Source: an uncultured Bacteroidales bacterium
Lineage (GTDB): Bacteria > Bacteroidota > Bacteroidia > Bacteroidales > FEN-979
Direction: 5' to 3'
Length of the DNA: 64,000 nucleotides
Assembly (NCBI GenBank): GCA_903945175.1
Contig: CAJAUM010000008.1
Coordinates: 1-64,000, forward strand
In this document: piece by piece, positions 1 to 64,000 of the stretch
How the letters are laid out: each line of letters opens with the position of its first letter
Position numbering within the stretch: position 1 is the stretch's first letter
Made by a program: the position numbers and the translations under genes
Notes under the pieces: model-generated
The model's database searches: none
Told to the model about the DNA's origin: nothing
Seen by the model: only the letters and a program-made list of their open reading frames with translations

Positions 1-342
1 CCTGGCAGGAAGAGCAATAATATTTGCATTATTATGTTTTCTTGCTAATTCAGTAACTTGATCATTCCAGCATATGGCAGCTCTTATTCCCTTATATTTG
101 TTAGCAACAATAGCCATTCCATTGCCACTTCCGCATATCAGAATGCCATAATGATAGTCACCATTCTGTATGGCTTTCGACAAAGGATGAGCTGAATCAG
201 GATAATCCATACTCTCATCTGAAAAGGTACCAAAGTCACGAATTGTATATCCCTTTTCGACCAGGGTGCGTTTTATAAATTCCTTAGTTAAAAATCCGGC
301 ATGATCACTTCCGATAGCAATATATACGACACTTTCTGACAT
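1..342 (-). CDS. rpiB: Ribose-5-phosphate isomerase B (partial, N-terminal 114 residues)
   Basis: Interconverts ribose 5-phosphate and ribulose 5-phosphate in the non-oxidative pentose phosphate pathway (cytosolic, RpiB/LacAB family). The reverse strand from the ATG at 342 reads MSESVVYIAIGSDHAGF, then YPDSAHPLSKAI, then GILICGSGNGMAIVANK. The SDHAG phosphate-binding motif, the CGSGNGM loop with its catalytic Cys, and the following RAAICWND are RpiB hallmarks. The family is about 145 residues long, so roughly 30 C-terminal residues lie beyond the window edge. The gene diverges from nadA across an AT-rich gap and has a candidate -7 element 19 bases upstream of its ATG. Identification is firm; only the missing C-terminus is unseen. 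Confidence 0.93.
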   Translation of the reverse strand, partial: MSESVVYIAIGSDHAGFLTKEFIKRTLVEKGYTIRDFGTFSDESMDYPDSAHPLSKAIQNGDYHYGILICGSGNGMAIVANKYKGIRAAICWNDQVTELARKHNNANIIALPAR

Positions 343-360
343 TGTTAATACTTTATTTCA

Positions 361-368
361 CAAATATA
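361..368 (-). promoter_or_regulatory. Candidate Bacteroidota -7 element for rpiB
   Basis: On the minus strand this reads TATATTTG, an exact match to the Bacteroidota -7 consensus TAnnTTTG, 18 bases upstream of the rpiB start. No clear -33 TTTG is seen at the expected 19-21 base spacing, so this rests on the -7 element and its position only. Confidence 0.4.
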
Positions 369-470
369 ATTATAAACGAATCATTATGAATGAAAAAGAA
401 AATTGGTAACCAAATATTATCCTCAATATCAAATTATTAAATTTTTAACACTGATATGTTCACAACTGAT

Positions 471-478
471 TAATTTTG
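471..478 (+). promoter_or_regulatory. Possible -7 element upstream of nadA
   Basis: TAATTTTG matches TAnnTTTG, but it lies 370 bases upstream of nadA and has no clear -33 partner. In such AT-rich DNA a chance match is likely, so support is weak. Confidence 0.2.
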
Positions 479-848
479 TGCCTAACTATTAATAAAAAGT
501 AACGATAATCAAAATTTCTACAGAGAAAACTCTTTTCGATGCAGATAACAGGTTTTTTTAATCATATTTTAACAAAAACCAAATACCAAATTAGTATGTT
601 TTTTTCAACAATCATTCCTATTTTCTATTATGAACAATTTTATCAATTATTTAAATAACAATATTTTACGTAGTTTTTTTTGTTAATAATTTGTTAATCA
701 AATAACAAAAACATCATTTCAAAATTTTAGATCAAAAATAAATCAACAAAACTAACAGCAGTTATAATAAACATAAATAAATAAAGATCTATATATATTA
801 TTAAAACTCAATAAATCTTCAACTTTACCAAAATCAATGTAATTTCCG

Positions 849-1787
849 ATGAAGACAAAAGTATCAGAATATTTACCCAATAAAATAAAGAAACTAAAGA
901 AAGATAAAAATGCAGTTATATTGGCACATTATTATCAGATTCCGGAGATTCAGGATTTAGCCGATTTTGTTGGCGACAGCCTTGGATTATCTCAGAATGT
1001 GTTAAAGACCTCTGCTGATATCATTGTTTTCGCCGGGGTTCATTTTATGGCAGAAACAGCAAAAATACTGAATCCTGGAAAAAAAGTACTCATACCTGAT
1101 TTAAATGCAGGATGTTCTTTGGCGGACTCATGTCCGCCAGATAAATTCAGAAATTTCAAGAAAAAATATCCTGATCATGTTGTGATTTCTTATATAAACT
1201 GTTCTGCCCAAATCAAAACGATGTCGGATGTAATATGTACCTCCAGTAATGCAGTTAAAATTGTTGATTCCTTTCCTGAAAATCAGAAGATAATTTTTGC
1301 TCCAGATAAAAACTTAGGAGGTTATATCAATGCTATAACTGGTCGTAACATGGTTTTATGGGATGGAAGTTGTGAAGTTCACGATGTCATTAAATCAGAA
1401 GCTGTTATTAATTTAAAAGCTAAAAACCCAGATGCAATGGTGATTGCACATCCTGAATGTAAGGCTGTTATACTTCAACTTGCTGATTTTATAGGCTCTA
1501 CAACGGCATTGCTAAATTTCACCCTGAAAAGTAAAGCAAAAAAATTTATTGTTGCAACAGAAACAGGAATTCTTCATCAAATGAAAAAGGTTTCACCAGA
1601 GAAGGAATTTTTAATTGTACCATCCGACGAAACCTGTTCGTGTAATGATTGTCCGTATATGAAAATGAATACATTGGAGAAATTGTATCTTTGTCTAAAC
1701 AATGAACAACCTGAATTAAAGTTATCGAAAAGCGTTATCGATAAGGCAAAGAAACCTATCTTGCGGATGCTGGAGTTATCTCAATAA
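849..1787 (+). CDS. nadA: Quinolinate synthase A
   Basis: Condenses iminoaspartate with dihydroxyacetone phosphate to quinolinate, the second step of de novo NAD synthesis, using a [4Fe-4S] cluster. Three cysteines correspond to the cluster ligands of the family: Cys89 (NAGCSLADSC), Cys175 (WDGSCEVHD) and Cys268 at the end of a CSCNDCPYMKMN segment. Other family blocks are AHYYQIPEIQD near residue 26, MAETAKILNP near 67, SYINCSAQIK near 114 and HPEC near 201. At 312 residues it is a typical length for the shorter NadA proteins. nadB and nadC are not in this window. Its codons are markedly more AT-rich than those of genes further right. Confidence 0.96.
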   Translation: MKTKVSEYLPNKIKKLKKDKNAVILAHYYQIPEIQDLADFVGDSLGLSQNVLKTSADIIVFAGVHFMAETAKILNPGKKVLIPDLNAGCSLADSCPPDKFRNFKKKYPDHVVISYINCSAQIKTMSDVICTSSNAVKIVDSFPENQKIIFAPDKNLGGYINAITGRNMVLWDGSCEVHDVIKSEAVINLKAKNPDAMVIAHPECKAVILQLADFIGSTTALLNFTLKSKAKKFIVATETGILHQMKKVSPEKEFLIVPSDETCSCNDCPYMKMNTLEKLYLCLNNEQPELKLSKSVIDKAKKPILRMLELSQ

Positions 1788-1802
1788 ACCCTGATAATCG
1801 TC

Positions 1803-3371
1803 ATGAAACCAGATTTTGAACTTTATAATTTTCGGTTTATACTTTTTTTTTCATTTCTATGCTGTTTTGCAGGGGGTTATTCACAGGATTCACTTCAAAA
1901 AGAGGGATATTCCAAATATTATTATCCGAATGGCAAGATTTCAAGTGAAGGAACTTTAAAAGATGGAAAACCTGACGGTTACTGGAAATCATATAATGAA
2001 AGCGGATCAATTAAATCGGAGGGGAACAGGAAAAATTTTGAATTAGACAGTTTGTGGAAGTTTTACAACCAGGATGGAAAATTGTTACTCGAAATTTTTT
2101 ACAAGTCGGGGAAAAAGAATGGATTGAAAACCAGTTATCTTGATAAAGAGACGGTTAGAGAGAATTTCCGCAATGATATAAAAGAGGGATATACGAGATA
2201 TTTTTATCGTGAAGGAAAAATAAAACAGGAAATACCCTTCATCAAGGGGCTGGAACAGGGTTTTGGCAAAGAATATGGTACTGATGGGACCATTATCACA
2301 TTAACCGAATACAAAAAGGGTTTTATTGTTGACAGGTTGCGGATCAACAGGAGGGATGGTCAGGGAAGGAAACAGGGCCGCTGGTATTCTTTTTATGAGA
2401 ATGGTAACCTTAAAACAGAAGTTACCTACAAAGACGACATGAAAAACGGGTATCTAAAGGAATATTCTGAAAGTGGAGATTTATTGAAGATTTCAAAATT
2501 TGTGGATGATGTTATTCAGCCTGAGGCAGAAGAGATACAAAAGCTGGAAGTACAGAATGAATATTATCCAAATGGAAAGATAAAAATCAGTGCCATGTTC
2601 CGGAATGGTGTCCCTGAAGGGCTGAAAAGAGAGTACACAGCGGAAGGCAATCTTGAAAAAGCGTACCTTTACAAAAATGGGGTGATCATCGGTGAGGGGA
2701 TTGTGAAGGAGGATGGCAATCGTGACGGGCAATGGAAAGATTTTTACTCGGATGGTTCGCTTCAGGCTGAGGGAATTTATGACAATGGCAAACAAATCGG
2801 CGAGTGGAAATATTATCATCTCAACGGCAAGCTTGAGCAGACGGGAAAGTTCAACAAGCAGGGAAAGTTCGAGGGCAAATGGAAATGGTATTTTGACAAT
2901 AGCAAGCTGCTCAAGGAGGAAAATTACCGAAACGGACTGAAAGATGGCATGTCAACAGCGTATGATGAAACGGGCAAGGTGATAGAAGAGGGTGAGTTTG
3001 TAGATGGCAACGAAGACGGCCCCTGGTTTGAACAGATTGGCGATACCTATACCCGGGGTACATATCGTGACGGATTGCGGAATGGAAAGTGGTACAATTT
3101 TTATCTCAATAGCGACAGCCTAAAAACCGACAGCCTATGCTATTTTAAAGGAAATTTTATCGAGGACAATCCTGACGGCAAGCACATCTATTACTGGGAA
3201 AATGGAAAGGTTAAAGACGAAGGTTCCTACGTGATGGGGAAGAAAGAGGGAGAGTGGTATAAATACAATTTTGACGGAACCCTGTTCATGATCATATCTT
3301 ATAAGCAGGGGGTTGAAACCCGTTATGATGGCGTAAAGATTAAACCGGCGTATGAAAAGGAGGAGGATTAA
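1803..3371 (+). CDS. Exported MORN/YwqK-type repeat protein
   Basis: A 522-residue protein built almost entirely of short repeats of the form YYPNGKI-x-x-EG-x-x-x-x-G-x-x-DG-x-W-x-x-Y, the MORN-like variant (COG2849, often labelled 'YwqK family antitoxin'). Residues 10-27 are hydrophobic and end in GGYSQ, a plausible type I signal peptide, so the repeats probably lie in the periplasm or on the outer membrane. At least a dozen repeat units can be counted. It starts 15 bases after nadA, and its stop codon is directly followed by the ATG of the pseudouridine synthase gene, so it is probably co-transcribed. The function of such proteins in Bacteroidota is not established; the antitoxin label is not supported here because no toxin gene is adjacent. 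Confidence 0.8.
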   Translation: MKPDFELYNFRFILFFSFLCCFAGGYSQDSLQKEGYSKYYYPNGKISSEGTLKDGKPDGYWKSYNESGSIKSEGNRKNFELDSLWKFYNQDGKLLLEIFYKSGKKNGLKTSYLDKETVRENFRNDIKEGYTRYFYREGKIKQEIPFIKGLEQGFGKEYGTDGTIITLTEYKKGFIVDRLRINRRDGQGRKQGRWYSFYENGNLKTEVTYKDDMKNGYLKEYSESGDLLKISKFVDDVIQPEAEEIQKLEVQNEYYPNGKIKISAMFRNGVPEGLKREYTAEGNLEKAYLYKNGVIIGEGIVKEDGNRDGQWKDFYSDGSLQAEGIYDNGKQIGEWKYYHLNGKLEQTGKFNKQGKFEGKWKWYFDNSKLLKEENYRNGLKDGMSTAYDETGKVIEEGEFVDGNEDGPWFEQIGDTYTRGTYRDGLRNGKWYNFYLNSDSLKTDSLCYFKGNFIEDNPDGKHIYYWENGKVKDEGSYVMGKKEGEWYKYNFDGTLFMIISYKQGVETRYDGVKIKPAYEKEED

Positions 3372-4262
3372 ATGAAGACAGAAAGACCAAAAAGGCCCGA
3401 AAAACCGGGTAAACAAGACAGGCCTGAAAAATCGGCAAAATATGAAAAGGTGATTAAGCTTGACAGGTCCAACCTGCCGGAGCGTACAACCAAGCCCAAA
3501 AAGATTATCAGGCGTGGAGAGAAGAGCGCTGATTCGGATTCAATAAGGCTTAACAAGTATATTTCCAATTCGGGGGTTTGCTCTCGCCGTGAAGCCGATA
3601 AGCTCATCGAAGCCGGTGTAGTTTCGGTAAACGGTAAAGTTGTGACAGAATTGGGTACCAAAGTTGGGCCTGGAGATAAAGTTCAGTATGGCGATCAGAC
3701 CATTAACCGTGAAAAACCAAGATATGTATTGCTAAACAAACCCAAGGGGTATATCACTACGGCTGATGATCCTGAAAAACGCAAAACGGTGATGAGTCTT
3801 GTTGCGGGTGCCTGCAAGGAGCGTATTTATCCAGTTGGCAGACTCGACCGAAACACCACAGGGTTGCTCCTGTTTACCAACGACGGGATGATTGCAAAGA
3901 AACTTACGCATCCCAGGTATGGGATCAAGAAAATCTATCATGTTGAGATCGATCAAAATCTGACCAGGGTTGATTTTGTAAAAATCCAGGAGGGTTTTAA
4001 ACTTGATGATGAAATGGTTCATGTTGACAGCATTGAGTATATCGGTGACGGGAAGGATAAAAAGCAGATTGGTCTTGAATTACATTCGGGACAAAACCGC
4101 GTTGTCAGGCGTATTTTTGAACATTTTGAACACAAGGTTTTGAGGCTTGACCGAGTTTATTATGCTGGTCTCACCAAAAAGAATTTACCGCGTGGCCATT
4201 GGCGTTTTCTTGAAGAACAGGAGATAAACATGCTTAAAATGATCAGTTCAAATATCGGATAA
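3372..4262 (+). CDS. rRNA pseudouridine synthase, RsuA/RluB family, with basic N-terminal tail
   Basis: Isomerises a specific uridine in rRNA to pseudouridine. Residues 1-55 form a Lys/Arg/Pro-rich, probably disordered tail. Residues 58-110 are an S4 RNA-binding domain (RLNKYISNSGVCSRREADKLI). The catalytic domain carries GRLDRNTTGLLLFTNDG with the nucleophile Asp159, preceded by LNKPKGYITT. The end of the protein, VVRRIFEHF then LRLDRVYYAG, is typical of RluB-like enzymes. RluB (23S U2605) is the best guess but RluE, RluF and RsuA share these motifs. The ATG abuts the stop of the upstream repeat protein (TAAATG), which suggests translational coupling. Confidence 0.9.
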   Translation: MKTERPKRPEKPGKQDRPEKSAKYEKVIKLDRSNLPERTTKPKKIIRRGEKSADSDSIRLNKYISNSGVCSRREADKLIEAGVVSVNGKVVTELGTKVGPGDKVQYGDQTINREKPRYVLLNKPKGYITTADDPEKRKTVMSLVAGACKERIYPVGRLDRNTTGLLLFTNDGMIAKKLTHPRYGIKKIYHVEIDQNLTRVDFVKIQEGFKLDDEMVHVDSIEYIGDGKDKKQIGLELHSGQNRVVRRIFEHFEHKVLRLDRVYYAGLTKKNLPRGHWRFLEEQEINMLKMISSNIG

Positions 4263-4265
4263 TTT

Positions 4266-5099
4266 ATGAATCCAATAAGTATTTATATTGTTGAAGACGA
4301 ATTACTTATTTCGGCAAGTTTAAAATCTCAGCTTCAACAATTTGGCTATGAGGTTCGTGGTTCAGCCATGAGTGGAGAGATTTGCCTTGAAGAGATTGCG
4401 GAACTATCCCGGCAGGGAAGGGAACCCGAAATAGTGTTGATGGATATTCATCTTCGGGGTGAAATGGATGGCATTGAAACCGCCAAAAAGATGAATGAAA
4501 AATTCAATTGTGCCATCATCTTTCTAACAGGTCAAAGTTCGAAGGAGGTTTATGAACGTTCATTCAAAATCAAACCTTTTGGCTATCTTCTGAAGCCTAT
4601 AGACATGGAACAGACTAAAATGACCGTAGAAATTGCATCATATCAGAGAAATCTTGAAATCGAAAACAATCTCTACCAAAAAGATCTTGAAGCGTTGCTT
4701 GAAAAGCGGTCTCAGGAAAACAAGGAGTTGATTTCCATGTACCAGAGCATTGTCGATAATTCACTGTTGGGACTGGCCATCATGCAGGATGAGAAGTTCG
4801 TATTTGTAAACAAGCGGTTTGCAGAAATTTTTGGTTTTATCCATGAGGAATTTCACTTTTTTTCGATCAAAGATGTAGTTGGTTTATTGCACCCGGAGGA
4901 TAAAGGGAAGATAGTTCTCTTATCAAAGGCCTCATTGGACTACACCGATGATCCACAAACCACCTGTGTGAGGATTTTAACCAAGGATAATCGGGTAAGA
5001 CATTTTGAAACTGCCTTAAAGCCCATTGTTTATAAAGGCAAACCTGCGCTTCATCAAACTTTCTTGGATATCACAGATTATTGCTCCAGAAATTCATAA
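4266..5099 (+). CDS. Response regulator with REC and PAS domains
   Basis: A 277-residue signalling protein. The REC domain (residues 3-125) has the acidic pair Glu10/Asp11, the phosphoacceptor Asp60 in VLMDIHLRG, Thr88 in FLTGQ and Lys110 in LLKPID. A helical linker (125-155) leads to a PAS domain (about 160-277) beginning MYQSIVDNSLLGLAI. There is no kinase, DNA-binding or cyclase output domain, so it may act through protein contacts. It starts four bases after the pseudouridine synthase stop. The REC part has the same key residue numbering (60, 88, 110) as the regulator at 49882, so the two are probably paralogues. Confidence 0.88.
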   Translation: MNPISIYIVEDELLISASLKSQLQQFGYEVRGSAMSGEICLEEIAELSRQGREPEIVLMDIHLRGEMDGIETAKKMNEKFNCAIIFLTGQSSKEVYERSFKIKPFGYLLKPIDMEQTKMTVEIASYQRNLEIENNLYQKDLEALLEKRSQENKELISMYQSIVDNSLLGLAIMQDEKFVFVNKRFAEIFGFIHEEFHFFSIKDVVGLLHPEDKGKIVLLSKASLDYTDDPQTTCVRILTKDNRVRHFETALKPIVYKGKPALHQTFLDITDYCSRNS

Positions 5100-5101
5100 T
5101 T

Positions 5102-7048
5102 ATGAGAAAGCTGTTTTTATTGTTTTTTGCCGGGCTTTTTTCTCCTGTCCTGGCCCAAGTTTCCATTCAGGAACTTGCAAAAAATGGGGGAGATGCTAAA
5201 ACATTTCCAAGCCACGATGCATTGATCATATTCGACAGTACGCTGGTTGATATGCAGGAAACAGGCCTCACCTATGTTGTCAATCACACACTTACAAAGG
5301 CCTTGACCACTCATGGAGCGCTGGAGCTCAGTATTGTAAAATATGGGTATGACCCGCTTTCGGCTTTTGTTGAAATTAAAAAAGCGGTTGTTTATAAGAA
5401 CGACGGCCGGATCATTGACCTCGATGTTCAAAAGGCGTTTGATTATCCTGCTCCGGCACGAGCCATCTATTGGGGTGCAAGGGAAAAGATGCTTGAAATC
5501 GGCCTGCTTGAACCCGGAGATGCCGTGGAGGTGGTCATGTTCAGAAAGGGGTTTACCTATGCGCTTTTAACTTCCGATGATGATGAAAAATACATTCCGC
5601 CCATGAAGGGGCAATTCTATGACATTGTCGAGTTTTTCAGCACCAATCCAATCAGAGATAAGGTATACCAGGTAAAAGTTCCCAAGAATAAACCACTGCA
5701 GTACCAGTTTTATAATGGCGAGGCACAGTCTTCATGCTGGTTTTCCGATGACAAAATTATTTATTCTTTCAGCAAAAAGGACATTTTGCCGCTAAAGAAT
5801 GAATCACGCATGGTGGCCATGGTTGATGTGGCTCCAAAATTATTGGTATCCACAACCAGCAAGTGGAATGAAAAGTCAACCTGGTTCTTGAAGGTCAACG
5901 AGGATTTTGGCAGTTTTACTTCCACCAAAGAGATAAAAGAGAAGGTGGACGAGATACTGAAAGGCGCCAAAGACGAAATGGATTCTGTCTCCCGGCTTAC
6001 GCATTGGTGTGCTGATGAAATCCGTTATTCGGGGATTTCCATGGGTTGTGGCGAGGGGTTTACCCTGCACAAAGGGGACATGACTTTTACTGACCGCTGT
6101 GGGGTATGCAAAGATAAAGCCGGTATACTGATCACCATGTTGCGGGCAGCAGGTTTCGAATCATATCCCGCCATGACCATGGCCGGATCGCGCATTGATT
6201 ATATTCCTGCCGACCAGTTTAACCATTGCGTGACTGTTGTAAAGTTGCGTGATGGAAAGTATCATTTACTCGACCCGACCTGGGTGCCATTTGTTCGTGA
6301 ATTGTGGTCGAGTGCGGAACAGCAGCAGCAATACCTGATGGGGGTTCCGGAAGGTGCTGACCTGGCAACAACCCCTATTTCTGATCCAGAAAATCACTTC
6401 ATAAAAATTGATGGTGACTCGGAAATAGGGAACGGGGGAACCCTTTCCGGCCACATCACTATTTCGGGAGAAGGGCAATCGGATGCAGCCATCCGCGGTT
6501 TATTCAAGAATTCAAGCAAAACAGCCTGGTTTCAGAATGTAGAACGGGAATTGCTCAGGTTATGGCCACAGGCAACGGTGACCCAGGTAACATATTCAGA
6601 GCCCCTGGATTATCAAAAATCCAATATCTGGATTACTATCGAATATACCATTCCCGAATTTGCAATGGTTTCGGGAACCACGATGATCTTCACCCCACTT
6701 TCGGCAGGAGGGATCTTCAAATCTTTTCAGTCTCATTTATCATTTGATACCGGGTTAAGGGAGCGCAAATATCCATTCAGGGACCGTTGTTCTAGAAAAG
6801 TCGAAATCAAAGAATCCATAAAACTTCCTTATATCAAGAAGATCATCAGAATACCTGAATCAATTTCAAAATCCGGCGAAGCGGCCTCTTACCAGGGCGG
6901 GTATGTTATCTCAGACGGAATGATCGTCTTTTCGGGAACATCGGTTTTCAGCAAGAGACAATATGATCCGCAGGACTGGCCACAATTCAAAGCTGCTGTT
7001 GATGCACAAAACAGATTTTCCGGACAGTCGGTCATGGTTGAGTTATAA
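5102..7048 (+). CDS. Exported DUF3857 protein with intact transglutaminase-like domain
   Basis: A 648-residue protein with signal peptide (MRKLFLLFFAGLFSPVLAQ). I chose the ATG at 5102, three bases after the preceding stop; an in-frame ATG at 5081 would put seven extra residues before the signal peptide. Residues 50-250 form a DUF3857 beta domain. Residues 280-400 are a transglutaminase-like domain with the triad Cys336 (CGVCKDKAG), His375 (DQFNHCVTV) and Asp391 (HLLDPTW). The remaining C-terminal part is beta-rich. In Bacteroidota such proteins are envelope-associated, but their substrates are not defined. The gene is followed 31 bases later by a paralogue lacking the triad, and the pair probably works together. 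Confidence 0.85.
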   Translation: MRKLFLLFFAGLFSPVLAQVSIQELAKNGGDAKTFPSHDALIIFDSTLVDMQETGLTYVVNHTLTKALTTHGALELSIVKYGYDPLSAFVEIKKAVVYKNDGRIIDLDVQKAFDYPAPARAIYWGAREKMLEIGLLEPGDAVEVVMFRKGFTYALLTSDDDEKYIPPMKGQFYDIVEFFSTNPIRDKVYQVKVPKNKPLQYQFYNGEAQSSCWFSDDKIIYSFSKKDILPLKNESRMVAMVDVAPKLLVSTTSKWNEKSTWFLKVNEDFGSFTSTKEIKEKVDEILKGAKDEMDSVSRLTHWCADEIRYSGISMGCGEGFTLHKGDMTFTDRCGVCKDKAGILITMLRAAGFESYPAMTMAGSRIDYIPADQFNHCVTVVKLRDGKYHLLDPTWVPFVRELWSSAEQQQQYLMGVPEGADLATTPISDPENHFIKIDGDSEIGNGGTLSGHITISGEGQSDAAIRGLFKNSSKTAWFQNVERELLRLWPQATVTQVTYSEPLDYQKSNIWITIEYTIPEFAMVSGTTMIFTPLSAGGIFKSFQSHLSFDTGLRERKYPFRDRCSRKVEIKESIKLPYIKKIIRIPESISKSGEAASYQGGYVISDGMIVFSGTSVFSKRQYDPQDWPQFKAAVDAQNRFSGQSVMVEL

Positions 7049-7079
7049 ATATAAATTCCCTTTGAAATAAAGTGCTTTT

Positions 7080-8912
7080 ATGAAAACAAGTTATCTGATT
7101 TCCTTCTTCTTTTGTTGCCTGATTTTCGACTCTTTTCATCTCAATGCCCAGGACGAAAAACATGATGCAGGGTATCGTTCCATAATCAAGGAATACACCC
7201 TGAATCCCGACGGAAGTGCAGATTACCGATATATTAAAGAGCAAAAGCTTCATACCTACCGGGCCTTTCACAACCTTTACGGCGAAACCTTTGTAGTGTA
7301 CAATCCAACATTCCAAAAATTAAAAATCAATGAGGTTTACACGGTGATGGCCGACGGTAAAAAAATCATTGCTCCCCCGAATGCTTTTAACGAAGTACTT
7401 CCCGGATATGCGGCCAATGCCCCGGCTTACAATTCGTTGCGTGAAATGGTGATCACACATACCGGACTTGAGCGCAAGGCCACCATCAATCTGGATTACC
7501 AGATTCATACTGAAAAAGGGTATATTCCTGCACTGATGGGTAATGAATTATTGGCTGAAAACGAACCCATAGAGACCATGGAAATCCGCGTCCGGATTCC
7601 TGTGGGGCAAAACCTATATTATAAGTTGTTTAATGCTGAATGTCTGCCCGAAAAGCGTATTGAAGGGGGCTACCAGGTTTATATATGGAAACTGACAGAA
7701 TTGCCGGCCATTTTGGTCGAAGAGGCGCAACAGGGCCTCAATGAGCGTTATCCCAGGCTTGTTTTCAGCACTTCTGATGACCTGGAAAAGGTACGTGCGT
7801 TTTTGACAAATCAGCCAGCGTTCCGTTTTTTTATTACCGGCCAGATGAAAAATGAAACCGACAACCTGATGACAGGTAAAGGGGATAAATTCGAACAAGC
7901 GCTGAAAATGCAAGAACGGGTTGTAGATGACATGCGCCTGTACCCCATCCCATTGCGGGTGGGTTTGTATCAATGCCGGACGCCCGAACAGATATGGAGC
8001 AGCAATGGGGGAACGCTGGTTGAAAAGGCTGTTTTGTTCGCATCGTTACTAAAATCGGCTGGATTAAATGCCAATGTTGTTGGCATTGTAAGAACGGCCT
8101 TTACTGACGATCATATTGCCACACTGGCCGATATAGAAGATTTTGCGGTGCAGGTAGAATTTAAAGACAGGGGAACCTGGTATTTTTCCTTAACCGGATT
8201 AAATGGAATTAACCTGAAATATACACTTCCGGGTCGATCGTTTATTGTTTTAAAGCCAGAAGAAAAGGTTTCGCTGATCAAAGCGGAAACTCCAACACAA
8301 ATGGTGAATGTAAGTGGAAAATTCATCGTATCCTCAGATCCCAAACTAACAGGAGAGATTTCAATTCGTTTTGATGGAAGCGTTTATCCATATGCCAGCC
8401 TGTTACGCGACAAGAATAAAATTAAGAACTCCCTTTCCGGAGGGTTGATCGGCAATGACACAAATAATTTGAAATCCAGCGCATTGAATACGGAGAATGG
8501 ATTTCAGACCTTTATTGCTCAAAGTGATAAACCATTCAGGAAAGATTCGAATTTGTATTATTTTACATTGCCCGTGGTCATTTCGGGGATTGACAGCTGG
8601 GGGATCAGGACCCTTTCGAAACAACGGGTAAGTCCCTATGAAATTCCTGCATTGGCCGAAGAGGGGTATTCCTATACCTTGACCTTACCGGCTAACATGC
8701 GCCTATTCACTCCTCAAAAAAAACAGGTTATCAATAACAAGGCAGGTACCTTTACATGGGAGGTGAGCTTAGGCGGAGGAAAGGTGACGGTGACACGCCA
8801 GATGAAATTCAACGATCGGATATTCAGCCCTTCAAACTATAATGATTTTAAAATCATTATGGATTACTGGAACAATCCCTGGTACCGTCAAATTATTTTC
8901 ATATCAGAATAA
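7080..8912 (+). CDS. Exported DUF3857 protein with degenerate transglutaminase-like domain
   Basis: A 610-residue paralogue of the upstream protein, starting with a signal peptide that ends near FHLNAQ. The N-terminal DUF3857 domain begins SIIKEYTLNPDGSADYRY. The transglutaminase-like fold is still visible: GGTLVEKAVLFASLLKSAGL (residues 310-329) aligns with the active-site helix CGVCKDKAGILITMLRAAGF of its neighbour, but Leu313 stands where the catalytic Cys should be. The His segment is replaced by EDFAVQVEF and the Asp segment by WYFSLTG. It is therefore probably a non-catalytic partner or binding protein. Convergent with dnaG, with only 22 bases between the stops. Confidence 0.82.
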   Translation: MKTSYLISFFFCCLIFDSFHLNAQDEKHDAGYRSIIKEYTLNPDGSADYRYIKEQKLHTYRAFHNLYGETFVVYNPTFQKLKINEVYTVMADGKKIIAPPNAFNEVLPGYAANAPAYNSLREMVITHTGLERKATINLDYQIHTEKGYIPALMGNELLAENEPIETMEIRVRIPVGQNLYYKLFNAECLPEKRIEGGYQVYIWKLTELPAILVEEAQQGLNERYPRLVFSTSDDLEKVRAFLTNQPAFRFFITGQMKNETDNLMTGKGDKFEQALKMQERVVDDMRLYPIPLRVGLYQCRTPEQIWSSNGGTLVEKAVLFASLLKSAGLNANVVGIVRTAFTDDHIATLADIEDFAVQVEFKDRGTWYFSLTGLNGINLKYTLPGRSFIVLKPEEKVSLIKAETPTQMVNVSGKFIVSSDPKLTGEISIRFDGSVYPYASLLRDKNKIKNSLSGGLIGNDTNNLKSSALNTENGFQTFIAQSDKPFRKDSNLYYFTLPVVISGIDSWGIRTLSKQRVSPYEIPALAEEGYSYTLTLPANMRLFTPQKKQVINNKAGTFTWEVSLGGGKVTVTRQMKFNDRIFSPSNYNDFKIIMDYWNNPWYRQIIFISE

Positions 8913-8934
8913 CAGGAAAAATTACAGGTGTGTA

Positions 8935-10881
8935 TCAGTGTGTTATAATACGACCAAGCCCCTCTTTGTTAATCCGAATGCTCTGCTTTTTCAGCTCGTG
9001 AAAGGTTTTCATCAAAGCATCCTGCTCCTCACGGATGGTGGCAGAGGATAATTTTTTCCGGGTTTCAGATATCATTTTATCCAACTTTCTGGCTTTGAAT
9101 GCATGAAGGGCCAACATGACATGCATATGCAGTCTGGTCTCTTCCGAAGTGACCATGATGTTGTTTTTCAACCAGTTTTCACTTAACTCATAGGGCGAAA
9201 ACACCAGGTTGACGGCCATGGTGGAAACAGCATGATTGCTGTGCGAAAGAAACCAGTTTCGGTCTGGGATTGCATCGTTTTCCACCCCTTTTACATACTC
9301 CGAAAAAATCGATTTAAAGATGACATTTTCAAACCCCATTTCATCATGTGTAATGTCATGCACAACATAATCAGCCACATTGACCGGAACATCCTCTTCC
9401 TCGCTGCTGATAAGTTTAATGCGGATAACATCCTGACCGTACAATAAAAGCAACCGGATAACATCTTTTTCCTGGTATTCGGCTGAATCGGGATCAAAGT
9501 CAATTTGAGGTTCGGCGGTTATTTGATCGGAAGGAATTTGCTCCAGCTCCTTTTCTAACCCAGGTAAGTTTTTTTTCAGTTTACCCCGAAGGATTTTATT
9601 CAATTCATTCATAAGCACCTGCTCAGGAATGGTCATCAGGCTTGAACATTCCCTGACATACAGCGAGCGTGAGATTCCATCAGGAATAAGCGCGATGGTA
9701 TTTACAATCTCCTTTATCAATGCCGCTTTTTTAATCGGGTCATTTTGGGTTTCGCCGAGCAGCAGCCGGGTTTTGAACAGAATAAAATTGACTGCATTTT
9801 CATCAATGAATGATCCCACCTCCGATGGATGATGTTGGCGGGCAAAGGAATCAGGATCTTCCCCATCGGGGAAAAGCACGATCTTCACATTCATCCCTTG
9901 TTCAACGATCATATCAATCCCGCGGAAGGAGGCCTTGATACCGGCGGGGTCGCCATCGTACAAAATAGAGATATTGGATGTATACCGCTGGATCATGCGC
10001 ACCTGGTCTTGCGTGAGTGAGGTTCCCGATGACGCTACCACATTTTCTATGCCTGCCTGATGCATGGATATCACATCGGTGTACCCTTCAACCAGAAGGC
10101 AATTATCTTTTGAAATGATGGCATTCTTGGCAAAATAGATCCCGTACAGGGTTTTGCTTTTGTTGTAGATGTCGGATTCAGGGGAATTGACATATTTCGG
10201 CCGGTTTTTGTCGCTGCCCAGGATACGTCCGCCGAAGCCAATCACCCGACCTGAGGCGCTATGAATCGGAAAAATGACCCGTGAATGGAACCGGTCGTAT
10301 AACCGGTTATCTTTTTCAAGTGACAGTCCGGTTTTAAGAAGGAAGTCTTTTTTGTATCCCTGCTGAATGGCAAATTCAGAGAAGGCATCCCATTTATCAG
10401 GACTAAATCCCAGTTGAAATTTATGTATCACCTCCTCGCGAATTCCGCGTTCCCTGAAGTAGGATAATCCAATAGCCTTCCCCTCTTCCGTTTCGGATAG
10501 TGTTAATGTAAAAAATTTTTGTGCAAAAAGATTCAGGTTGTAAAGGCTCTCTTTCTCGTTCAGTTCCAGGATTTGTTCCGGTGTCTGTTCCTCCTCTTCA
10601 ACTTCAATGTTGTATTTTCTGGCAAGGTATTTTAGTGCTTCGGGATAAGAAAAATGTTCATGTTCCATGATGAAATTGACAGAATTCCCAGCCTTACCAC
10701 ATCCAAAACACTTGTATATCCCTTTTGCCGGAGAAACTGTAAAAGAGGGTGTTTTCTCATTGTGGAAGGGACATAATCCGATCTGGTTCACTCCACGACG
10801 GCGAAGGGTGACAAAATCACCGATCACCTCCTCAATTCGGGCCGTGGAGATGATATTGTCAATAGTATCGTGATTAATCAT
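8935..10881 (-). CDS. dnaG: DNA primase
   Basis: Synthesises RNA primers for DNA replication. The CHC2 zinc-binding domain has Cys37, His40, Cys58 and Cys61 (LCPFHNEKTPSFTVSP, then YKCFGCGKAGN). The catalytic core follows, with FGGRILG, then the TOPRIM motifs VEGYTDVISMHQAG and LYDGDPAGIKAS. A C-terminal region of about 200 residues should hold the DnaB-interacting helicase-binding domain. At 648 residues it is normal for the family. Its first 8 bases overlap the end of the upstream GNAT gene. It is the last gene of a four-gene minus-strand unit and is not in the rpsU-dnaG-rpoD order of proteobacteria. Confidence 0.97.
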   Translation of the reverse strand: MINHDTIDNIISTARIEEVIGDFVTLRRRGVNQIGLCPFHNEKTPSFTVSPAKGIYKCFGCGKAGNSVNFIMEHEHFSYPEALKYLARKYNIEVEEEEQTPEQILELNEKESLYNLNLFAQKFFTLTLSETEEGKAIGLSYFRERGIREEVIHKFQLGFSPDKWDAFSEFAIQQGYKKDFLLKTGLSLEKDNRLYDRFHSRVIFPIHSASGRVIGFGGRILGSDKNRPKYVNSPESDIYNKSKTLYGIYFAKNAIISKDNCLLVEGYTDVISMHQAGIENVVASSGTSLTQDQVRMIQRYTSNISILYDGDPAGIKASFRGIDMIVEQGMNVKIVLFPDGEDPDSFARQHHPSEVGSFIDENAVNFILFKTRLLLGETQNDPIKKAALIKEIVNTIALIPDGISRSLYVRECSSLMTIPEQVLMNELNKILRGKLKKNLPGLEKELEQIPSDQITAEPQIDFDPDSAEYQEKDVIRLLLLYGQDVIRIKLISSEEEDVPVNVADYVVHDITHDEMGFENVIFKSIFSEYVKGVENDAIPDRNWFLSHSNHAVSTMAVNLVFSPYELSENWLKNNIMVTSEETRLHMHVMLALHAFKARKLDKMISETRKKLSSATIREEQDALMKTFHELKKQSIRINKEGLGRIITH

Positions 10882-11299
10882 GATATTTCATCAAAAAATG
10901 TTCAATACCCGCCTCGGTGAATTGTTCTCCAAATTTAATAAAACCATTCCGTTCATAAAACGTAACTGCTTTTAACTGTGCATGCAGATATATTCTTTTT
11001 TCCATGGGAGCAACATCTTTTAATATCTCTTTCAGTATGACTTCGCCGAATCCCCGGTTACGAAATTGTGGAAGGACGGCGAACCGTTCCAGCTTGACTC
11101 CCATTTCAGTTTCCCGCCACCGGGCCGCAGCAATGGGTTTTTCACCAAGAAACAGCAGATAATGGGATGACTCTTCTTCATGCTCGTATTCAAGTTCCGG
11201 ATCGACATGCTGTTCTTCAACAAAAACCACTCTTCTTATAGCAAGAGCCCAGTCTGAAAACTCTTTGTTCTGGAATGTAAATCTCTTTACTGTTAACAC
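10874..11299 (-). CDS. GNAT family N-acetyltransferase
   Basis: A 141-residue single-domain GNAT acetyltransferase. The acetyl-CoA binding motif is QFRNRGFGEVIL (R-x-x-G-x-G, residues 98-109), preceded by the strand VKLERFAVLP. The end, LHAQLKAVTFYERNGF, is the usual GNAT motif B. The N-terminal part (RRVVFVEEQHV and EESSHYLLF) resembles the ElaA/YjcF group. The start is a GTG at 11299. It lies 10 bases after the PHP gene and its end overlaps the dnaG start, so it is co-transcribed with both. The substrate cannot be told from sequence. Confidence 0.85.
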   Translation of the reverse strand: MLTVKRFTFQNKEFSDWALAIRRVVFVEEQHVDPELEYEHEEESSHYLLFLGEKPIAAARWRETEMGVKLERFAVLPQFRNRGFGEVILKEILKDVAPMEKRIYLHAQLKAVTFYERNGFIKFGEQFTEAGIEHFLMKYHD

Positions 11300-11309
11300 G
11301 AATCCGGAT

Positions 11310-12155
11310 TTAACTTCTCAAAGATAACGTTTCCCAGCCATCCGGAGTCAGGTTCATTACCTCCCTGAATCCGATTTCAAAAAGTATGTCTGCAGTTTCA
11401 CTGAAAAGCAGAGAAATCTCCCGGGGTTTATGAGCGTCGGAACTGATAATGACAGGGATATTCATTTCATGGATTTTTTTCAACACGGACGGACCAGGAA
11501 AAAGAGAATCGGATCGTTTTTTATAAAGTCCGCGTGTGTTTACTTCAATAATAGTTCCAGTTTGTCGCACCAGATCAAGTGTTTCACTAACCAGTCCGGA
11601 ATACCACGGTTCTGATTCCGAAAAAAATCTTCCGTTGTTGTGCATTTTAATCTTATCCAGATGGCCAATGACATCCATACGGCTGGTAGTGAGCATCTCA
11701 TTAATCTGCCGATAATAAGCGGTGACTCCTTTTCGGATATCACCGCCAAACAAGGTATTCAAACCATCGTCGTAGGTAGCAGGATCTGGGCCGTCGATAA
11801 ACCAGAGGTCATGCGAAGAGCCATTCCGGACCAGGTGAACAGACCCGATCAGGTAATCGAGGGGAAGAGTCGTTTGGAAATAGGAAAATGGATGTCCTGT
11901 TCCCGGGATAAAGTCGGCCTCCATTCCCAGAAAAAGGTGTATTTCGTCCTTAAAATGCTGTTTCAAACGGCCTATTTCCTGGCAATACGCATTTAAATCC
12001 GATTCACGCAATGCAAACGTATTGTCAAAAGGCAGAGGAGAATGATCGGAGAAACCCAGAGTCAAAAATCCCTGTCTGATGGCTTCAAGAACATATGCCA
12101 CTGGATCATCTGAGCCGTCGCTGAAACTGGTATGGGTATGAAGGTTGGCTAGCAT
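11310..12155 (-). CDS. PHP-domain phosphoesterase, histidinol-phosphatase-like
   Basis: A 281-residue PHP (polymerase and histidinol phosphatase) protein. Metal-binding motifs are LHTHTSFSDGSDD (His6, His8), SDHSPLP (His38), GMEADFIPG, a GSVH, GHLDKIK and SSDAHKP. This motif order matches the HisK/HisJ-type histidinol-phosphate phosphatases, which remove phosphate from L-histidinol phosphate in histidine synthesis. No other his gene is nearby, so the substrate is less certain than the fold; a related sugar or nucleotide phosphate is possible. Second gene of the minus-strand unit that ends in dnaG, 9 bases after the U32 gene. Confidence 0.82.
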   Translation of the reverse strand: MLANLHTHTSFSDGSDDPVAYVLEAIRQGFLTLGFSDHSPLPFDNTFALRESDLNAYCQEIGRLKQHFKDEIHLFLGMEADFIPGTGHPFSYFQTTLPLDYLIGSVHLVRNGSSHDLWFIDGPDPATYDDGLNTLFGGDIRKGVTAYYRQINEMLTTSRMDVIGHLDKIKMHNNGRFFSESEPWYSGLVSETLDLVRQTGTIIEVNTRGLYKKRSDSLFPGPSVLKKIHEMNIPVIISSDAHKPREISLLFSETADILFEIGFREVMNLTPDGWETLSLRS

Positions 12156-12164
12156 ATCGCGATC

Positions 12165-13400
12165 TCAGGGGTTGGGCACGATTTTATAAACTTTATCGGC
12201 CCTGCGAAGGAAGAGATCAACAGAAATGCTGCAGTGTTCACCCTTTGTCGTTTTTTCAACCGGTTTCAAATCAACACGAATTTCAGGAACAGCCATATCA
12301 ATCACTCCGGTAGTAGGGCCCTGGATATAGATCCGGTCTCCGGTTTGGAGGTTGCCAGATTCCATTTTAATTTCGGCAATCTTAAGTTTTGTGAAATAGT
12401 TTGTAATCCTGCCGACATACTCCTTATATTCTGTTGCAACCGATCCATGTTGTTCTGCCCATTCTCCCATTTTCCTGCCAAGGTAATATCCTTCCCAAAA
12501 ACCACGATTATAGACAGTTCTAAGGCGGACAATCCATTGATTTACCTTTTCCTGGCTAAAGGAGCGGGTCGCAATGGCATCAACAGCTTCACGGTAACAA
12601 CCGACCACGGTTTTGACATACTCGGGACTTCGTCCGCGGCCTTCGATTTTGAGCACAGAAACACCAGCCCCTGCAATTTTGTCAAGGAATCCGATGGTGC
12701 AAAGATCTTTAGGTGACATAATGTATTCATTGTCAATTTCCAGCTCAATCCCTGTATCCGTATCCGTAACCTGGTAAGGTCTCCGGCAAAGCTGATAACA
12801 GGCTCCCCGGTTGGCTGAAGCATTGTAATGATCAAGACTCAGATAGCATTTTCCTGAGACCGCCATACATAACGCCCCATGGGCAAAAACCTCGATCTGG
12901 ACCAGGGTTCCCGAAGGCCCAGTGATTTTCTCCCGTTTAATGGCATGCGTTATGGCAGCAACCTGGTTGAGATTTAATTCCCTGGCCATAACCATCACAT
13001 CGGATACCTGCGACCAGTATTTCACTGCCTCAAGATTGGTAATGTTAGTCTGTGTAGACATGTGAACCGGCATTCCAATTGATTTCGCAAACTGTATTAC
13101 CGCATGGTCGGAAGCAATGATGGCCGTGACTCCGTTTTTTTTAGCCGAATTAATTGTGCGCTTCATCTCCTTCACCTCCTGGTCAAAGATGACCGTATTC
13201 ATTGTGAGGTATGTGTTTATTTTGTGTTTGCGGCAGATACGTGTTATTTTGACCAAATCACGAAGGGTAAAATTGATGGAGGATCGGGCTCGCATATTGA
13301 GAACGCCCACCCCAAAATATACAGAATCGGCCCCCGCCTCAATGGCAGCCATCAGCGATTCCCATGAACCAACAGGAGCGGTTATTTCAATCTTTTGCAC
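12165..13400 (-). CDS. U32 family protein, TrhP/YegQ-like tRNA hydroxylation factor
   Basis: A 411-residue U32 protein. The family signature is EVFAHGALCMAVSGKCYLSL, followed by RGACYQLCRRPY, giving four cysteines at residues 178, 185, 201 and 205. The LKIEGRGRSPEYVKTVV block fits the YegQ/TrhP branch, which takes part in prephenate-dependent 5-hydroxyuridine formation at tRNA position 34. A collagenase-type peptidase role was an older assignment of the family. I take the GTG at 13400 as start (MQKIEITAPVGSWESLM). A TTG 18 bases further upstream overlaps a -7 promoter element, so it cannot be in the transcript. First gene of the unit U32, PHP, GNAT, dnaG. Confidence 0.82.
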   Translation of the reverse strand: MQKIEITAPVGSWESLMAAIEAGADSVYFGVGVLNMRARSSINFTLRDLVKITRICRKHKINTYLTMNTVIFDQEVKEMKRTINSAKKNGVTAIIASDHAVIQFAKSIGMPVHMSTQTNITNLEAVKYWSQVSDVMVMARELNLNQVAAITHAIKREKITGPSGTLVQIEVFAHGALCMAVSGKCYLSLDHYNASANRGACYQLCRRPYQVTDTDTGIELEIDNEYIMSPKDLCTIGFLDKIAGAGVSVLKIEGRGRSPEYVKTVVGCYREAVDAIATRSFSQEKVNQWIVRLRTVYNRGFWEGYYLGRKMGEWAEQHGSVATEYKEYVGRITNYFTKLKIAEIKMESGNLQTGDRIYIQGPTTGVIDMAVPEIRVDLKPVEKTTKGEHCSISVDLFLRRADKVYKIVPNP

Positions 13401-13415
13401 AAAGTGAAATTTGTA

Positions 13416-13423
13416 CAAAGGTA
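13416..13423 (-). promoter_or_regulatory. -7 promoter element for the U32-PHP-GNAT-dnaG unit
   Basis: The minus strand reads TACCTTTG, an exact TAnnTTTG match, 15 bases upstream of the GTG at 13400. It would give a very short leader. No good -33 TTTG is seen at the expected distance. Its position decides the start of the U32 gene, because the upstream in-frame TTG at 13418 lies inside the element. Confidence 0.5.
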
Positions 13424-13468
13424 AGAAATGTTTGGGGAATGGGGAGGGCAGACGGGCAAACAGGCTTT

Positions 13469-14059
13469 TCAGGAAGAGAGCCAGTTTTTTAACATTGTAA
13501 TTCCCGTTGGAGTCATGATTGACTCAGGATGGAACTGAACGCCACAGATTGGAAGTGTTTTGTGTGACAGTGCCATAATTGTACCATTCGTGGTGATAGC
13601 GAGGTTTTCAAAGCAATCAGGAAGGGTTTCCGGGTCAACGGCCCAGGAATGATAGAGACCAACTTCACAAGCATCAGGAATTCCCCTGAAAAGAGTATGG
13701 TTCGGCAGGAGGATCTTTATTTTACGAGGTTGGCCATGAACAACGGACGGCAGGTTAAAAAGGTTTCCACCGAAATGGATGGCAATGGCTTGCATGCCCA
13801 GGCAAACACCAAATACAGGAATTTTTTTACGGTAATCCCGGTGCAGGCTTTCCACGGTTTTCAAAATATCGAACATGGCCGGATGTTCAAAGGGCAACCC
13901 GGGGCCTGGTGAAAATATGATTTGATCATATAGATATAGTTCACTGGTATTCAGTTGTTCCGGTGTGAGGATATTAACGTTATCTTTGCCTGCTTTGCGC
14001 AATAATTCGACAAGGTTCCAGGTGAAGGAGTCGTGATTATCGAGAAGCAGAAGAGGCAT
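13469..14059 (-). CDS. pabA: Aminodeoxychorismate synthase glutamine amidotransferase subunit (PabA)
   Basis: Class I glutamine amidotransferase of 196 residues. It releases ammonia from glutamine for the chorismate-using partner PabB. Motifs are DNHDSFTWNLVELL at the N-terminus, the oxyanion strand SPGPGLP, the nucleophile Cys86 in GVCLGMQA, and the His177/Glu179 pair in GVQFHPES. PabA and TrpG are hard to tell apart and one protein can serve both. The divergent pabB and pabC genes point to p-aminobenzoate and folate synthesis. It reads away from pabB, with only 39 bases between the two start codons. Confidence 0.9.
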   Translation of the reverse strand: MPLLLLDNHDSFTWNLVELLRKAGKDNVNILTPEQLNTSELYLYDQIIFSPGPGLPFEHPAMFDILKTVESLHRDYRKKIPVFGVCLGMQAIAIHFGGNLFNLPSVVHGQPRKIKILLPNHTLFRGIPDACEVGLYHSWAVDPETLPDCFENLAITTNGTIMALSHKTLPICGVQFHPESIMTPTGITMLKNWLSS

Positions 14060-14098
14060 ACTATTTACGATTTACGATTTTTGCGTTACCGAATACCC

Positions 14099-15091
14099 AT
14101 GAAAGCAGATAAATCAATTTTTATTTCCCGCACTGAAATTATTGATAAAATTAATCATTTTTCGGGTCAGAATGAACCTTTTTTATTTGCCATTGATTTC
14201 TCCGGTGAAAATGGATTTGTATTATCTATCAGAGAGGCTGATAATAAAGGAATACGATACGAAATCACAGGACAGAAAAGCACACCTAAAACTGTTTCAT
14301 TAAAGCCGCTAAAATTTGAAATTTTTCCGATCAGCATAGAAACATATAAAATTGCCTTTGACAAGGTGGCGTTTCATCTCAAAAGAGGAGACACTTACCT
14401 TCTCAACCTTACTTTTCCAACTTCATTACACTGCAATCTTTCCCTTTCCGAAATTTTTGATATCAGCAATGCTCCCTACAAGCTATTGGTTCCCGAATCC
14501 TTTGTGGTTTTTTCACCAGAAATTTTTGTTCGGATCAAGGATTCCATGATAATCTCCTGCCCGATGAAAGGAACCATTGATGCAGGAATACCCGACGCAG
14601 AACACAAATTACTGGCTGACGAAAAGGAATTTTTTGAACACAACACCATTGTCGATCTAATCCGCAATGATCTCTCCATGGTCTCCAAAAATGTAATGGT
14701 TTCGAGATCCCGGTACATTGATCACATTCATTCAAACCGTGGAGATCTCCTGCAAATGAGTTCAGAGATTTGTGGAATGCTGCCGGATGGATATTTATCA
14801 AGGCTGGGAGAAATCTTGTATACCTTACTTCCCGCGGGTTCAGTCACAGGTGCTCCGAAAGAACAGACGGTAAAAATTATTCATCAAGCTGAGCCACATG
14901 ATCGTGGATTTTATACAGGAATTTTTGGTTATTTTGACGGGCAATCGCTGGACACGGCCGTTTCTATCCGTTTTATAGAACAGATAGACCACGGTTTGAT
15001 ATTTAGGAGTGGCGGGGGAATTACCGCATTGAGCAACCCTCAAAGTGAATATGATGAAATGTTGAAAAAGGTGTATGTCCCTGTTATTTGA
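14099..15091 (+). CDS. pabB: Aminodeoxychorismate synthase component I
   Basis: Aminates chorismate to 4-amino-4-deoxychorismate with ammonia from PabA. The 330-residue chorismate-binding domain has CPMKGTID, where Lys157 marks PabB (TrpE has Ala at this point). It also has EHNTIVDLIRNDL and GSVTGAPKEQTVKII, then GFYTGIFGYFDG. I chose the ATG at 14099 (MKADKSIF); a more upstream in-frame ATG at 14033 would lie inside pabA and add an unrelated 22-residue leader. It is shorter than E. coli PabB because the N-terminal beta domain is reduced, as in many Bacteroidota. pabC overlaps its end by 17 bases. Confidence 0.92.
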   Translation: MKADKSIFISRTEIIDKINHFSGQNEPFLFAIDFSGENGFVLSIREADNKGIRYEITGQKSTPKTVSLKPLKFEIFPISIETYKIAFDKVAFHLKRGDTYLLNLTFPTSLHCNLSLSEIFDISNAPYKLLVPESFVVFSPEIFVRIKDSMIISCPMKGTIDAGIPDAEHKLLADEKEFFEHNTIVDLIRNDLSMVSKNVMVSRSRYIDHIHSNRGDLLQMSSEICGMLPDGYLSRLGEILYTLLPAGSVTGAPKEQTVKIIHQAEPHDRGFYTGIFGYFDGQSLDTAVSIRFIEQIDHGLIFRSGGGITALSNPQSEYDEMLKKVYVPVI

Positions 15092-15671
15092 AACGATTTG
15101 TGTGAAAAATGGCATACCACAGCAAATGCAGTGGCATGAGCGTCGAATGAATCTGTCGCGGCAGGAAATCTGGCAGATCTGTGAACCCATCGTTCTAAAA
15201 TCTGTGTTGGTCGTTCCCGATTTATATTCAACAGATACTGTAAGGTGCAATATTCAATATGGTCCGGAGATTGAACAGATCAGCTTTAATAAATACGAAA
15301 AGCGCATCATTTGTTCTCTGAGGCTGGTTAATGTGACAGGAATTGATTACCATCTCAAATACACCGACCGGTCATTGCTGGAATCGTTATTTAAACTTCG
15401 AGGAAGCTGCGATGAAGTTCTCATCGTCAAAGACGGGTTCCTCACCGATACCTCCATGTCGAACCTTATGTTTTTCGATGGCAAATCCTGGTTTACTCCG
15501 GCCACCCCTCTATTGAGAGGGACATGCAGGGACAGACTCGTAGCAGAAGGTTGGCTTTTCGAAAAGGATATCAGAGTTGAAGAGCTTATAGCATTCACCG
15601 GCTGCAAGATCATCAATGCAATGCGCGATCCGGACGAAGAGAGGCTGATTCCGGTTTCGGAAATAAGTTAA
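15075..15671 (+). CDS. pabC: Aminodeoxychorismate lyase, PLP class IV
   Basis: Eliminates pyruvate from aminodeoxychorismate to give p-aminobenzoate. This is a 198-residue fold type IV PLP protein. Lys95 in DYHLKYTDRSLL is the likely Schiff-base lysine. The cofactor-binding block is VLIVKDGFLTDTSMSNLMFF, followed by TPATPLLRGTCRDRL. The usual 'TEts.sN' Glu is replaced by Asp (TDTSMSN). It is shorter than E. coli PabC (about 270 residues), as is common in this phylum. It overlaps pabB by 17 bases, so the two are coupled. Branched-chain aminotransferase-like activity is the main alternative, but the context favours PabC. Confidence 0.85.
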   Translation: MSLLFETICVKNGIPQQMQWHERRMNLSRQEIWQICEPIVLKSVLVVPDLYSTDTVRCNIQYGPEIEQISFNKYEKRIICSLRLVNVTGIDYHLKYTDRSLLESLFKLRGSCDEVLIVKDGFLTDTSMSNLMFFDGKSWFTPATPLLRGTCRDRLVAEGWLFEKDIRVEELIAFTGCKIINAMRDPDEERLIPVSEIS

Positions 15672-15678
15672 AATCTGT

Positions 15679-15686
15679 TATTTTTG
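15679..15686 (+). promoter_or_regulatory. -7 promoter element for the small lipoprotein
   Basis: TATTTTTG matches TAnnTTTG, 15 bases upstream of the lipoprotein ATG at 15702. About 20 bases upstream is TTTC, one mismatch from the -33 TTTG. This suggests the lipoprotein is expressed separately from pabBC. Confidence 0.45.
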
Positions 15687-15701
15687 CAAAAAGTCCGATT
15701 T

Positions 15702-16079
15702 ATGAAATTCAACGTCATTTTATTTTCGATCCTTATTACCGGAATCATTGGGATTTCCGGATGTGGTAGTGAAAACAAAGAATTGAAAAAAGAGGCAAAG
15801 GGGATTGCCGATGTCATGTGCAGGAGCATGGAAGCCATGAAAAATCTTCGTGCCGCTGACCCTGCCGACTCAATTATGATTCATAAACTTCAGCAGGATT
15901 ATGAGCGTGTTGAATCGGAAATGACCATCCTTTACGAGGACTTCAGAACAAAATACGGAGAAAAGACAACGTCCAAGGAATTTTCCGAAAAATTTCGCAA
16001 GTACCTGAATGAAGCCATGCTGGATTGTAAAAGTCTTTCAAAAGAAGACCGAGCCTCTTTTGAAAAAGGGATGAACTAG
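15702..16079 (+). CDS. Small predicted lipoprotein of unknown function
   Basis: A 125-residue protein starting MKFNVILFSILITGIIGISGC. The ISGC at the end of the hydrophobic stretch is a lipobox, so the mature protein would start at Cys21 and be anchored in a membrane. The rest is charged and helical (EKKEAKG-like start, then ERVESEMTILYEDF and EKFRKYLNEAMLDC). I do not recognise a family. An in-frame start 18 bases upstream would overlap the -7 element, so the ATG at 15702 is preferred. Only 3 bases separate its stop from the convergent aspS stop. Confidence 0.75.
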   Translation: MKFNVILFSILITGIIGISGCGSENKELKKEAKGIADVMCRSMEAMKNLRAADPADSIMIHKLQQDYERVESEMTILYEDFRTKYGEKTTSKEFSEKFRKYLNEAMLDCKSLSKEDRASFEKGMN

Positions 16080-16082
16080 TGC

Positions 16083-17828
16083 TTACTTCACGAGCCTGAT
16101 CTGCAATTCTTTCAATTGCTCTTCCTTAATAATGGAGGGTGAATCAATCATCACATCTCGTCCTGAATTATTTTTCGGGAAGGCGATATAATCACGGATT
16201 GAATCGCCACCGCCAAAAATAGTGGACCACCTGTCGAACCCGAAAGCAATTCCGCCATGAGGTGGGGCGCCGTATTCAAATGCATTCATTAAAAAACCAA
16301 ACTGTTCATTGGCCTCTTCATCGGAAAAGCCCAAAACGGTAAACATCTTTTTTTGAAGCTCCTTATTGTGAATCCGAATAGATCCTCCGCCGATTTCAGT
16401 TCCATTGATAACCAGGTCGTAGGCATTGGCATGAACAGCCCCTGCATCGGTGTCAAGCAACTGAATATCTTCCGGCTTTGGCGAGGTGAACGGATGATGC
16501 TTTGCATAGAAGCGTCGGGTTTCCTCATCCCATTCAAGCAGTGGAAAATCAACTACCCAAAGAGGTTTAAAATCGCCTGGCTGCAAAAGATTCATCCGCT
16601 TACCCATTTCAAGACGAAGTGTTCCCATTGCAGACCGGGTTTTTTCTTCTTTTCCCGCGAGGATAAGGATCAAATCGCCCGGCCTGGCAGTGAATTCTGT
16701 TACGACGGCTGCGAGATCTTCCGGGGTGTAAAATTTATCTACAGAAGATTTGATAACACCATCTAACCCATATCGGATATAAACCAATCCGGAGGCACCA
16801 ACCTGCGGTCGTTTTACGAATTCGGTCAGTTCATCAACCTGTTTGCGGGAATATTCGCTGCATCCGGTTGCGTTGATGCCAACGATCAGTTCAGCATCGT
16901 CAAACACCTTGAAATTTTTTCCTTTCACCAGATCATTCAACTCCTTAAAGGTCATTCCGAATCGTAAATCAGGCTTGTCAGATCCATAAAGCTTCATAGC
17001 CTGGTCATAGGAGATCCTAGGAAAGTCGGCCACATCAATATTCAGCACCGATTTGAAAAGATGTTTCGCCAGGCCTTCAAACGTGTTGAGGATATCTTCC
17101 TGGGTAACGAAAGCCATCTCGCAGTCGATCTGGGTAAATTCAGGCTGGCGGTCGGCCCGAAGATCTTCGTCACGGAAACAACGAACGATCTGGAAATATC
17201 TGTCATACCCGGCCACCATCAGCAATTGTTTGAAGGTCTGGGGCGATTGGGGCAGGGCATAAAACTGTCCGGCGTTCATGCGTGAAGGAACTACGAAATC
17301 ACGGGCACCCTCAGGGGTCGATTTGATCAAATAAGGTGTTTCAATCTCAAGAAATTGCTTGCTGTTCAGATAATTCCGGGTTTCAATGCCCATCTTATGC
17401 CGCAACTCAAGATTTTTCCTGTTTACATTTCGCCGCAAATCAAGGTAGCGGTATTTCATGCGCAATTCTTCACCGCCATCGGTGTGGTCTTCGATGGTGA
17501 AGGGTGGTGTTTTTGATACATTCAGTACAGATAAACCCTCTACCAGGATTTCAACGTCCCCCGTATTCATTTTAGGGTTTTTGTTGCTTCGTTCGGCAAC
17601 TTTGCCCTTGACAGAGATCACAAATTCACGACCTAGTTTCCGGGCTTCCATACACAGCGCACTGTTCACTTCAAGGTTGAAAACCAGCTGGGTGATTCCG
17701 TAACGATCGCGCAAGTCGATGAAGGTGAGGCCACCCATATCGCGTGCGCGCTGGAGCCAGCCTGATAATGTTACTTCAAGGCCTACGTGAGCCATGTTCA
17801 GTTCGCCACAGGTATGAGTTCGGAGCAT
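16083..17828 (-). CDS. aspS: Aspartyl-tRNA synthetase, bacterial type
   Basis: Charges tRNA(Asp) with aspartate. From the ATG at 17828 it reads [16 protein letters not shown] and has the expected 581-residue length. The anticodon-binding OB fold comes first ([23 protein letters not shown]). Class II catalytic motifs follow ([27 protein letters not shown]), then the bacterial GAD insertion, and motif 3 in GIAFGFDRW near the end. An in-frame ATG 84 bases further upstream was rejected because it adds an unconserved leader and runs across a good promoter. Whether it is discriminating or also makes Asp-tRNA(Asn) cannot be told here; no gatCAB genes are in the window. Confidence 0.96.
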
Positions 17829-17849
17829 ATTTTTTTGATTATCGGAGGA

Positions 17850-17881
17850 CAAAGGTAGCAAGAATGTAGGATTTTTTGCAA
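17850..17881 (-). promoter_or_regulatory. Promoter of aspS (-33 TTG and -7 TACCTTTG)
   Basis: On the minus strand TTG (17879-17881) is followed after 21 bases by TACCTTTG (17850-17857), fitting the Bacteroidota -33/-7 consensus. The -7 element ends 21 bases before the aspS ATG at 17828. Confidence 0.55.
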
Positions 17882-17990
17882 TTGTGGCTGAAGCACGACA
17901 CCGATTTTGCATATTTTACTACAAAACCTCATGCTTCTTTCAAAATTTGGATTTTCTATCAGAAAGAGAAGGCCGTGAGGGGTTATTCAG

Positions 17991-18022
17991 TTTGGATTCT
18001 TCTTATTTCGGAAGTAATTTTA
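17991..18022 (+). promoter_or_regulatory. Candidate promoter of the biosynthetic operon (18079-27605)
   Basis: TTTG at 17991-17994, a 20-base spacer, then TAATTTTA at 18015-18022. This fits TTTG-N19-21-TAnnTTTG with one mismatch in the last base. It lies 56 bases upstream of the first ATG of the operon, and no other comparable site is seen between aspS and that ATG. Confidence 0.5.
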
Positions 18023-18078
18023 CGGTGAAAAAATGCATAACCACAAACACAAAAATCAGATTTCTAAACCGAATTAAG

Positions 18079-19782
18079 ATGAAACGAATTTTATTAAGCC
18101 GAGCATCAAAGAGCGTTTGCATTTCTGTAGTTTTTATTTTTATGAGTATTTTTCAAGGCTGCATGTACTATTACAAGGTACAAACCGTAACAAGGGTTTC
18201 CCCGGAAAATATAAATACAGGAGACTCTCTGAATAAATTTTTGATTTTACATCAGGGAAATTCAGCCTGGCGTATTTCAAACCCAGACATTGCACAAAAC
18301 ATGCTATCCGGGAACTTGTCTGTTTTGCCAAACAATTGTCAGCAGTATAAAACCAATCATCCCAACGGGAGTAACCGATATAAAAGAGATGATCGTATTC
18401 TTGTGCTTGATCAGGTACATCTGTACTTGCAGGATTCACTGGTTCCTGAATTCAAAACGGGTGATCATGTCAAAATTGACTTTTCAGCATTCAGCAAGGC
18501 AGAAAGATATATAAAAGCCAAAGGCCGTACCGCTGCGTCCTGGGTCGTTCCTGCTGTTGTCGTTGGACTGGGTATAGCTCTTGTGACAACAACTACGATT
18601 GCTGTATTAACCAAATCCTCTTGTCCTCTTGTTTATATTAAAAAGGACAGCAGCTTCAATTTTACAGGGGAAATTTTTGGAGGAGCCATCTATTCCTCTC
18701 TCGAACGACATGATTACCTGCCTTTGCCAGGTTTTAGTCCCTCAAAAAATCGATATGAATTAAAAATCACCAACGGGCTGCCCGAAATACAATACATCAA
18801 CCTTTCTGAATTATGGATTGTGAACCATCCGGAAAATGTAAAGGCACTGCCCGACCGCCAGGGATTGATCCATACGATTGAGATGCCAAAGGTTCCGACC
18901 GAAGCTGTATCATTGGCAAATTTCGACATTCTTCCATTGATCCAAACAAAAGACCAGCTTTGTTTCCAGTTTGATGAGGATGCCTCTCTCACCGGGGATA
19001 CCTGTGCCTTTAATACAGTTTTTTTTACGTTTCCCGTTCAGGAGAATGCAGATATTGGGAAACTGGTTATTTGTGCAGGAAATTCAATGTGGGGAGATTA
19101 TACTTTCGGAGAACTCACGAAATTATTTGGCAACAGGTACGAAGAATTTATCAGGTGGCAGGGAAAAAGGCCGCCCGATAAAACCCTTCAATGGAGGATG
19201 GACCAGCGGTTTCCACTGATGGTTTATCTTGAAACAGCTTCCGGCTGGCAATTCGTTGATTATTTTGATCTGATCGGTCCGTTAGGAGTGAGGGATATGA
19301 TTATGCCGATTGATTTATCCATGGCACTTTTTACAAAAACATCGGGCAACGGGAGGTCAATAAGGATCAAACTTGAATCAGGATTTAAGTTTTGGGATCT
19401 CGATTATGCAGCAATGGATTTTTCGATGGATACATTATTCATGGTTGACTATATACAGCCCACCTCTGCATTTACAGAATCAGGAAGGGATGTGACACAA
19501 CCTCTTTCAAAGGATGATGCAAAATATTATGTTCAGGAAAAAACAGGGGAGGAGGGATTGGTTGTTTATAAGGACAGCCCGGAGGTTCGGGGAATGAAAA
19601 AGTCGATTTTTTTACATACAAAAGGATATTACACCCATGTTCGTAACTATCCGAATCCGCCTGATAAAATGAAGCTCGAAACGTTCTTTATCCCCGGAAG
19701 ATTCAGCAAGTTCTCTTATGAAAACTATATTTCATTCAGGAAAAACAAAATGGTTTTTGTATCTGATCCAAGGGTACCATGA
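18079..19782 (+). CDS. Predicted lipoprotein of unknown function, first gene of the biosynthetic operon
   Basis: A 567-residue protein starting MKRILLSRASKS and running into a hydrophobic stretch that ends IFQGCMYYY, a lipobox-like sequence, so probably membrane anchored. A second hydrophobic, transmembrane-like segment (ASWVVPAVVVGLGIALVTTT) lies near residues 153-175. It is followed by SCPLVYIKKDSSFNFTGEIF and GGAIYSSLERHDYLPLP. The C-terminal two thirds look beta-rich. I do not recognise a family. I chose the ATG at 18079; an open frame continues upstream to 17884 but has no signal-peptide features and crosses the likely promoter. Its stop overlaps the radical SAM start (ATGA), so the two are translationally coupled. 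Confidence 0.72.
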   Translation: MKRILLSRASKSVCISVVFIFMSIFQGCMYYYKVQTVTRVSPENINTGDSLNKFLILHQGNSAWRISNPDIAQNMLSGNLSVLPNNCQQYKTNHPNGSNRYKRDDRILVLDQVHLYLQDSLVPEFKTGDHVKIDFSAFSKAERYIKAKGRTAASWVVPAVVVGLGIALVTTTTIAVLTKSSCPLVYIKKDSSFNFTGEIFGGAIYSSLERHDYLPLPGFSPSKNRYELKITNGLPEIQYINLSELWIVNHPENVKALPDRQGLIHTIEMPKVPTEAVSLANFDILPLIQTKDQLCFQFDEDASLTGDTCAFNTVFFTFPVQENADIGKLVICAGNSMWGDYTFGELTKLFGNRYEEFIRWQGKRPPDKTLQWRMDQRFPLMVYLETASGWQFVDYFDLIGPLGVRDMIMPIDLSMALFTKTSGNGRSIRIKLESGFKFWDLDYAAMDFSMDTLFMVDYIQPTSAFTESGRDVTQPLSKDDAKYYVQEKTGEEGLVVYKDSPEVRGMKKSIFLHTKGYYTHVRNYPNPPDKMKLETFFIPGRFSKFSYENYISFRKNKMVFVSDPRVP

Positions 19783-20951
19783 AAACTGAATACACAACAC
19801 ATCCACAGCAAGTAATTACCGGAATCCGGAAAAAATTGATCCGGCTCGGAGTTGGTTTTCATATGGCCAGAATTGCTTACAGCATCTGCAAGAGTCCGGT
19901 TGTGTGTATTAAAGCGCTTACAAAGCTCGCCAAGCACCGGAGGGACTATGCAGGCGAGATGATTAAGAAAATCGTTCGTGTCGATGGAAAATATTACTGG
20001 GACTTGTACATTCCGGGTTATCAATCGGAGGCCATCACCAATTTTTTTATCGGAGAAACGAACAGGACCTTAGGTACAGATAAAAACACGATACGTTTCA
20101 CCAATATTTTAATTGCCATTACCAAACGATGCCCGCTGAAATGTGAACATTGTTTTGAATGGGATGCTTTGAATGGCAAGGAAACACTGACTTTACCCGA
20201 TATTAAAAACATTGTTGGAAAATTTCAGGAAATGGGGACGGGGATCATTCAATTAACCGGTGGAGAACCCCTGATGAATGTCGATGACCTCCTTGAAATT
20301 TTAAAGTCATCTAAATCAGGAACAGCATTTTGGATATTTACCTCCGGGTATAATCTGACCCGGGAAAATGCAATGAAACTTAAGCAGGCTGGATTAACAG
20401 GGGTTGTAATAAGTATGGATCATTTTGACCCCGACGCGCACAATCAATTCCGTGGCGCACATAAATCGTTTGAATGGGTTCAGTCAGGTGTTAAAAATTC
20501 AATTGAAGCCAACCTTGTCACGGCTCTTTCAATATGCGTATCAAAATCATTTGTTACGGAATCAAATCTTATGACCTACGCAAACCTGGCAAAAAACATG
20601 GGTGTTTCCTTTATACAGATTCTTGAGCCGAGGGCTGTAGGACATTACAATGGCAAGGATGTTTTGCTGGATGCAGGGCATGAAAAAATCCTCGAATCAT
20701 TTTATTTAAAAATGAATTATCAAAAAAGATACAGAAAATTTCCGATCGTGTGCTATCACGGGTATTATCAGAGGAAAACCGGATGTTTTGGTTCCGGAAA
20801 CAGAAGTTTGTATGTGGATACGGATGGCAATCTGCATGCATGTCCATTTTGCCGGACCAAAATGGGAAGTGCATTATCAGATGACCTGGATCGTGATATT
20901 GAACAATTGAAAGAGGCGGGATGTCATGAATTTAAAACTTCAAATTTCTGA
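19779..20951 (+). CDS. Radical SAM protein
   Basis: A 390-residue radical SAM enzyme. The cluster motif CPLKCEHC (Cys118, Cys122, Cys125) binds the SAM-cleaving [4Fe-4S] cluster. IIQLTGGEPLMNVDDL follows as the GGEP SAM-binding motif. A Cys-containing C-terminal region (TGCFGSGNRSLYVDTDG, then LHACPFCRTKMG) resembles SPASM or twitch extensions that bind extra clusters. The first 105 residues are an unfamiliar helical and beta extension before the barrel. It is coupled to the lipoprotein gene (ATGA overlap) and lies 36 bases before the adenylation/aminotransferase/reductase fusion. The substrate is unknown; modification of the lipid or amine product of the operon is an inference. Confidence 0.85.
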   Translation: MKTEYTTHPQQVITGIRKKLIRLGVGFHMARIAYSICKSPVVCIKALTKLAKHRRDYAGEMIKKIVRVDGKYYWDLYIPGYQSEAITNFFIGETNRTLGTDKNTIRFTNILIAITKRCPLKCEHCFEWDALNGKETLTLPDIKNIVGKFQEMGTGIIQLTGGEPLMNVDDLLEILKSSKSGTAFWIFTSGYNLTRENAMKLKQAGLTGVVISMDHFDPDAHNQFRGAHKSFEWVQSGVKNSIEANLVTALSICVSKSFVTESNLMTYANLAKNMGVSFIQILEPRAVGHYNGKDVLLDAGHEKILESFYLKMNYQKRYRKFPIVCYHGYYQRKTGCFGSGNRSLYVDTDGNLHACPFCRTKMGSALSDDLDRDIEQLKEAGCHEFKTSNF

Positions 20952-20987
20952 TGTTTCTGCAGAGCGTACATTTGTTTTTTAAAATTA

Positions 20988-23900
20988 ATGAAATTCACAG
21001 AAAGGATTACCATGAAAAAATTTGATATCTCACTGGAATCCCCATTAAAGCTTTCCTCTGAAAAACCAAAGACAATAGGCCAAATACTTTACGATGAGCT
21101 GCCTTCAAGGAGGCTAAATGACCGTATTATCCTGAGTCATATTGAAACGAAATACACCGAGATTAGCTTACTTAAACTCCGGTTTATTGTTTCAAACCTT
21201 TTGTCTGATTTTACCCGGCATGGCATTAACTACCGTGATACCGTTGTTTTATTAAACTTCCCGGGATGCAATGAAACGTACACCGCCTTATTTTTTCTGG
21301 CACTGGTTACAAGAGGTTGCAGGGTTTTTCTTCCGATGTTTTCAGAAACGGTTGAATTTGACAACTGGCTGGAGGTGGCCAACGTCAAACATATCATTCT
21401 TCCCGAGGGAGAGGTCATGAGCCTCGAGGGACATGACAGAGAGAAGGATTCTATTAAGGCCATCCGAAAGATAGCAGGGTTACGGACGATACCACTCCTT
21501 GATATCCTCACCGATTTCGGTTTCATGACAGATATTAATAAAGAGTCCATTTCCGGACAGCCTGTATCCGGCGAGGTTTTAAGATCGTTAGAACAGGTTG
21601 TGCCCTCTGATGAGGCCCTCATTATAACCACCTCCGGCACTACTGGTCATTCAAAACTGGTAGTTTATACCCATGAGGCCTATTGGCTCAATTGCATGGC
21701 ATGGCAACAAGCCGGATTTTACAATATGGATTCGCTTGGCGGAACAGGGTTCACACCCCTGTTCACCCATACCATGGGAATAAGGGCTTTTCTCAATGCC
21801 TTGTGGACCGGCTCGCCGGTGTGTCTTATCATTACAGAGTGGTTTACACGCAAACCGGAAACGGTCAGGTATCTTCTATTGAAAATGAAACCGGCCCACA
21901 TTACAGGCGGACCGGCAGTTTACAATTTATTTCTGGAACTTTATCGTCTTTACCCGGAACTAAAATCTACCCTATCGCTACATTTAAAAACACTGGTTTC
22001 AAGCGGAGCGGGGTATAATCCTGTTACCGCACAGGGGGTCTATGATGCCATCGGCCTGAAGCTTCACAATGCGTTTGGAACCACGGAAACCCAACAGGTG
22101 TTTTCTACCCTGTTGAGTAAAAGTAATATCTTCGGCCATGGATTATTACCCCTGGGCAGTTTGTTACCTGGAGTCTCAGTGGGTCTTATTGGTTCGGATA
22201 CTATCGCAAATAGCTATCATCTGTATCTGCGCTCGGTGTTTGGCTATAATAATTGTATCGGAGAAAATGAGAAGGAGGATTATTTTGACACAGGAGATAT
22301 TGTTTCTTTGACAGAAGATAACAGCTTGTTGTTTATCGGACGTGCCAACAGGGACTTTTTCAAGGACAATTTCGGAGTAAAAATACCTGTTCTTGCATTG
22401 AAAGAGTATTATCACGAATTATATAACCAGATTCTTCATGCTGAGTATTATCCCATGGTCAATTTTCCTGGGTTATCTGCAATCCTTTTTATTGAAGAGA
22501 TGGATTTGCCGAAAGGAATCATCAACGATTCTTCTGTTTTGAAAAAATATGCCGGTATTATCAAAGGAATAAACGACCACCTTAAAAACCGGATTGAGCC
22601 ATTTGAATTTTTCCACCGGCACATTTGCAGGATTGCCATTGTCAACCAACCTCCTCCGTGTACACGAAAGGGCACTATCTCTTCGAGGGAGATCCATTTA
22701 GCATTTGGAGAGTTGATAGAGCGCCTTGAAGATGCGAGGAAAGATACCAGGGGAATTGAGATTACCGAAAGTCAATACCAGTCGACAGACAAATATTCAA
22801 GGTACATCAGTCCGCAAATTGGCATGATGCTATCCGCATTGAAGATGAACATGGTTTTTCATGGTGGGAAAAAGGACTCATTGTTCACCTTTATCCGGGG
22901 GAAAGAGACGGCCATATTGGATATGGCGGGTGGATATGGGACAAACCTGGTTGGCCATTCAAATAACCGTATCAATGAAGCCATCATTTCGTTTTTATCA
23001 TCTGGCAGCGTGTCCCTAAACAACCAGTTGAGCATTCCTCATTACACGGGGTTGACTGCCGAAAAACTCAGCCTGATGGTCGGACAGAAAACAGGAAAAA
23101 GCTACAAAGTATTGTTTGGAAACAGTGGTTCGGAAGCTGTTGAAATCGCCCTTCATCATGCCCTTTTTGAATGGAGAAAGCGGATCGAGAAACTGCGGGA
23201 TCTCCAGCTTCAGATGTATGGCAGTCTTACATACCTTGATGTTGCCGGGATCTGGCAAAAGAACGATGAGATTGTAAGGCAGGCTCAGGTTCGTATGATA
23301 ACGCTCAACGGAGCTTTTCACGGGCACAGCACTGCCGCCCGCAGCGGATTGGGCAATCAGAAGAAACGCATCGTTTTTTCCAACCTGCCTAAGATTGAGG
23401 CTGTTTTTTTGGATGATCGCGGAGAGGACTGGCAATTCCAGGTCAGGAAAATTCTTGACAAATCATTTATTCTGCTTGAGAAGGTAATGCAGACCAATGG
23501 ACACGCAGAGATTGAGTCATTCAGGATCAGTACGGTTATTGCCGCCCTGGTCGAACCGATCATAGGCGAAGGAGGGGTAAGGAACGTAAATCCGGAAGTA
23601 ATGGAACACCTTGCAGGATATGAGTTTCCTCTGATTGCCGATGAAATCCAATGCGGACTGGGGCGTAATGGGCAATTTCCTGCATTTAAAAATGCAGATT
23701 ATTACCTTTTTGGCAAAGCGCTTGGAGGAGGCGTTGAGAAGATTTCTGCTGTGTTAATCGACAGTCAAAGGTTTCGGTTCGATTTCAGTGAGAATTATGT
23801 CAGTACTTTCGGGAATGGAGAGCTTGCTGCACTTGCCGCGCTGAAGACACTCGAAATCATTGAAGATGAAAATCTGGCTGAGCGGGCTGCCCGGATCGGA

Positions 23901-25403
23901 GATTATCTTATCAAGGAATTATTGAAAATTCGCGACAAATATCGTTCAGTAATTCGGGATGTAAAGGGAGAAGGAGTCATGTTGGGCGTTTCTTTCAACC
24001 CCAACTGTGGTTCAGAGAACGTGATGCTCAGGGCATTGTTTAACACCGAAAAGGCCGGGTATTTATTCTCTGCCTGGTTTTTTCATAAGCACAGGATCAG
24101 GGTTTTTCCAACGCTTTCTGCGCCTGATACGCTTCGGATCGAGCCGTCAGCCTTTCTTACTGAGCATGAGGCAAACTGGTTTTGCCAGGCACTGGAGGAT
24201 CTTTGCCATCTACTGTATGAAAAAAAAGTGTATGACCTTTTTTCATTCCTGATGGATGACGATCCTTTTGATGACAATAAAGGTTCATCCCCGGAAATCG
24301 GATACTATCAGACTGTCCTGGAGAATCCTGACCCCGGAGCGAAAAAAGTCGCATTTATTGCCCATCTGGTCAATCCGGTGAATGAATTGCGGATGCTGGA
24401 ACCCGATCTTTGCCGTGCATCGGATACCGGTCTGCGCATTCTCTTCAACCGCATGCAATTGTTGATGGAGATGAAGCCGTTCCGGTTGATCGCCAATAAT
24501 CTTTTTAACGGCAAGATTCATTTTTCTTTTTATATCCTGCCAGTTGACTCCGCAGAACTGGAGCATCTGCATAAGAGCGGGAAAACCAGGAGGGTAATTT
24601 CCAAGATCCAGGAAGCGGTCAACATGGCTGCAAGGGACGGGGCTTCGGTCGTAAGCCTTGGTGGTTACACTTCGATTCTAACCTGCAACGGAATGTCGCT
24701 GGCGGAACCCGCCAGTTGCCGCATCATTACCGGGAATACACTGACTGCGGCTTCCGGGCTGATAAACCTTCGGAAACACCTCTTGGCAAGTCCTGAATTT
24801 CAAAAGCCGGAAAAAATTGCGATTGTTGGTGCCACGGGAAATATAGGCCAGGTGATCGCTGAAATGATCAGCACGCAGGAGGACATTTGCTCAAGTTTAC
24901 TTCTGGTTGCCCGTTCGGCAAAAAGGCTGGATGCTATCGCAAAGGAGCTGGAAAAGAAAAAGTCGCCGAGTATCAGGATTGAAACCAGTACCGAATTGTC
25001 TGTATTGAAAACGGCCGACATCCTTATCATTTGTGTAAACACCAACGACCCCCTGATTTACTCACATCACATTTCAAAAGAAAAGCCGGTACTTATTTCC
25101 GACCTTTCGGTTCCATCGGCATTGGCAAAAGAGGCGGCATTGCTGCGCAATGTGATCAGCCTGCCATTTTCTGCCTATGTGTGCATGCCAGATGATCAAG
25201 GGGCTGTGATCAGCTCCTTATCTCCAGCAGGGACAGTATTCTGTTGTGCCGGTGAAGTGATGCTGCTGGGACTTGAGCACTGCCCGTTTCCGTTAAAGGG
25301 ACATCTGCTTCCTGATTCATTGAAAACAATATCAGAGATGGCAAAAAAGCATGGTTTTTTCAATCATCTTGGGACCATTAAAAGTTATAAAGCAACTACC
25401 TGA
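20988..25403 (+). CDS. Trifunctional fusion: acyl-adenylating domain, class III aminotransferase, acyl-ACP-reductase-like domain
   Basis: A 1471-residue protein with three enzyme domains. (1) Residues 30-575, AMP-binding: TTSGTTGHSK (214-223), NAFGTTET (361-368), YFDTGD (432-437), GRANRDFF, and a late lysine in TRKGTI (561). (2) Residues 600-1075, PLP class III aminotransferase: GNSGSEAVEIA, GAFHGHS, LIADEIQCGLGRNG (Asp885) and Schiff-base Lys910 in FGKALGG. (3) Residues 1118-1465, like cyanobacterial fatty acyl-ACP reductase: AFIAHLVNP, VVSLGGYTSIL, ITGNTLTA, GATGNIG (NADPH), LLLVARS, and Cys1420 at the place of the acyl-binding Cys of that family, then EVMLLGLE and KHGF. No phosphopantetheine carrier motif is seen. 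The set could convert an acid to an aldehyde and then to an amine. The ATG at 21012, preceded by AAAGGA, is an alternative start. Confidence 0.85.
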   Translation: MKFTERITMKKFDISLESPLKLSSEKPKTIGQILYDELPSRRLNDRIILSHIETKYTEISLLKLRFIVSNLLSDFTRHGINYRDTVVLLNFPGCNETYTALFFLALVTRGCRVFLPMFSETVEFDNWLEVANVKHIILPEGEVMSLEGHDREKDSIKAIRKIAGLRTIPLLDILTDFGFMTDINKESISGQPVSGEVLRSLEQVVPSDEALIITTSGTTGHSKLVVYTHEAYWLNCMAWQQAGFYNMDSLGGTGFTPLFTHTMGIRAFLNALWTGSPVCLIITEWFTRKPETVRYLLLKMKPAHITGGPAVYNLFLELYRLYPELKSTLSLHLKTLVSSGAGYNPVTAQGVYDAIGLKLHNAFGTTETQQVFSTLLSKSNIFGHGLLPLGSLLPGVSVGLIGSDTIANSYHLYLRSVFGYNNCIGENEKEDYFDTGDIVSLTEDNSLLFIGRANRDFFKDNFGVKIPVLALKEYYHELYNQILHAEYYPMVNFPGLSAILFIEEMDLPKGIINDSSVLKKYAGIIKGINDHLKNRIEPFEFFHRHICRIAIVNQPPPCTRKGTISSREIHLAFGELIERLEDARKDTRGIEITESQYQSTDKYSRYISPQIGMMLSALKMNMVFHGGKKDSLFTFIRGKETAILDMAGGYGTNLVGHSNNRINEAIISFLSSGSVSLNNQLSIPHYTGLTAEKLSLMVGQKTGKSYKVLFGNSGSEAVEIALHHALFEWRKRIEKLRDLQLQMYGSLTYLDVAGIWQKNDEIVRQAQVRMITLNGAFHGHSTAARSGLGNQKKRIVFSNLPKIEAVFLDDRGEDWQFQVRKILDKSFILLEKVMQTNGHAEIESFRISTVIAALVEPIIGEGGVRNVNPEVMEHLAGYEFPLIADEIQCGLGRNGQFPAFKNADYYLFGKALGGGVEKISAVLIDSQRFRFDFSENYVSTFGNGELAALAALKTLEIIEDENLAERAARIGDYLIKELLKIRDKYRSVIRDVKGEGVMLGVSFNPNCGSENVMLRALFNTEKAGYLFSAWFFHKHRIRVFPTLSAPDTLRIEPSAFLTEHEANWFCQALEDLCHLLYEKKVYDLFSFLMDDDPFDDNKGSSPEIGYYQTVLENPDPGAKKVAFIAHLVNPVNELRMLEPDLCRASDTGLRILFNRMQLLMEMKPFRLIANNLFNGKIHFSFYILPVDSAELEHLHKSGKTRRVISKIQEAVNMAARDGASVVSLGGYTSILTCNGMSLAEPASCRIITGNTLTAASGLINLRKHLLASPEFQKPEKIAIVGATGNIGQVIAEMISTQEDICSSLLLVARSAKRLDAIAKELEKKKSPSIRIETSTELSVLKTADILIICVNTNDPLIYSHHISKEKPVLISDLSVPSALAKEAALLRNVISLPFSAYVCMPDDQGAVISSLSPAGTVFCCAGEVMLLGLEHCPFPLKGHLLPDSLKTISEMAKKHGFFNHLGTIKSYKATT

Positions 25404-25411
25404 ATTTCAAA

Positions 25412-26521
25412 ATGAAACCGCTGTACAATTTTGGTTTATCACAGGAAGATCCAATTACTGAGATCAAGGGATTGGATCTCGCCGATGGTGATTCGCTGCT
25501 TTGTATTGCAGGTGCCGGAGAGGTTCCGCTATGCATTGCTGCGTTGAAAAATGTATCGATCGTGGCGGTGGATACTTCGGAAGATCAGCTTCGGTTATGC
25601 CGCATTAAACAGCAGTCGGCGATAATTCTTGAACCTCGGGTCGCAGCAGGATTTCTGGGATATACAAAGATGGCCGGTAAAAGACGGGAAAAAATTTTTA
25701 AGAATAAGATCGTCCACTCGATAATTAAGGAAGATGTGGATTATTGGAGAAAAAATTCAAAAGCCATCAGGAAAGGAGTTATCCATGCCGGAAAATTTGA
25801 ACAATTTATCAGCAAAGCCTCCCTGCCAGGCCGGTTGATCATTGGGAAGAAGAATTTTTACCGGTTGTTTGAATGCAATACAATCAAAGAACAGGAGGCG
25901 GTCTTTGACAGGTTTTTCGCCAGGATTCTGTTGAAAATAATTTTTAAAGCGGTATTTCATCCGCGCATTTATAAAAACAGGGGGATTGATGAAGCTGGAA
26001 TGCTGCATCATTCGACAGGGAACATAGGAGATTTCTTTTTCAACCGGTTTCGCAATTTCTGCTGTAGTACCCTGGCGCATGATAATTTTTTACTTCAGTA
26101 TGTTTTTTTCAGGCAATCCTTGTTTCCCGGAGCATTACCGGAGTACCTCAAAATAGAAAACCATGCAACATTCCTTCGGAACCAGCGCCAAATCTTGTTT
26201 GTTTCATCCAAAATCGAACATGTTTTATCCCAGGCGCAGCCAAGGCGATTTAATAAAATCCTCTTATCCAACATTGGCGACTGGATGTCAAAAGATTCCA
26301 TGGCCAGGCTGTTAATGGATATTCAGGGAAAAACCCAATCGGGAAGCAGGGTAATCATGCGTCACATTTACCTTGAACATCCAATTCCGACATCAACACC
26401 GTTTTTAAAACCCGACCGCAATCTGGGGGAAGAACTTATAAAATCAGACCGGTTTCCATTCAGTTCCGTGGTTCCCATTCAACACATCAAGCATGAGCAA
26501 CTACCTGATCAAACCCATTGA
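25412..26521 (+). CDS. DUF3419/BtaA-like SAM 3-amino-3-carboxypropyl transferase
   Basis: A 369-residue protein of the DUF3419 family. It begins MKPLYNFGLSQEDPITEIKG. The SAM-binding region has CIAGAGEVPL (residues 31-40) and VAVDTSEDQLRLCRIKQ (51-67). Near the end LSNIGDWMS and HIYLEHP are further family-like blocks. The characterised member BtaA moves the 3-amino-3-carboxypropyl group of SAM onto diacylglycerol in betaine-lipid synthesis. No BtaB-type N-methyltransferase follows here, so a finished betaine lipid is not implied. It begins 8 bases after the trifunctional gene, and the next gene overlaps its end by 29 bases. The acceptor could be a lipid alcohol or the amine made by the upstream enzyme; this is inference. 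Confidence 0.8.
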   Translation: MKPLYNFGLSQEDPITEIKGLDLADGDSLLCIAGAGEVPLCIAALKNVSIVAVDTSEDQLRLCRIKQQSAIILEPRVAAGFLGYTKMAGKRREKIFKNKIVHSIIKEDVDYWRKNSKAIRKGVIHAGKFEQFISKASLPGRLIIGKKNFYRLFECNTIKEQEAVFDRFFARILLKIIFKAVFHPRIYKNRGIDEAGMLHHSTGNIGDFFFNRFRNFCCSTLAHDNFLLQYVFFRQSLFPGALPEYLKIENHATFLRNQRQILFVSSKIEHVLSQAQPRRFNKILLSNIGDWMSKDSMARLLMDIQGKTQSGSRVIMRHIYLEHPIPTSTPFLKPDRNLGEELIKSDRFPFSSVVPIQHIKHEQLPDQTH

Positions 26522-27605
26522 TTATACCTGGAACAGGACGATGCTGGATATCCTCAGAGGTTCCCCCATCGTGACCGACCGGATGACTGTGTGCTTCGAC
26601 AGGCAGCCGGATCTTTTTGCTTTGGCCCGGTGCAAATTCGATGATTTTTTTTACAGCGGACTTTTTGATGGAGATACCCTCAAAGGATTCGGTATGGTTG
26701 GATATCATACAGTATTGGTGAATGGGGAGCCAACCGAAGTCTTTTGTGGTAGGGATTTGTATATCCTTCCGGAGGCAAGGGGAAACGGGTTCATCGCTAA
26801 AAGTACAGAAGGTCACTTTCAGGAAAACCGAAATCGTGCAGTGATAGGATATGGCCTGATCATGCATGGAAATAAGGCAAGCCTGAGGTTAGTCGGAAGA
26901 AGACCCGAAGGCAACAGTTATTCACCCAAATCGCGCATCATTAACAAATTGCTTGTCAAAACGATATTGCTTGCAAGGCCTGTTTCCCCGGCCCAGAAGT
27001 ATAAGATCAGACGGGCACAAATGGAAGATATCCCTGTTATCGTCAGGCTCCTGAACAAGGAGCACAGCGCGCGATTATTCGGCAATATTTATTCGGAAGC
27101 CTCTTTTCCTTTTTACCTGCAAAGAAATACAGGATTGGAAATATCAGATTATTTCGTCGCATTTGGCAGTGACGGAAAATGTTGCGGGGTTTGTGCAGCA
27201 TGGGATTTGAGCCTGATGAAACAAACCAGGGTACTGCAATACGGATTATCTTTTCTTCCTGCACAAATTGCGTACAAGTCATTTTCGGTTTTATTTAACC
27301 GCCCACCCCTTCCAAAACCCGGCGATCATTTCAGGGAGGTGACGATAACGGATTATGCTGTGATCGGACGTAATCCGGAAATAATGAACGCCCTGTTAAG
27401 GACTGTTTACAGGGAATACAGGCAATCAGGTTATCATTTCATGATCTGGGGAAGTTCCATTGATGACCCCTTGTTAGCAGCGGCCAAAGGGTTTATGAGT
27501 CAACATGTTATTTCAAACATTGTTTTGTTTTCAACGAATGACGAATGGCTTGGAGAGGGAGTGGTAAAAAACAATTTGCCCTATATTGATGTATCAGCTA
27601 TATAA
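26493..27605 (+). CDS. Protein with two GNAT-like acyltransferase domains
   Basis: A 370-residue protein. The first GNAT-like half (residues 1-150) has the acyl-CoA motif ILPEARGNGFIAKSTEGHF (about 90-108), then YGLIMHGNKASLRLVGRR. The second half starts at about residue 168 (YKIRRAQMEDIPVIVRLLNKE) and resembles a GNAT N-terminus, with a final conserved-looking strand FMIWGSSIDDPLL. Proteins of this shape often N-acylate amines or amino acids. It overlaps the DUF3419 gene by 29 bases and closes the operon, which suggests it acylates the amino product of the pathway. Substrate and acyl donor are unknown. Confidence 0.7.
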   Translation: MSNYLIKPIDYTWNRTMLDILRGSPIVTDRMTVCFDRQPDLFALARCKFDDFFYSGLFDGDTLKGFGMVGYHTVLVNGEPTEVFCGRDLYILPEARGNGFIAKSTEGHFQENRNRAVIGYGLIMHGNKASLRLVGRRPEGNSYSPKSRIINKLLVKTILLARPVSPAQKYKIRRAQMEDIPVIVRLLNKEHSARLFGNIYSEASFPFYLQRNTGLEISDYFVAFGSDGKCCGVCAAWDLSLMKQTRVLQYGLSFLPAQIAYKSFSVLFNRPPLPKPGDHFREVTITDYAVIGRNPEIMNALLRTVYREYRQSGYHFMIWGSSIDDPLLAAAKGFMSQHVISNIVLFSTNDEWLGEGVVKNNLPYIDVSAI

Positions 27606-27617
27606 TCAAATGCTATT

Positions 27618-27625
27618 TACTTTTG
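27618..27625 (+). promoter_or_regulatory. -7 promoter element in front of the dehydrogenase remnant
   Basis: TACTTTTG matches TAnnTTTG, 13 bases before the ATG of a 31-codon reading frame. No -33 TTTG at the right spacing. It may be the original promoter of the broken gene and could now serve the FISUMP gene at 27758. Confidence 0.4.
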
Positions 27626-27638
27626 TGGATTCTAAAAT

Positions 27639-27734
27639 ATGACCCCAATGCAAACCGTGGTAGTTACAGGATCAACGAAGAGAATAGGAATGATTATTTG
27701 GAGAAAACAGTTATTTGCAATTCCCGGGATATAA
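27639..27734 (+). pseudogene. Remnant of a short-chain dehydrogenase/reductase, N-terminal end only
   Basis: A 31-codon frame that starts with ATG and ends at TAA. It encodes MTPMQTVVVTGSTKRIG followed by unrelated residues. TVVVTGSTKRIG matches the TGxxxGIG-type nucleotide-binding start of short-chain dehydrogenases, except that the usual 'GIG' is RIG. The family is about 250 residues, and nothing else of it follows before the next gene at 27758. A -7 element sits just upstream, as for a real gene start. The simplest reading is a dehydrogenase gene truncated by deletion. A chance match is possible because the evidence is about 12 residues. Confidence 0.5.
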
Positions 27735-27757
27735 ATTTTTACTAAAAATCACGAATC

Positions 27758-28834
27758 ATGAAAATCCTTATGAAGACAATTGTCGCGGTTACAATTATTG
27801 GTCTATTTAACATTCAGTCAATACAGGCACAAACAGGCTCCTCTGAAATGAGAACAAGTTATCAGGCATGGATCAGTACGTATGAAACGTCACGTCCAAT
27901 TGCCGGCGTGTTATATGAAATAGAGGATTCGTCCGTAACGCTTTCGAACCGTAATTTTTCACGGAATGGTTCATCCGGCAAAGTGGACATGACAAAATTA
28001 GACGTCCGGTCTATCGATGTTATGAAACTCAGGAAAAACGGGAATACCGGCCGGGGGATATTGTATGGCGCCATTTCCGGATTGGTTGTCGGCGGTGTAT
28101 TGGGGATATTGTATGCCTCAACCGTGGAAAAGCACGAGGAGGGTGCAAATAACTTTGAGAAAAGTTTAAATTCGACTGCAAGCACTATGCAGATTGTAGG
28201 CTCATCTATACTCATAGGAATTGGATGTATCGGAACCGGCATAGGTGTCGGGGCCATAATTGGTTCTGCGAAGATCGCTATTCCCATCAATGGAAGCCAG
28301 GCCCAATTTACTCAGAATAAATCCATGCTGAAGGATTATTCTGTAAAAAGCGTTATGGGATTGGAGGCCAAATCATTCTCAATACTTCGTGGTACTTTAA
28401 TTGATATTGATGGTAACGCGTATCCAATGGTTGCCCTTGGCGCCCAGGTATGGATGGCAGAAGACCTGAAAGTCATACGTTATCGCGACGGATCAGAAAT
28501 ATCAGATCTAACAAAAGAAACTGGCGGCAATGGACGTCAATACAATTGGAGTGCAATCAACGACAGTCGTAAAATTTGCCCGGTAGGCTGGCATGTTCCT
28601 TCTAATTCAGAGTGGAACTCCCTGTTTAATTCCCTGGGCGGAGAAAATGGTGCTGCACAGAAATTGGGTTCAGGCTTTTCTGACAAAGGGGAGGTATGCC
28701 AATGGTGGTCATCTACAGAACAGGGCCCCAATCAGGCCTACAGCCTTTATTTGAATAATGCAACAGCCGCTGTAATGGTTACCGGCATTGCAAAAAACTC
28801 CGATTTAAGTGTGAGGTGTGTCCGGGATTACTAA
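27758..28834 (+). CDS. Exported FISUMP-domain protein
   Basis: A 358-residue protein with a signal peptide ending near SIQAQ (residue 25). Two glycine-rich hydrophobic segments (about 98-121 and 145-170) look like a membrane hairpin. The C-terminal 145 residues are a FISUMP domain (Fibrobacter succinogenes major paralogous domain): DIDGNAYPMVALGAQVWMAE, then CPVGWHVPSNSEW, then QWWSSTE and the final LSVRCVRD. The domain is frequent in Bacteroidota surface proteins, and its role is not known. A second FISUMP protein lies at 51088. Three bases separate its stop from the convergent regulator gene. Confidence 0.85.
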   Translation: MKILMKTIVAVTIIGLFNIQSIQAQTGSSEMRTSYQAWISTYETSRPIAGVLYEIEDSSVTLSNRNFSRNGSSGKVDMTKLDVRSIDVMKLRKNGNTGRGILYGAISGLVVGGVLGILYASTVEKHEEGANNFEKSLNSTASTMQIVGSSILIGIGCIGTGIGVGAIIGSAKIAIPINGSQAQFTQNKSMLKDYSVKSVMGLEAKSFSILRGTLIDIDGNAYPMVALGAQVWMAEDLKVIRYRDGSEISDLTKETGGNGRQYNWSAINDSRKICPVGWHVPSNSEWNSLFNSLGGENGAAQKLGSGFSDKGEVCQWWSSTEQGPNQAYSLYLNNATAAVMVTGIAKNSDLSVRCVRDY

Positions 28835-28837
28835 AAA

Positions 28838-29842
28838 TCAGCCCATCCGTTGAATCCTGCACCTGAGCGTGTTTACTTTTTCATGCAGGATATTAAAAAA
28901 CCGATGTCGTTCCTTGGCGGAGGTTCCGCTAATCATGGTCGATTTCTGCATCAGGTTTCGAAACGATTTCTCTATTTGGTCGCAAAACACGGGATTGGTT
29001 GTAATGAGCTGGTTTATAACATTATACGTGTTATATGAAATTTTTTGGCCATCCATGTTGACCAGGATGGTATTATCACTTACCAATACCTCATTATGGT
29101 ATAACCGGTAATTATTTTCAACCCCTTCGGCCGGAGTTCCAAGCATGTACTGGAAACCTTGTTCCGCCTGACTTTGCGCGTGATCAAGCCAGGCTTCCAA
29201 CACGTCGCATAATCTATAAACATCTTCATTATTGGCGAAAAAACCAGAAACAAAACAGTATTCAATCTGTCGGAGAATACTGGAAATGGTCTCTTCGCTC
29301 CAGATCTCAATGGTTGGGATTTTTACGTAATAAGAGAGCAGTTTTTGTCCGGTTTCATACAATCCTTCAGGCGCAACCAGATTCAGTTTTATGTGTTCAT
29401 AGCCGCTCTGTGGTATCAGGGCTTTGTGCCAGAAATAGATCTTGAAAGCAGCAATTTCAGGAAATTCAAAATAGTAAAAAACAGGGATATCCTTCGCTGC
29501 ATAAATAATCTCTCTTTGTTTACTGTGATATATCTTTTGTATTGCTTCCAAGAGCGATTGCAACCAGTTTTCGATACTGAAACCCTCCGCTCCGATGGCC
29601 AGAGAATTGAAAATAACATTGTTATGTTTAAAATTGAACAGGGAGTCAATGGAAACTTTATAATAAAGACAAATTGATTTTAATTCTTCCAGAGACAACT
29701 CCTTTTCTCCGCGAATTCTCCTGTAAGCACTGTCATAGCTTATTCCCAAAAGCTCAGAGAGATCGTGGACAAATGATATATTTGGGGCCAATCTACTCTT
29801 GATTGTATGAAAAAGAGTCTCCTGAATGGATAGCTGATTCAT
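28838..29842 (-). CDS. Helix-turn-helix regulator with long C-terminal domain
   Basis: A 334-residue protein. Residues 20-70 form an XRE-like helix-turn-helix (LSELLGISYDSAYRRIRGEK, then LSLEELKSICLYYKVSIDSLF). The remaining 260 residues are a mixed helical domain without recognised enzyme motifs, of a kind seen in Bacteroidota HTH proteins of about 330 residues. It probably acts as a transcription factor responding to an unknown signal. It is convergent with the FISUMP gene and its start is 54 bases from the alpha-2-macroglobulin gene, which runs in the same direction. Its target is unknown. Confidence 0.72.
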   Translation of the reverse strand: MNQLSIQETLFHTIKSRLAPNISFVHDLSELLGISYDSAYRRIRGEKELSLEELKSICLYYKVSIDSLFNFKHNNVIFNSLAIGAEGFSIENWLQSLLEAIQKIYHSKQREIIYAAKDIPVFYYFEFPEIAAFKIYFWHKALIPQSGYEHIKLNLVAPEGLYETGQKLLSYYVKIPTIEIWSEETISSILRQIEYCFVSGFFANNEDVYRLCDVLEAWLDHAQSQAEQGFQYMLGTPAEGVENNYRLYHNEVLVSDNTILVNMDGQKISYNTYNVINQLITTNPVFCDQIEKSFRNLMQKSTMISGTSAKERHRFFNILHEKVNTLRCRIQRMG

Positions 29843-29896
29843 GACTTGTCATGATTATAAAAAGGTAAAAGTACGCAAAAAAACAATTTTTCGATT

Positions 29897-32800
29897 TTAA
29901 TCAGCACTGATTCTTATTCCTTCCGAATGCGCTGAAAATTCTGGTGCATACATGCATTGGATGGTCGTAATTCCGTTTGAATACGCTCCTGATGAATTCA
30001 CCTTTAGGCCATACTCAAATACAAATGTGCCCTTTGGCAGGTAGTCGAAGAAGAAGTTCGTAGCCAGGTCGGTTGTGCTCTGATAGTAGCCAAGTCCATC
30101 CTGATAATGGTAACCAGAAAGACCATCTCCCGATTGAGGCTGAAAAAAATTACCCGGTGAGCTACCCGCTGAAGAGACTATGTAAGGTTCAAAAGCAGAG
30201 GCCCGCATATCCTTCATGTGCACGAACTCCAGGTCGCGATCGACTGTTAGTATGATGCGGACCTTCAGCTTATCACCTATTTTCAGCGAGGTGGAATTTG
30301 CATTATCGCTCATTATTGGTTCAAGTACCGGTCCGGATGGCGTGTTTCTTTCTACAAATAATCTCTTATCCAGCTTCATGGGGGTGGCCGCAGGAGTTAT
30401 TTTGTCGAGATTTTCGAAATATTGCCAGTATAGCGCTCCCCAGGCAATACCCACTGTGGATTTGGATATTGTTACCTTTCCCATTTCAGGTTTAATCTGA
30501 TTTCCAGACCACGATACCTGAAAATATCCTGTTCCTGACTCTTTTTCACTATCAATCAGTTTGTCAGAATTGATTTTTTCCTTTCCAACTGCAATTTTAA
30601 CGCCTGGTTCATCTGAGAGTAAATCGGTTCCCCGGAGCAGCAGGGCATAGCAAGCTTCAGCTGTTGCTCTTGGAGAATGCCAATCCTGGGTTTGCTTTTG
30701 CTTCAACAGCCAAATTTTCATATCTTCAACAGCCTTTTCATCCCGGGCAATCTCATCGAATACTTCAATCATCAGCGCCTGTGTTTCGATTGGGGCCTGA
30801 TACCAGGAAAATCCTGATTTTTCAGCCCAGTACATCCCCATTTCACTTGAATGAAGCGCTTTTTCAGAGAGCGATTTGATGATCAGGTCCGGGGTCACTT
30901 TGTTTTCAAGACGGTTTAAGGCCAGGGCGATCATACCCTGCAGGTGGCGATCATACTGCAGCCAGTATTTTGCAGCCTGTTCCCTGTAGTAATTGAAAGA
31001 TTCCAAAAATTTCGCACCCGGATCGGGTATCGGGAACCGCGCATCGTTCATGAAATAACTTCTGGCATACAAATACTGAATCTGCGTGGTACCAAGATGG
31101 TTGTGGTTCAGATATCCAGAATCATGTTGTTTTTGTTTTTCAAGGTCCCTGATCAGCTCCTGATCTAAATATTGAATTCCCCTTACAATCATTTTCCAGG
31201 TTTCCGGATTTTTCCGTATGGCCGTGATTCCAATCTGGTCAAGATGTCCCATCCCGGTAATGATGTTTTGAGTAATCCAACGATTTTCAGGCATGCCTGC
31301 GAACCAGGTCCACCCCCCATTCGGGGTTTGCAATTTCTTTAGCTTATTGAGATTTTCCCTCAGACTGGCTTCCAGATTATTCATGTCGAAATAGAGGCCA
31401 AGCTTTTGTTTTCGTTCAGTTTCGCTTTTGGCATCCATCACCCAGGGCGTCTCCTGTAATATCGCCGATTTCAGCTCCTGGTTTTTTGACAGGTTTGATG
31501 TAAGGGTATTGGGAGAAAGGTTTTTCCATGCTTCAAAGACAGCTTTGATTTTTGGATTGGAATTGGCTATGAAGGCGGCAAGCGTGTTCGACCAGAAGGC
31601 GGCAAAAATGGCATCAGCATTTTCATATTGATATGTGTTTAGGGCGGGTAATGCCTGGATGGCATACCAAGCCGGGTTTGAAGCAAATTCAAGTGTGAGT
31701 TTATAGTTTTGTCGGGTGTCATTCTTTTGACCTGGCGACCCGGATTTCAACAGTTTATCAAACTCAAATTCTGTCGTTCCTTTGCCACGTACAGGCAAAG
31801 GAAGTGACTCGGTGACCATCATCCGATTTGTCAAAACGGGAATGGCTTTTTCCTCCCCATCACTGAAATTTTCTGATACCGCCATTATCCTGTACTGAAG
31901 GACAGCGGATCCGGAATTGACAGGAATAAATAGTTTCCAGGATATTAGACAGCTTTGGTCTTTTTTAGCATGAAAAATTTTTTCATCAGGCTGCATTCCG
32001 GGCTTGGATCTCCAGGCAGTATCTATCCAGTTATTGAGTGGCTGAAGGGTTATTGCATCAAACAGGTCAAGATTCACAACACCTGAAAGGTCGCGGTCGG
32101 CCAGGTTAACCACTTTAGCGCTGAAAATAACCGTGTCACCCTGACGCACAAAGCGTGGTGTATTGGGGAATACCATGAGGTTTTTCCTTGTGACCAGTTC
32201 TTCCTTCAGCAGCCCGTATTCGAGATTCTTTGTATGTGCCAGTCCCAGCAACTTCCATTTGGTCAGCGATTCAGGTGCGGTGAATTGCAGGATCAGGCTG
32301 CCGGTTGAATCAGTGGAAAGGGCGGGATAGAAAAAGGCTGTTTCCCTGAAATCATTTCGGAACCGGATGGTTTTTACATCCAATGATACCGGAATCCTGC
32401 CATGCGCTGAACTATTTAACGAGTCGCCACTTACGACCTGATCAGGAACATTCACGGCGTCCTGCTTCATTGCAGTTGGGGGCATCATTTCAGAAGTTTG
32501 CATTCCTTCATTGGCGGGGCTTTCCATCATTTCCATTCCACTCCCCTTTGCTCCTACACTCCGTTCGTAACGAATCTGGCGGCCGGATCCTCCAAAATAA
32601 TTTAAGCCAAACCAGTTTAATTGTAATCCCGGATGAAACACATAATTTTCATTACCGGAGAGAGGTGAATACCATTGTCCGGAGTTGATTCTGAATGCAT
32701 TGTTCACATCCCAGGAATAAAGCCCCGAATAGCGCTGATAGAGGTCAAATGCCCATTCATTGGACCGAAACAGGTCGAGTGAGGCATCGTACATCCCTGC

Positions 32801-35800
32801 GAGGAATTCGGCATCGGCCGGTTTGCCGTTTGCGGCAGAGATCCTTATTTTCCAACTTTCGTTTGCACCAGGATCTAATTTGTTCCGGAAGGATTCAAAG
32901 GCGATATCCAATTTCTTATTGGCATAGGGAACATTGACAAGCTGACTATTTTGAAATACCCTGTTGTGCCTCACAAGCAAGAAATTCACTGCAAAGTTTC
33001 CCCTGTATTGCTCCTTGATGGGAATTTCGACGATCATGGCCCTGTTGTTCAGTTTGATCAGTTCACGTGAAACCAGGCTATCGCGAAACCTGATTTCGTA
33101 AATTACCTGAACCTCATTTTCTTTTGAGCCAATGAAGAAACTGGCATTCTCACCAGGCTCACCGCTTGTTTTCAAGGGCACAAACCAGTTGAGTGTGTTT
33201 ACGGGCACCACTTTTGATAATGGAGAAAACGCTGTGAGAAATAATTTCTTTTCAACCACCTCCCCAAACGGGTCGGTAGCTTTCAGAATCAGGAGATAAG
33301 GACCGGGAGGCAGGATGTCGGATACTGCAGAATTAATTTTCAGAATGGAATCAGTTCGTGTATTCACCTGTTTTTCGAAAATAATCTTTTCCCTACTCCA
33401 TGTTGAAGGGTCGTTTTCGTTTCCATAAATGCCAAAGGGATATTGGGTATAGAATTCCTCACGGGTCATAAGTGTTGTATCGGGGCGTTCCCACGGCCGT
33501 GGTTTAAATAACCGGCTGGGCTGACTGAGTTTTTGCAGCGTGACAGCCACCATGGTTGGCGTTGGACGTCCATTCAGATTGGTTGCAGTGATTTTTATTG
33601 TACTGTCTTTGGACAAGTTGACCATTTCGGTTATGTTCGTTCCGATGGAAAGGGCTTGATATCCTACTGTAACAGTTTGCTGCAGCGATTGGGTTTCACC
33701 ATTGAGATCGGTAATATCTGTATAGATTGCAAAATCAAAGACCGGCCGGGATTCTTTATCAGATGCCGCATCGGGGGTGGCTATAAACACAAAGCTAAAT
33801 TTCCCTGAAGCATCAGTCGCAGTGATCCCATTGGTGATTTCCAGTTGTGGTGAAGAGGGCATGGGTCTTCTCCAGCCCCAATCCCAATAGGGAAATCTGG
33901 CTGAACGAACCACACGGTATTTCACAGCAGCCTCTCCGATGGCATTTCCTGCATAGGCCGTAGCTATTCCTGTAACAGTAATTGCCTCGCCCAGCCGGTA
34001 ATTCCCCTCCAATGGCTCACATTCAACTTCGAAAGTTGGGCGCTTATATTCCTCCACGGATATTTGCGTAGCACCCGATTCATTTGCGATGGTCATTTGC
34101 CCCAATAAAACGCTCTGCGGGGCGGTAAATGAACCGTTAAACGAACCGAATTCATTGGTAGTGAAAGTTTGTTCGCTGATCTTCTGACCATTCGCATCTG
34201 AAAAAATGACCTTCGTAGGCTGATTTATTTTAATCTTAGCATTGTCCCCGGTTCTTGCCACGATAATGCCCTTGAAATAAATAATATGGCCCGGTCGGTA
34301 TATGGCCCGGTCGGTATAAAACATGGTTTGAAGTCTCGTAAATTCCTTCGCGGCATAAACAGGATACTGGTAAAAATTATCGGTTATCAGGAAATCATTC
34401 TTATAATGGACCTTTAAAAACAGACTTGAATTTCGCCGGTTATCACCAGAAGGCGGAATCAGGAAGAAGCCATTCCCATCTGAAGTATAATCCAATAATT
34501 TGACCGTTACATATTGGCGTTCCCGATAATTATAGTTTTTTTCCCAGACCTCTGCTTTTGCATTATTTAGTGGCATTCCGGTCTCCCGGTCGAGGAGAAA
34601 ATAACCCAGGCTGCCGTCTTCATTGCGCTTGCTTATATAGCTTATCTGTGTTGACCAAAACGGGGTGTAGGAATAGACCTGTTTCGGATCGTTAAAATCA
34701 TTGGATAGGGCGCACAAAAGCACCCAAAAGCCTTGGGCAACTCCCGGGATGCCGATTTCAGCGCGATGTATCTGGAAGTCTCCATCAGAAGGAAAATTCT
34801 GGGTCCATGTCCGGGCTGACGGCAAGGATGCCAAATACTTATAATAGCCGGCCGGATCCAGTTTTCCAGATTTTTCAGCGTATGCTTCCGGGTCAGTTTT
34901 GATGAGGCGGAAACAGAGTTGTTTAATATTTTTGAACTCAACCAGTGCAAGGGAGGGTTTCTCAACAGGAACTGCAGATTCGGATGTTACCCGAAGTACT
35001 GTTTCTTTGATTGACCTTGCCAGGATTTTACAATTTTTAGCTCCTTCGGAATCAGGAAAGCGTTTGACGGCCTTCTCGCACAACTCCATTGCTGAGCGTA
35101 TATCCCATTTATGCCTAATTGAACCAAGGGGTTGATAAAGCTGACCCTGTTTATTCAGAAAGTCGGCAAGGGCATAGGAAACAGATGTTCCCCAGGGAGA
35201 ATTGAGATGTACCTGATCAAACCGCTTCAAGGCATTAATAAAAAGGCTATCTTTTTCCGGAAGAGTATATTCTTGGTGTACAAATGCAAATCGTTTCAAT
35301 TCCGTTTCTATCAATGCACGGGGATCCTTATCCAGAAGATGAAAAGCAGCCAGATCGCGAAAAATACGCAATGCAAAGCTTGAAAGCGATGCTGAATCTG
35401 CGGGAATCATCATCTTGTTGCGGACGAAATTGAGGGTTTGGTCAAAGTATATTATTTGATCGACCTGAAAGCGCTGTGCGGGAATTAAAGGTGTTCCCAT
35501 ATCTGATGTAAAAAATTCAAGGGCGCGGCCAGCAAGAAAATCATACAGGGTGGGGGTGAATTTGGCTGCTTCTGCCAACTGAGCCTCCTGCTTTTTATCT
35601 GCAAAAATCTTCCGGTCCAGGATTGGTTCAAACCGGCCGATGGGAATACCGTTTAATGAATCAGGATTCTCAAGCGACGACAGGTATGATCGGGTGATGG
35701 CGCGATAGATTGTAGCGAGATCCCATGTTTCGATGCTGTCGTGGAGGTTGGCCCTGACAGGAGTCCGGTCGCGAAAACGATATTGGTTATTCTGATAGTA

Positions 35801-36169
35801 CTTCCAATATACCTCTGCCAGAATTGACAGCAGCACCTGCTTTACCGGTTGAGGTGCAGCATGGACCTCCTTGCGCAATTCCCCTATGGTTTGGACCAAG
35901 TAATTTTCCTGGAATTCGGAATTGAGACGAATCCGATATATAATGGCCTTGATAAATTGCGGATCGTTTTTTACAGCCCTGGTCTGGTGATAGATATTGT
36001 TCACAACTGCCAGCGCTGATTTTGGCTGGCCTAAGTTGGTAAGAGAATCGACCTGTTTCCATAAAGCAGGGAAGTGTTGAGATGGGGAAATGGTGGAATG
36101 GAGTGAGGCTGAAATATGATTCAGAAAGAAAAATGAAAAGACCAGAAATGTACCAATCTTGATTTTCAT
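29897..36169 (-). CDS. Alpha-2-macroglobulin-like protein lacking the thioester site
   Basis: A 2090-residue exported protein with signal peptide MKIKIGTFLVFSFFFLNHISA. After an N-terminal region of about 400 residues come macroglobulin domains, including the MG2 signature FYTDRAIYRPGH near residue 615. The central A2M domain has ESLTKWKLLGLAHT, and the C-terminal helical thioester domain has PNGGWTWFAGMPENRW. In classical members this domain starts with Y-x-Y-x-C-x-E-Q, which forms a thioester. Here the aligned segment reads TYQYENADAIF, with Asn1517 for Cys and Ala1520 for Gln. It therefore cannot trap proteases covalently through a thioester. Such proteins sit in the periplasm as protease traps or guards. 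No pbpC-like partner is adjacent. Confidence 0.88.
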   Translation of the reverse strand: MKIKIGTFLVFSFFFLNHISASLHSTISPSQHFPALWKQVDSLTNLGQPKSALAVVNNIYHQTRAVKNDPQFIKAIIYRIRLNSEFQENYLVQTIGELRKEVHAAPQPVKQVLLSILAEVYWKYYQNNQYRFRDRTPVRANLHDSIETWDLATIYRAITRSYLSSLENPDSLNGIPIGRFEPILDRKIFADKKQEAQLAEAAKFTPTLYDFLAGRALEFFTSDMGTPLIPAQRFQVDQIIYFDQTLNFVRNKMMIPADSASLSSFALRIFRDLAAFHLLDKDPRALIETELKRFAFVHQEYTLPEKDSLFINALKRFDQVHLNSPWGTSVSYALADFLNKQGQLYQPLGSIRHKWDIRSAMELCEKAVKRFPDSEGAKNCKILARSIKETVLRVTSESAVPVEKPSLALVEFKNIKQLCFRLIKTDPEAYAEKSGKLDPAGYYKYLASLPSARTWTQNFPSDGDFQIHRAEIGIPGVAQGFWVLLCALSNDFNDPKQVYSYTPFWSTQISYISKRNEDGSLGYFLLDRETGMPLNNAKAEVWEKNYNYRERQYVTVKLLDYTSDGNGFFLIPPSGDNRRNSSLFLKVHYKNDFLITDNFYQYPVYAAKEFTRLQTMFYTDRAIYRPGHIIYFKGIIVARTGDNAKIKINQPTKVIFSDANGQKISEQTFTTNEFGSFNGSFTAPQSVLLGQMTIANESGATQISVEEYKRPTFEVECEPLEGNYRLGEAITVTGIATAYAGNAIGEAAVKYRVVRSARFPYWDWGWRRPMPSSPQLEITNGITATDASGKFSFVFIATPDAASDKESRPVFDFAIYTDITDLNGETQSLQQTVTVGYQALSIGTNITEMVNLSKDSTIKITATNLNGRPTPTMVAVTLQKLSQPSRLFKPRPWERPDTTLMTREEFYTQYPFGIYGNENDPSTWSREKIIFEKQVNTRTDSILKINSAVSDILPPGPYLLILKATDPFGEVVEKKLFLTAFSPLSKVVPVNTLNWFVPLKTSGEPGENASFFIGSKENEVQVIYEIRFRDSLVSRELIKLNNRAMIVEIPIKEQYRGNFAVNFLLVRHNRVFQNSQLVNVPYANKKLDIAFESFRNKLDPGANESWKIRISAANGKPADAEFLAGMYDASLDLFRSNEWAFDLYQRYSGLYSWDVNNAFRINSGQWYSPLSGNENYVFHPGLQLNWFGLNYFGGSGRQIRYERSVGAKGSGMEMMESPANEGMQTSEMMPPTAMKQDAVNVPDQVVSGDSLNSSAHGRIPVSLDVKTIRFRNDFRETAFFYPALSTDSTGSLILQFTAPESLTKWKLLGLAHTKNLEYGLLKEELVTRKNLMVFPNTPRFVRQGDTVIFSAKVVNLADRDLSGVVNLDLFDAITLQPLNNWIDTAWRSKPGMQPDEKIFHAKKDQSCLISWKLFIPVNSGSAVLQYRIMAVSENFSDGEEKAIPVLTNRMMVTESLPLPVRGKGTTEFEFDKLLKSGSPGQKNDTRQNYKLTLEFASNPAWYAIQALPALNTYQYENADAIFAAFWSNTLAAFIANSNPKIKAVFEAWKNLSPNTLTSNLSKNQELKSAILQETPWVMDAKSETERKQKLGLYFDMNNLEASLRENLNKLKKLQTPNGGWTWFAGMPENRWITQNIITGMGHLDQIGITAIRKNPETWKMIVRGIQYLDQELIRDLEKQKQHDSGYLNHNHLGTTQIQYLYARSYFMNDARFPIPDPGAKFLESFNYYREQAAKYWLQYDRHLQGMIALALNRLENKVTPDLIIKSLSEKALHSSEMGMYWAEKSGFSWYQAPIETQALMIEVFDEIARDEKAVEDMKIWLLKQKQTQDWHSPRATAEACYALLLRGTDLLSDEPGVKIAVGKEKINSDKLIDSEKESGTGYFQVSWSGNQIKPEMGKVTISKSTVGIAWGALYWQYFENLDKITPAATPMKLDKRLFVERNTPSGPVLEPIMSDNANSTSLKIGDKLKVRIILTVDRDLEFVHMKDMRASAFEPYIVSSAGSSPGNFFQPQSGDGLSGYHYQDGLGYYQSTTDLATNFFFDYLPKGTFVFEYGLKVNSSGAYSNGITTIQCMYAPEFSAHSEGIRISAD
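34284..34318. repeat. 16-base tandem direct repeat inside the alpha-2-macroglobulin gene
   Basis: A 35-base stretch with perfect period 16 (unit TGGCCCGGTCGGTATA on the plus strand), just over two copies. Because 16 is not a multiple of three, the two copies are read in different frames; together they encode YTDRAIYRPGH, the conserved MG2 signature. Confidence 0.9.
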
Positions 36170-36253
36170 GGCGGTTATGTTAGATTTTTAAGATTCAATT
36201 ACAATATTAGAAAACTTGTCCGATAAAGCATAGGTCATGCCAATCCACTTGAA

Positions 36254-37144
36254 CTATTTATTTCCAGGCACAAGGGATTTTACAGGGTTGGCAAGTCCGG
36301 AATAACTGATGAGTTCCAGCTTGACTGAACCCACGATTACATCTGATTTTGCAAGTATGGGCAGATGGTTTTCATCGTCCGTGATCCACACATCCATGGG
36401 GTAGGGTTGGCTGAATACATTGCCGGTAGCGACCATGGGTTTGAAGCGCAGACAGCGAAACCGGCCAAGATCGGTGATCACCTCCTCTTTACCCATGTAC
36501 TGGATTTGCGAAATGTAAAGAGAATCGTCAAGATAGAAGGGGATGGGTATATTCTGACCGGGTTTAAGATCCGACAAATTGAAAGTTCGGGCATAGTAGA
36601 AAGCCGATAACACATCCTGGGTGCCTTCCGGAATTTTTTTATTGGCTCTTGTACTGAGTGCTGTTCCCGAATACTGGTTAAACTTCACATCATCATTGTA
36701 CATGTAATCGCCTTCATGCGTGCGCCTGATGAAGGACCACGAAAACATATACGCTTCATCCACAAAGGATTCAAAGCGATCTTCCACCTTAAAAAACCAG
36801 TTGAATGCTCCCTTTGACCTGCCTTCGCCGATGATGTGGTAAACATTTCGGCCATCAATTTGTTTTACCTTGTGGTCTACCTCCAGCGTGGCAATACCGG
36901 CAGATACTTTGCCCGTGATATAGGAATCGTAATAGGCGCGGAATTTCAGTTTTTCACCACGGATAAAAGCCTCATTTTTTACCGGTTTATATGGTTGAGC
37001 AAAAACGGAGAGAACCGAACAATGAAAAATGAAGAAAATACAAAAAAACACAGATAGCCGGGGATTTGTGATCCCTAAACCACAATGTTGATGATTTTTT
37101 TCGGAATGATGATCACCTTTTTCGGTGGTTTTCCCTGCAACCAT
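36254..37144 (-). CDS. Exported DUF3108 protein
   Basis: A DUF3108 protein of up to 296 residues. Family-like blocks are [30 protein letters not shown], the tyrosine-rich [10 protein letters not shown], and [23 protein letters not shown] near the end. A signal peptide ends at SVFAQ (residue 50 from the ATG at 37144). That ATG puts 70 bases inside the 3' end of leuS. A GTG at 37051 would begin nearer the hydrophobic core but leaves no basic N-region, so the start is uncertain. It is probably co-transcribed with leuS. DUF3108 proteins are predicted periplasmic beta proteins of unknown function. Confidence 0.8.
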
Positions 37145-39888
37145 TTTTCTGATTCTTTGGCTTCCAATGCTGCCTGTTCAATCTCTGATACTGGCAGATC
37201 GGCTGGCAGCTCTAATTTAAAACGTGTCTTACCATTAAACGAAACAGGATACTCAAAAGTATTTTCTATCAGGTATTCCTGATTAAATGCAGGGAAAGCA
37301 GCCTTTGAAACGCTCTCTGAATTTCCCATAAGGCTCCAGAGCTCCTCGGCAATATGCGGGGCATAGGAGGAAATCAGGATAACCAGATCACTGAGGATGA
37401 TTCGTTTGCTGCATTTAAGGTCGGAGAGTTCATTCACACAGATCATAAATGTACTTACAGCTGTATTAAATGAAAGACGCTCAATATCTTCCCGGATTTT
37501 TTTTATGGTTTTATGCAGCACACGCAACTCGGCGGCATTGGGAGCTTCATCTGCAACGCGGAAATTATTCAGGTCGTCATGAAAAAGTCTCCAGAATTTG
37601 CGGATGAAACGAAAAACGCCTTCGATTCCATTGGTATCCCAGGGCTTGGACTGTTCGAGGGGACCGAGGAACATCTCGTAAAGCCGAAAGGTATCTGCGC
37701 CATATTTTCCAATGAGGTAGTCCGGGTTTACCACATTGTAAAGTGATTTCGACATCTTTTCCACGGCATATCCGCAATGATATTTGCCCTCTTCGAGAAT
37801 AAATTCAGTTCCGGCGAGGTCGGGACGCCACTGGCAAAATGCTTCTGTGTTGAGTACGTCATTGTCAACCATACTTACGTCAACGTGCATTTCGGTCGTT
37901 TCGTACTGATCTTTCAGTCCGGCCGAGACAAATGTATTGGTTCCTTTGATGCGGTAGGCCATGTTGGATCGCCCCTGGATTTTTCCCTGATTAATCAGCT
38001 TTTTATATGGCTCATCTTTTACCGATAACCCGATGTCAAAAAGGAACTTATTCCAGAAACGGGAATATATCAGATGGCCGGTGGCATGTTCATCACCTCC
38101 GATATAAAGGTCCACGTCCTGCCAGTAATTGACCGAATCCTTCGAGAAATATTCCTTTTGATTCCGGGGGTCCATATAACGGAGGTAATATCCACTGGAG
38201 CCAGCAAACCCAGGCATGGTATTGGTTTCGAGCGGATACCCCTCTTTTGTTTTCCAGTTTTTCGCCCGGGCCAGCGGAGGTTCCCCGGTTTCAGTCGGCA
38301 GGTATGCATCCACCTCAGGAAGCCTGAGCGGAAGTTCGCTTTCATCGAGTGTGTAAGCGATGCCATCTTTGAAATAAACGGGAAATGGCTCGCCCCAGTA
38401 ACGTTGTCGGCTGAAGATTGCATCGCGAAGGCGGAAATTGACCGTCCCTTTTCCGATTCCAATTTCATTTATCCTCTGTATTACTTTCCCGATGGCCTCT
38501 TTAACCGGAAGGCCATTGATAAATTCAGAATTGATCAGTATTCCATCTTTCGCGTCATAGGAAGATTCGGTTATGTCACCCCCTGAAACCACTTCAGTAA
38601 TGGACAGTCCATAGTGTTTTGCAAAATCATAATCCCGGCTGTCGTGCGCCGGTACGGCCATTATGGCGCCGGTTCCGTAACCGGCCAAAACATAGTCGGC
38701 TACCCAGATAGGGATGGGAGTCCCATTGAAAGGGTTAATGCAGAAAGCTCCCGTAAATTCACCGGTCACCTTTTTCACTTCGGCCATTCGCTCCCGCTCT
38801 GAACGGTTTTTGGCCAGGAGCATGTATTGTTGAACTGCCGCCATGCGATCGGAGGTGGTGATCTTCGCAATCAACTCATGTTCGGGAGCCAGTACCATGA
38901 AGGTTGATCCGAAAATGGTATCAGGCCGGGTTGTGAAGATGTTGAGTGAAAAAGCCTGATTCTTGATCGGGAAATGGATTTCCGCGCCTTCAGAACGACC
39001 GATCCAGTTTCGCTGCATCTCGATCAGGGAATCTGAGAAATCGACAGAATTGAGCCCGTCCAGGAGACGCTGAGCGTATGCGGTGATGCGCAGGAACCAT
39101 TGTCGCATGAGTTTGCGTTCGACCGGGTGACCGCCGCGTACCGAAAGCCCGTTGGCAATTTCATCGTTGGCAAGAACCGTCCCCAGTTCGGGACACCAGT
39201 TTACGTTCGCATCAGAAAGGTAGGCCAGTCGATAATTCATCAAGATCTCCTGCTGCTGTTTTTCTGTGTAAGATTTCCATTGATTTGCTGAAAAAAAACC
39301 GTCCCAATGTGATCCGAAAGAGGCATCTTTTTTTACCAGGTCTTTGAACCAGTTCTGATTCATCGATGCATGGATCCCGACATTTCCCCCTGATTCGAAG
39401 AGTTTCAACAGGTCGCTGACGGGTTCTGCCTTTTTGGTTTTGTTGTTGTACCAGTGATGAAACAGCTGAATAAAGGTCCACTGGGTCCATTTATAGTAAT
39501 CGGGATCACATGTTTTAACCTCGCGGTCCCAATCATAAGAGAAGCCGATTTTATCCATCTGCTCGCGGTACCGGGCCACATTTTTTTCAGTGGTTATAGC
39601 GGGATGGGTTCCGGTTTGAATGGCGTACTGTTCAGCAGGCAACCCATAGGCATCATACCCCATCGGGTGAAGCACGTTAAATCCGTTCAGTCTTTTATAG
39701 CGTGAATAGATATCGGAGGCGATATATCCCAGCGGGTGACCCACATGCAATCCTGCGCCGGAAGGATAGGGGAACATGTCGAGTACATAGTATTTGGGAC
39801 GCGAAGGATCAATTTCAGTTTTATAGGTTTTATGATCAACCCAGTACTTCTGCCATTTTTTTTCTATTTCCGGAAAATTGTAATCCAT
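37075..39888 (-). CDS. leuS: Leucyl-tRNA synthetase
   Basis: Charges tRNA(Leu) with leucine. A 937-residue class I synthetase. The HIGH motif is in [16 protein letters not shown] near residue 40. The editing domain follows, with [19 protein letters not shown] and [16 protein letters not shown]. The KMSKS motif is in [11 protein letters not shown] near residue 710, and the C-terminal anticodon-binding region closes the protein. An insertion after [19 protein letters not shown] (around residues 150-210) is longer than in E. coli LeuRS and looks like the one common in Bacteroidota. It runs divergently from the AsmA-like genes, and the DUF3108 gene overlaps its end. Confidence 0.97.
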
Positions 39889-39946
39889 TGATTTCTATAT
39901 ATTAGTAATTTGACCCGTGGTCTTGTTCTTTTGCAGGCTGACCCTG

Positions 39947-39977
39947 CAAAATTAGGAAATTCGCATGAACCGTGAAA
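39947..39977 (-). promoter_or_regulatory. Candidate leuS promoter
   Basis: On the minus strand TTTC (39974-39977) is followed after 19 bases by TAATTTTG (39947-39954). The -7 element is an exact TAnnTTTG match and the -33 has one mismatch. It ends 58 bases upstream of the leuS ATG. Confidence 0.45.
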
Positions 39978-39982
39978 ATATA

Positions 39983-39990
39983 TACCTTTG
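39983..39990 (+). promoter_or_regulatory. -7 promoter element for the AsmA-like genes
   Basis: TACCTTTG matches TAnnTTTG, 21 bases upstream of the ATG at 40012. TTCG about 19 bases upstream is a weak -33. It overlaps the leuS promoter region, so the two divergent units share a compact regulatory region. Confidence 0.45.
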
Positions 39991-40011
39991 AGAGACAAAC
40001 CATGCTCATAA

Positions 40012-43000
40012 ATGGACGACCAGGAACCTCAAACCAATCCGGAACCAAAAAAGCGCAGACCACGACCCTGGCTTGTGGTACTGCTTAGCCTGCTCTTTCT
40101 TTTGTTGATTTTCTTTGTGGCAATTTTTCTTGGTTTCAATTATTTTGGCGAACGGTTTTTAAGAAAATACCTCCAGGAAAAAATTTACACTTCCAGTAAT
40201 GGCTTGTATCGTGCCGATTTTAAGAAAATGAACCTGAACATCCTCACTGGAAAAGTAGTGATAGACAGTTTTGATCTGACCCCCGATACAAGTAAATATA
40301 TGCAATTAAAGACCCGGGGAAAGATCGCCCGGGCTTTATACCAAATCTCGTTTTCGTCCTTAACAATCGACAAGATTCATTTCAGGCAGATTTATGCCAG
40401 GAAACGGATCAATTTCCGCCAGCTGACCCTTCAGCGGCCCCTGATCAGCATTGTTGGATTTCCGGACACAGTTGCGGCCAAACGAAACAAGTGGCGGGTG
40501 GTTTATGAGGATCTTTATCCGACGGTTTCGGGATTTTTCAACGATTTTCACATTGATTCCGTGAAGGTCAATCATGGATTTCTTCTAACCTCATCCAGAG
40601 AAAAAAACGGTCGGCAAACATCCGGGGAATATGAGTTCAGTGCTGTGTTAAGGGATGTGTCGGTGAACCCTTTCAGTTATTACAACAAAGAGCGGGTTTT
40701 TTATTCCCGTGATATAGAACTGGTCGTACATAATTTCGAATACCACCTTGCCGACAGTCTTTATTCGCTCAAGGCGGAGGAAATTGGGTTTTCTCTAACA
40801 AAATCAATTCTTTCCGGAAAAAAACTATCCCTCCGGCCTAATTTCAAATCCAAAAAAATCCATCATCTGCGCAGTGGAGACCTGTTCCAGATTGATCTGC
40901 CATCATTTTCGATCAGTGGAATTGACTTGTACAAGGCGATGACAGACCGGAAAGTTGAAGTTTCGTCCCTAAACCTGTCTGAATTCTTTTTGAGGATTTA
41001 TCGGAGTAATCCAGCAGAAAAAGCCTCACGTAATGCAGTAAAAAAGAAAAAAATAACAGTTGCCGGATTATACACCGTTATAGCGAAAGAGCTCAGGAGT
41101 GTCGCCATAGACACCTTTTCCCTTAAAAATGGGTCATTTGAATTTTTCGCCAATATTGCTGACAAAAAGCCTGAATTGCGCATAGGAAAAGTCGACCTTG
41201 AAATGAGCAAATTCCTGCTTGATTCGTTATCCCATTTTGATCGATCGAGAATTTTCTATGCCCGGGCCATTGAGCTGACGCTTGAGAGATTTTCGTTGAT
41301 TTTGCGTGACGGAATCCATTATATCCACGCATCCTCCATCAACTTTTCTACACGAAAATCGTTGATTGAAGTGAAACAAGCCACCATTTTTCCCAACAGG
41401 GAAAAAAATTTACAACAATTGGTCAACAGACGCAATACCATGTTCATTCAATTACCGCAACTTACATTTACGAGGATAGACCTGAAAAAGGTTTTCAACA
41501 GGCGTATACTTGATTTTGATAAACTTATGATCAATGAACCGGAGATCAGGTACACGCGCTTCCGTCCTCCGAAAAATCCTGATTCCCGGTTCAAAAAACC
41601 AAAGGATTTTTTTGAAGCAGAAAATGAAGAGGTGGTTTATAACTTGTTAAAAAAGTATCTCTGGGTTGTAAAGGGAAATGAGATCAGTATCACACAAGGG
41701 TTTATGCGATATTCAGTGCAACAAAACGACAAGGAGATGCCGCTTGCCACCAGCAGCTTTAATCTGGCAATGCACCAGTTTCTCATTGATTCGGTTCAAA
41801 GAATGAATCAGCAGGGATACTTTTACAGCCGCGATTTTAATCTTGATTTGAATGCAGTTTCTGTTATATCGCCCGACAGCCTAAAGTACCTCCAGGCCGA
41901 CAGGGTTATGATTAATACGAAAGATTCGCTGATTGAGGCTGATAATATCAATATCTTTGAAACAGCCAGCCCCATGCGATTTATTTCCCCAGCGAAAAAG
42001 CGGCAAATCCTCAGCTTTGAATTTTCACTTCACAAGCTTCACCTCACCGGATTAAATCATAAAAAATTATTCCTTGATAAAATATTAAAGGCAAACCAGA
42101 TTGTCTTTGACAGGCCCTTGCTCTCATTGAAAACATCCGGCAAAAAGCAATCCGCAGGATCCACGGAGGAGACACAGCTCCTGAAAACCACTACTTTCAT
42201 GCACACCTTTGAAATCGGACATTGCATTGTACGTAAGGGCTCTTTTGCTTATAACAGAGAAGGGGATCACAGGGCCTCCTTCTTTTCCCTCAAAGACATT
42301 GATTTTGCGTTGGTAAATGCTGCGGTTCACATTCCCGACGAAGGCATTCATGACGGATTAATCAAATTTGATTCACTTCAGCTAAAGGTAATTCCTCTGA
42401 GAGCCGTTATTGCCGATAGCGCCTACGCCCTTGAGGCCCGTAGCCTTGAGGTTCATTCCTATCCGGCCAACATCACCATACAGGGGATCAAGGTCACTCC
42501 CTTAAAACCGTGGAATACAATGAATGGACCAAAAACACAGGCAACCATCACCATTCCCGAAATCCAGTTCAAAGGTTTTTATTTCGACCGGGCCATTTTC
42601 GATAATGAATGGCTGCTTGAGGGTTTGAATGTGGATCATCCAACGCTGCACCTGGAGATAAAGCAAGATGAAGGGAAGTATGAAGTAAAACGAGGGAAGT
42701 ACGAAGATAATGGAATCATTGAATTTCCTACGTTTATGAAGACAGTTGCAGTTCGCAAGGTTTCTATCATGAATGCCAATGCCACGCTGATTCAACACTG
42801 GCTGGATTCCACGCGATCCTACTCCCAGAAAAACATGATGCTTGAGGTGACCCGTTTCCGGGTTGATTCAATGACCCGGTCAAATCCCTCCTCTGTGCCA
42901 TTGTTCAATGCCGATGATATTTCGTTTTCAGCACCCGGCTTTTCCTGGGCCTCAAAAGACAGTATGTATACCTATACCCTTGGCAAGTTTGGCTTTTCGA

Positions 43001-43974
43001 CAGGGAAGGCCAGTGCATTCATTGATTCAGCTTCGGTCATTCCGAATTTCAGCAGGGTGGATTTTTCCAAAAAGCTGGGCTATCAGGCTGACAGGATTGT
43101 TTTAACGGTTCCTGGAATAAAGATTTCACAGATTGATTTCCGGAAACTCATCAGCAGCCAGGAATTGCATGCCCGTAGCGTGACCCTGGCAGGATTGAAT
43201 TTTGAATCATTCCGCGATAAGCGCCTGCCTTTTCCAAGCTGGCGACGTCCGTTACTGCCGGGTCAGATGGTTGCCCGCATTAAATTCCCGGCAAGTCTCG
43301 ATACCATTACGCTGGAAAATGGGATGGCTACGTATGAGGAACAATCAGGTGACGAACCCGGCAGAATCTTTTTTGACCGGATGAATGCCACCCTGACGGG
43401 ATTCAACACCCTGAAAGCATCTGGTGAACCTATTGGTCACGGCCTTGATCTTCATGGTTCCACCAGGCTTATGGGAATTACACCAACGGAGGCCTGGTTT
43501 CATTTTCAGACCGCCCCGCGGGCCGATTCTTTTTCAGTGCATGCTGCTATCGGACAGCTTGATCTAACATCCATTAACCCAATGCTTTCAAAACTATTGC
43601 CTGTATCAATCCAACGCGGAACATCCAAATCGACCGAAATCTTTCATATAAAAGGTGACAGCGCCAGGGCCAGCGGAATTATGCATTTCAGGTATCATAA
43701 TCTTGCCATCCGGCTTGACGCAGCAGGGTCAGGAACATGGGGCCGGTTTGAACAATTGCTTCTAACAGAGGTGGTTAACATTTTTTTGGCCAATAACAAT
43801 CCAAATGAGGATGGAAAAATGAAAGAGGGAATTATTTATTTTGAGCGCGATGTATCCAAAGGGTTTTTTAATTTTCTTTGGAAAAGCGTGCTAAGCGGGA
43901 TCAAATCAAGTGTAGGTATAAACACGAAAACGCAGAAGGAAATCAAAAAACAAAGAAAACATAACCACCGATGA
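40012..43974 (+). CDS. Large AsmA-like (DUF748-type) membrane-anchored protein
   Basis: A 1320-residue protein. It begins with a short acidic and basic tail and one transmembrane helix (residues 20-44). The rest is a long periplasmic region of repeating beta strands, with recurring segments such as FYSRDIELVVHNF, FYARAIELTLERF and FYSRDFNLDLNAV. This pattern fits AsmA/TamB-like proteins that bridge the periplasm and are linked to lipid transport or outer-membrane assembly. The C-terminal 200 residues resemble those of the next gene: TYEEQSGDEPG against TYSEQVGEKPG, and FLWKSVLSGIKSS against FLWKSVLSGLKST. It overlaps the next gene by 4 bases (ATGA). No specific substrate can be assigned. Confidence 0.72.
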   Translation: MDDQEPQTNPEPKKRRPRPWLVVLLSLLFLLLIFFVAIFLGFNYFGERFLRKYLQEKIYTSSNGLYRADFKKMNLNILTGKVVIDSFDLTPDTSKYMQLKTRGKIARALYQISFSSLTIDKIHFRQIYARKRINFRQLTLQRPLISIVGFPDTVAAKRNKWRVVYEDLYPTVSGFFNDFHIDSVKVNHGFLLTSSREKNGRQTSGEYEFSAVLRDVSVNPFSYYNKERVFYSRDIELVVHNFEYHLADSLYSLKAEEIGFSLTKSILSGKKLSLRPNFKSKKIHHLRSGDLFQIDLPSFSISGIDLYKAMTDRKVEVSSLNLSEFFLRIYRSNPAEKASRNAVKKKKITVAGLYTVIAKELRSVAIDTFSLKNGSFEFFANIADKKPELRIGKVDLEMSKFLLDSLSHFDRSRIFYARAIELTLERFSLILRDGIHYIHASSINFSTRKSLIEVKQATIFPNREKNLQQLVNRRNTMFIQLPQLTFTRIDLKKVFNRRILDFDKLMINEPEIRYTRFRPPKNPDSRFKKPKDFFEAENEEVVYNLLKKYLWVVKGNEISITQGFMRYSVQQNDKEMPLATSSFNLAMHQFLIDSVQRMNQQGYFYSRDFNLDLNAVSVISPDSLKYLQADRVMINTKDSLIEADNINIFETASPMRFISPAKKRQILSFEFSLHKLHLTGLNHKKLFLDKILKANQIVFDRPLLSLKTSGKKQSAGSTEETQLLKTTTFMHTFEIGHCIVRKGSFAYNREGDHRASFFSLKDIDFALVNAAVHIPDEGIHDGLIKFDSLQLKVIPLRAVIADSAYALEARSLEVHSYPANITIQGIKVTPLKPWNTMNGPKTQATITIPEIQFKGFYFDRAIFDNEWLLEGLNVDHPTLHLEIKQDEGKYEVKRGKYEDNGIIEFPTFMKTVAVRKVSIMNANATLIQHWLDSTRSYSQKNMMLEVTRFRVDSMTRSNPSSVPLFNADDISFSAPGFSWASKDSMYTYTLGKFGFSTGKASAFIDSASVIPNFSRVDFSKKLGYQADRIVLTVPGIKISQIDFRKLISSQELHARSVTLAGLNFESFRDKRLPFPSWRRPLLPGQMVARIKFPASLDTITLENGMATYEEQSGDEPGRIFFDRMNATLTGFNTLKASGEPIGHGLDLHGSTRLMGITPTEAWFHFQTAPRADSFSVHAAIGQLDLTSINPMLSKLLPVSIQRGTSKSTEIFHIKGDSARASGIMHFRYHNLAIRLDAAGSGTWGRFEQLLLTEVVNIFLANNNPNEDGKMKEGIIYFERDVSKGFFNFLWKSVLSGIKSSVGINTKTQKEIKKQRKHNHR

Positions 43975-45710
43975 TACTAAAAACGATTCGCAAAATCTTC
44001 ATTTGGACCTTGGTTGTTCTTATCCTTGTGGCAGGGATCCTTTTTACGATTGGATATTTCCACTATGCAAAGGTAATTCGCAAGTACCTGGTTGAGTCTG
44101 TCAGTCGGGAAAGCAAGGGAATGTATAAAGTCGAAATAGGGAATATATACCTGAATATTCTTGCCGGGAATCTCACCGTGGACCAGTTTTCGCTGCTGCC
44201 CGACACGGCATTTTACCGCGCACATTCACAAACCGACACCCTGTCGCCCTTGTTACTTCGTTTAAACATCAAAAAATTTCTCATAAGGGATTTCAAGATC
44301 ATGGATGCACTGATGAAGCGGAAGATCAGTGTGAACACCATACGATTTACGGGTCCCGATGTCACCGTTTATCGTATGAGTTTGCCATATAAAAAAGATG
44401 ATGAGAAACATCAGGTTAAAATGATGTCGATTCCATTACCCAAAGGACTGACCTCCATCGGGGTTAAGGAATTCATTATTGAAAGTGCAAAAGTTGAATT
44501 TATTGATCTCAGCCATGATTCCATCACACGGAATTCTTTTCCCGTGTGCCATATTCTCATCAGTAATATCCTCGTCGACTCAGCCCACCAGGGACAGCGC
44601 AGGCTTTTCAATGCCGACGATATCAGGATAACGCTTGGAGCCTACAGCATGCCGATGAAAAATGGCATGAATAAACTATCGTTTAATGAGATTGGACTTT
44701 CTACCGGATCAAAGGAGGCATACATAAAGGATTTTCACCTGGAGCCTCTGTACAACAAACATGATTACACCAGGAAGCTGGGATATCAGACCGATTGGAT
44801 GGACATTCAAATCAATAAGTTGATCCTTAGGAGGATGGACCTACGGAAACTACTATTTGAAGGAAAAATAAAGGCAGGGGCACTTGAAATTGATACTTTA
44901 ACCCTCGAAGACTATCGCGACAAACGCATTGCCCGCAAGCCCGGGTTTAAACCGCCCATGCCACAGGATGGGATCCGGATGCTGAAAACCTATCTCCGGA
45001 TAGACACGGTATTTCTTAAGAGCGGCAAGGCTACCTATTCGGAGCAGGTAGGGGAGAAACCGGGTACCATGTTTTTGGATAAGATGAATGCCACATTCAC
45101 AGGGCTTACCAACGATTCGGTGTTGCTGAACGCGGGACTGGTCTCAGAATTAAAGGGAACGGCCTATGTGATGGGCAAGGGAAAACTTGATGCCACAGTC
45201 CGTTTTAATTTTGGCGACAAACGGAATTCGTTCACCTTTTCTGCCATGATGGGTCCCATCGACCTGGTTGAAATCAACCCCATGCTTTCAAATCTGCTTC
45301 CTGCAAAGGTGGTGAGTGGCAAACTTAAAAAGTTATTGGTACCCATGGTCAGTGCCAATGATGATGTGGCAAAAGGGAAGCTTCTTTTCTACTACAACGA
45401 TCTTTCTGTAGAAGTGATGGATAAAAAGCAAACTACATGGACCAAAATCAAAACCGGAATCATCAATTTTGCAGCGAACGATCTGATCGTTAACAACGAC
45501 AACCCCACCAAATCGGGAAAGATGAAAACCGGAGTAATCCAATTCCAAAGGGATAAAGAGAAAGGCATCATCAATTTTTTATGGAAAAGTGTACTGAGTG
45601 GGTTAAAATCCACCATGGGTTTTAATTCCAAGGCGCAAAAAGAGATGATTAAAGAGGAAAAACAGAAGGTGGCCGAAAAACAGAAGAGGGAGAAAAAACA
45701 GAAGAAGTAG
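43971..45710 (+). CDS. AsmA-like (DUF748-type) membrane protein, shorter paralogue
   Basis: A 579-residue protein with one N-terminal transmembrane helix (residues 9-29) followed by a beta-rich periplasmic region. The N-terminal stretch YLVESVSRESKGMYKVEIGNI and the C-terminal blocks DKMNATFTGL, INPMLSNLLPAKV and INFLWKSVLSGLKSTMGF match the upstream 1320-residue protein. The last 25 residues are strongly basic (KEEKQKVAEKQKREKKQKK). It looks like a partial duplicate that lacks the long middle part of its neighbour. Coupled to that gene (ATGA), with ftsX six bases downstream, which links it to envelope functions. Confidence 0.72.
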   Translation: MILKTIRKIFIWTLVVLILVAGILFTIGYFHYAKVIRKYLVESVSRESKGMYKVEIGNIYLNILAGNLTVDQFSLLPDTAFYRAHSQTDTLSPLLLRLNIKKFLIRDFKIMDALMKRKISVNTIRFTGPDVTVYRMSLPYKKDDEKHQVKMMSIPLPKGLTSIGVKEFIIESAKVEFIDLSHDSITRNSFPVCHILISNILVDSAHQGQRRLFNADDIRITLGAYSMPMKNGMNKLSFNEIGLSTGSKEAYIKDFHLEPLYNKHDYTRKLGYQTDWMDIQINKLILRRMDLRKLLFEGKIKAGALEIDTLTLEDYRDKRIARKPGFKPPMPQDGIRMLKTYLRIDTVFLKSGKATYSEQVGEKPGTMFLDKMNATFTGLTNDSVLLNAGLVSELKGTAYVMGKGKLDATVRFNFGDKRNSFTFSAMMGPIDLVEINPMLSNLLPAKVVSGKLKKLLVPMVSANDDVAKGKLLFYYNDLSVEVMDKKQTTWTKIKTGIINFAANDLIVNNDNPTKSGKMKTGVIQFQRDKEKGIINFLWKSVLSGLKSTMGFNSKAQKEMIKEEKQKVAEKQKREKKQKK

Positions 45711-45716
45711 GAAAAT

Positions 45717-46625
45717 TTGAGTAATTTTAGCTCGTATTTTCACACCATGATCCAACAGGAAGAGAGTTATTACCAGCGCAGGATTGCGACATCACAATTT
45801 ACCACCATCATAAGCATTACATTGGTGCTCTTTCTTATGGGCTTGCTGGGCATGATCCTCCTTCACGCCAGAAAACTGTCGGATTATGTAAAGGAAAATA
45901 TTGGCTTTTCCATCATGATCCGTGAAGGGGTAAAGGAATCGGGGATTCTTGAACTGAAGAAAAACCTCGACGGACAATATTTTGTTAAGTCGAGTGAATA
46001 TATTCCACGAGCCCGGGCTGCCGAAAAACTGCAGGATGAGCTGGGTGAAGATTTTATCGGATTCCTGGGGTACAATCCTTTACTTCCCAGCATTGATTTG
46101 CGTATTCTTGCTCCCTATGCCACAGTTGATTCACTCAACCGCATCGAAAAACGGTTGCTGGCCATTCCGGAGGTCAAGGAGGTCTATTACCAGAAATCAC
46201 TGGTGGATGCGATCAACAGAAATCTTGAAAAAATCAGCCTGATCCTTGTGGCTTTCAGCGGAATTTTGCTTTTCATCGCCATTGTCCTTATCAATAACAC
46301 CATCAGGTTGTCGGTGTATGCCAAGCGCTTCATCATCCGGAGCATGCAACTGGTTGGAGCTACAGAGGGATTTATACGCAAACCGCTTCTTTTACGGAGC
46401 ATCCTGCATGGCTGTATAAGCGCCTTCATTGCGCTGCTCATGCTCATGCTGCTGACCTATTTTGCCCTTGATCAGATTCCCGAACTGCTCGAACTTCAAG
46501 ATCCGGTCATGTTGATTGCCCTTGTTATTTTTCTCTTTTTACTGGGTTCATTTATCTCATGGATTTCAACCTATTTCGCTGTTCGTAAGTATCTGCGCAT
46601 CCGGACAGATTTATTATATACCTGA
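45717..46625 (+). CDS. ftsX: Cell division protein FtsX
   Basis: Membrane subunit of the FtsEX complex, which activates cell-wall hydrolases at the septum. A 302-residue protein with one N-terminal transmembrane helix (FTTIISITLVLFLMGLLGMILL), a periplasmic domain (about 55-160) and three C-terminal helices, the FtsX topology. LSDYVKENIGFSIMI after the first helix is typical for the phylum. The frame can start at a TTG (45717, AGGAAAA just upstream) or at the ATG at 45747 (MIQQEESYYQRR), which matches the usual length of the cytoplasmic N-terminus better. ftsE is not in the window. Confidence 0.88.
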   Translation: MSNFSSYFHTMIQQEESYYQRRIATSQFTTIISITLVLFLMGLLGMILLHARKLSDYVKENIGFSIMIREGVKESGILELKKNLDGQYFVKSSEYIPRARAAEKLQDELGEDFIGFLGYNPLLPSIDLRILAPYATVDSLNRIEKRLLAIPEVKEVYYQKSLVDAINRNLEKISLILVAFSGILLFIAIVLINNTIRLSVYAKRFIIRSMQLVGATEGFIRKPLLLRSILHGCISAFIALLMLMLLTYFALDQIPELLELQDPVMLIALVIFLFLLGSFISWISTYFAVRKYLRIRTDLLYT

Positions 46626-46642
46626 TATTCTTAAATTTTCTG

Positions 46643-46650
46643 TAATTTTG
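46643..46650 (+). promoter_or_regulatory. -7 promoter element for the DUF3098-uppP-truB-tadA unit
   Basis: TAATTTTG matches TAnnTTTG, 21 bases before the DUF3098 ATG at 46672, in the only sizeable gap between ftsX and the genes that follow. No clear -33 element. Confidence 0.45.
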
Positions 46651-46671
46651 CGAATTAATTCGTTTTAAATC

Positions 46672-46977
46672 ATGGAAAAGAAACAGATCCACATAAAATC
46701 CCAGGCTACCGCCAAAGCTACAAAAAGTGAAGAACTGACAGGAAAAACTGCAAACATCGGTGAATTTGCCTTTGGGAAAGAAAATTACCGCCTGATGCTT
46801 ATCGGGCTTGCTTTTATTGTTGTAGGTTTTTTACTTATGATTGGCGGCGGTTCGGCAGATCCCACACAATTTAACCCCGAAGTTTTCAGTTTCCGCCGGA
46901 TTACCCTGGCCCCGATTCTCATCCTTGCCGGGTATGTGATTGAGATTTTTGCTATCATGAAAAGACCGAAGGATTAA
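46672..46977 (+). CDS. DUF3098 small membrane protein
   Basis: A 101-residue protein. A polar N-terminus of about 37 residues leads to two transmembrane helices, [20 protein letters not shown] (about 39-58) and [20 protein letters not shown] (about 77-96). [14 protein letters not shown] and [21 protein letters not shown] are the conserved DUF3098 blocks. The family is largely limited to Bacteroidota and, as here, lies between ftsX and uppP, so a role near cell-wall synthesis or division is likely but unproven. Its TAA overlaps the uppP ATG by one base. Confidence 0.88.
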
Positions 46978-47756
46978 TGACTATTTTCCAGGTTATTATC
47001 ATTGCCATTGTAGAGGGAGTAACTGAATTTCTTCCGGTTTCTTCAACTGGGCATATGATCATTACGCAGAGCATCCTGGGGGTTCAGAGTACAGATTTCG
47101 TTAAAGCCTTTACTGTAAATATCCAGTTTGGGGCCATCCTCTCTGTGATTGTGCTGTATTGGAAGCGCTTTTTTCAGTCATGGGATTTCTATTTCAAATT
47201 GTTTGTGGCCTGTCTTCCCCTGGTTATTGCATATCTGCTTGAGAAACAGATTGACTCCATGCTCGAAAGTGTGATGACTGTAGCTGTAGCCCTGCTGCTT
47301 GGCGGGATCCTTCTGATCTTTGTCGACCGTTGGTTTGACCGCCCAGAAAATGAAAACACGAAGCTGACCTACAAGAAGGCGCTGATCATTGGTTTTTTTC
47401 AGATCATATCTGTCATTCCCGGTGTGAGCCGTTCAGCAGCTACCATCGTAGGCGGGATGAGCCAGAAACTCAGCCGTAAGTCTGCTGCTGAATTCTCTTT
47501 TTTTCTCGCAGTACCCACCATGTTCGCAGCGTCGGTACTCAAACTGGCCGGAAACTACAAGATGATCTCCGCCGAGAACATCAACCTGCTCCTAATCGGC
47601 AATGCAGTCTCCTTCATCGTGGCTATCATCGCCATCAAATCATTCATTGCCTTCCTTACCCGATATGGGTTCAAATGGTTTGGTTATTACCGTATTGCTG
47701 TCGGTCTTGCAATCATCATTCTCCTGCTTTCCGGAAGAAGTTTAACTATTCTGTGA
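46977..47756 (+). CDS. uppP: Undecaprenyl-diphosphatase
   Basis: Dephosphorylates undecaprenyl diphosphate to recycle the lipid carrier of peptidoglycan and other envelope polymers (BacA family; linked to bacitracin tolerance). A 259-residue multi-pass membrane protein. The two signature motifs are [16 protein letters not shown] (residues 13-28) and [14 protein letters not shown] near residue 154. The length matches the family. One-base overlaps with the DUF3098 gene upstream and truB downstream show tight translational coupling. Confidence 0.96.
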
Positions 47757-48496
47757 TGGAATTCCATTTTGAGTCGGGAGAGGTCATCTTAATCAACAAA
47801 CCCCTTACATGGACCTCATTTGATGTAGTGGGAAAAATGCGTTCCATCATCCGGCAGCGCACGGGACTCCGGAAAATAAAGACAGGACATGCCGGAACCC
47901 TCGATCCGCTTGCAACAGGATTGCTGATTTTATGCACCGGGAAATTTACCAAACGCATCGATGAATTCCAGGGCCTGGAAAAAGAGTATACAGGCACCAT
48001 CCGATTGGGTGCAACCACGCCATCTTTCGACCTGGAAACTGCGATAGATAAAACCTACCCCATTACCATCCTGACAGGGAGTGCCATGATTCAGGATGCG
48101 GCAACGCATTTTGTCACAACTTTCGACCAGGTGCCCCCACAGTTCTCCGCCATAAAAGTTGACGGGAAGCGAGCGTATAAATCCGCCCGGCAGGATATCG
48201 GTGTGGAAATAAAGGCAAGGAAGGTCACCATATCGGCTTTTGAATTAACCCGGATTGATTTGCCTGATATCGATTTTCGTGTTGTTTGCAGCAAAGGCAC
48301 CTATATCAGGTCTTTGGCCCGTGATTTTGGTGAATTTTTAAATTGCGGGGCGCATCTTACGGCACTATGCCGTACCCGCATCGGCCCATACCATTTGCGT
48401 GATGCCTATGAACTGACCGACCTGGAGAATCTGATTCCTTATACCCGTGACGACTCCCCAAAAGCAATAAATTTTTTAATCCATCATGGTTTCTAA
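47756..48496 (+). CDS. truB: tRNA pseudouridine(55) synthase
   Basis: Makes pseudouridine 55 in the T loop of tRNAs. From the ATG at 47756 the protein is 246 residues and starts [20 protein letters not shown]. The catalytic Asp50 lies in GHAGTLDPLATGLL. KEYTGTIRLGATTPSFDLE, QVPPQFSAIKVDGKRAYKSAR and CSKGTYIRSLARDFG are further TruB blocks. An in-frame ATG 81 bases upstream lies within uppP and was rejected. The ATG shares one base with the uppP stop (TGATG). tadA overlaps its end by 11 bases, so two tRNA-modifying enzymes are made together. Confidence 0.95.
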   Translation: MEFHFESGEVILINKPLTWTSFDVVGKMRSIIRQRTGLRKIKTGHAGTLDPLATGLLILCTGKFTKRIDEFQGLEKEYTGTIRLGATTPSFDLETAIDKTYPITILTGSAMIQDAATHFVTTFDQVPPQFSAIKVDGKRAYKSARQDIGVEIKARKVTISAFELTRIDLPDIDFRVVCSKGTYIRSLARDFGEFLNCGAHLTALCRTRIGPYHLRDAYELTDLENLIPYTRDDSPKAINFLIHHGF

Positions 48497-48944
48497 AAGC
48501 TACCCGATCTTCACGCATGAATTTTACATGAATGAGGCCCTGAAGGAGGCGCAAAAGGCCTATGAACGGCATGAGGTGCCGGTGGGAGCGGTGATTGTAT
48601 GTAACCGTACGATTATTGCGCGTGCCCACAATCTCACCGAAACACTGCGTGATGTGACAGCCCATGCCGAAATGCAGGCGTTTACTGCTGCCTGCGGGTA
48701 TCTGGGTGGAAAATATCTTGATGAATGTATCCTGTATGTCACGCTGGAGCCCTGTGTAATGTGTGCCGGAGCCGCCTTCTGGACACAATTGGGTTCTGTT
48801 ATATATGGCGCATCCGATGAAAAACGGGGTTTCCGTCAGATCAGCCAACCATTGCTCCACCCAAAAACCGAAACAACAGCGAACATTTTGGCTGAAGAGT
48901 GCAGCCAACTTCTGAAACAATTTTTCAAAAGCAAACGAATATGA
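48486..48944 (+). CDS. tadA: tRNA-specific adenosine deaminase (TadA-type nucleoside deaminase)
   Basis: Deaminates adenosine 34 of tRNA(Arg) to inosine; a related nucleobase deaminase is the alternative. The 152-residue protein has the zinc-dependent cytidine-deaminase-fold motifs HAEMQA (His60, Glu62) and PCVMCAGA (Cys90, Cys93). EVPVGAVIV, then GAVIVCNRTIIARAHNL, and VIYGASDEKRG fit TadA. It overlaps truB by 11 bases and its stop overlaps the aldolase-like gene start (ATGA). Confidence 0.88.
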   Translation: MVSKSYPIFTHEFYMNEALKEAQKAYERHEVPVGAVIVCNRTIIARAHNLTETLRDVTAHAEMQAFTAACGYLGGKYLDECILYVTLEPCVMCAGAAFWTQLGSVIYGASDEKRGFRQISQPLLHPKTETTANILAEECSQLLKQFFKSKRI

Positions 48945-49801
48945 CCAGAAACAGGGATCCCCAAATGAATTTCACCAATGGTCTTTTCCAGAAAGTTGAA
49001 ATTTCAAAGATGCTGAATGAGATGGCCGGGATTGCGCAATATCTTTGGGAAAAAGGCTGGGCTGAAGGGAGTGCAGGTAATTTTTCCATCAATGTTACCG
49101 GGATGTTCAGTGATACGGAACGGGACTCCCTCTCTTCAAATCCCGTTATTCCCCTTTCAGGGAAATACCCCGACCTGGCCCGAGCACTCTTCCTTATCAG
49201 CGGAACAGGCACCCGGATGCGGGAAATGGCGGATAATCCTATGGGATATGTCTGCTTCGTATATGTCGGAGAATCCGGGTCTGACTATCATCTCATTGCA
49301 GGAAACCAAGACGAAGGTTCTGTAAAACCAACCTCCGAGTTGGCAACCCACCTGGGAATCCAGCAACTGCTGATTCAGCAGAAATCGACAGCCAAGGTGG
49401 TTTTGCATGCGCATGTCACCGAATTGATTGCCCTTACCCAACTCCCGGCATTCAAAACTGAAGAGGCCATAAACTCATTGTTTTGGAGCATGCACCCCGA
49501 AACAATGCTTTTTGTTCCGGAAGGTATTGGCTTTATTCCTTACACCATACCCGGAACCGAGACCATCGCACGTGCAACCCTTCAGGAATTGGGGAGGCAC
49601 AAGGCGATCATATGGGAAAAACACGGGTGTATTGCGGTGGGCGCAAATCTCGCTGAAGCGTTTGACATCCTTGATATTCTTGCAAAATCAGCAAAAATAT
49701 ACTTCTTGTGTAAATCAACAGGAATTGATCCCGAGGGCCTTTCAGCGGCACAAACAGAGACACTTCGAACCTACTATTCCGGCTTATCCCGGGGGAATTG
49801 A
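48941..49801 (+). CDS. Class II aldolase, rhamnulose-1-phosphate-aldolase-like
   Basis: A 286-residue class II (zinc) aldolase resembling RhaD, which cleaves rhamnulose 1-phosphate to dihydroxyacetone phosphate and lactaldehyde. Zinc ligands are His156 and His158 (VLHAHVTELIAL) and His228 (WEKHGCIAVG). The catalytic acid is probably Glu133 in KPTSELATHLG. NSLFWSMHPETMLFVPEG is typical of RhaD. The start is taken at 48941, where the ATG overlaps the tadA stop; an earlier in-frame ATG at 48899 lies inside tadA. No rhamnose transport, kinase or isomerase genes are nearby, so the substrate may differ. Confidence 0.8.
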   Translation: MTRNRDPQMNFTNGLFQKVEISKMLNEMAGIAQYLWEKGWAEGSAGNFSINVTGMFSDTERDSLSSNPVIPLSGKYPDLARALFLISGTGTRMREMADNPMGYVCFVYVGESGSDYHLIAGNQDEGSVKPTSELATHLGIQQLLIQQKSTAKVVLHAHVTELIALTQLPAFKTEEAINSLFWSMHPETMLFVPEGIGFIPYTIPGTETIARATLQELGRHKAIIWEKHGCIAVGANLAEAFDILDILAKSAKIYFLCKSTGIDPEGLSAAQTETLRTYYSGLSRGN

Positions 49802-49881
49802 TCCGCTTACAAAAAGAATTATTGGAATTGATAGGTCAATTATACGGTTAATTGATTATATTAGCAGCCTGATAACATTAG

Positions 49882-50403
49882 ATGTCCCCTGAAAAAGTTG
49901 TAATATTTGAGGATGAGTTTCTCTTAGCCAATGATTTAAAGCGGCAAATCTCTCCATATAATTATGAGGTTACTGCTATGTTCAGAAAGGCAGAAGATGG
50001 GCTTCAGTATCTTGCTGGGATTCAGAATAAAGAGGATCTTCCAGCCATTATTCTGATGGACATTTCCCTGGCCGGGAAAATGAATGGCATTGAAGCTGCG
50101 GAAATTATTACGCACCTCTACGACATTGCCTTGGTTTTTCTAACTGGCATGAGTCAGGTTGAAATTTTTGAAAAGGCATTTAAGACAAAACCATATGCAT
50201 TCCTGATCAAGCCGTTTGATCTCAAGCAAGCCCTGATCAGTATTAGACTGGCCTCGTATCTAAAATCGCTGGAGAACAAGGTTCTTAAGAATCAGGAAGC
50301 GTTCGGGGACAGGTTTTTCGAGCAGATCGGAGGAGGCATACAGGTGCAAAATCAAGCGGAGGCGGCCAGTAGGATAAAATTAAGCGATGAATCCATCCAC
50401 TAA
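49882..50403 (+). CDS. Response regulator, REC domain with short tail
   Basis: A 173-residue protein. Its REC domain has Glu10/Asp11, phosphoacceptor Asp60 (ILMDISLAGKMNG), Thr88 (FLTGM) and Lys110 (LIKPFD), the same numbering as the REC-PAS protein at 4266. The tail of about 45 residues after KSLENKVLKNQ is helical and has no recognised output domain, so it may be a truncated relative of that protein that lost its PAS part. It overlaps the next response regulator gene by 17 bases. No histidine kinase is nearby. Confidence 0.87.
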   Translation: MSPEKVVIFEDEFLLANDLKRQISPYNYEVTAMFRKAEDGLQYLAGIQNKEDLPAIILMDISLAGKMNGIEAAEIITHLYDIALVFLTGMSQVEIFEKAFKTKPYAFLIKPFDLKQALISIRLASYLKSLENKVLKNQEAFGDRFFEQIGGGIQVQNQAEAASRIKLSDESIH

Positions 50404-50788
50404 CATAAACACCCGAAACATTCTGATTGTTGAAGATGATGCGGCGACTGTCAGCATTTTGAATATCTGGCTTCGAAACGTATGCAATGTTTTCCTTGCC
50501 CGTGATGGCGAAGAGGCCCTGTTCATTATTGATGAAATGATGAAAGCAAATAAAGAGGTTGATCTTTTCGTTTTTGATATCAGCCTGCCTTTTCCCTGGT
50601 CGGGAATTACTTTAAAAGCTGCTGTCATTGAGCGGTGGGGTATTTACAAAACCCGGCCATTTATAGCGGAAACGGCTTTTGCCATGCCGCAGGATCACGA
50701 TCAGATCATGAAGGCGGGATTCATCGACCATCTAACCAAGCCTCTCGACCGGAAACTTTTGTTGGAGACAGTCGAAAAATACCTATAA
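50387..50788 (+). CDS. Response regulator, stand-alone REC domain
   Basis: A 133-residue single REC domain. It starts ILIVEDDAATVSILNIWL (Glu16, Asp17, Asp18) and has phosphoacceptor Asp64 (LFVFDISLPFPWSG), Thr96 (FIAETAFAM) and Lys118 (LTKPLD). It resembles CheY-like or hybrid-kinase receiver domains rather than its neighbour, so the pair is not a simple duplication. It starts inside the preceding gene (17-base overlap), so the two are translated together. Single receivers of this kind often pass phosphate between proteins. The tRNA-Val gene begins 40 bases downstream. Confidence 0.85.
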   Translation: MNPSTNINTRNILIVEDDAATVSILNIWLRNVCNVFLARDGEEALFIIDEMMKANKEVDLFVFDISLPFPWSGITLKAAVIERWGIYKTRPFIAETAFAMPQDHDQIMKAGFIDHLTKPLDRKLLLETVEKYL

Positions 50789-50828
50789 AGAGGTTCCTGT
50801 TTTTTATTACATTTGTTGTCAGACCAAT

Positions 50829-50903
50829 GGGACGTTAGCTCAGTCGGTTCAGAGCGCATGCTTCACACGCATGAGGTCGTGGGTTCGAATCCCTCACGTC
50901 CCA
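50829..50903 (+). tRNA. tRNA-Val (anticodon CAC)
   Basis: A complete 75-base cloverleaf. The acceptor stem GGGACGT pairs with ACGTCCC, and the D stem GCTC pairs with GAGC. The anticodon stem CATGC pairs with GCATG around the loop TTCACAC, whose middle bases CAC read GUG (Val). The T arm has GTGGG-TTCGAAT-CCCTC, and the discriminator base is A. The CCA end is not encoded. Confidence 0.95.
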
Positions 50904-50927
50904 CATATTTTCATTATTATAAATTTC

Positions 50928-50963
50928 AAAGGACTTAATATCAGACAATTAAGTCCTTTTTTT
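50928..50963 (+). terminator. Rho-independent terminator after tRNA-Val
   Basis: AAAGGACTTAAT (50928-50939) pairs perfectly with ATTAAGTCCTTT (50948-50959) around an 8-base loop, followed by a run of T to 50963. It would end transcripts of the tRNA and perhaps of the response regulators upstream. Confidence 0.85.
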
Positions 50964-51087
50964 GTGTCATTATTGTGCCACTTCTGATAATTTGATATTG
51001 GGTTATACGACCGAAAATCTAAATAAAACCAATCAGTATAAAATTATGCAAATTGACATTGGCGGTTTTGCGCTTGGATGGGCGTTC

Positions 51088-51795
51088 TCAGTTTTTAATG
51101 CATCGAACGGACAATCCATCAATTTTCCAAAGCCAACTTCTATAAACACCTGTCCAACTGTACGAGAGTGTCCTGTACCATGCAGTGAGCGAATCTACAG
51201 GTGTAGACGACCAGAAGTGGGCATAAATCCGAGGGCCGGAATATTGTGGACTATAGTGAAACCAACCAGCAGGTAGTGCGGTAAATCCGCTGCTGTTGGT
51301 GGCGTCATCATTTGGCCAGTACCAATGTTTCGTTCCGGGTTCCTTCATTTTTGAACCAGCAATGCTATCACCCCCCAAATATTCTATTAGTACAGTCCAT
51401 TCTTCATCCGTTGGTACATGGTAACCATCGGGAGCAATGTTGCGGTTATCTTCTATGGCATAATAATTATACAATGCGCCATACGTTTCCCTGTTGGCCA
51501 TATCGTTGCTGACCCAACAGTATGCTCCAGTGGTTAAATTATTCCATTGTGCGCTATCAGGAACATTGGGAATGGGATCGCCATTGCGGTATTTTGTCGT
51601 TTTAAGGTTTTCGGCTATCCAGATCTGCGTTCCTATCGTAACCGTGTGATAAACATTACCATCTATGTCAGTTACGGTAATACCTGCCGGGGAGGGGATG
51701 TTGCTGTCGTCTTTTTTTTTACAACTGCTGGCAAGTATCAAAACCACGCCCGTTATTACCAATGGGGAAATCCAGATTCTGGTTCTTGCTTTCAA
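51088..51795 (-). CDS. FISUMP-domain lipoprotein
   Basis: A 235-residue predicted lipoprotein taken from a TTG at 51795. It reads MKARTRIWISPLVITGVVLI, then LASSC, a lipobox ending at Cys25, followed by lysines. The FISUMP domain fills the rest: DIDGNVYHTVTIGTQIWIAE, YHVPTDEEWTVLIEYLGG, FTALPAGW, then FWSSTPV and LSVRCIKN at the end. The frame is open up to an ATG at 51897, but a TATATTTG -7 element at 51820-51827 lies inside that extension, which favours the TTG. It is a distant relative of the C-terminal domain of the protein at 27758. Function unknown. Confidence 0.8.
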   Translation of the reverse strand: MKARTRIWISPLVITGVVLILASSCKKKDDSNIPSPAGITVTDIDGNVYHTVTIGTQIWIAENLKTTKYRNGDPIPNVPDSAQWNNLTTGAYCWVSNDMANRETYGALYNYYAIEDNRNIAPDGYHVPTDEEWTVLIEYLGGDSIAGSKMKEPGTKHWYWPNDDATNSSGFTALPAGWFHYSPQYSGPRIYAHFWSSTPVDSLTAWYRTLSYSWTGVYRSWLWKIDGLSVRCIKN

Positions 51796-51819
51796 GTTGT
51801 AAGGTCTTTGATTTCTGGA

Positions 51820-51827
51820 CAAATATA
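51820..51827 (-). promoter_or_regulatory. -7 promoter element for the FISUMP lipoprotein
   Basis: The minus strand reads TATATTTG (TAnnTTTG), 24 bases upstream of the TTG start at 51795. A second match (TAATTTTG) lies at 51975-51982 and would suit the longer reading frame starting at 51897, so both are possible. Confidence 0.4.
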
Positions 51828-52078
51828 ATTCAGGATTCAAGGGAATCCTAATTGATTTTCCTGGTTCGTTTGTACATTTATTTGCAGAAATTCCCAAAAA
51901 TCATGTTCATTTTTTAATGCTAATTTTAAATGGTCGAAGTGCGTGGAAGCTTACAAAATGGATTAAGTTTGCTACAAAATTAAATTTACAACAAAGCTAC
52001 TGAAGAAGAAGGGGCGCAAGGTGGTATTTTAGGTGTCATAACAAAAAGCATCACTTACAACTTTTATAAATTCTACAT

Positions 52079-52621
52079 ATGACAGAGATATTTCAACAGG
52101 AACCTAACTGGATAGTACGGGCCCTGGCCGGATTTTTGCTTGGTTATTTCTTTACTTACATAATCAAGGGCACCGACTTCATCTGGCGGATGATTTTCAG
52201 CAAAAATTATCTCACAGGTCAGTGGAACAGCTACTACCAGGTATGGGAAAATAACATTCCGGTCCTTAAACGTGAGAATTGGACAATTGGGTTTGGTTTC
52301 AACAGCAAACTGAGAGTGAATATTACCACAGAAGACAGCCTCTCCTTTAGTGGAGAGTTGCTTGAGGAGAAAGGAAATTTAATTGTTATAATAAAAGCAA
52401 AAGAATTTAATGAAAGGGGTTTCGGCCGGTATCCGATACCAATTCCAGGCAACGACACCATCGTTGTCGGTCTTTATTTAGGGGTTGACTTCAACGGGCA
52501 TGCAACAGCCTGTGTAAATATTCTTTCAAGAATCGAACTTCAAATGAATGAACTGTCATCTCTGCTGAAGGATAATACAGATTTCGATGCAACAAATGGA
52601 ATGATCAGACTGAAACATTAG
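52079..52621 (+). CDS. Small membrane-anchored protein with beta-rich domain, unknown function
   Basis: A 180-residue protein. A hydrophobic helix (residues 11-29, WIVRALAGFLLGYFFTYII) is followed by an amphipathic segment (DFIWRMIFSKNYL) and then GQWNSYYQVW. The remaining 120 residues are alternating beta strands (WTIGFGFNSKLRVNI, SLSFSGELLEEKGNLIVII, TIVVGLYLGVDFNGHATACV), which suggest a small barrel facing the cytoplasm. The layout of N-terminal helix plus small beta barrel recalls S-2TM-beta (Cap15-like) effectors, but no cyclase or other defence gene is near and I see only one clear membrane helix. I do not assign a function. Confidence 0.6.
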   Translation: MTEIFQQEPNWIVRALAGFLLGYFFTYIIKGTDFIWRMIFSKNYLTGQWNSYYQVWENNIPVLKRENWTIGFGFNSKLRVNITTEDSLSFSGELLEEKGNLIVIIKAKEFNERGFGRYPIPIPGNDTIVVGLYLGVDFNGHATACVNILSRIELQMNELSSLLKDNTDFDATNGMIRLKH

Positions 52622-52715
52622 CATCGTACACCTCCCGATCACGATATTTGGCGCATAGGCGCCATTTTTCAGAATGATTTAACATTTCGTTAACACTCCG
52701 CTGGGGCATTAGGTT

Positions 52716-52723
52716 TATTTTCG
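52716..52723 (+). promoter_or_regulatory. Possible -7 element for the TonB-dependent receptor gene
   Basis: TATTTTCG differs from TAnnTTTG in one base and lies 27 bases upstream of the ATG at 52751, in the 129-base gap before a gene that looks strongly expressed. No matching -33 is seen. Confidence 0.3.
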
Positions 52724-52750
52724 CACCACTTTTAAACTAACCTTAACAAA

Positions 52751-55700
52751 ATGTGCATGAAAAAATTTTACAAACTATTGATGGTGATATCTGTTTTCAC
52801 CATTGCATCCCTGTTGTCATTTGGACAAGGGACCACTACTTCAGGGATTAACGGAAAGGTCACTGATGAAAAGGGCGAATCACTGCCAGGTGCTAGCGTA
52901 ATGGTAGTTGAAACTGCCACTGGGACGCAATATGGCACAGTAACCGACAACAAGGGTTATTACCGGCTACCGAATATGAATCCCGGCGGACCTTACAAGC
53001 TTACCATAACATATATGGGCTTTGAGGCATTTTCTTCTGACAACCTCTATCTGACATTGGGACAAACTCAGAGTGTGGATGCCAAGCTGAGTGAGAAATC
53101 AACAACATTGGCCGGTGTGGAGGTTGTTGCCAACCGCAATAACATTATCGACGGCAACCGCACGGGTGCTGAAACGGTTATTTCGAGCCAGGCCATCGAC
53201 CAGATGCCGACCCTTTCCCGTTCACTGCCCGATTACGTACGTACCACCCCGCAGATCCAGCTCACTGGCGGCGGAATGTCAATCGTAGGTTCCAATAACC
53301 GCTACAACTCTATTTTTATCGATGGTGCGGTTAACAATGATGTTTATGGCCTCTCCTCCTCAGGAACAAACGGCGGCCAGACCGGCGCCACCCCGTTCTC
53401 CATGGACATCATCGATCAGTTCCAGGTTCAGCTTGCTCCCTTTGATGTGCGTCAGGATGGTTTCAACGGAGCTTCTATCAATGCCGTGACCAAAAGAGGG
53501 AAGAACAACTTCGAAGGCACAGCTTACTACTTCCTCCAGAACCAATCACTCGCCGGCAAAACGCCTTATGAATCAGTGAAAACCCTCGCAGATCCCGAAA
53601 GTGCCCGCACCAAGCTGAACAGTTTCCAGAATAACCTTTTCGGACTTAGTTTTGGCGGACCCATCATCAAGAATAAATTATTTTTCTTTTTCAATGCTGA
53701 ATTATCACGCTACGCCATTGATCAACCCTATAACATTGCAAATTATCAGGGAGATTCAAAACCAGGCGCACTCGATACGCTGGCCTCCACCCTGCTCAGT
53801 AAATTTGGTTATGATGCGGGAAGTTACCAGAGCACCACGAAAAAACTGACAAGCGACAAGGTCTTTGCCCGTTTGGACTGGAACATCAACAAAGTACACA
53901 AACTGATGCTCCGTCACAGCTACACCAAAAGCACGGCCACATCCCCATACACGTCAAGCAATCAGACACTGAACTTCTCCAATTACGGCGAATATTTTCC
54001 AAGTACAACCAATTCAACCGCACTTGAATTAAAGAGCAACTGGGATAAATTTTCCAACGACCTGATCATGGGTTTCACATCCGTTCGCGATGACCGCAAT
54101 CCATTGGGAAGCAATTTCCCGACCCTGGTGATCAAGGATGGAGCAGGAACGATCTATCTGGGCTCAGAGGCTTTCTCAACAGCCAACCAGCTTAATCAGA
54201 ACATCTTTAGTGTTACGAATAACTTCAGCATTTATAAAGGTGCCCATACCATCACCGTTGGGGCCAATTTTGAGTACGCCTATGCATACAACCTTTTCAT
54301 CCGCCAGAATTACGGTCAATACACGTATAATTCGATGGATGATTTCATGTCGACATTTACCGCAAATCCCGTATCAGCTTATCAGTTCGATCACAGTTAT
54401 TCTTTGGTTGATGATGTTACGGGTGATGGATCCAATGCTGCTGCAAAGTTCAGCTCCATCAACCTTGGGTTGTATGCCCAGGATGAATGGTGGGTGGCCG
54501 ACAACTTCAAGCTGACCTTCGGAGTGCGCCTCAACATGCCGATGTGGCCAACAAAGCCACGCGAAGCAACGAACTTCAACGATTCCGTGGTTCCAAAGCT
54601 GCAAGCAAAGTATGATCCTGTGAGCGGCAGCAACTACGATCTGAAAAATGCCCGCTCAGGCCAGATGCCCAAGATACAGTTCATGTTCGATCCACGCATT
54701 GGATTCAACTGGGATGTGCTGAAAGATAAAACATTGCAGATCCGCGGCGGTGTTGGGATGTTCACAAGCCGTCTTCCGCTGGTATGGCCAGGTGGTGCGT
54801 ATACAAACAACGGGATGACTGTTGGAGGCATCTCTTACCGCCACACCAAACCGGAAGATAAAAACATCATTTTCGATCCCGCCTGGAACAACCAGCCGAC
54901 ATACAGCTCTTTCTACGGTGGATCTGATCCTATTCCTCAAGGCGAGATCAACATCTTCACCGAAAATTTCAAATACCCGCAGGTTGTCCGCGCAAACATC
55001 GGCATTGATAAAAAATTATTCTGGGGTATCGTAGGAACAGCCGAATTCATCTATACCAAGAACCTGAATAATATCATCTATTACAACTACAATGTTTCAC
55101 CTGCGACTGGCCAGCTGAAAGGCGGTCCGGATAACCGTTTCATCTACGGGACCTCGACCAACGTAAAGAACTTCTCTTACATCATGGTGGCTGACAACAC
55201 CAATAAAGGTAACAGCTGGAACTTCACCGTTCAGTTTACCAAACCTTACAGCAAGGGGTTCCAGGGATCCATCGCTTACAGCTACGGGGAGACGAAATCA
55301 CTCAACGATGCACTTTCATCCCAGAATTCATCCCAATGGCGTTATGTTGCCAACGTGAATGGACGCAATCACCTTGATCTCTCCAGGTCAAATTTCGACA
55401 TGGGTCACCGGCTCATGGCATTCGTGGGATATAAGAAAGAGTATGCCAAATATTTTGCAACCGGCCTGAGTGTATTCTATGATGGTGTTTCAGGAAAACC
55501 CTATTCGTTCGTCTACTCCAATTCAAGGGCCATCAACGGAGAAGATGGAAACGATTATGCACTGATCTGGATTCCGAAAGACCGCAGTGAGATCAATCTT
55601 GTTGACTGGAAAGATAAGAACGGCAATGTAGTTAAAACTGCTGATCAGCAGTGGACAGATCTCGATTCGTATATCAATGGGAATAGTTACCTGAAAAACA

Positions 55701-56056
55701 GCCGTGGCGGATATGCCGCAAGAAATAGCGCCCGCCTGCCTTTTGAGAGTTACCTCGATTTGCGCGTGCTTCAGGATTTTTACATTAACGTCGGAAATTC
55801 ACGTCACACCCTCCAGGTTACTTTGGATATCTTCAACGTACTGAACCTTCTGAACAAAGAATGGGGAGTTCACCGCTTCGTGACCAACGACTCTTACAAA
55901 CTGGTCAACATTGAGAAGGTGGATGCCGGTGTTCCTTCATACACATACCGTGGAACCACAAGCCAGGACCAGGTCAGTAGCGTTACAGATCCTGCTTCCC
56001 GCTGGAGAATGCAGATCGGGATCCGCTATATCTTTGGATCTTCCAAGAACAATTAA
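52751..56056 (+). CDS. TonB-dependent outer-membrane receptor with carboxypeptidase-like N-terminal domain
   Basis: A 1101-residue outer-membrane protein. The signal peptide ends near LLSFGQ (residue 26). Residues 32-115 form a carboxypeptidase-regulatory-like domain (GINGKVTDEKGESLPGASVM, then YRLPNMNPGGPYKLTITYMG). A plug domain follows with VISSQAIDQMPTLSRSLPDY and NSIFIDGAVNNDVYG, then a long beta barrel ending WRMQIGIRYIFGSSKNN. It resembles the Oar-type receptors of Bacteroidota and myxobacteria rather than SusC, and no SusD gene is adjacent. It probably takes up a large or scarce compound of unknown identity. Third codon positions are more GC-rich than in neighbours, consistent with high expression. 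The ATG at 52757 (third codon) is an equally good start. Confidence 0.93.
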   Translation: MCMKKFYKLLMVISVFTIASLLSFGQGTTTSGINGKVTDEKGESLPGASVMVVETATGTQYGTVTDNKGYYRLPNMNPGGPYKLTITYMGFEAFSSDNLYLTLGQTQSVDAKLSEKSTTLAGVEVVANRNNIIDGNRTGAETVISSQAIDQMPTLSRSLPDYVRTTPQIQLTGGGMSIVGSNNRYNSIFIDGAVNNDVYGLSSSGTNGGQTGATPFSMDIIDQFQVQLAPFDVRQDGFNGASINAVTKRGKNNFEGTAYYFLQNQSLAGKTPYESVKTLADPESARTKLNSFQNNLFGLSFGGPIIKNKLFFFFNAELSRYAIDQPYNIANYQGDSKPGALDTLASTLLSKFGYDAGSYQSTTKKLTSDKVFARLDWNINKVHKLMLRHSYTKSTATSPYTSSNQTLNFSNYGEYFPSTTNSTALELKSNWDKFSNDLIMGFTSVRDDRNPLGSNFPTLVIKDGAGTIYLGSEAFSTANQLNQNIFSVTNNFSIYKGAHTITVGANFEYAYAYNLFIRQNYGQYTYNSMDDFMSTFTANPVSAYQFDHSYSLVDDVTGDGSNAAAKFSSINLGLYAQDEWWVADNFKLTFGVRLNMPMWPTKPREATNFNDSVVPKLQAKYDPVSGSNYDLKNARSGQMPKIQFMFDPRIGFNWDVLKDKTLQIRGGVGMFTSRLPLVWPGGAYTNNGMTVGGISYRHTKPEDKNIIFDPAWNNQPTYSSFYGGSDPIPQGEINIFTENFKYPQVVRANIGIDKKLFWGIVGTAEFIYTKNLNNIIYYNYNVSPATGQLKGGPDNRFIYGTSTNVKNFSYIMVADNTNKGNSWNFTVQFTKPYSKGFQGSIAYSYGETKSLNDALSSQNSSQWRYVANVNGRNHLDLSRSNFDMGHRLMAFVGYKKEYAKYFATGLSVFYDGVSGKPYSFVYSNSRAINGEDGNDYALIWIPKDRSEINLVDWKDKNGNVVKTADQQWTDLDSYINGNSYLKNSRGGYAARNSARLPFESYLDLRVLQDFYINVGNSRHTLQVTLDIFNVLNLLNKEWGVHRFVTNDSYKLVNIEKVDAGVPSYTYRGTTSQDQVSSVTDPASRWRMQIGIRYIFGSSKNN

Positions 56057-56076
56057 TCCGTTTTTCATCATTTCGA

Positions 56077-56109
56077 ACCGTAGTCGGACACCCGGCTACG
56101 GTTTTTTTT
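56077..56109 (+). terminator. Rho-independent terminator after the TonB-dependent receptor gene
   Basis: ACCGTAGTCGG (56077-56087) pairs with CCGGCTACGGT (56092-56102), with a single G-T pair, around the loop ACAC. A run of eight T follows (56102-56109). It stands 21 bases after the receptor stop. Confidence 0.9.
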
Positions 56110-56129
56110 ACCCTTTCAACCATATCCTG

Positions 56130-57341
56130 ATGCTCAAGCCAAACCTTCACTATTTCAGATTTGCCCTGCTTCTTATTTGTCTGGGATTGATCCCGGTCCA
56201 CGATGTCTGGGCCCAGCAGAAACCCTATGTAATCATGATCTCTTTTGATGGATTCCGTTGGGATTATCCGGAGAAGGCAGGGTTGAAGACCTTCGACAGT
56301 CTTGCAACAGTTGGTGTTAAGGCAGCCTTTCTGAAACCCGCTTTTCCATCGGTCACCTTTCCCAACCATTATACCATGGCAACCGGATTATATCCCGATC
56401 ATCACGGAATTGTGGCCAACAATTTTTACGATCCCGTCCTCGGCAAACGATATAGTATCGGTAACCGCAAAGCTGTTGAGGATTCCTCATTTTATGGCGG
56501 AGAACCCATTTGGGTCACCGCCGAGAAGCAAGGAATCCGGACTGCATCATTTTTCTGGGTGGGATCTGAGGCGCCGGTAAAGGGAATCCAACCCTCCTTC
56601 TGGAAGAAATACCAGGAAAAAACATCTTTTTCAGACCGGGTGGATACGGTACTGACCTGGCTTTCACTTCCTGAAAATCAACGCCCGCACCTTATTCTCT
56701 TTTATTATCATGAACCTGATGCATCGGGTCACAACCTGGGGCCCGAAAGTGAAGAGATAAAACCAGTATTGCAGGATCTGGATCGGAAATTGTCCGGTTT
56801 TATCCAAAAGCTTAAAACACTGTCCTACTTTCCTGAAATCAACCTGATTGTCACGGCCGACCATGGAATGCAGACCACGCCTGAGGACAAGGCAATTCTA
56901 TTGACTGATTACCTTGATCCCGGGCTATTCGACCGCATTGAGGGATCCTCACCCGTTTTACTTTTCAAGGCCAAATCAGGGAAGATGGATGAGGCCTATC
57001 AGGCACTGCTGAAAACACCCCATGTACAGGTGTGGAAATCGGCCATGGTGCCGGAAAAATTTCATTACGGCAAGAATCCGAGGAGACTCGATTTTGTCAT
57101 GCTGGCCGACAGCGCCTGGACACTTATACGGGATTCTGGCTATCCGAAGTCAAAAGGCGCGCACGGATACGATCCGGACAACATGAACATGCGTGCCATT
57201 TTTTATGCCGCAGGTCCGGCTTTCAAGCAGGGATATCGGTCGGAGGGCTTCAATAACATTGATCTCTATCCGTTGATTTCAAAAATCTTGGGACTCCGGC
57301 CTGCAGAGGTTGATGGAACAATCCCGATTTTCAGAAATTAA
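56130..57341 (+). CDS. Exported nucleotide pyrophosphatase/phosphodiesterase (NPP, alkaline phosphatase superfamily)
   Basis: A 403-residue enzyme with signal peptide (ending VHDVWAQ, residue 29). It hydrolyses phosphodiester or pyrophosphate bonds in nucleotides or lipids outside the cytoplasm. Metal and active-site motifs are ISFDGFRWDY (Asp40), FPSVTFPNHYTMATG (nucleophile Thr76, Asn79), GLYPDHHGI, YHEPDASGH, TADHGM and GAHGYDPDN. The frame is open back to 55911 inside the receptor gene, but the ATG at 56130 is the only one placed before a signal peptide. It lies just after the receptor terminator, so it must have its own promoter or depend on read-through. Confidence 0.92.
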   Translation: MLKPNLHYFRFALLLICLGLIPVHDVWAQQKPYVIMISFDGFRWDYPEKAGLKTFDSLATVGVKAAFLKPAFPSVTFPNHYTMATGLYPDHHGIVANNFYDPVLGKRYSIGNRKAVEDSSFYGGEPIWVTAEKQGIRTASFFWVGSEAPVKGIQPSFWKKYQEKTSFSDRVDTVLTWLSLPENQRPHLILFYYHEPDASGHNLGPESEEIKPVLQDLDRKLSGFIQKLKTLSYFPEINLIVTADHGMQTTPEDKAILLTDYLDPGLFDRIEGSSPVLLFKAKSGKMDEAYQALLKTPHVQVWKSAMVPEKFHYGKNPRRLDFVMLADSAWTLIRDSGYPKSKGAHGYDPDNMNMRAIFYAAGPAFKQGYRSEGFNNIDLYPLISKILGLRPAEVDGTIPIFRN

Positions 57342-57384
57342 TTGTAGATTTATACAGATTTTGGATCTGCTAAAACGCATGCAT

Positions 57385-60021
57385 ATGAAAAAACAGGTAT
57401 TTACACTACTGACGGTTTTCTTGTTTTTTGGTTATTCACAAGGAAAAACGGTTAAGGAAAAGGATGCCCGTATTGTTGCGGCCAATTACATTGCTTCAAC
57501 TCCCGCATTTTCCAGGCCTGGAAAGACGGCCCTCCTGAAAATGTGCTATAATCCTGAGGGAAAAGCCACTACAAAATCCAATGCCTCGCCGGCGCCCCTG
57601 TTTTATGTTTATAACGTCAATGGCTCGGAGGGTTATGTCATTGTTTCGGGCGATGACGTGGTCCATCCGGTTCTGGCCAGTTCATCAGAAGGAGCTTTTG
57701 TGGCCGATAACATGCCGGCCAACCTTGCCGGCTGGCTGGAGAATTATGGAAATCAGATCAGCTTTGCGATAACCGCAGGGCTTGAGGCCACTCCGCAAAT
57801 AAGGTCGGAATGGGCCGCACTTTCAAAAAGCAATCCGTCTGCCCGGATTCCGGGGTCACACCTGGGAGTAAGTCCCCTGATGACAACGAAATGGGACCAG
57901 GGGCCCTATTTTTATAATACATTTTGCCCGAGAAATCTTTTTACCGGGGAGTGGACGGTGACGGGATGTGTTGCAACGGCCATGGCGATGGTCATGAAGT
58001 ACCACAACTGGCCTTTTTCAGGAATCAACCGTCATGCCTATATAACCCAGTCATACGGGAAACTGGCGGCCAATTTCTCAGGTACCAAATACGATTGGAA
58101 ATCAATGCCAAATAAGCTGGTGGCACAAAACAGGGCCGTTGCAGAATTGATGTATCAGTGCGGGGTCAGCGTTGAAATGAATTATAATATAGCATCGGCT
58201 GGAGGCAGTACTGCCGAAATCATCACAGCCCGAAGCCTGCCTCGCATTCATTGCACCGAATATGCCCTTAAAACCTATTTTGGATATGAAAGCACCCTGC
58301 AGGGGGCTCAGAAGGAGAATTTCAACGATATTGTATGGACTACCATGCTCAAGAAAGAATTGGATGAAAAAAGGCCAATCATTTATGGAGGATTAGACGG
58401 CGACGGAGGCCACTGTTTTGTACTCGACGGGTACGCTACCAACATTATGGGCGATTTTTTTCATATCAACTGGGGATGGGGAGGAAAGTCGGACGGAGAA
58501 TTTCGGATCGATAACCTCAACCCGGGCTCGGGTGGTATCGGAGGAGGAACAGGCGCCTATAATTCGGGGCAGCACGCCCTCCTGGGAGTCAAACCCGAAA
58601 ATACAAAAAGCAGCGGGAATAAGTTTTACCGGCTTTACATGAGTGCCCCCATCACCTTTAAATCAGACACAATCAGCTACAAAGACACGATCTCATTTCA
58701 TACCAACATCATCAACAACGACCCGGTGGTGTTCAACGGTGACATCAGTGCTGCTGTATTTGATACCAACGACATCTTTATCGGTTATGTCCAGGTTATA
58801 AAAGGGGTCACCCTTCAACCAGGAGCCGAATTCCCTTCGGGGATCACCTTTACCAATAAAAGCATTCCGGCCATGCTGCCCGGAACCTATTATGTCGGAA
58901 TCAATTACAGCACGGGCGACAGCAACTGGAAGGATGTGATCGACACCAATGCATACCTGAGCGAGAAGCGGATCAAAATCGTCAATCAGAATGATATTGA
59001 GATGTATGCAAACATGAATATCGGTGGCGGCGTAATCATTTTACAGGGCAATCCGCTCAACATTCAGCTTGAAATAAAAAACAACGGACCCGCTGAACTG
59101 CACGGCACACTTTCCCTTTCACTGTTCGATGTTGACGGAGACTCTGTAGGTGTTATCGAAGAAAAAACAAATTTTACCCTTCCATCTCAGGAACATACGA
59201 ACGGACTTACCTTCAACACGCAAAGCCTGGATGTGAATCCCGGCACCTACCTGCTGGCACTGCAGTATCTGCCCGAAGGAGCCACGGAATGGGAACTGGT
59301 CGGATCGCGTGTGTACAGAAATCCTGTCAAAATATGGGTCCTGGCGGTCCCGCTCCTGGCTGACCAGTATGAATCAAACGACTCGCCGGAGATTGCTACA
59401 GTGCTTCCGGTCAGTTTCGAAACAAATCCTGCGGTCATCATGACCAACGGAGCAAATTGTCACAACGGTCTGGATTATGATTATTATGAAATCACCCTGC
59501 CGGAGGGATTTACCTATGTGGTATCCGGTATTCTCTTCGATGAACGGAGTGATCCGTCACATGGCTATACCCTTGACGGGATCTGGTCATACACAACCGA
59601 CGGGAAGAACTGGTCGGCCGTATTTGACGACACCATCCCCAACAACATCGTGATGAACAATGGAGGGGCTGTTCTGTTCCATCTCTCTCCTGAATATACC
59701 GGGGAAACCGGGACATACCAGATCAAAATAGGCGTTGCAAGGAATCCGCTTGGGATTGGTGAAACGGAAGCTCCCGACGGGATTACAATATATCCCAACC
59801 CCGTATCAGAAAGACTGATTATTCATTCCGATGGCAGGAAGGCCTGTATTTCTGGATACCAGATGAATACGATTGAAGGCAGGGAGATCCTGAATATAAC
59901 GTTGCCCGAACCAGTTCCTGAATGCACCATCCATACCGCACCATTCAATGATGGGTTTTACCTCCTCAGAATTAAAACCGCATCCGGTGTAATCAACAGG
60001 AAGGTGATCATCCGCAAATAA
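57385..60021 (+). CDS. Secreted C10 (streptopain-type) cysteine protease with T9SS sorting domain
   Basis: An 878-residue protease starting MKKQVFTLLTVFLFFGYSQG. Residues 24-145 are a Spi-type propeptide (ARIVAANYIAS, GYVIVSGDD, LAGWLENYGNQI). The C10 catalytic domain spans 155-420, with nucleophile Cys195 (VTGCVATAMAMVMKYHNWP), His343 (GGHCFVLDGY) and HINWGWGG. Two or three beta-sandwich domains follow. The last 80 residues (GITIYPNPVSERLIIHS, ending GFYLLRIKTASGVINRKVII) form a type A T9SS C-terminal signal, so the protein leaves the cell by the type IX system. An in-frame ATG at 57310 lies inside the NPP gene and was rejected. Confidence 0.93.
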   Translation: MKKQVFTLLTVFLFFGYSQGKTVKEKDARIVAANYIASTPAFSRPGKTALLKMCYNPEGKATTKSNASPAPLFYVYNVNGSEGYVIVSGDDVVHPVLASSSEGAFVADNMPANLAGWLENYGNQISFAITAGLEATPQIRSEWAALSKSNPSARIPGSHLGVSPLMTTKWDQGPYFYNTFCPRNLFTGEWTVTGCVATAMAMVMKYHNWPFSGINRHAYITQSYGKLAANFSGTKYDWKSMPNKLVAQNRAVAELMYQCGVSVEMNYNIASAGGSTAEIITARSLPRIHCTEYALKTYFGYESTLQGAQKENFNDIVWTTMLKKELDEKRPIIYGGLDGDGGHCFVLDGYATNIMGDFFHINWGWGGKSDGEFRIDNLNPGSGGIGGGTGAYNSGQHALLGVKPENTKSSGNKFYRLYMSAPITFKSDTISYKDTISFHTNIINNDPVVFNGDISAAVFDTNDIFIGYVQVIKGVTLQPGAEFPSGITFTNKSIPAMLPGTYYVGINYSTGDSNWKDVIDTNAYLSEKRIKIVNQNDIEMYANMNIGGGVIILQGNPLNIQLEIKNNGPAELHGTLSLSLFDVDGDSVGVIEEKTNFTLPSQEHTNGLTFNTQSLDVNPGTYLLALQYLPEGATEWELVGSRVYRNPVKIWVLAVPLLADQYESNDSPEIATVLPVSFETNPAVIMTNGANCHNGLDYDYYEITLPEGFTYVVSGILFDERSDPSHGYTLDGIWSYTTDGKNWSAVFDDTIPNNIVMNNGGAVLFHLSPEYTGETGTYQIKIGVARNPLGIGETEAPDGITIYPNPVSERLIIHSDGRKACISGYQMNTIEGREILNITLPEPVPECTIHTAPFNDGFYLLRIKTASGVINRKVIIRK

Positions 60022-60066
60022 TTTGAACTGCACTCAAAATTGCGTCATCATCAGGGAAAGGCGTAG

Positions 60067-62016
60067 TTATTTATAGCAATACCGCTTCATTACTTTATAG
60101 GCATCGGGGATCCCCAGTTCTCCGGCGCGGCTCAGGTCTTTGCAGCCGTTGTGGTTGTCGTTCAGCAGAATACTTATCAATCCGCGGTTATAATACGCTT
60201 CGGCAAAATCGTTTTGAAGGGAGATTGCTTTCGAAAAATCGTCAACAGACTCCCGATAATTGCCCATGCGGCTGTTCACAAACCCCCGGTTGTACCAGGC
60301 CAGCCAAAAACCGGGGTCGAGTTTCAGCGCTGAGTCATAATCCCGGATTACCGCTTCATAGGTATGTTCAAGCGAAGCCGACAGGGGTTGGGCCTGGGGC
60401 TTTTGCCCCAACCTGCCAATGGTGATCTCATGCTGATAATCGTCCTGCATATTGATGAGCTGGATCAGTTCATACCGCGCATTGGCCCTGCTGAACCAGG
60501 CGGCCGCATAACATGAATCGGATGCCAGGGTTTCCGTGAAATCCTCCAGGGCAGGGGTATAATTCCGAAGCAAGGCAAAGGAGATGGCCCGTTTAAAATA
60601 GGAATCCGGGTTGGGTCCCAGAGAATCAATAAGCCTTGTCTGTTGCACGGCTGCGGCCCGGAGAAGCGAATCGCCGATGAGTCCCGGCTGGTTTGTGAAG
60701 GTGAGGATATTGGTAAAATAATGATCCTTTTTGTAAACATCATAAAGCCTGACCTTTTCGAAATCGGTTTTCCACAACAGGATGTTATAAGGGGGCTTCA
60801 ATTGAATATCGACCGTCTGGTTTTGCAGTTTACTGTTCAGGGTGTTCATCTCTTCGAAATCGCCGCTGAGCTTGACCAGGCTTTTCAGGTAATCTTTCCT
60901 TTCGGCCTTCAGGCTGTCGGGGTTGTAATGGTTTTTATCAGCCAGCTCCATAGCCCGCTTGTAATCAGCCATGGCTCCCTTCTGGTCCTTTAGTTTGAGT
61001 TTGACTTCGTACCGGTCATACCAAGCATCGGTGTAATCGGGAAGCAGTTCGATGGTCTTGTTGAGATCCTCCAGTGCACCCTGGTAATCTTTAAGGTCTG
61101 ATTTCAGCTTACTGCGGTAATAATAGCTGATAATGTTCTTCGGATCAAGTTTACTGACGATGTTAAAGTCGTGGATCGCTCCCCGCTTTTCATTCAGTCC
61201 GATCAAAACGATGGCGCGGTTGTAATAGGCGTAGGAATTGTAAGGTGAAAGAGTGATCACCCTGTTCAGGTCTTTCAGTGCAGCAACCCGGTCTGAACTT
61301 TTAAGCCTGGCCAGCGCCCGGTTGAACAGGGCAAAGGTGTTGGCCGAATCCATGGCAATGGCACGGCTGAAATCGATGATGGCTGAATCGACCTGGTTCA
61401 ACTCAATCCATACCAGTCCCCGCTGTGAAAAAATATACCCGTTTTCGGGGTTTATTTTCCTGGCCATATCCAAATCTTCAATGGCTTCGGTATAGCGCTT
61501 AATCTCCTGTTCTGCGCTTGCTTTGAGGATGTAGACATTTTCGCCCTGGCATTTCAACAGGATTGCCTTGTTGCAATCGACAATGCAGGAGTAATGCTTT
61601 TTCAGGTACAGGTTTGTCCGGGCACGATGAGCCCAGATCTCCCCGTTATTCCCATCCATCTCCATGGCTTTCTCAAAATCCTCCATGGCCCCCTTGAAAT
61701 TCTGCAACTGGCTGCGCACGATGGCCCGGTTTGTAAATACATCCGCCAGATAGGGCGACAATTCAATCGATACAGAATAGTCCTGCTCTGCTCCCATAAA
61801 ATCATCCAGTCCGTATTTGGCGTATCCGCGCAGAAAATAGAGTTCAGGGCTTGAAGGCTCCTTTTGAATCACCAGGTTCAGGTATTTCAGCGCTTCGATG
61901 TAATTCCCTTTCCTGAGCATGTTCACAGCCGATTGCCTGAAATTGAACTCTGACTGAGTGAATCCATGGATCTGGAGAAGGGCCAGGAAGCAGAATAGCA
62001 GTAAACGATTAAGCAT
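60067..62016 (-). CDS. Exported tetratricopeptide repeat protein
   Basis: A 649-residue protein with signal peptide (MLNRLLLFCFLALLQIHGFT). About ten TPR units run from residue 28 to 360, such as YLNLVIQKEPSSPELYFLRG and FNRALARLKSSDRVAALKDL. A linker of about 100 residues with no clear repeat (SGDFEEMNTLNSKLQNQTVD, then VDIQLKPPYNILLWKTDFEK) precedes three or four more TPRs (550-640). It probably scaffolds protein contacts in the periplasm; partners are unknown. Convergent with the C10 protease gene and divergent from the FAD-dependent dehydrogenase gene. Confidence 0.85.
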   Translation of the reverse strand: MLNRLLLFCFLALLQIHGFTQSEFNFRQSAVNMLRKGNYIEALKYLNLVIQKEPSSPELYFLRGYAKYGLDDFMGAEQDYSVSIELSPYLADVFTNRAIVRSQLQNFKGAMEDFEKAMEMDGNNGEIWAHRARTNLYLKKHYSCIVDCNKAILLKCQGENVYILKASAEQEIKRYTEAIEDLDMARKINPENGYIFSQRGLVWIELNQVDSAIIDFSRAIAMDSANTFALFNRALARLKSSDRVAALKDLNRVITLSPYNSYAYYNRAIVLIGLNEKRGAIHDFNIVSKLDPKNIISYYYRSKLKSDLKDYQGALEDLNKTIELLPDYTDAWYDRYEVKLKLKDQKGAMADYKRAMELADKNHYNPDSLKAERKDYLKSLVKLSGDFEEMNTLNSKLQNQTVDIQLKPPYNILLWKTDFEKVRLYDVYKKDHYFTNILTFTNQPGLIGDSLLRAAAVQQTRLIDSLGPNPDSYFKRAISFALLRNYTPALEDFTETLASDSCYAAAWFSRANARYELIQLINMQDDYQHEITIGRLGQKPQAQPLSASLEHTYEAVIRDYDSALKLDPGFWLAWYNRGFVNSRMGNYRESVDDFSKAISLQNDFAEAYYNRGLISILLNDNHNGCKDLSRAGELGIPDAYKVMKRYCYK

Positions 62017-62068
62017 ACTTGTATTTTAGGCTCAGAGATAACGTAAAAAGGTATGAAAAATTTTAAAC

Positions 62069-62076
62069 TAAATTTG
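62069..62076 (+). promoter_or_regulatory. -7 promoter element for the FAD-dependent dehydrogenase gene
   Basis: TAAATTTG matches TAnnTTTG, 34 bases upstream of the ATG at 62111, in the short divergent gap with the TPR gene. No clear -33 TTTG at the right spacing. Confidence 0.45.
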
Positions 62077-62110
62077 CGGAGCCAAACCGGTTAATTATTT
62101 TACTGAAACC

Positions 62111-63649
62111 ATGGGATTTAAGATCATTGAAATCAAAGTGTCGACAGGCTATTCGGATGCCGAACTCAAGCAGCGGATAGCAAAGGAGCTCCGGATGGCT
62201 GAATTTACCTGGCAGATCGAAAGTAAAAGCCTCGATGCCCGCAAGAAGAGCCACATTCATTGGCTATTACGTATTGGGGTGCATTCTTCGGCGCTGCGTG
62301 GGAAAGATCCCGAGCCGAAGGGCACTTTGGATATCCCCTACAAAAAAAGAGACCAGCGGGTCGTAATCACCGGCAGTGGTCCTGCCGGGTTTTTTGCAGC
62401 CCTGGTCTTACAGAAGGCAGGGTTTGATACCATTTTACTCGAACGGGGTACAGAGGTGGAGAGGCGGGCCCTGGGCATCGCACAATTCGAAAAAACAGGT
62501 CAATTCAACCCTTTAGCCAACTATTCCTTTGGTGAGGGAGGCGCAGGAACCTTTTCGGACGGGAAGCTGACTTCGCGTTCAAAACACATATCCAGGGAGC
62601 GCGATTTTTTTATCTCCAGTTACATTGATGCCGGTGCGCCTGCCGAGATCCGCTACATGGCTTATCCACATGTGGGAAGTGACAACCTGCGCGGGGTGGT
62701 AAAGCGCCTCAGGGAGCAGTACCGGGCGCTGGGCGGAGAGATCCGGTTTGAAACCACCCTCACCAATCTGGAGATCGAGAAGGGCAGGGTGAAGGAGGCT
62801 GTTGCCGGCGAAGAGCGCATTCAAGCCGACTATTTTATTGTGGCCCCCGGCCATTCAGCTTATGAAACCTATCGTATGCTGATCGGCAGGGGAGTTCCCT
62901 TCCGGACAAAGAATTTTGCCATCGGAACGAGGGCCGAACACCGGCAGGAGTTGATTAACAAAGCCCAATGGGGCATTGAAAGGCTTCCGGGTGTGAAGGC
63001 AGCCGAATACCGCCTCACCTCCGATGGTGACGGGAAACATACCGTATATTCATTCTGCATGTGTCCTGGCGGGATGGTGGTGCCGGCAGCCACTTACCGG
63101 GATATCAACATTGTGAACGGCATGAGCAATTACCGTCGCAACGGCAGGTTCGCCAATGCAGGTTGTGTAGCAGCCATTCATCCCGATCAGTTGGCCGGCC
63201 GGCAGGTTACTCCCCTTGAGGCGCTCGACTGGCTTGAAGAACTGGAACGTTCCTTCTTCGCTTTTTCAAATGACTATCAGGCCCCGTTCTGTACGATCAG
63301 CGATTTCATTGCCGGCACAGAACCCCGGGAAATACCAGAAACAAGCTATCCGCTTGGGCTCAAACCCGCCCCATTGTGGAATATGCTGCCCCCGGTGGTG
63401 ACCAACGCCCTGCGTGCGGGGCTGAAAGATTTTGACCAGCGCCTGAAGGGGTATGGGAAGGGAATACTGTTAGGGCTTGAGAGCAAAACTTCCGCTCCTA
63501 TCCAGGTATTGCGCGAAAACAACGGAGTATGTTCAGGATTTGAGAATCTTTTTGTTGCGGGAGAGGGCAGTGGTTATGCCGGGGGGATTGTTTCCAGTGC
63601 GGCAGACGGGATTAAAATCGCCATGCAGATCGTAGAAAAGGAACAATAG
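62111..63649 (+). CDS. FAD-dependent dehydrogenase (COG2509-type)
   Basis: A 512-residue flavoprotein. A small N-terminal domain (1-80) is followed by the FAD-binding Rossmann motif VVITGSGPAGFFAALVLQKA (Gly88, Gly90, Gly93) and the acidic ILLERGTEVERR. The conserved FGEGGAGTFSDGKLTSR block (about residues 139-155) and the C-terminal FVAGEGSGYAGGIVSSAADG are typical of uncharacterised COG2509 dehydrogenases. The fold is related to glutathione-reductase-like oxidoreductases, but the usual CxxxxC redox pair is absent. Substrate unknown. It is a single gene with its own promoter, followed 9 bases later by the convergent SPOR gene end. Confidence 0.9.
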   Translation: MGFKIIEIKVSTGYSDAELKQRIAKELRMAEFTWQIESKSLDARKKSHIHWLLRIGVHSSALRGKDPEPKGTLDIPYKKRDQRVVITGSGPAGFFAALVLQKAGFDTILLERGTEVERRALGIAQFEKTGQFNPLANYSFGEGGAGTFSDGKLTSRSKHISRERDFFISSYIDAGAPAEIRYMAYPHVGSDNLRGVVKRLREQYRALGGEIRFETTLTNLEIEKGRVKEAVAGEERIQADYFIVAPGHSAYETYRMLIGRGVPFRTKNFAIGTRAEHRQELINKAQWGIERLPGVKAAEYRLTSDGDGKHTVYSFCMCPGGMVVPAATYRDINIVNGMSNYRRNGRFANAGCVAAIHPDQLAGRQVTPLEALDWLEELERSFFAFSNDYQAPFCTISDFIAGTEPREIPETSYPLGLKPAPLWNMLPPVVTNALRAGLKDFDQRLKGYGKGILLGLESKTSAPIQVLRENNGVCSGFENLFVAGEGSGYAGGIVSSAADGIKIAMQIVEKEQ

Positions 63650-63658
63650 GGATACAGG

Positions 63659-64000
63659 TCAGGGTGTGCCTTTGGAGGTTACCCTGGCGTCATCGTTATA
63701 GCGTGCTACGAAGGCCGTTTTTATCCCCTGCTTGCGCAACTGGTTCATGAGCGCATTTGCGGCCCCGAGGGTTGTGAAAGAACCTGTCGTATACCGGTAC
63801 CATCCTTCAGAAAACTCCTTGTATACCGGCTGTTTCAACTTATATTTGGCCTTGATGTCAGCAGAGGTATAGAGGTTCGATTTAAAGGCAAACACCTGTA
63901 CCCGGTAAGATAATCCCGGCTGAGAAGGTCCGGATTCATCGTTAAGCAAACTGCTGGTATCAGTCTCCTCTTGTGAAAAGATCAGGGTATCGACAACCGG
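63659..64000 (-). CDS. SPOR-domain protein (C-terminal part; start outside window)
   Basis: The reverse strand is open from the window edge to the stop at 63659 (113 residues visible). The visible part has a Ser/Thr/Glu-rich linker followed by a SPOR domain (YRVQVFAFKSNLYTSADIKA, then GWYRYTTGSFTTLGAANALM, then RKQGIKTAFVA). SPOR domains bind septal peptidoglycan lacking stem peptides. A TTG at 63949 could be read as a start, but the frame continues upstream with compatible composition, so a longer protein is more likely. Confidence 0.8.
   Translation of the reverse strand, partial: PVVDTLIFSQEETDTSSLLNDESGPSQPGLSYRVQVFAFKSNLYTSADIKAKYKLKQPVYKEFSEGWYRYTTGSFTTLGAANALMNQLRKQGIKTAFVARYNDDARVTSKGTP

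Follow-up and report, generated by a model that had tools for sequence, protein, structure and literature searches.

Acid-to-amine chemistry is already known from PigE and from PtTamA/PtTamH, in pigment-making bacteria that employ two proteins and a carrier. We abbreviate the domains concerned as A (AMP-forming ligase), TA (class III aminotransferase) and TR (thioester reductase). In the tambjamine YP1 pathway of Pseudoalteromonas tunicata, PtTamA is described as a ligase–carrier fusion that feeds the TA-TR protein PtTamH (PMC9594044, PMC5939613). The pair reportedly converts a C12 acid to the C12 amine, with PtTamH described as NADH-specific and as not using C12-CoA (PMC9594044). PigE is reported to reduce a thioester and then to aminate the aldehyde, and a passage between its TR and TA has been inferred by analogy with GluTR and its aminomutase (PMC8341465).

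Within the window—the whole 64,000-nt stretch of DNA analyzed here, from a bacterium of the Bacteroidales—a single uninterrupted frame codes for A, TA and TR (Table 1). What is new is that one chain unites all three activities without room for a carrier domain, and that the five contigs bearing such a fusion show no carrier gene; searches of the open-licence literature turned up no published A-TA-TR protein of this single-chain kind. Compared by published description rather than by sequence, PtTamA and PtTamH resemble the fusion in fatty-acid adenylation, thioester reduction via a putative Cys and class III transamination, and PtTamH displays the same order of a class III TA followed by an AAR-like TR with a catalytic Cys. 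They differ in being two proteins with a fused acyl carrier domain, whereas the fusion is one chain without it. Both TR and TA of the fusion match PigE (NF053554; PDB 4ppm; prodigiosin MAP biosynthesis), the catalytic Cys column being common to the fusion and PigE, and the Lys column to the fusion and three PigE-type proteins. PigE, however, is ordered TR-TA and has no A domain, and the fusion scores 241.3 bits against the PigE equivalog, below its curated cut-off of 850. The cyanobacterial acyl-ACP reductase AAR (TIGR04058; PDB 6jzq, 6jzu) is homologous to TR (phmmer, 4.2e-8) and shares the Cys column, but stands alone and hands its aldehyde to ADO rather than to an aminotransferase. Carboxylic acid reductases (A-PCP-R) likewise activate and reduce an acid in one chain, albeit with a reductase of another family; in the fusion, the carrier domain is missing and an aminotransferase is inserted instead.

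Biocatalysis has a demand for single proteins that turn free acids into primary amines. Nature's route, as reported, depends on a pair of fusion proteins and on a carrier that has been phosphopantetheinylated (PMC9594044), a requirement that would fall away if the present fusion works with CoA or without a carrier.

Table 1 Features of the fusion locus.
Feature	Position	Strand	Details	Basis
632-aa gene, upstream	17884..19782		looks lipoprotein-like	by eye
Radical SAM protein	19779..20951	+	390 aa; directly upstream of fusion	Pfam PF04055
A-TA-TR fusion gene	20988..25403	+	1471 aa as first listed	open frame
A domain	21012..22712	+	residues 9-575	Pfam AMP-binding; alignment of five orthologues
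TA domain	22755..24266	+	residues 590-1093; class III PLP aminotransferase; Asp885, Lys910	Pfam; alignment
TA-TR linker	24267..24341	+	residues 1094-1118; 25 aa	blastp limits
TR domain	24342..25400	+	residues 1119-1471; GATGNIG 1281-1287, His1126, Cys1420	alignment, NCBIfam
DUF3419 protein	25412..26521	+	369 aa; starts 8 bp past fusion	Pfam PF11899
GNAT-like protein (label tentative)	26493..27605	+	370 aa; overlaps DUF3419 gene by 29 bp	

Conservation of the fusion and a second domain order

A search of 149 genomes, with at most three candidates scored per genome, returned single-chain A-TA-TR orthologues in five of them, including the fusion's own genome; the other four are 72–79% identical to it. 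All three domains are under purifying selection, with pN/pS ratios of 0.13–0.27 in each of 30 domain-by-pair comparisons. A contig scan built on two peptide patterns, whose reach ends short of distant A-TA-TR proteins, returned four near orthologues, and none of the 781 plasmid records matching the fusion covered 80% of it.

Also new is a different arrangement on completely sequenced Leisingera plasmids, where a 1395-aa TA-TR-A protein (WP_129373367.1 and relatives) likewise unites A, TA and TR, again with no carrier domain found by Pfam. Its A domain is C-terminal and only 21% identical to that of the fusion over 271 aa, and a tree joining the two TR domains was rejected (p-AU 0.0099, in a test devised after the first tree had been seen). 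By these sequence comparisons, the Leisingera protein is probably a second fusion that arose independently; no paper on it was found in the open-licence literature.

Catalytic residues in the three domains

Pfam places an AMP-binding domain at residues 123-397 (E 9.8e-21). The A domain as a whole (residues 9-575) contains a P-loop (TTSGTTGHSK, 214-223), GTTE (364-367), YFDTGD (432-437), GR (451-452) and Lys561 within TRKGT, motifs with catalytic roles in AMP-forming ligases. The top NCBIfam match is a general amino-acid-adenylation domain (59 bits; cut-off 317), and long-chain-fatty-acid-CoA ligase models match as well. PDB matches are all weak (2.8e-5 to 5.5e-4) and comprise a salicylate-AMP ligase, Cfl, a dihydroxybenzoate-AMP ligase and one unnamed AMP-dependent synthetase. 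With no characterized NCBIfam family matching closely—a point against the fatty-acid route proposed below—and no plasmid record matching the A domain at 1e-5, the identity of the acid is not fixed. A structure model of residues 9-620, built on only five close alignment rows, reached a mean pLDDT of 43.9.

For TA, Pfam reports Aminotran_3 at residues 642-1045 (E 1.3e-46), and the column of Lys910 holds Lys in all 10 aligned aminotransferase domains, three of which come from the fusion and its orthologues. Scored against the PigE profile, three other aminotransferase genes of the same genome surpass the TA domain (247–359 bits), and the profile finds matches in 14/14 control genomes. Taken by itself, TA is therefore not specially PigE-like in sequence, which also counts against that route.

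The TR domain contains a Rossmann fold region (Pfam Shikimate_DH, residues 1273-1389, E 1.3e-9). Cys1420 falls in a column that is Cys in 16/16 aligned reductase domains; of the glycines in the nucleotide loop, the first two are found in all 16 and the third in 11, including the fusion. Five of the aligned domains belong to the fusion and its orthologues; S. elongatus AAR and PigE entered as stretches taken from search alignments. The last 356 residues score 74.9 bits (4.6e-21; curated cut-off 850) against the NCBIfam PigE model and 62.3 bits (4.6e-17; curated cut-off 449.7) against TIGR04058, so that by score TR is closer to the thioester-reductase part of PigE than to cyanobacterial AAR. In the tree, whose branches are long, TR clusters with a pair of TA-TR di-domain proteins, away from S. 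elongatus AAR; for both TR and TA, a supported branch separates the fusion and the Photobacterium and genome G567 TA-TR di-domains from the rest. Two observations speak against the proposed route: Rhodovulum TA-TR, a third such protein, falls apart from the fusion in the trees, and the identity of the fusion to PigE-type and TA-TR proteins is only ~22–30% (blastp). A model of TA-TR (residues 600-1471), again with five close alignment rows, had a mean pLDDT of 39.8; at these values neither model is reliable enough to be used.

The original prediction of one 1471-residue chain with three complete domains, among them a class III PLP aminotransferase with Lys910, is borne out by the intact frame, the Pfam domains and the invariant Lys column, and its motifs, Cys1420 included, sit where it had placed them. 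Its assignment of the reductase to the cyanobacterial type holds in part: TR is a relative of AAR, but it scores better against PigE and does not group with S. elongatus AAR in the tree. Likewise, profile searches set residues 1118-1465 inside the acyl-ACP reductase superfamily but outside the curated AAR equivalog TIGR04058.

The TR profile matched in 6/395 genomes of the class; the matches in G177 (7.3e-10) and G201 (5.5e-9) are, at a guess, glutamyl-tRNA reductases.

A proposed route from acid to amine

We consider it likely, judging by homology, that the fusion is a self-contained protein converting an acid via an aldehyde to an amine, probably a fatty acid to a fatty amine. With ATP, the A domain would convert a carboxylic acid, a fatty acid being the likeliest, into an acyl-adenylate. 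From there the acyl group would reach Cys1420 of TR on CoA or on a free-standing acyl carrier protein. NAD(P)H would then reduce the thioester, by way of Cys1420, to the aldehyde. PLP on Lys910 would take the amino group from an amino acid, for instance L-Glu, allowing TA to aminate the aldehyde to a primary amine before it escapes. Observed directly are the catalytic residues of the three domains, the conserved fusion, the purifying selection and the lack of a carrier domain; the three reactions and their order we infer from the assayed relatives PigE, PtTamA and PtTamH. The acid-to-amine route put forward at the outset is the best-supported reading by homology, although its TR-TA pairing was already known and assayed in PigE and PtTamH.

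The same enzyme logic might serve an aryl, amino or modified acid, or yield a product that cyclizes as in prodigiosin MAP, which we regard as rather unlikely. The salicylate-AMP and dihydroxybenzoate-AMP ligases and Cfl among the weak PDB matches would fit such a substrate, as would the amino-acid-adenylation model heading the NCBIfam matches and an annotated benzoate-CoA ligase family protein (32%) among the best matches of the Leisingera A domain; the amino ketone made by PigE is, moreover, reported to cyclize (PMC8341465). Yet TR belongs to the fatty-acyl reductase superfamily, long-chain-fatty-acid-CoA ligase models figure among the A-domain matches, and BtaA, of the same family as a partner protein (see below), is described as making lipid head groups (PMC10491745).

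Acyl transfer without a carrier domain

With its limits taken from blastp against Photobacterium TA-TR and a Methylocystis PigE-type protein, the TA-TR linker is, by its length, too short to hold a carrier domain. None of the 47 PF00550 matches (E ≤1e-3) in the five fusion genomes lies on the fusion's contig, although these contigs span 37–95 kb and a carrier gene beyond them would escape the count. The absence of a carrier domain noted from the sequence at first sight was thereby confirmed: the linkers of the fusion measure ~25 aa, and its contig has no PF00550 match. Short frames (84–126 aa) matching PF00550 occur off the fusion contig in each of the five genomes and constitute stand-alone carrier candidates. 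For fatty acid-to-amine conversion by the fusion, the CoA route is weakened by the behavior of PtTamH, which did not take C12-CoA.

Should neither CoA nor a carrier protein take part, Cys1420 would attack the acyl-adenylate directly. The short linkers and the carrier-free contigs would agree with this, as would two of the five Leisingera plasmids, the two tested, which have no PF00550 match. Still, we deem direct transfer unlikely: carrier candidates are encoded elsewhere in all five genomes, the contigs are short enough to miss a more distant carrier gene, the Leisingera search covered plasmids only, and AAR is reported to take acyl-ACP or acyl-CoA (PMC9743570).

Conserved partner genes and a possible aminolipid

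The fusion is followed by two genes that, together with it, are all found in the same 5/43 family genomes, and this conserved partnership, which did not figure in the original prediction, is likewise new. The first product matches PF11899 at E 5.2e-43 (148.1 bits; gathering score 28.2), DUF3419 being the family of the SAM 3-amino-3-carboxypropyl transferase BtaA. The second has no significant Pfam match of its own and matches a PHROG acetyltransferase at 0.0027; its distant homologue in genome G342 (tblastn 0.002, 22% identity) matches PF00583 at 9.3e-9. The same genome holds a DUF3419 homologue (tblastn 2.45e-29). These tblastn values are independent, whereas the G342 profile matches for both families are inflated, as its proteins are rows of the profile alignments. 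A Burkholderia arboris match of the GNAT-like protein falls in an unannotated stretch.

In the steps suggested by the conserved three-gene block, the DUF3419 protein would add a 3-amino-3-carboxypropyl group from SAM onto the amine and the GNAT-like protein would acylate the substituted amine, tentatively giving an aminolipid of the N-alkyl-2,4-diaminobutyrate type—an outcome we hold possible but would not bank on. The partners would then suggest that Bacteroidota whose named relatives are uncultured make an amine-containing lipid not yet described, and the BtaA-like family would gain a possible new acceptor, an amine in place of diacylglycerol. That the entire three-gene pathway leads to a new class of aminolipid, from carrier-free formation of long-chain alkylamines by A-TA-TR, possibly with direct adenylate-to-Cys transfer, through BtaA-like N-alkylation to GNAT-like acylation, we think improbable as a whole. 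Neither a DUF3419 nor a GNAT-like match was found at the G567 and Photobacterium TA-TR loci, which also weighs against the proposed reading.

Alternatively, the block might make an ordinary homoserine/betaine-type lipid through its BtaA-like protein, the fusion having a separate purpose. DUF3419 occurs in 29/395 class genomes, own genome included, as against the six with a TR-profile match, and hence mostly works without such a reductase. Within the family, though, DUF3419 appears only where the fusion is present, the window genes overlap or lie 8 bp apart, and Pfam named no methyltransferase among the 14 window genes tested (12165-36169), making this explanation decidedly improbable.

Near other DUF3419 genes we observed a ~270-aa gene and another gene without a Pfam match; the gene preceding the ~270-aa one carries a PEP-utilizers domain (Pfam).

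Gene integrity, upstream genes and start codon

That an assembly or frame artefact fused adjoining genes is practically excluded and already refuted by the five orthologues: four of the five fusion genomes are MAGs and the fusion's own is a 155-contig draft, but in five assemblies the frame runs through without a break, the domains join at identical points and the alignment is free of internal gaps.

Two upstream genes were considered and left out of the core. The radical SAM gene adjoins the fusion in just 2/5 loci (the window and G012). The 632-aa gene has no Pfam match, and its homologues lie near three of the four other fusions, two of them only 21–22% identical.

The start of the fusion at 20988, as first listed, was revised. 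Met9 is the first invariant column in the alignment of the five orthologues, the frames of G019 and G014 have their earliest start codon at this position (1463 aa), and AGAAAGGA precedes Met9 in the fusion gene; the true start is therefore probably Met9 (21012), giving a protein of 1463 aa.

An intact chain of three domains

The gene had been predicted to encode an unbroken 1471-residue chain joining an acyl-activating (A), a class III aminotransferase (TA) and a reductase-type (TR) domain. The frame is indeed uninterrupted over this length, and Pfam recovered all three domains, in the order A-TA-TR. The true start is probably Met9 (21012), because this is the first invariant column in the alignment of the five orthologues, which has no internal gaps, because the first start codons of two of them (genomes G019 and G014) lie there, and because AGAAAGGA precedes its codon. 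The original assignment of the C-terminal domain to the cyanobacterial acyl-ACP reductase (AAR) type held in part: the domain alone matches long-chain acyl-ACP reductase in NCBIfam (4.6e-17) and AAR in the PDB (6jzq; phmmer, 4.2e-8), but PigE, the TR-TA protein of the prodigiosin pathway, matches better in both (4.6e-21; 4ppm, 1.8e-10), and neither NCBIfam match reaches its cut-off. In agreement with the predicted lack of a carrier domain, the two stretches between domains measure ~25 residues each and the acyl carrier family PF00550 has no match on the five fusion-bearing contigs; the five genomes hold 47 matches overall, with stand-alone carriers elsewhere in each.

Positions of the fusion, its domains and the loci compared with it
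Feature	Sequence	Position	Remarks
Fusion gene	window (+)	20988-25403	A-TA-TR
AMP-binding	fusion protein	123-397	Pfam
A-TA stretch	fusion protein	562-586	
Aminotran_3	fusion protein	642-1045	Pfam
TA-TR stretch	fusion protein	1094-1118	
Rossmann domain	fusion protein	1273-1389	Pfam
DUF3419 gene	window	25412-26521	BtaA family; 8 bp downstream of fusion
GNAT-like gene	window	26493-27605	next in order; overlaps DUF3419 gene
Lipoprotein-like gene	window	17884-19782	no Pfam match
Alpha-2-macroglobulin-type protein	window	29897-36169	2090 aa
C10 peptidase	window	57310-60021	with Spi inhibitor domain and Por secretion tail
Reductase row, genome G342	L033	8687-12661	
Locus with GNAT-like homologue, genome G598	L057	8896-13395	adjoins GH3-family gene; Rieske oxygenase nearby
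Locus with TA-TR protein, genome G567	L049	4261-10914	878 aa
TA-TR protein, Photobacterium sp. DA100	L036 (megaplasmid, unannotated)	8977-11913	978 aa
TA-TR-A protein, Leisingera sp. NJS204	L059 (plasmid NZ_CP035421.1)	6440-10627	1395 aa
Aminotran_3	NJS204 protein	32-425	Pfam
TR domain	NJS204 protein	466-811	between TA and A
AMP-binding	NJS204 protein	912-1245	Pfam
AMP-binding_C	NJS204 protein	1297-1373	Pfam

Active sites and predicted chemistry

Both catalytic residues proposed originally fall in invariant columns. That of Cys1420 is Cys in 16/16 aligned TR domains (five of them the fusion and its orthologues; PigE and the S. elongatus AAR as matched stretches only), where the first two nucleotide-loop glycines are likewise present in all 16 and the third in 11, including the fusion; that of Lys910 is Lys in all ten aligned TA domains, three of which are the fusion and orthologues. 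In the alignment of orthologues, the A domain carries a P-loop, GTTE, YFDTGD, GR and Lys561, at positions typical of its superfamily. Across the five orthologues, pN/pS was 0.13-0.27 in 30/30 domain-by-pair comparisons, although dS approaches or reaches saturation (1.03 to infinite); none of the three domains shows any sign of loss. Matches to the PigE profile argue against a close relationship between the TA part and PigE: three other aminotransferase genes of the source genome outscore the fusion, and 14/14 control genomes match. The TA fold is common, and the company it keeps is the informative part.

According to PMC9594044, PtTamA (ligase-carrier) and PtTamH (TA-TR) of the tambjamine YP1 pathway convert a C12 acid to the C12 amine with ATP, NADH and L-Glu; PMC5939613 describes CoA as apparently unused by PtTamA and E. 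coli ACP as not loaded. For PigE, PMC8341465 gives thioester reduction followed by aldehyde amination, with channelling judged likely by its authors, as between GluTR and its aminomutase. Whereas PtTamA and PtTamH are two proteins with a carrier, the window fusion is one chain without a carrier domain, and by homology it would perform the same job. We consider it likely that the A domain activates the acid, that reduction takes place at Cys1420 of the TR domain and that transamination takes place at Lys910 of the TA domain.

Distribution and partner genes

Full-length single-chain orthologues occur in at least five of the 149 genomes searched, the source genome included, with up to three candidates scored per genome; the TR profile returned the same five among the family's 43 genomes (32 with completeness ≥90% and contamination ≤5%). 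Four of the carriers appear in public records, one as a Bacteroidetes MAG and the others as uncultured Bacteroidales; the isolates are called Loclat, AlinenLipids, LacPavin and Kiruna, which, read as names alone, suggest lake habitats. Two of 395 genomes in a phylum sample match at 1e-12, namely the source genome and G342, of another order. In a class sample, the TR profile matched 6/395 genomes at 1e-8, two of them weakly; besides the source genome they include G541 with a stand-alone reductase, G342 with a reductase within an operon, and G567 with a TA-TR protein. The last lies near a cytochrome P450 gene (Pfam) and genes resembling radical SAM genes by eye.

Profiles of the DUF3419 and GNAT-like proteins match exactly the five of 43 family genomes that carry the fusion. 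As both profiles were built including the five orthologues, absence from the other 38 genomes is the informative part; linked inheritance of one block would also yield the shared pattern. The conserved three-gene block may point to later steps on the amine. The review PMC10491745 covers BtaA as carrying out SAM-dependent aminocarboxypropyl transfer. The remaining flanking genes vary, a radical SAM gene adjoining the fusion at two of the five loci. Because G342 has a row of a GNAT gene, a PF11266 gene (aldehyde-deformylating-oxygenase-like, 9.9e-14), a stand-alone AAR-like gene and a DUF3419 gene, the reductase-DUF3419-GNAT association extends past the fusion's family, with a different aldehyde-consuming partner. 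Counting against this association, the window's DUF3419 and GNAT-like proteins have no match at the G541 stand-alone reductase locus or at the G567 and Photobacterium TA-TR loci, and DUF3419 occurs in 29/395 class genomes, mostly without such a reductase.

At the 12 best-scoring DUF3419 loci of other Bacteroidia (L065-L076, source genome and G342 excluded; two end at contig ends), a ~485-aa frame precedes the gene at ten and a ~230-aa hydrophobic frame follows it at 11, both by eye. The one upstream frame tested (L066) has a PEP-utilizers domain, the one downstream frame tested has no Pfam match, and L068 has by eye a methyltransferase-like frame instead.

A second fusion in Leisingera

In the TR tree, a 95/98 branch sets the fusion's domain and the Photobacterium and G567 TA-TR proteins, flagged by the program as possible long-branch company, apart from a Rhodovulum TA-TR and a Leisingera protein. 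The TA tree also groups the fusion with Photobacterium and G567 (100/98). One tested neighbour of the Photobacterium gene is a beta-ketoacyl synthase (PF00109, 2e-6), and others look similar by eye.

The Leisingera protein, matched over its full length in five plasmid records, one of which (NJS201) has it in two pieces, is ordered TA-TR-A, unlike the window's A-TA-TR; a carrier search on two of the five plasmids found none. Its A domain shares 21% identity with the window's over 271 aa, and a tree joining the two TR domains was rejected (p-AU 0.0099, with long branches and a hypothesis chosen after the first tree was inspected). We read the two fusions as independent joinings of the same three predicted activities. 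Annotated genes within 42 kb of the NJS204 locus include pabB, an outer membrane lipoprotein-sorting protein, an MMPL transporter and an AHL synthase.

Homologues of the window's lipoprotein-like gene (67, 22 and 21% identity) lie near three of the four other fusions. G+C is 0.31 at window positions 1-2000, against 0.41-0.52 in the remaining 2-kb steps.
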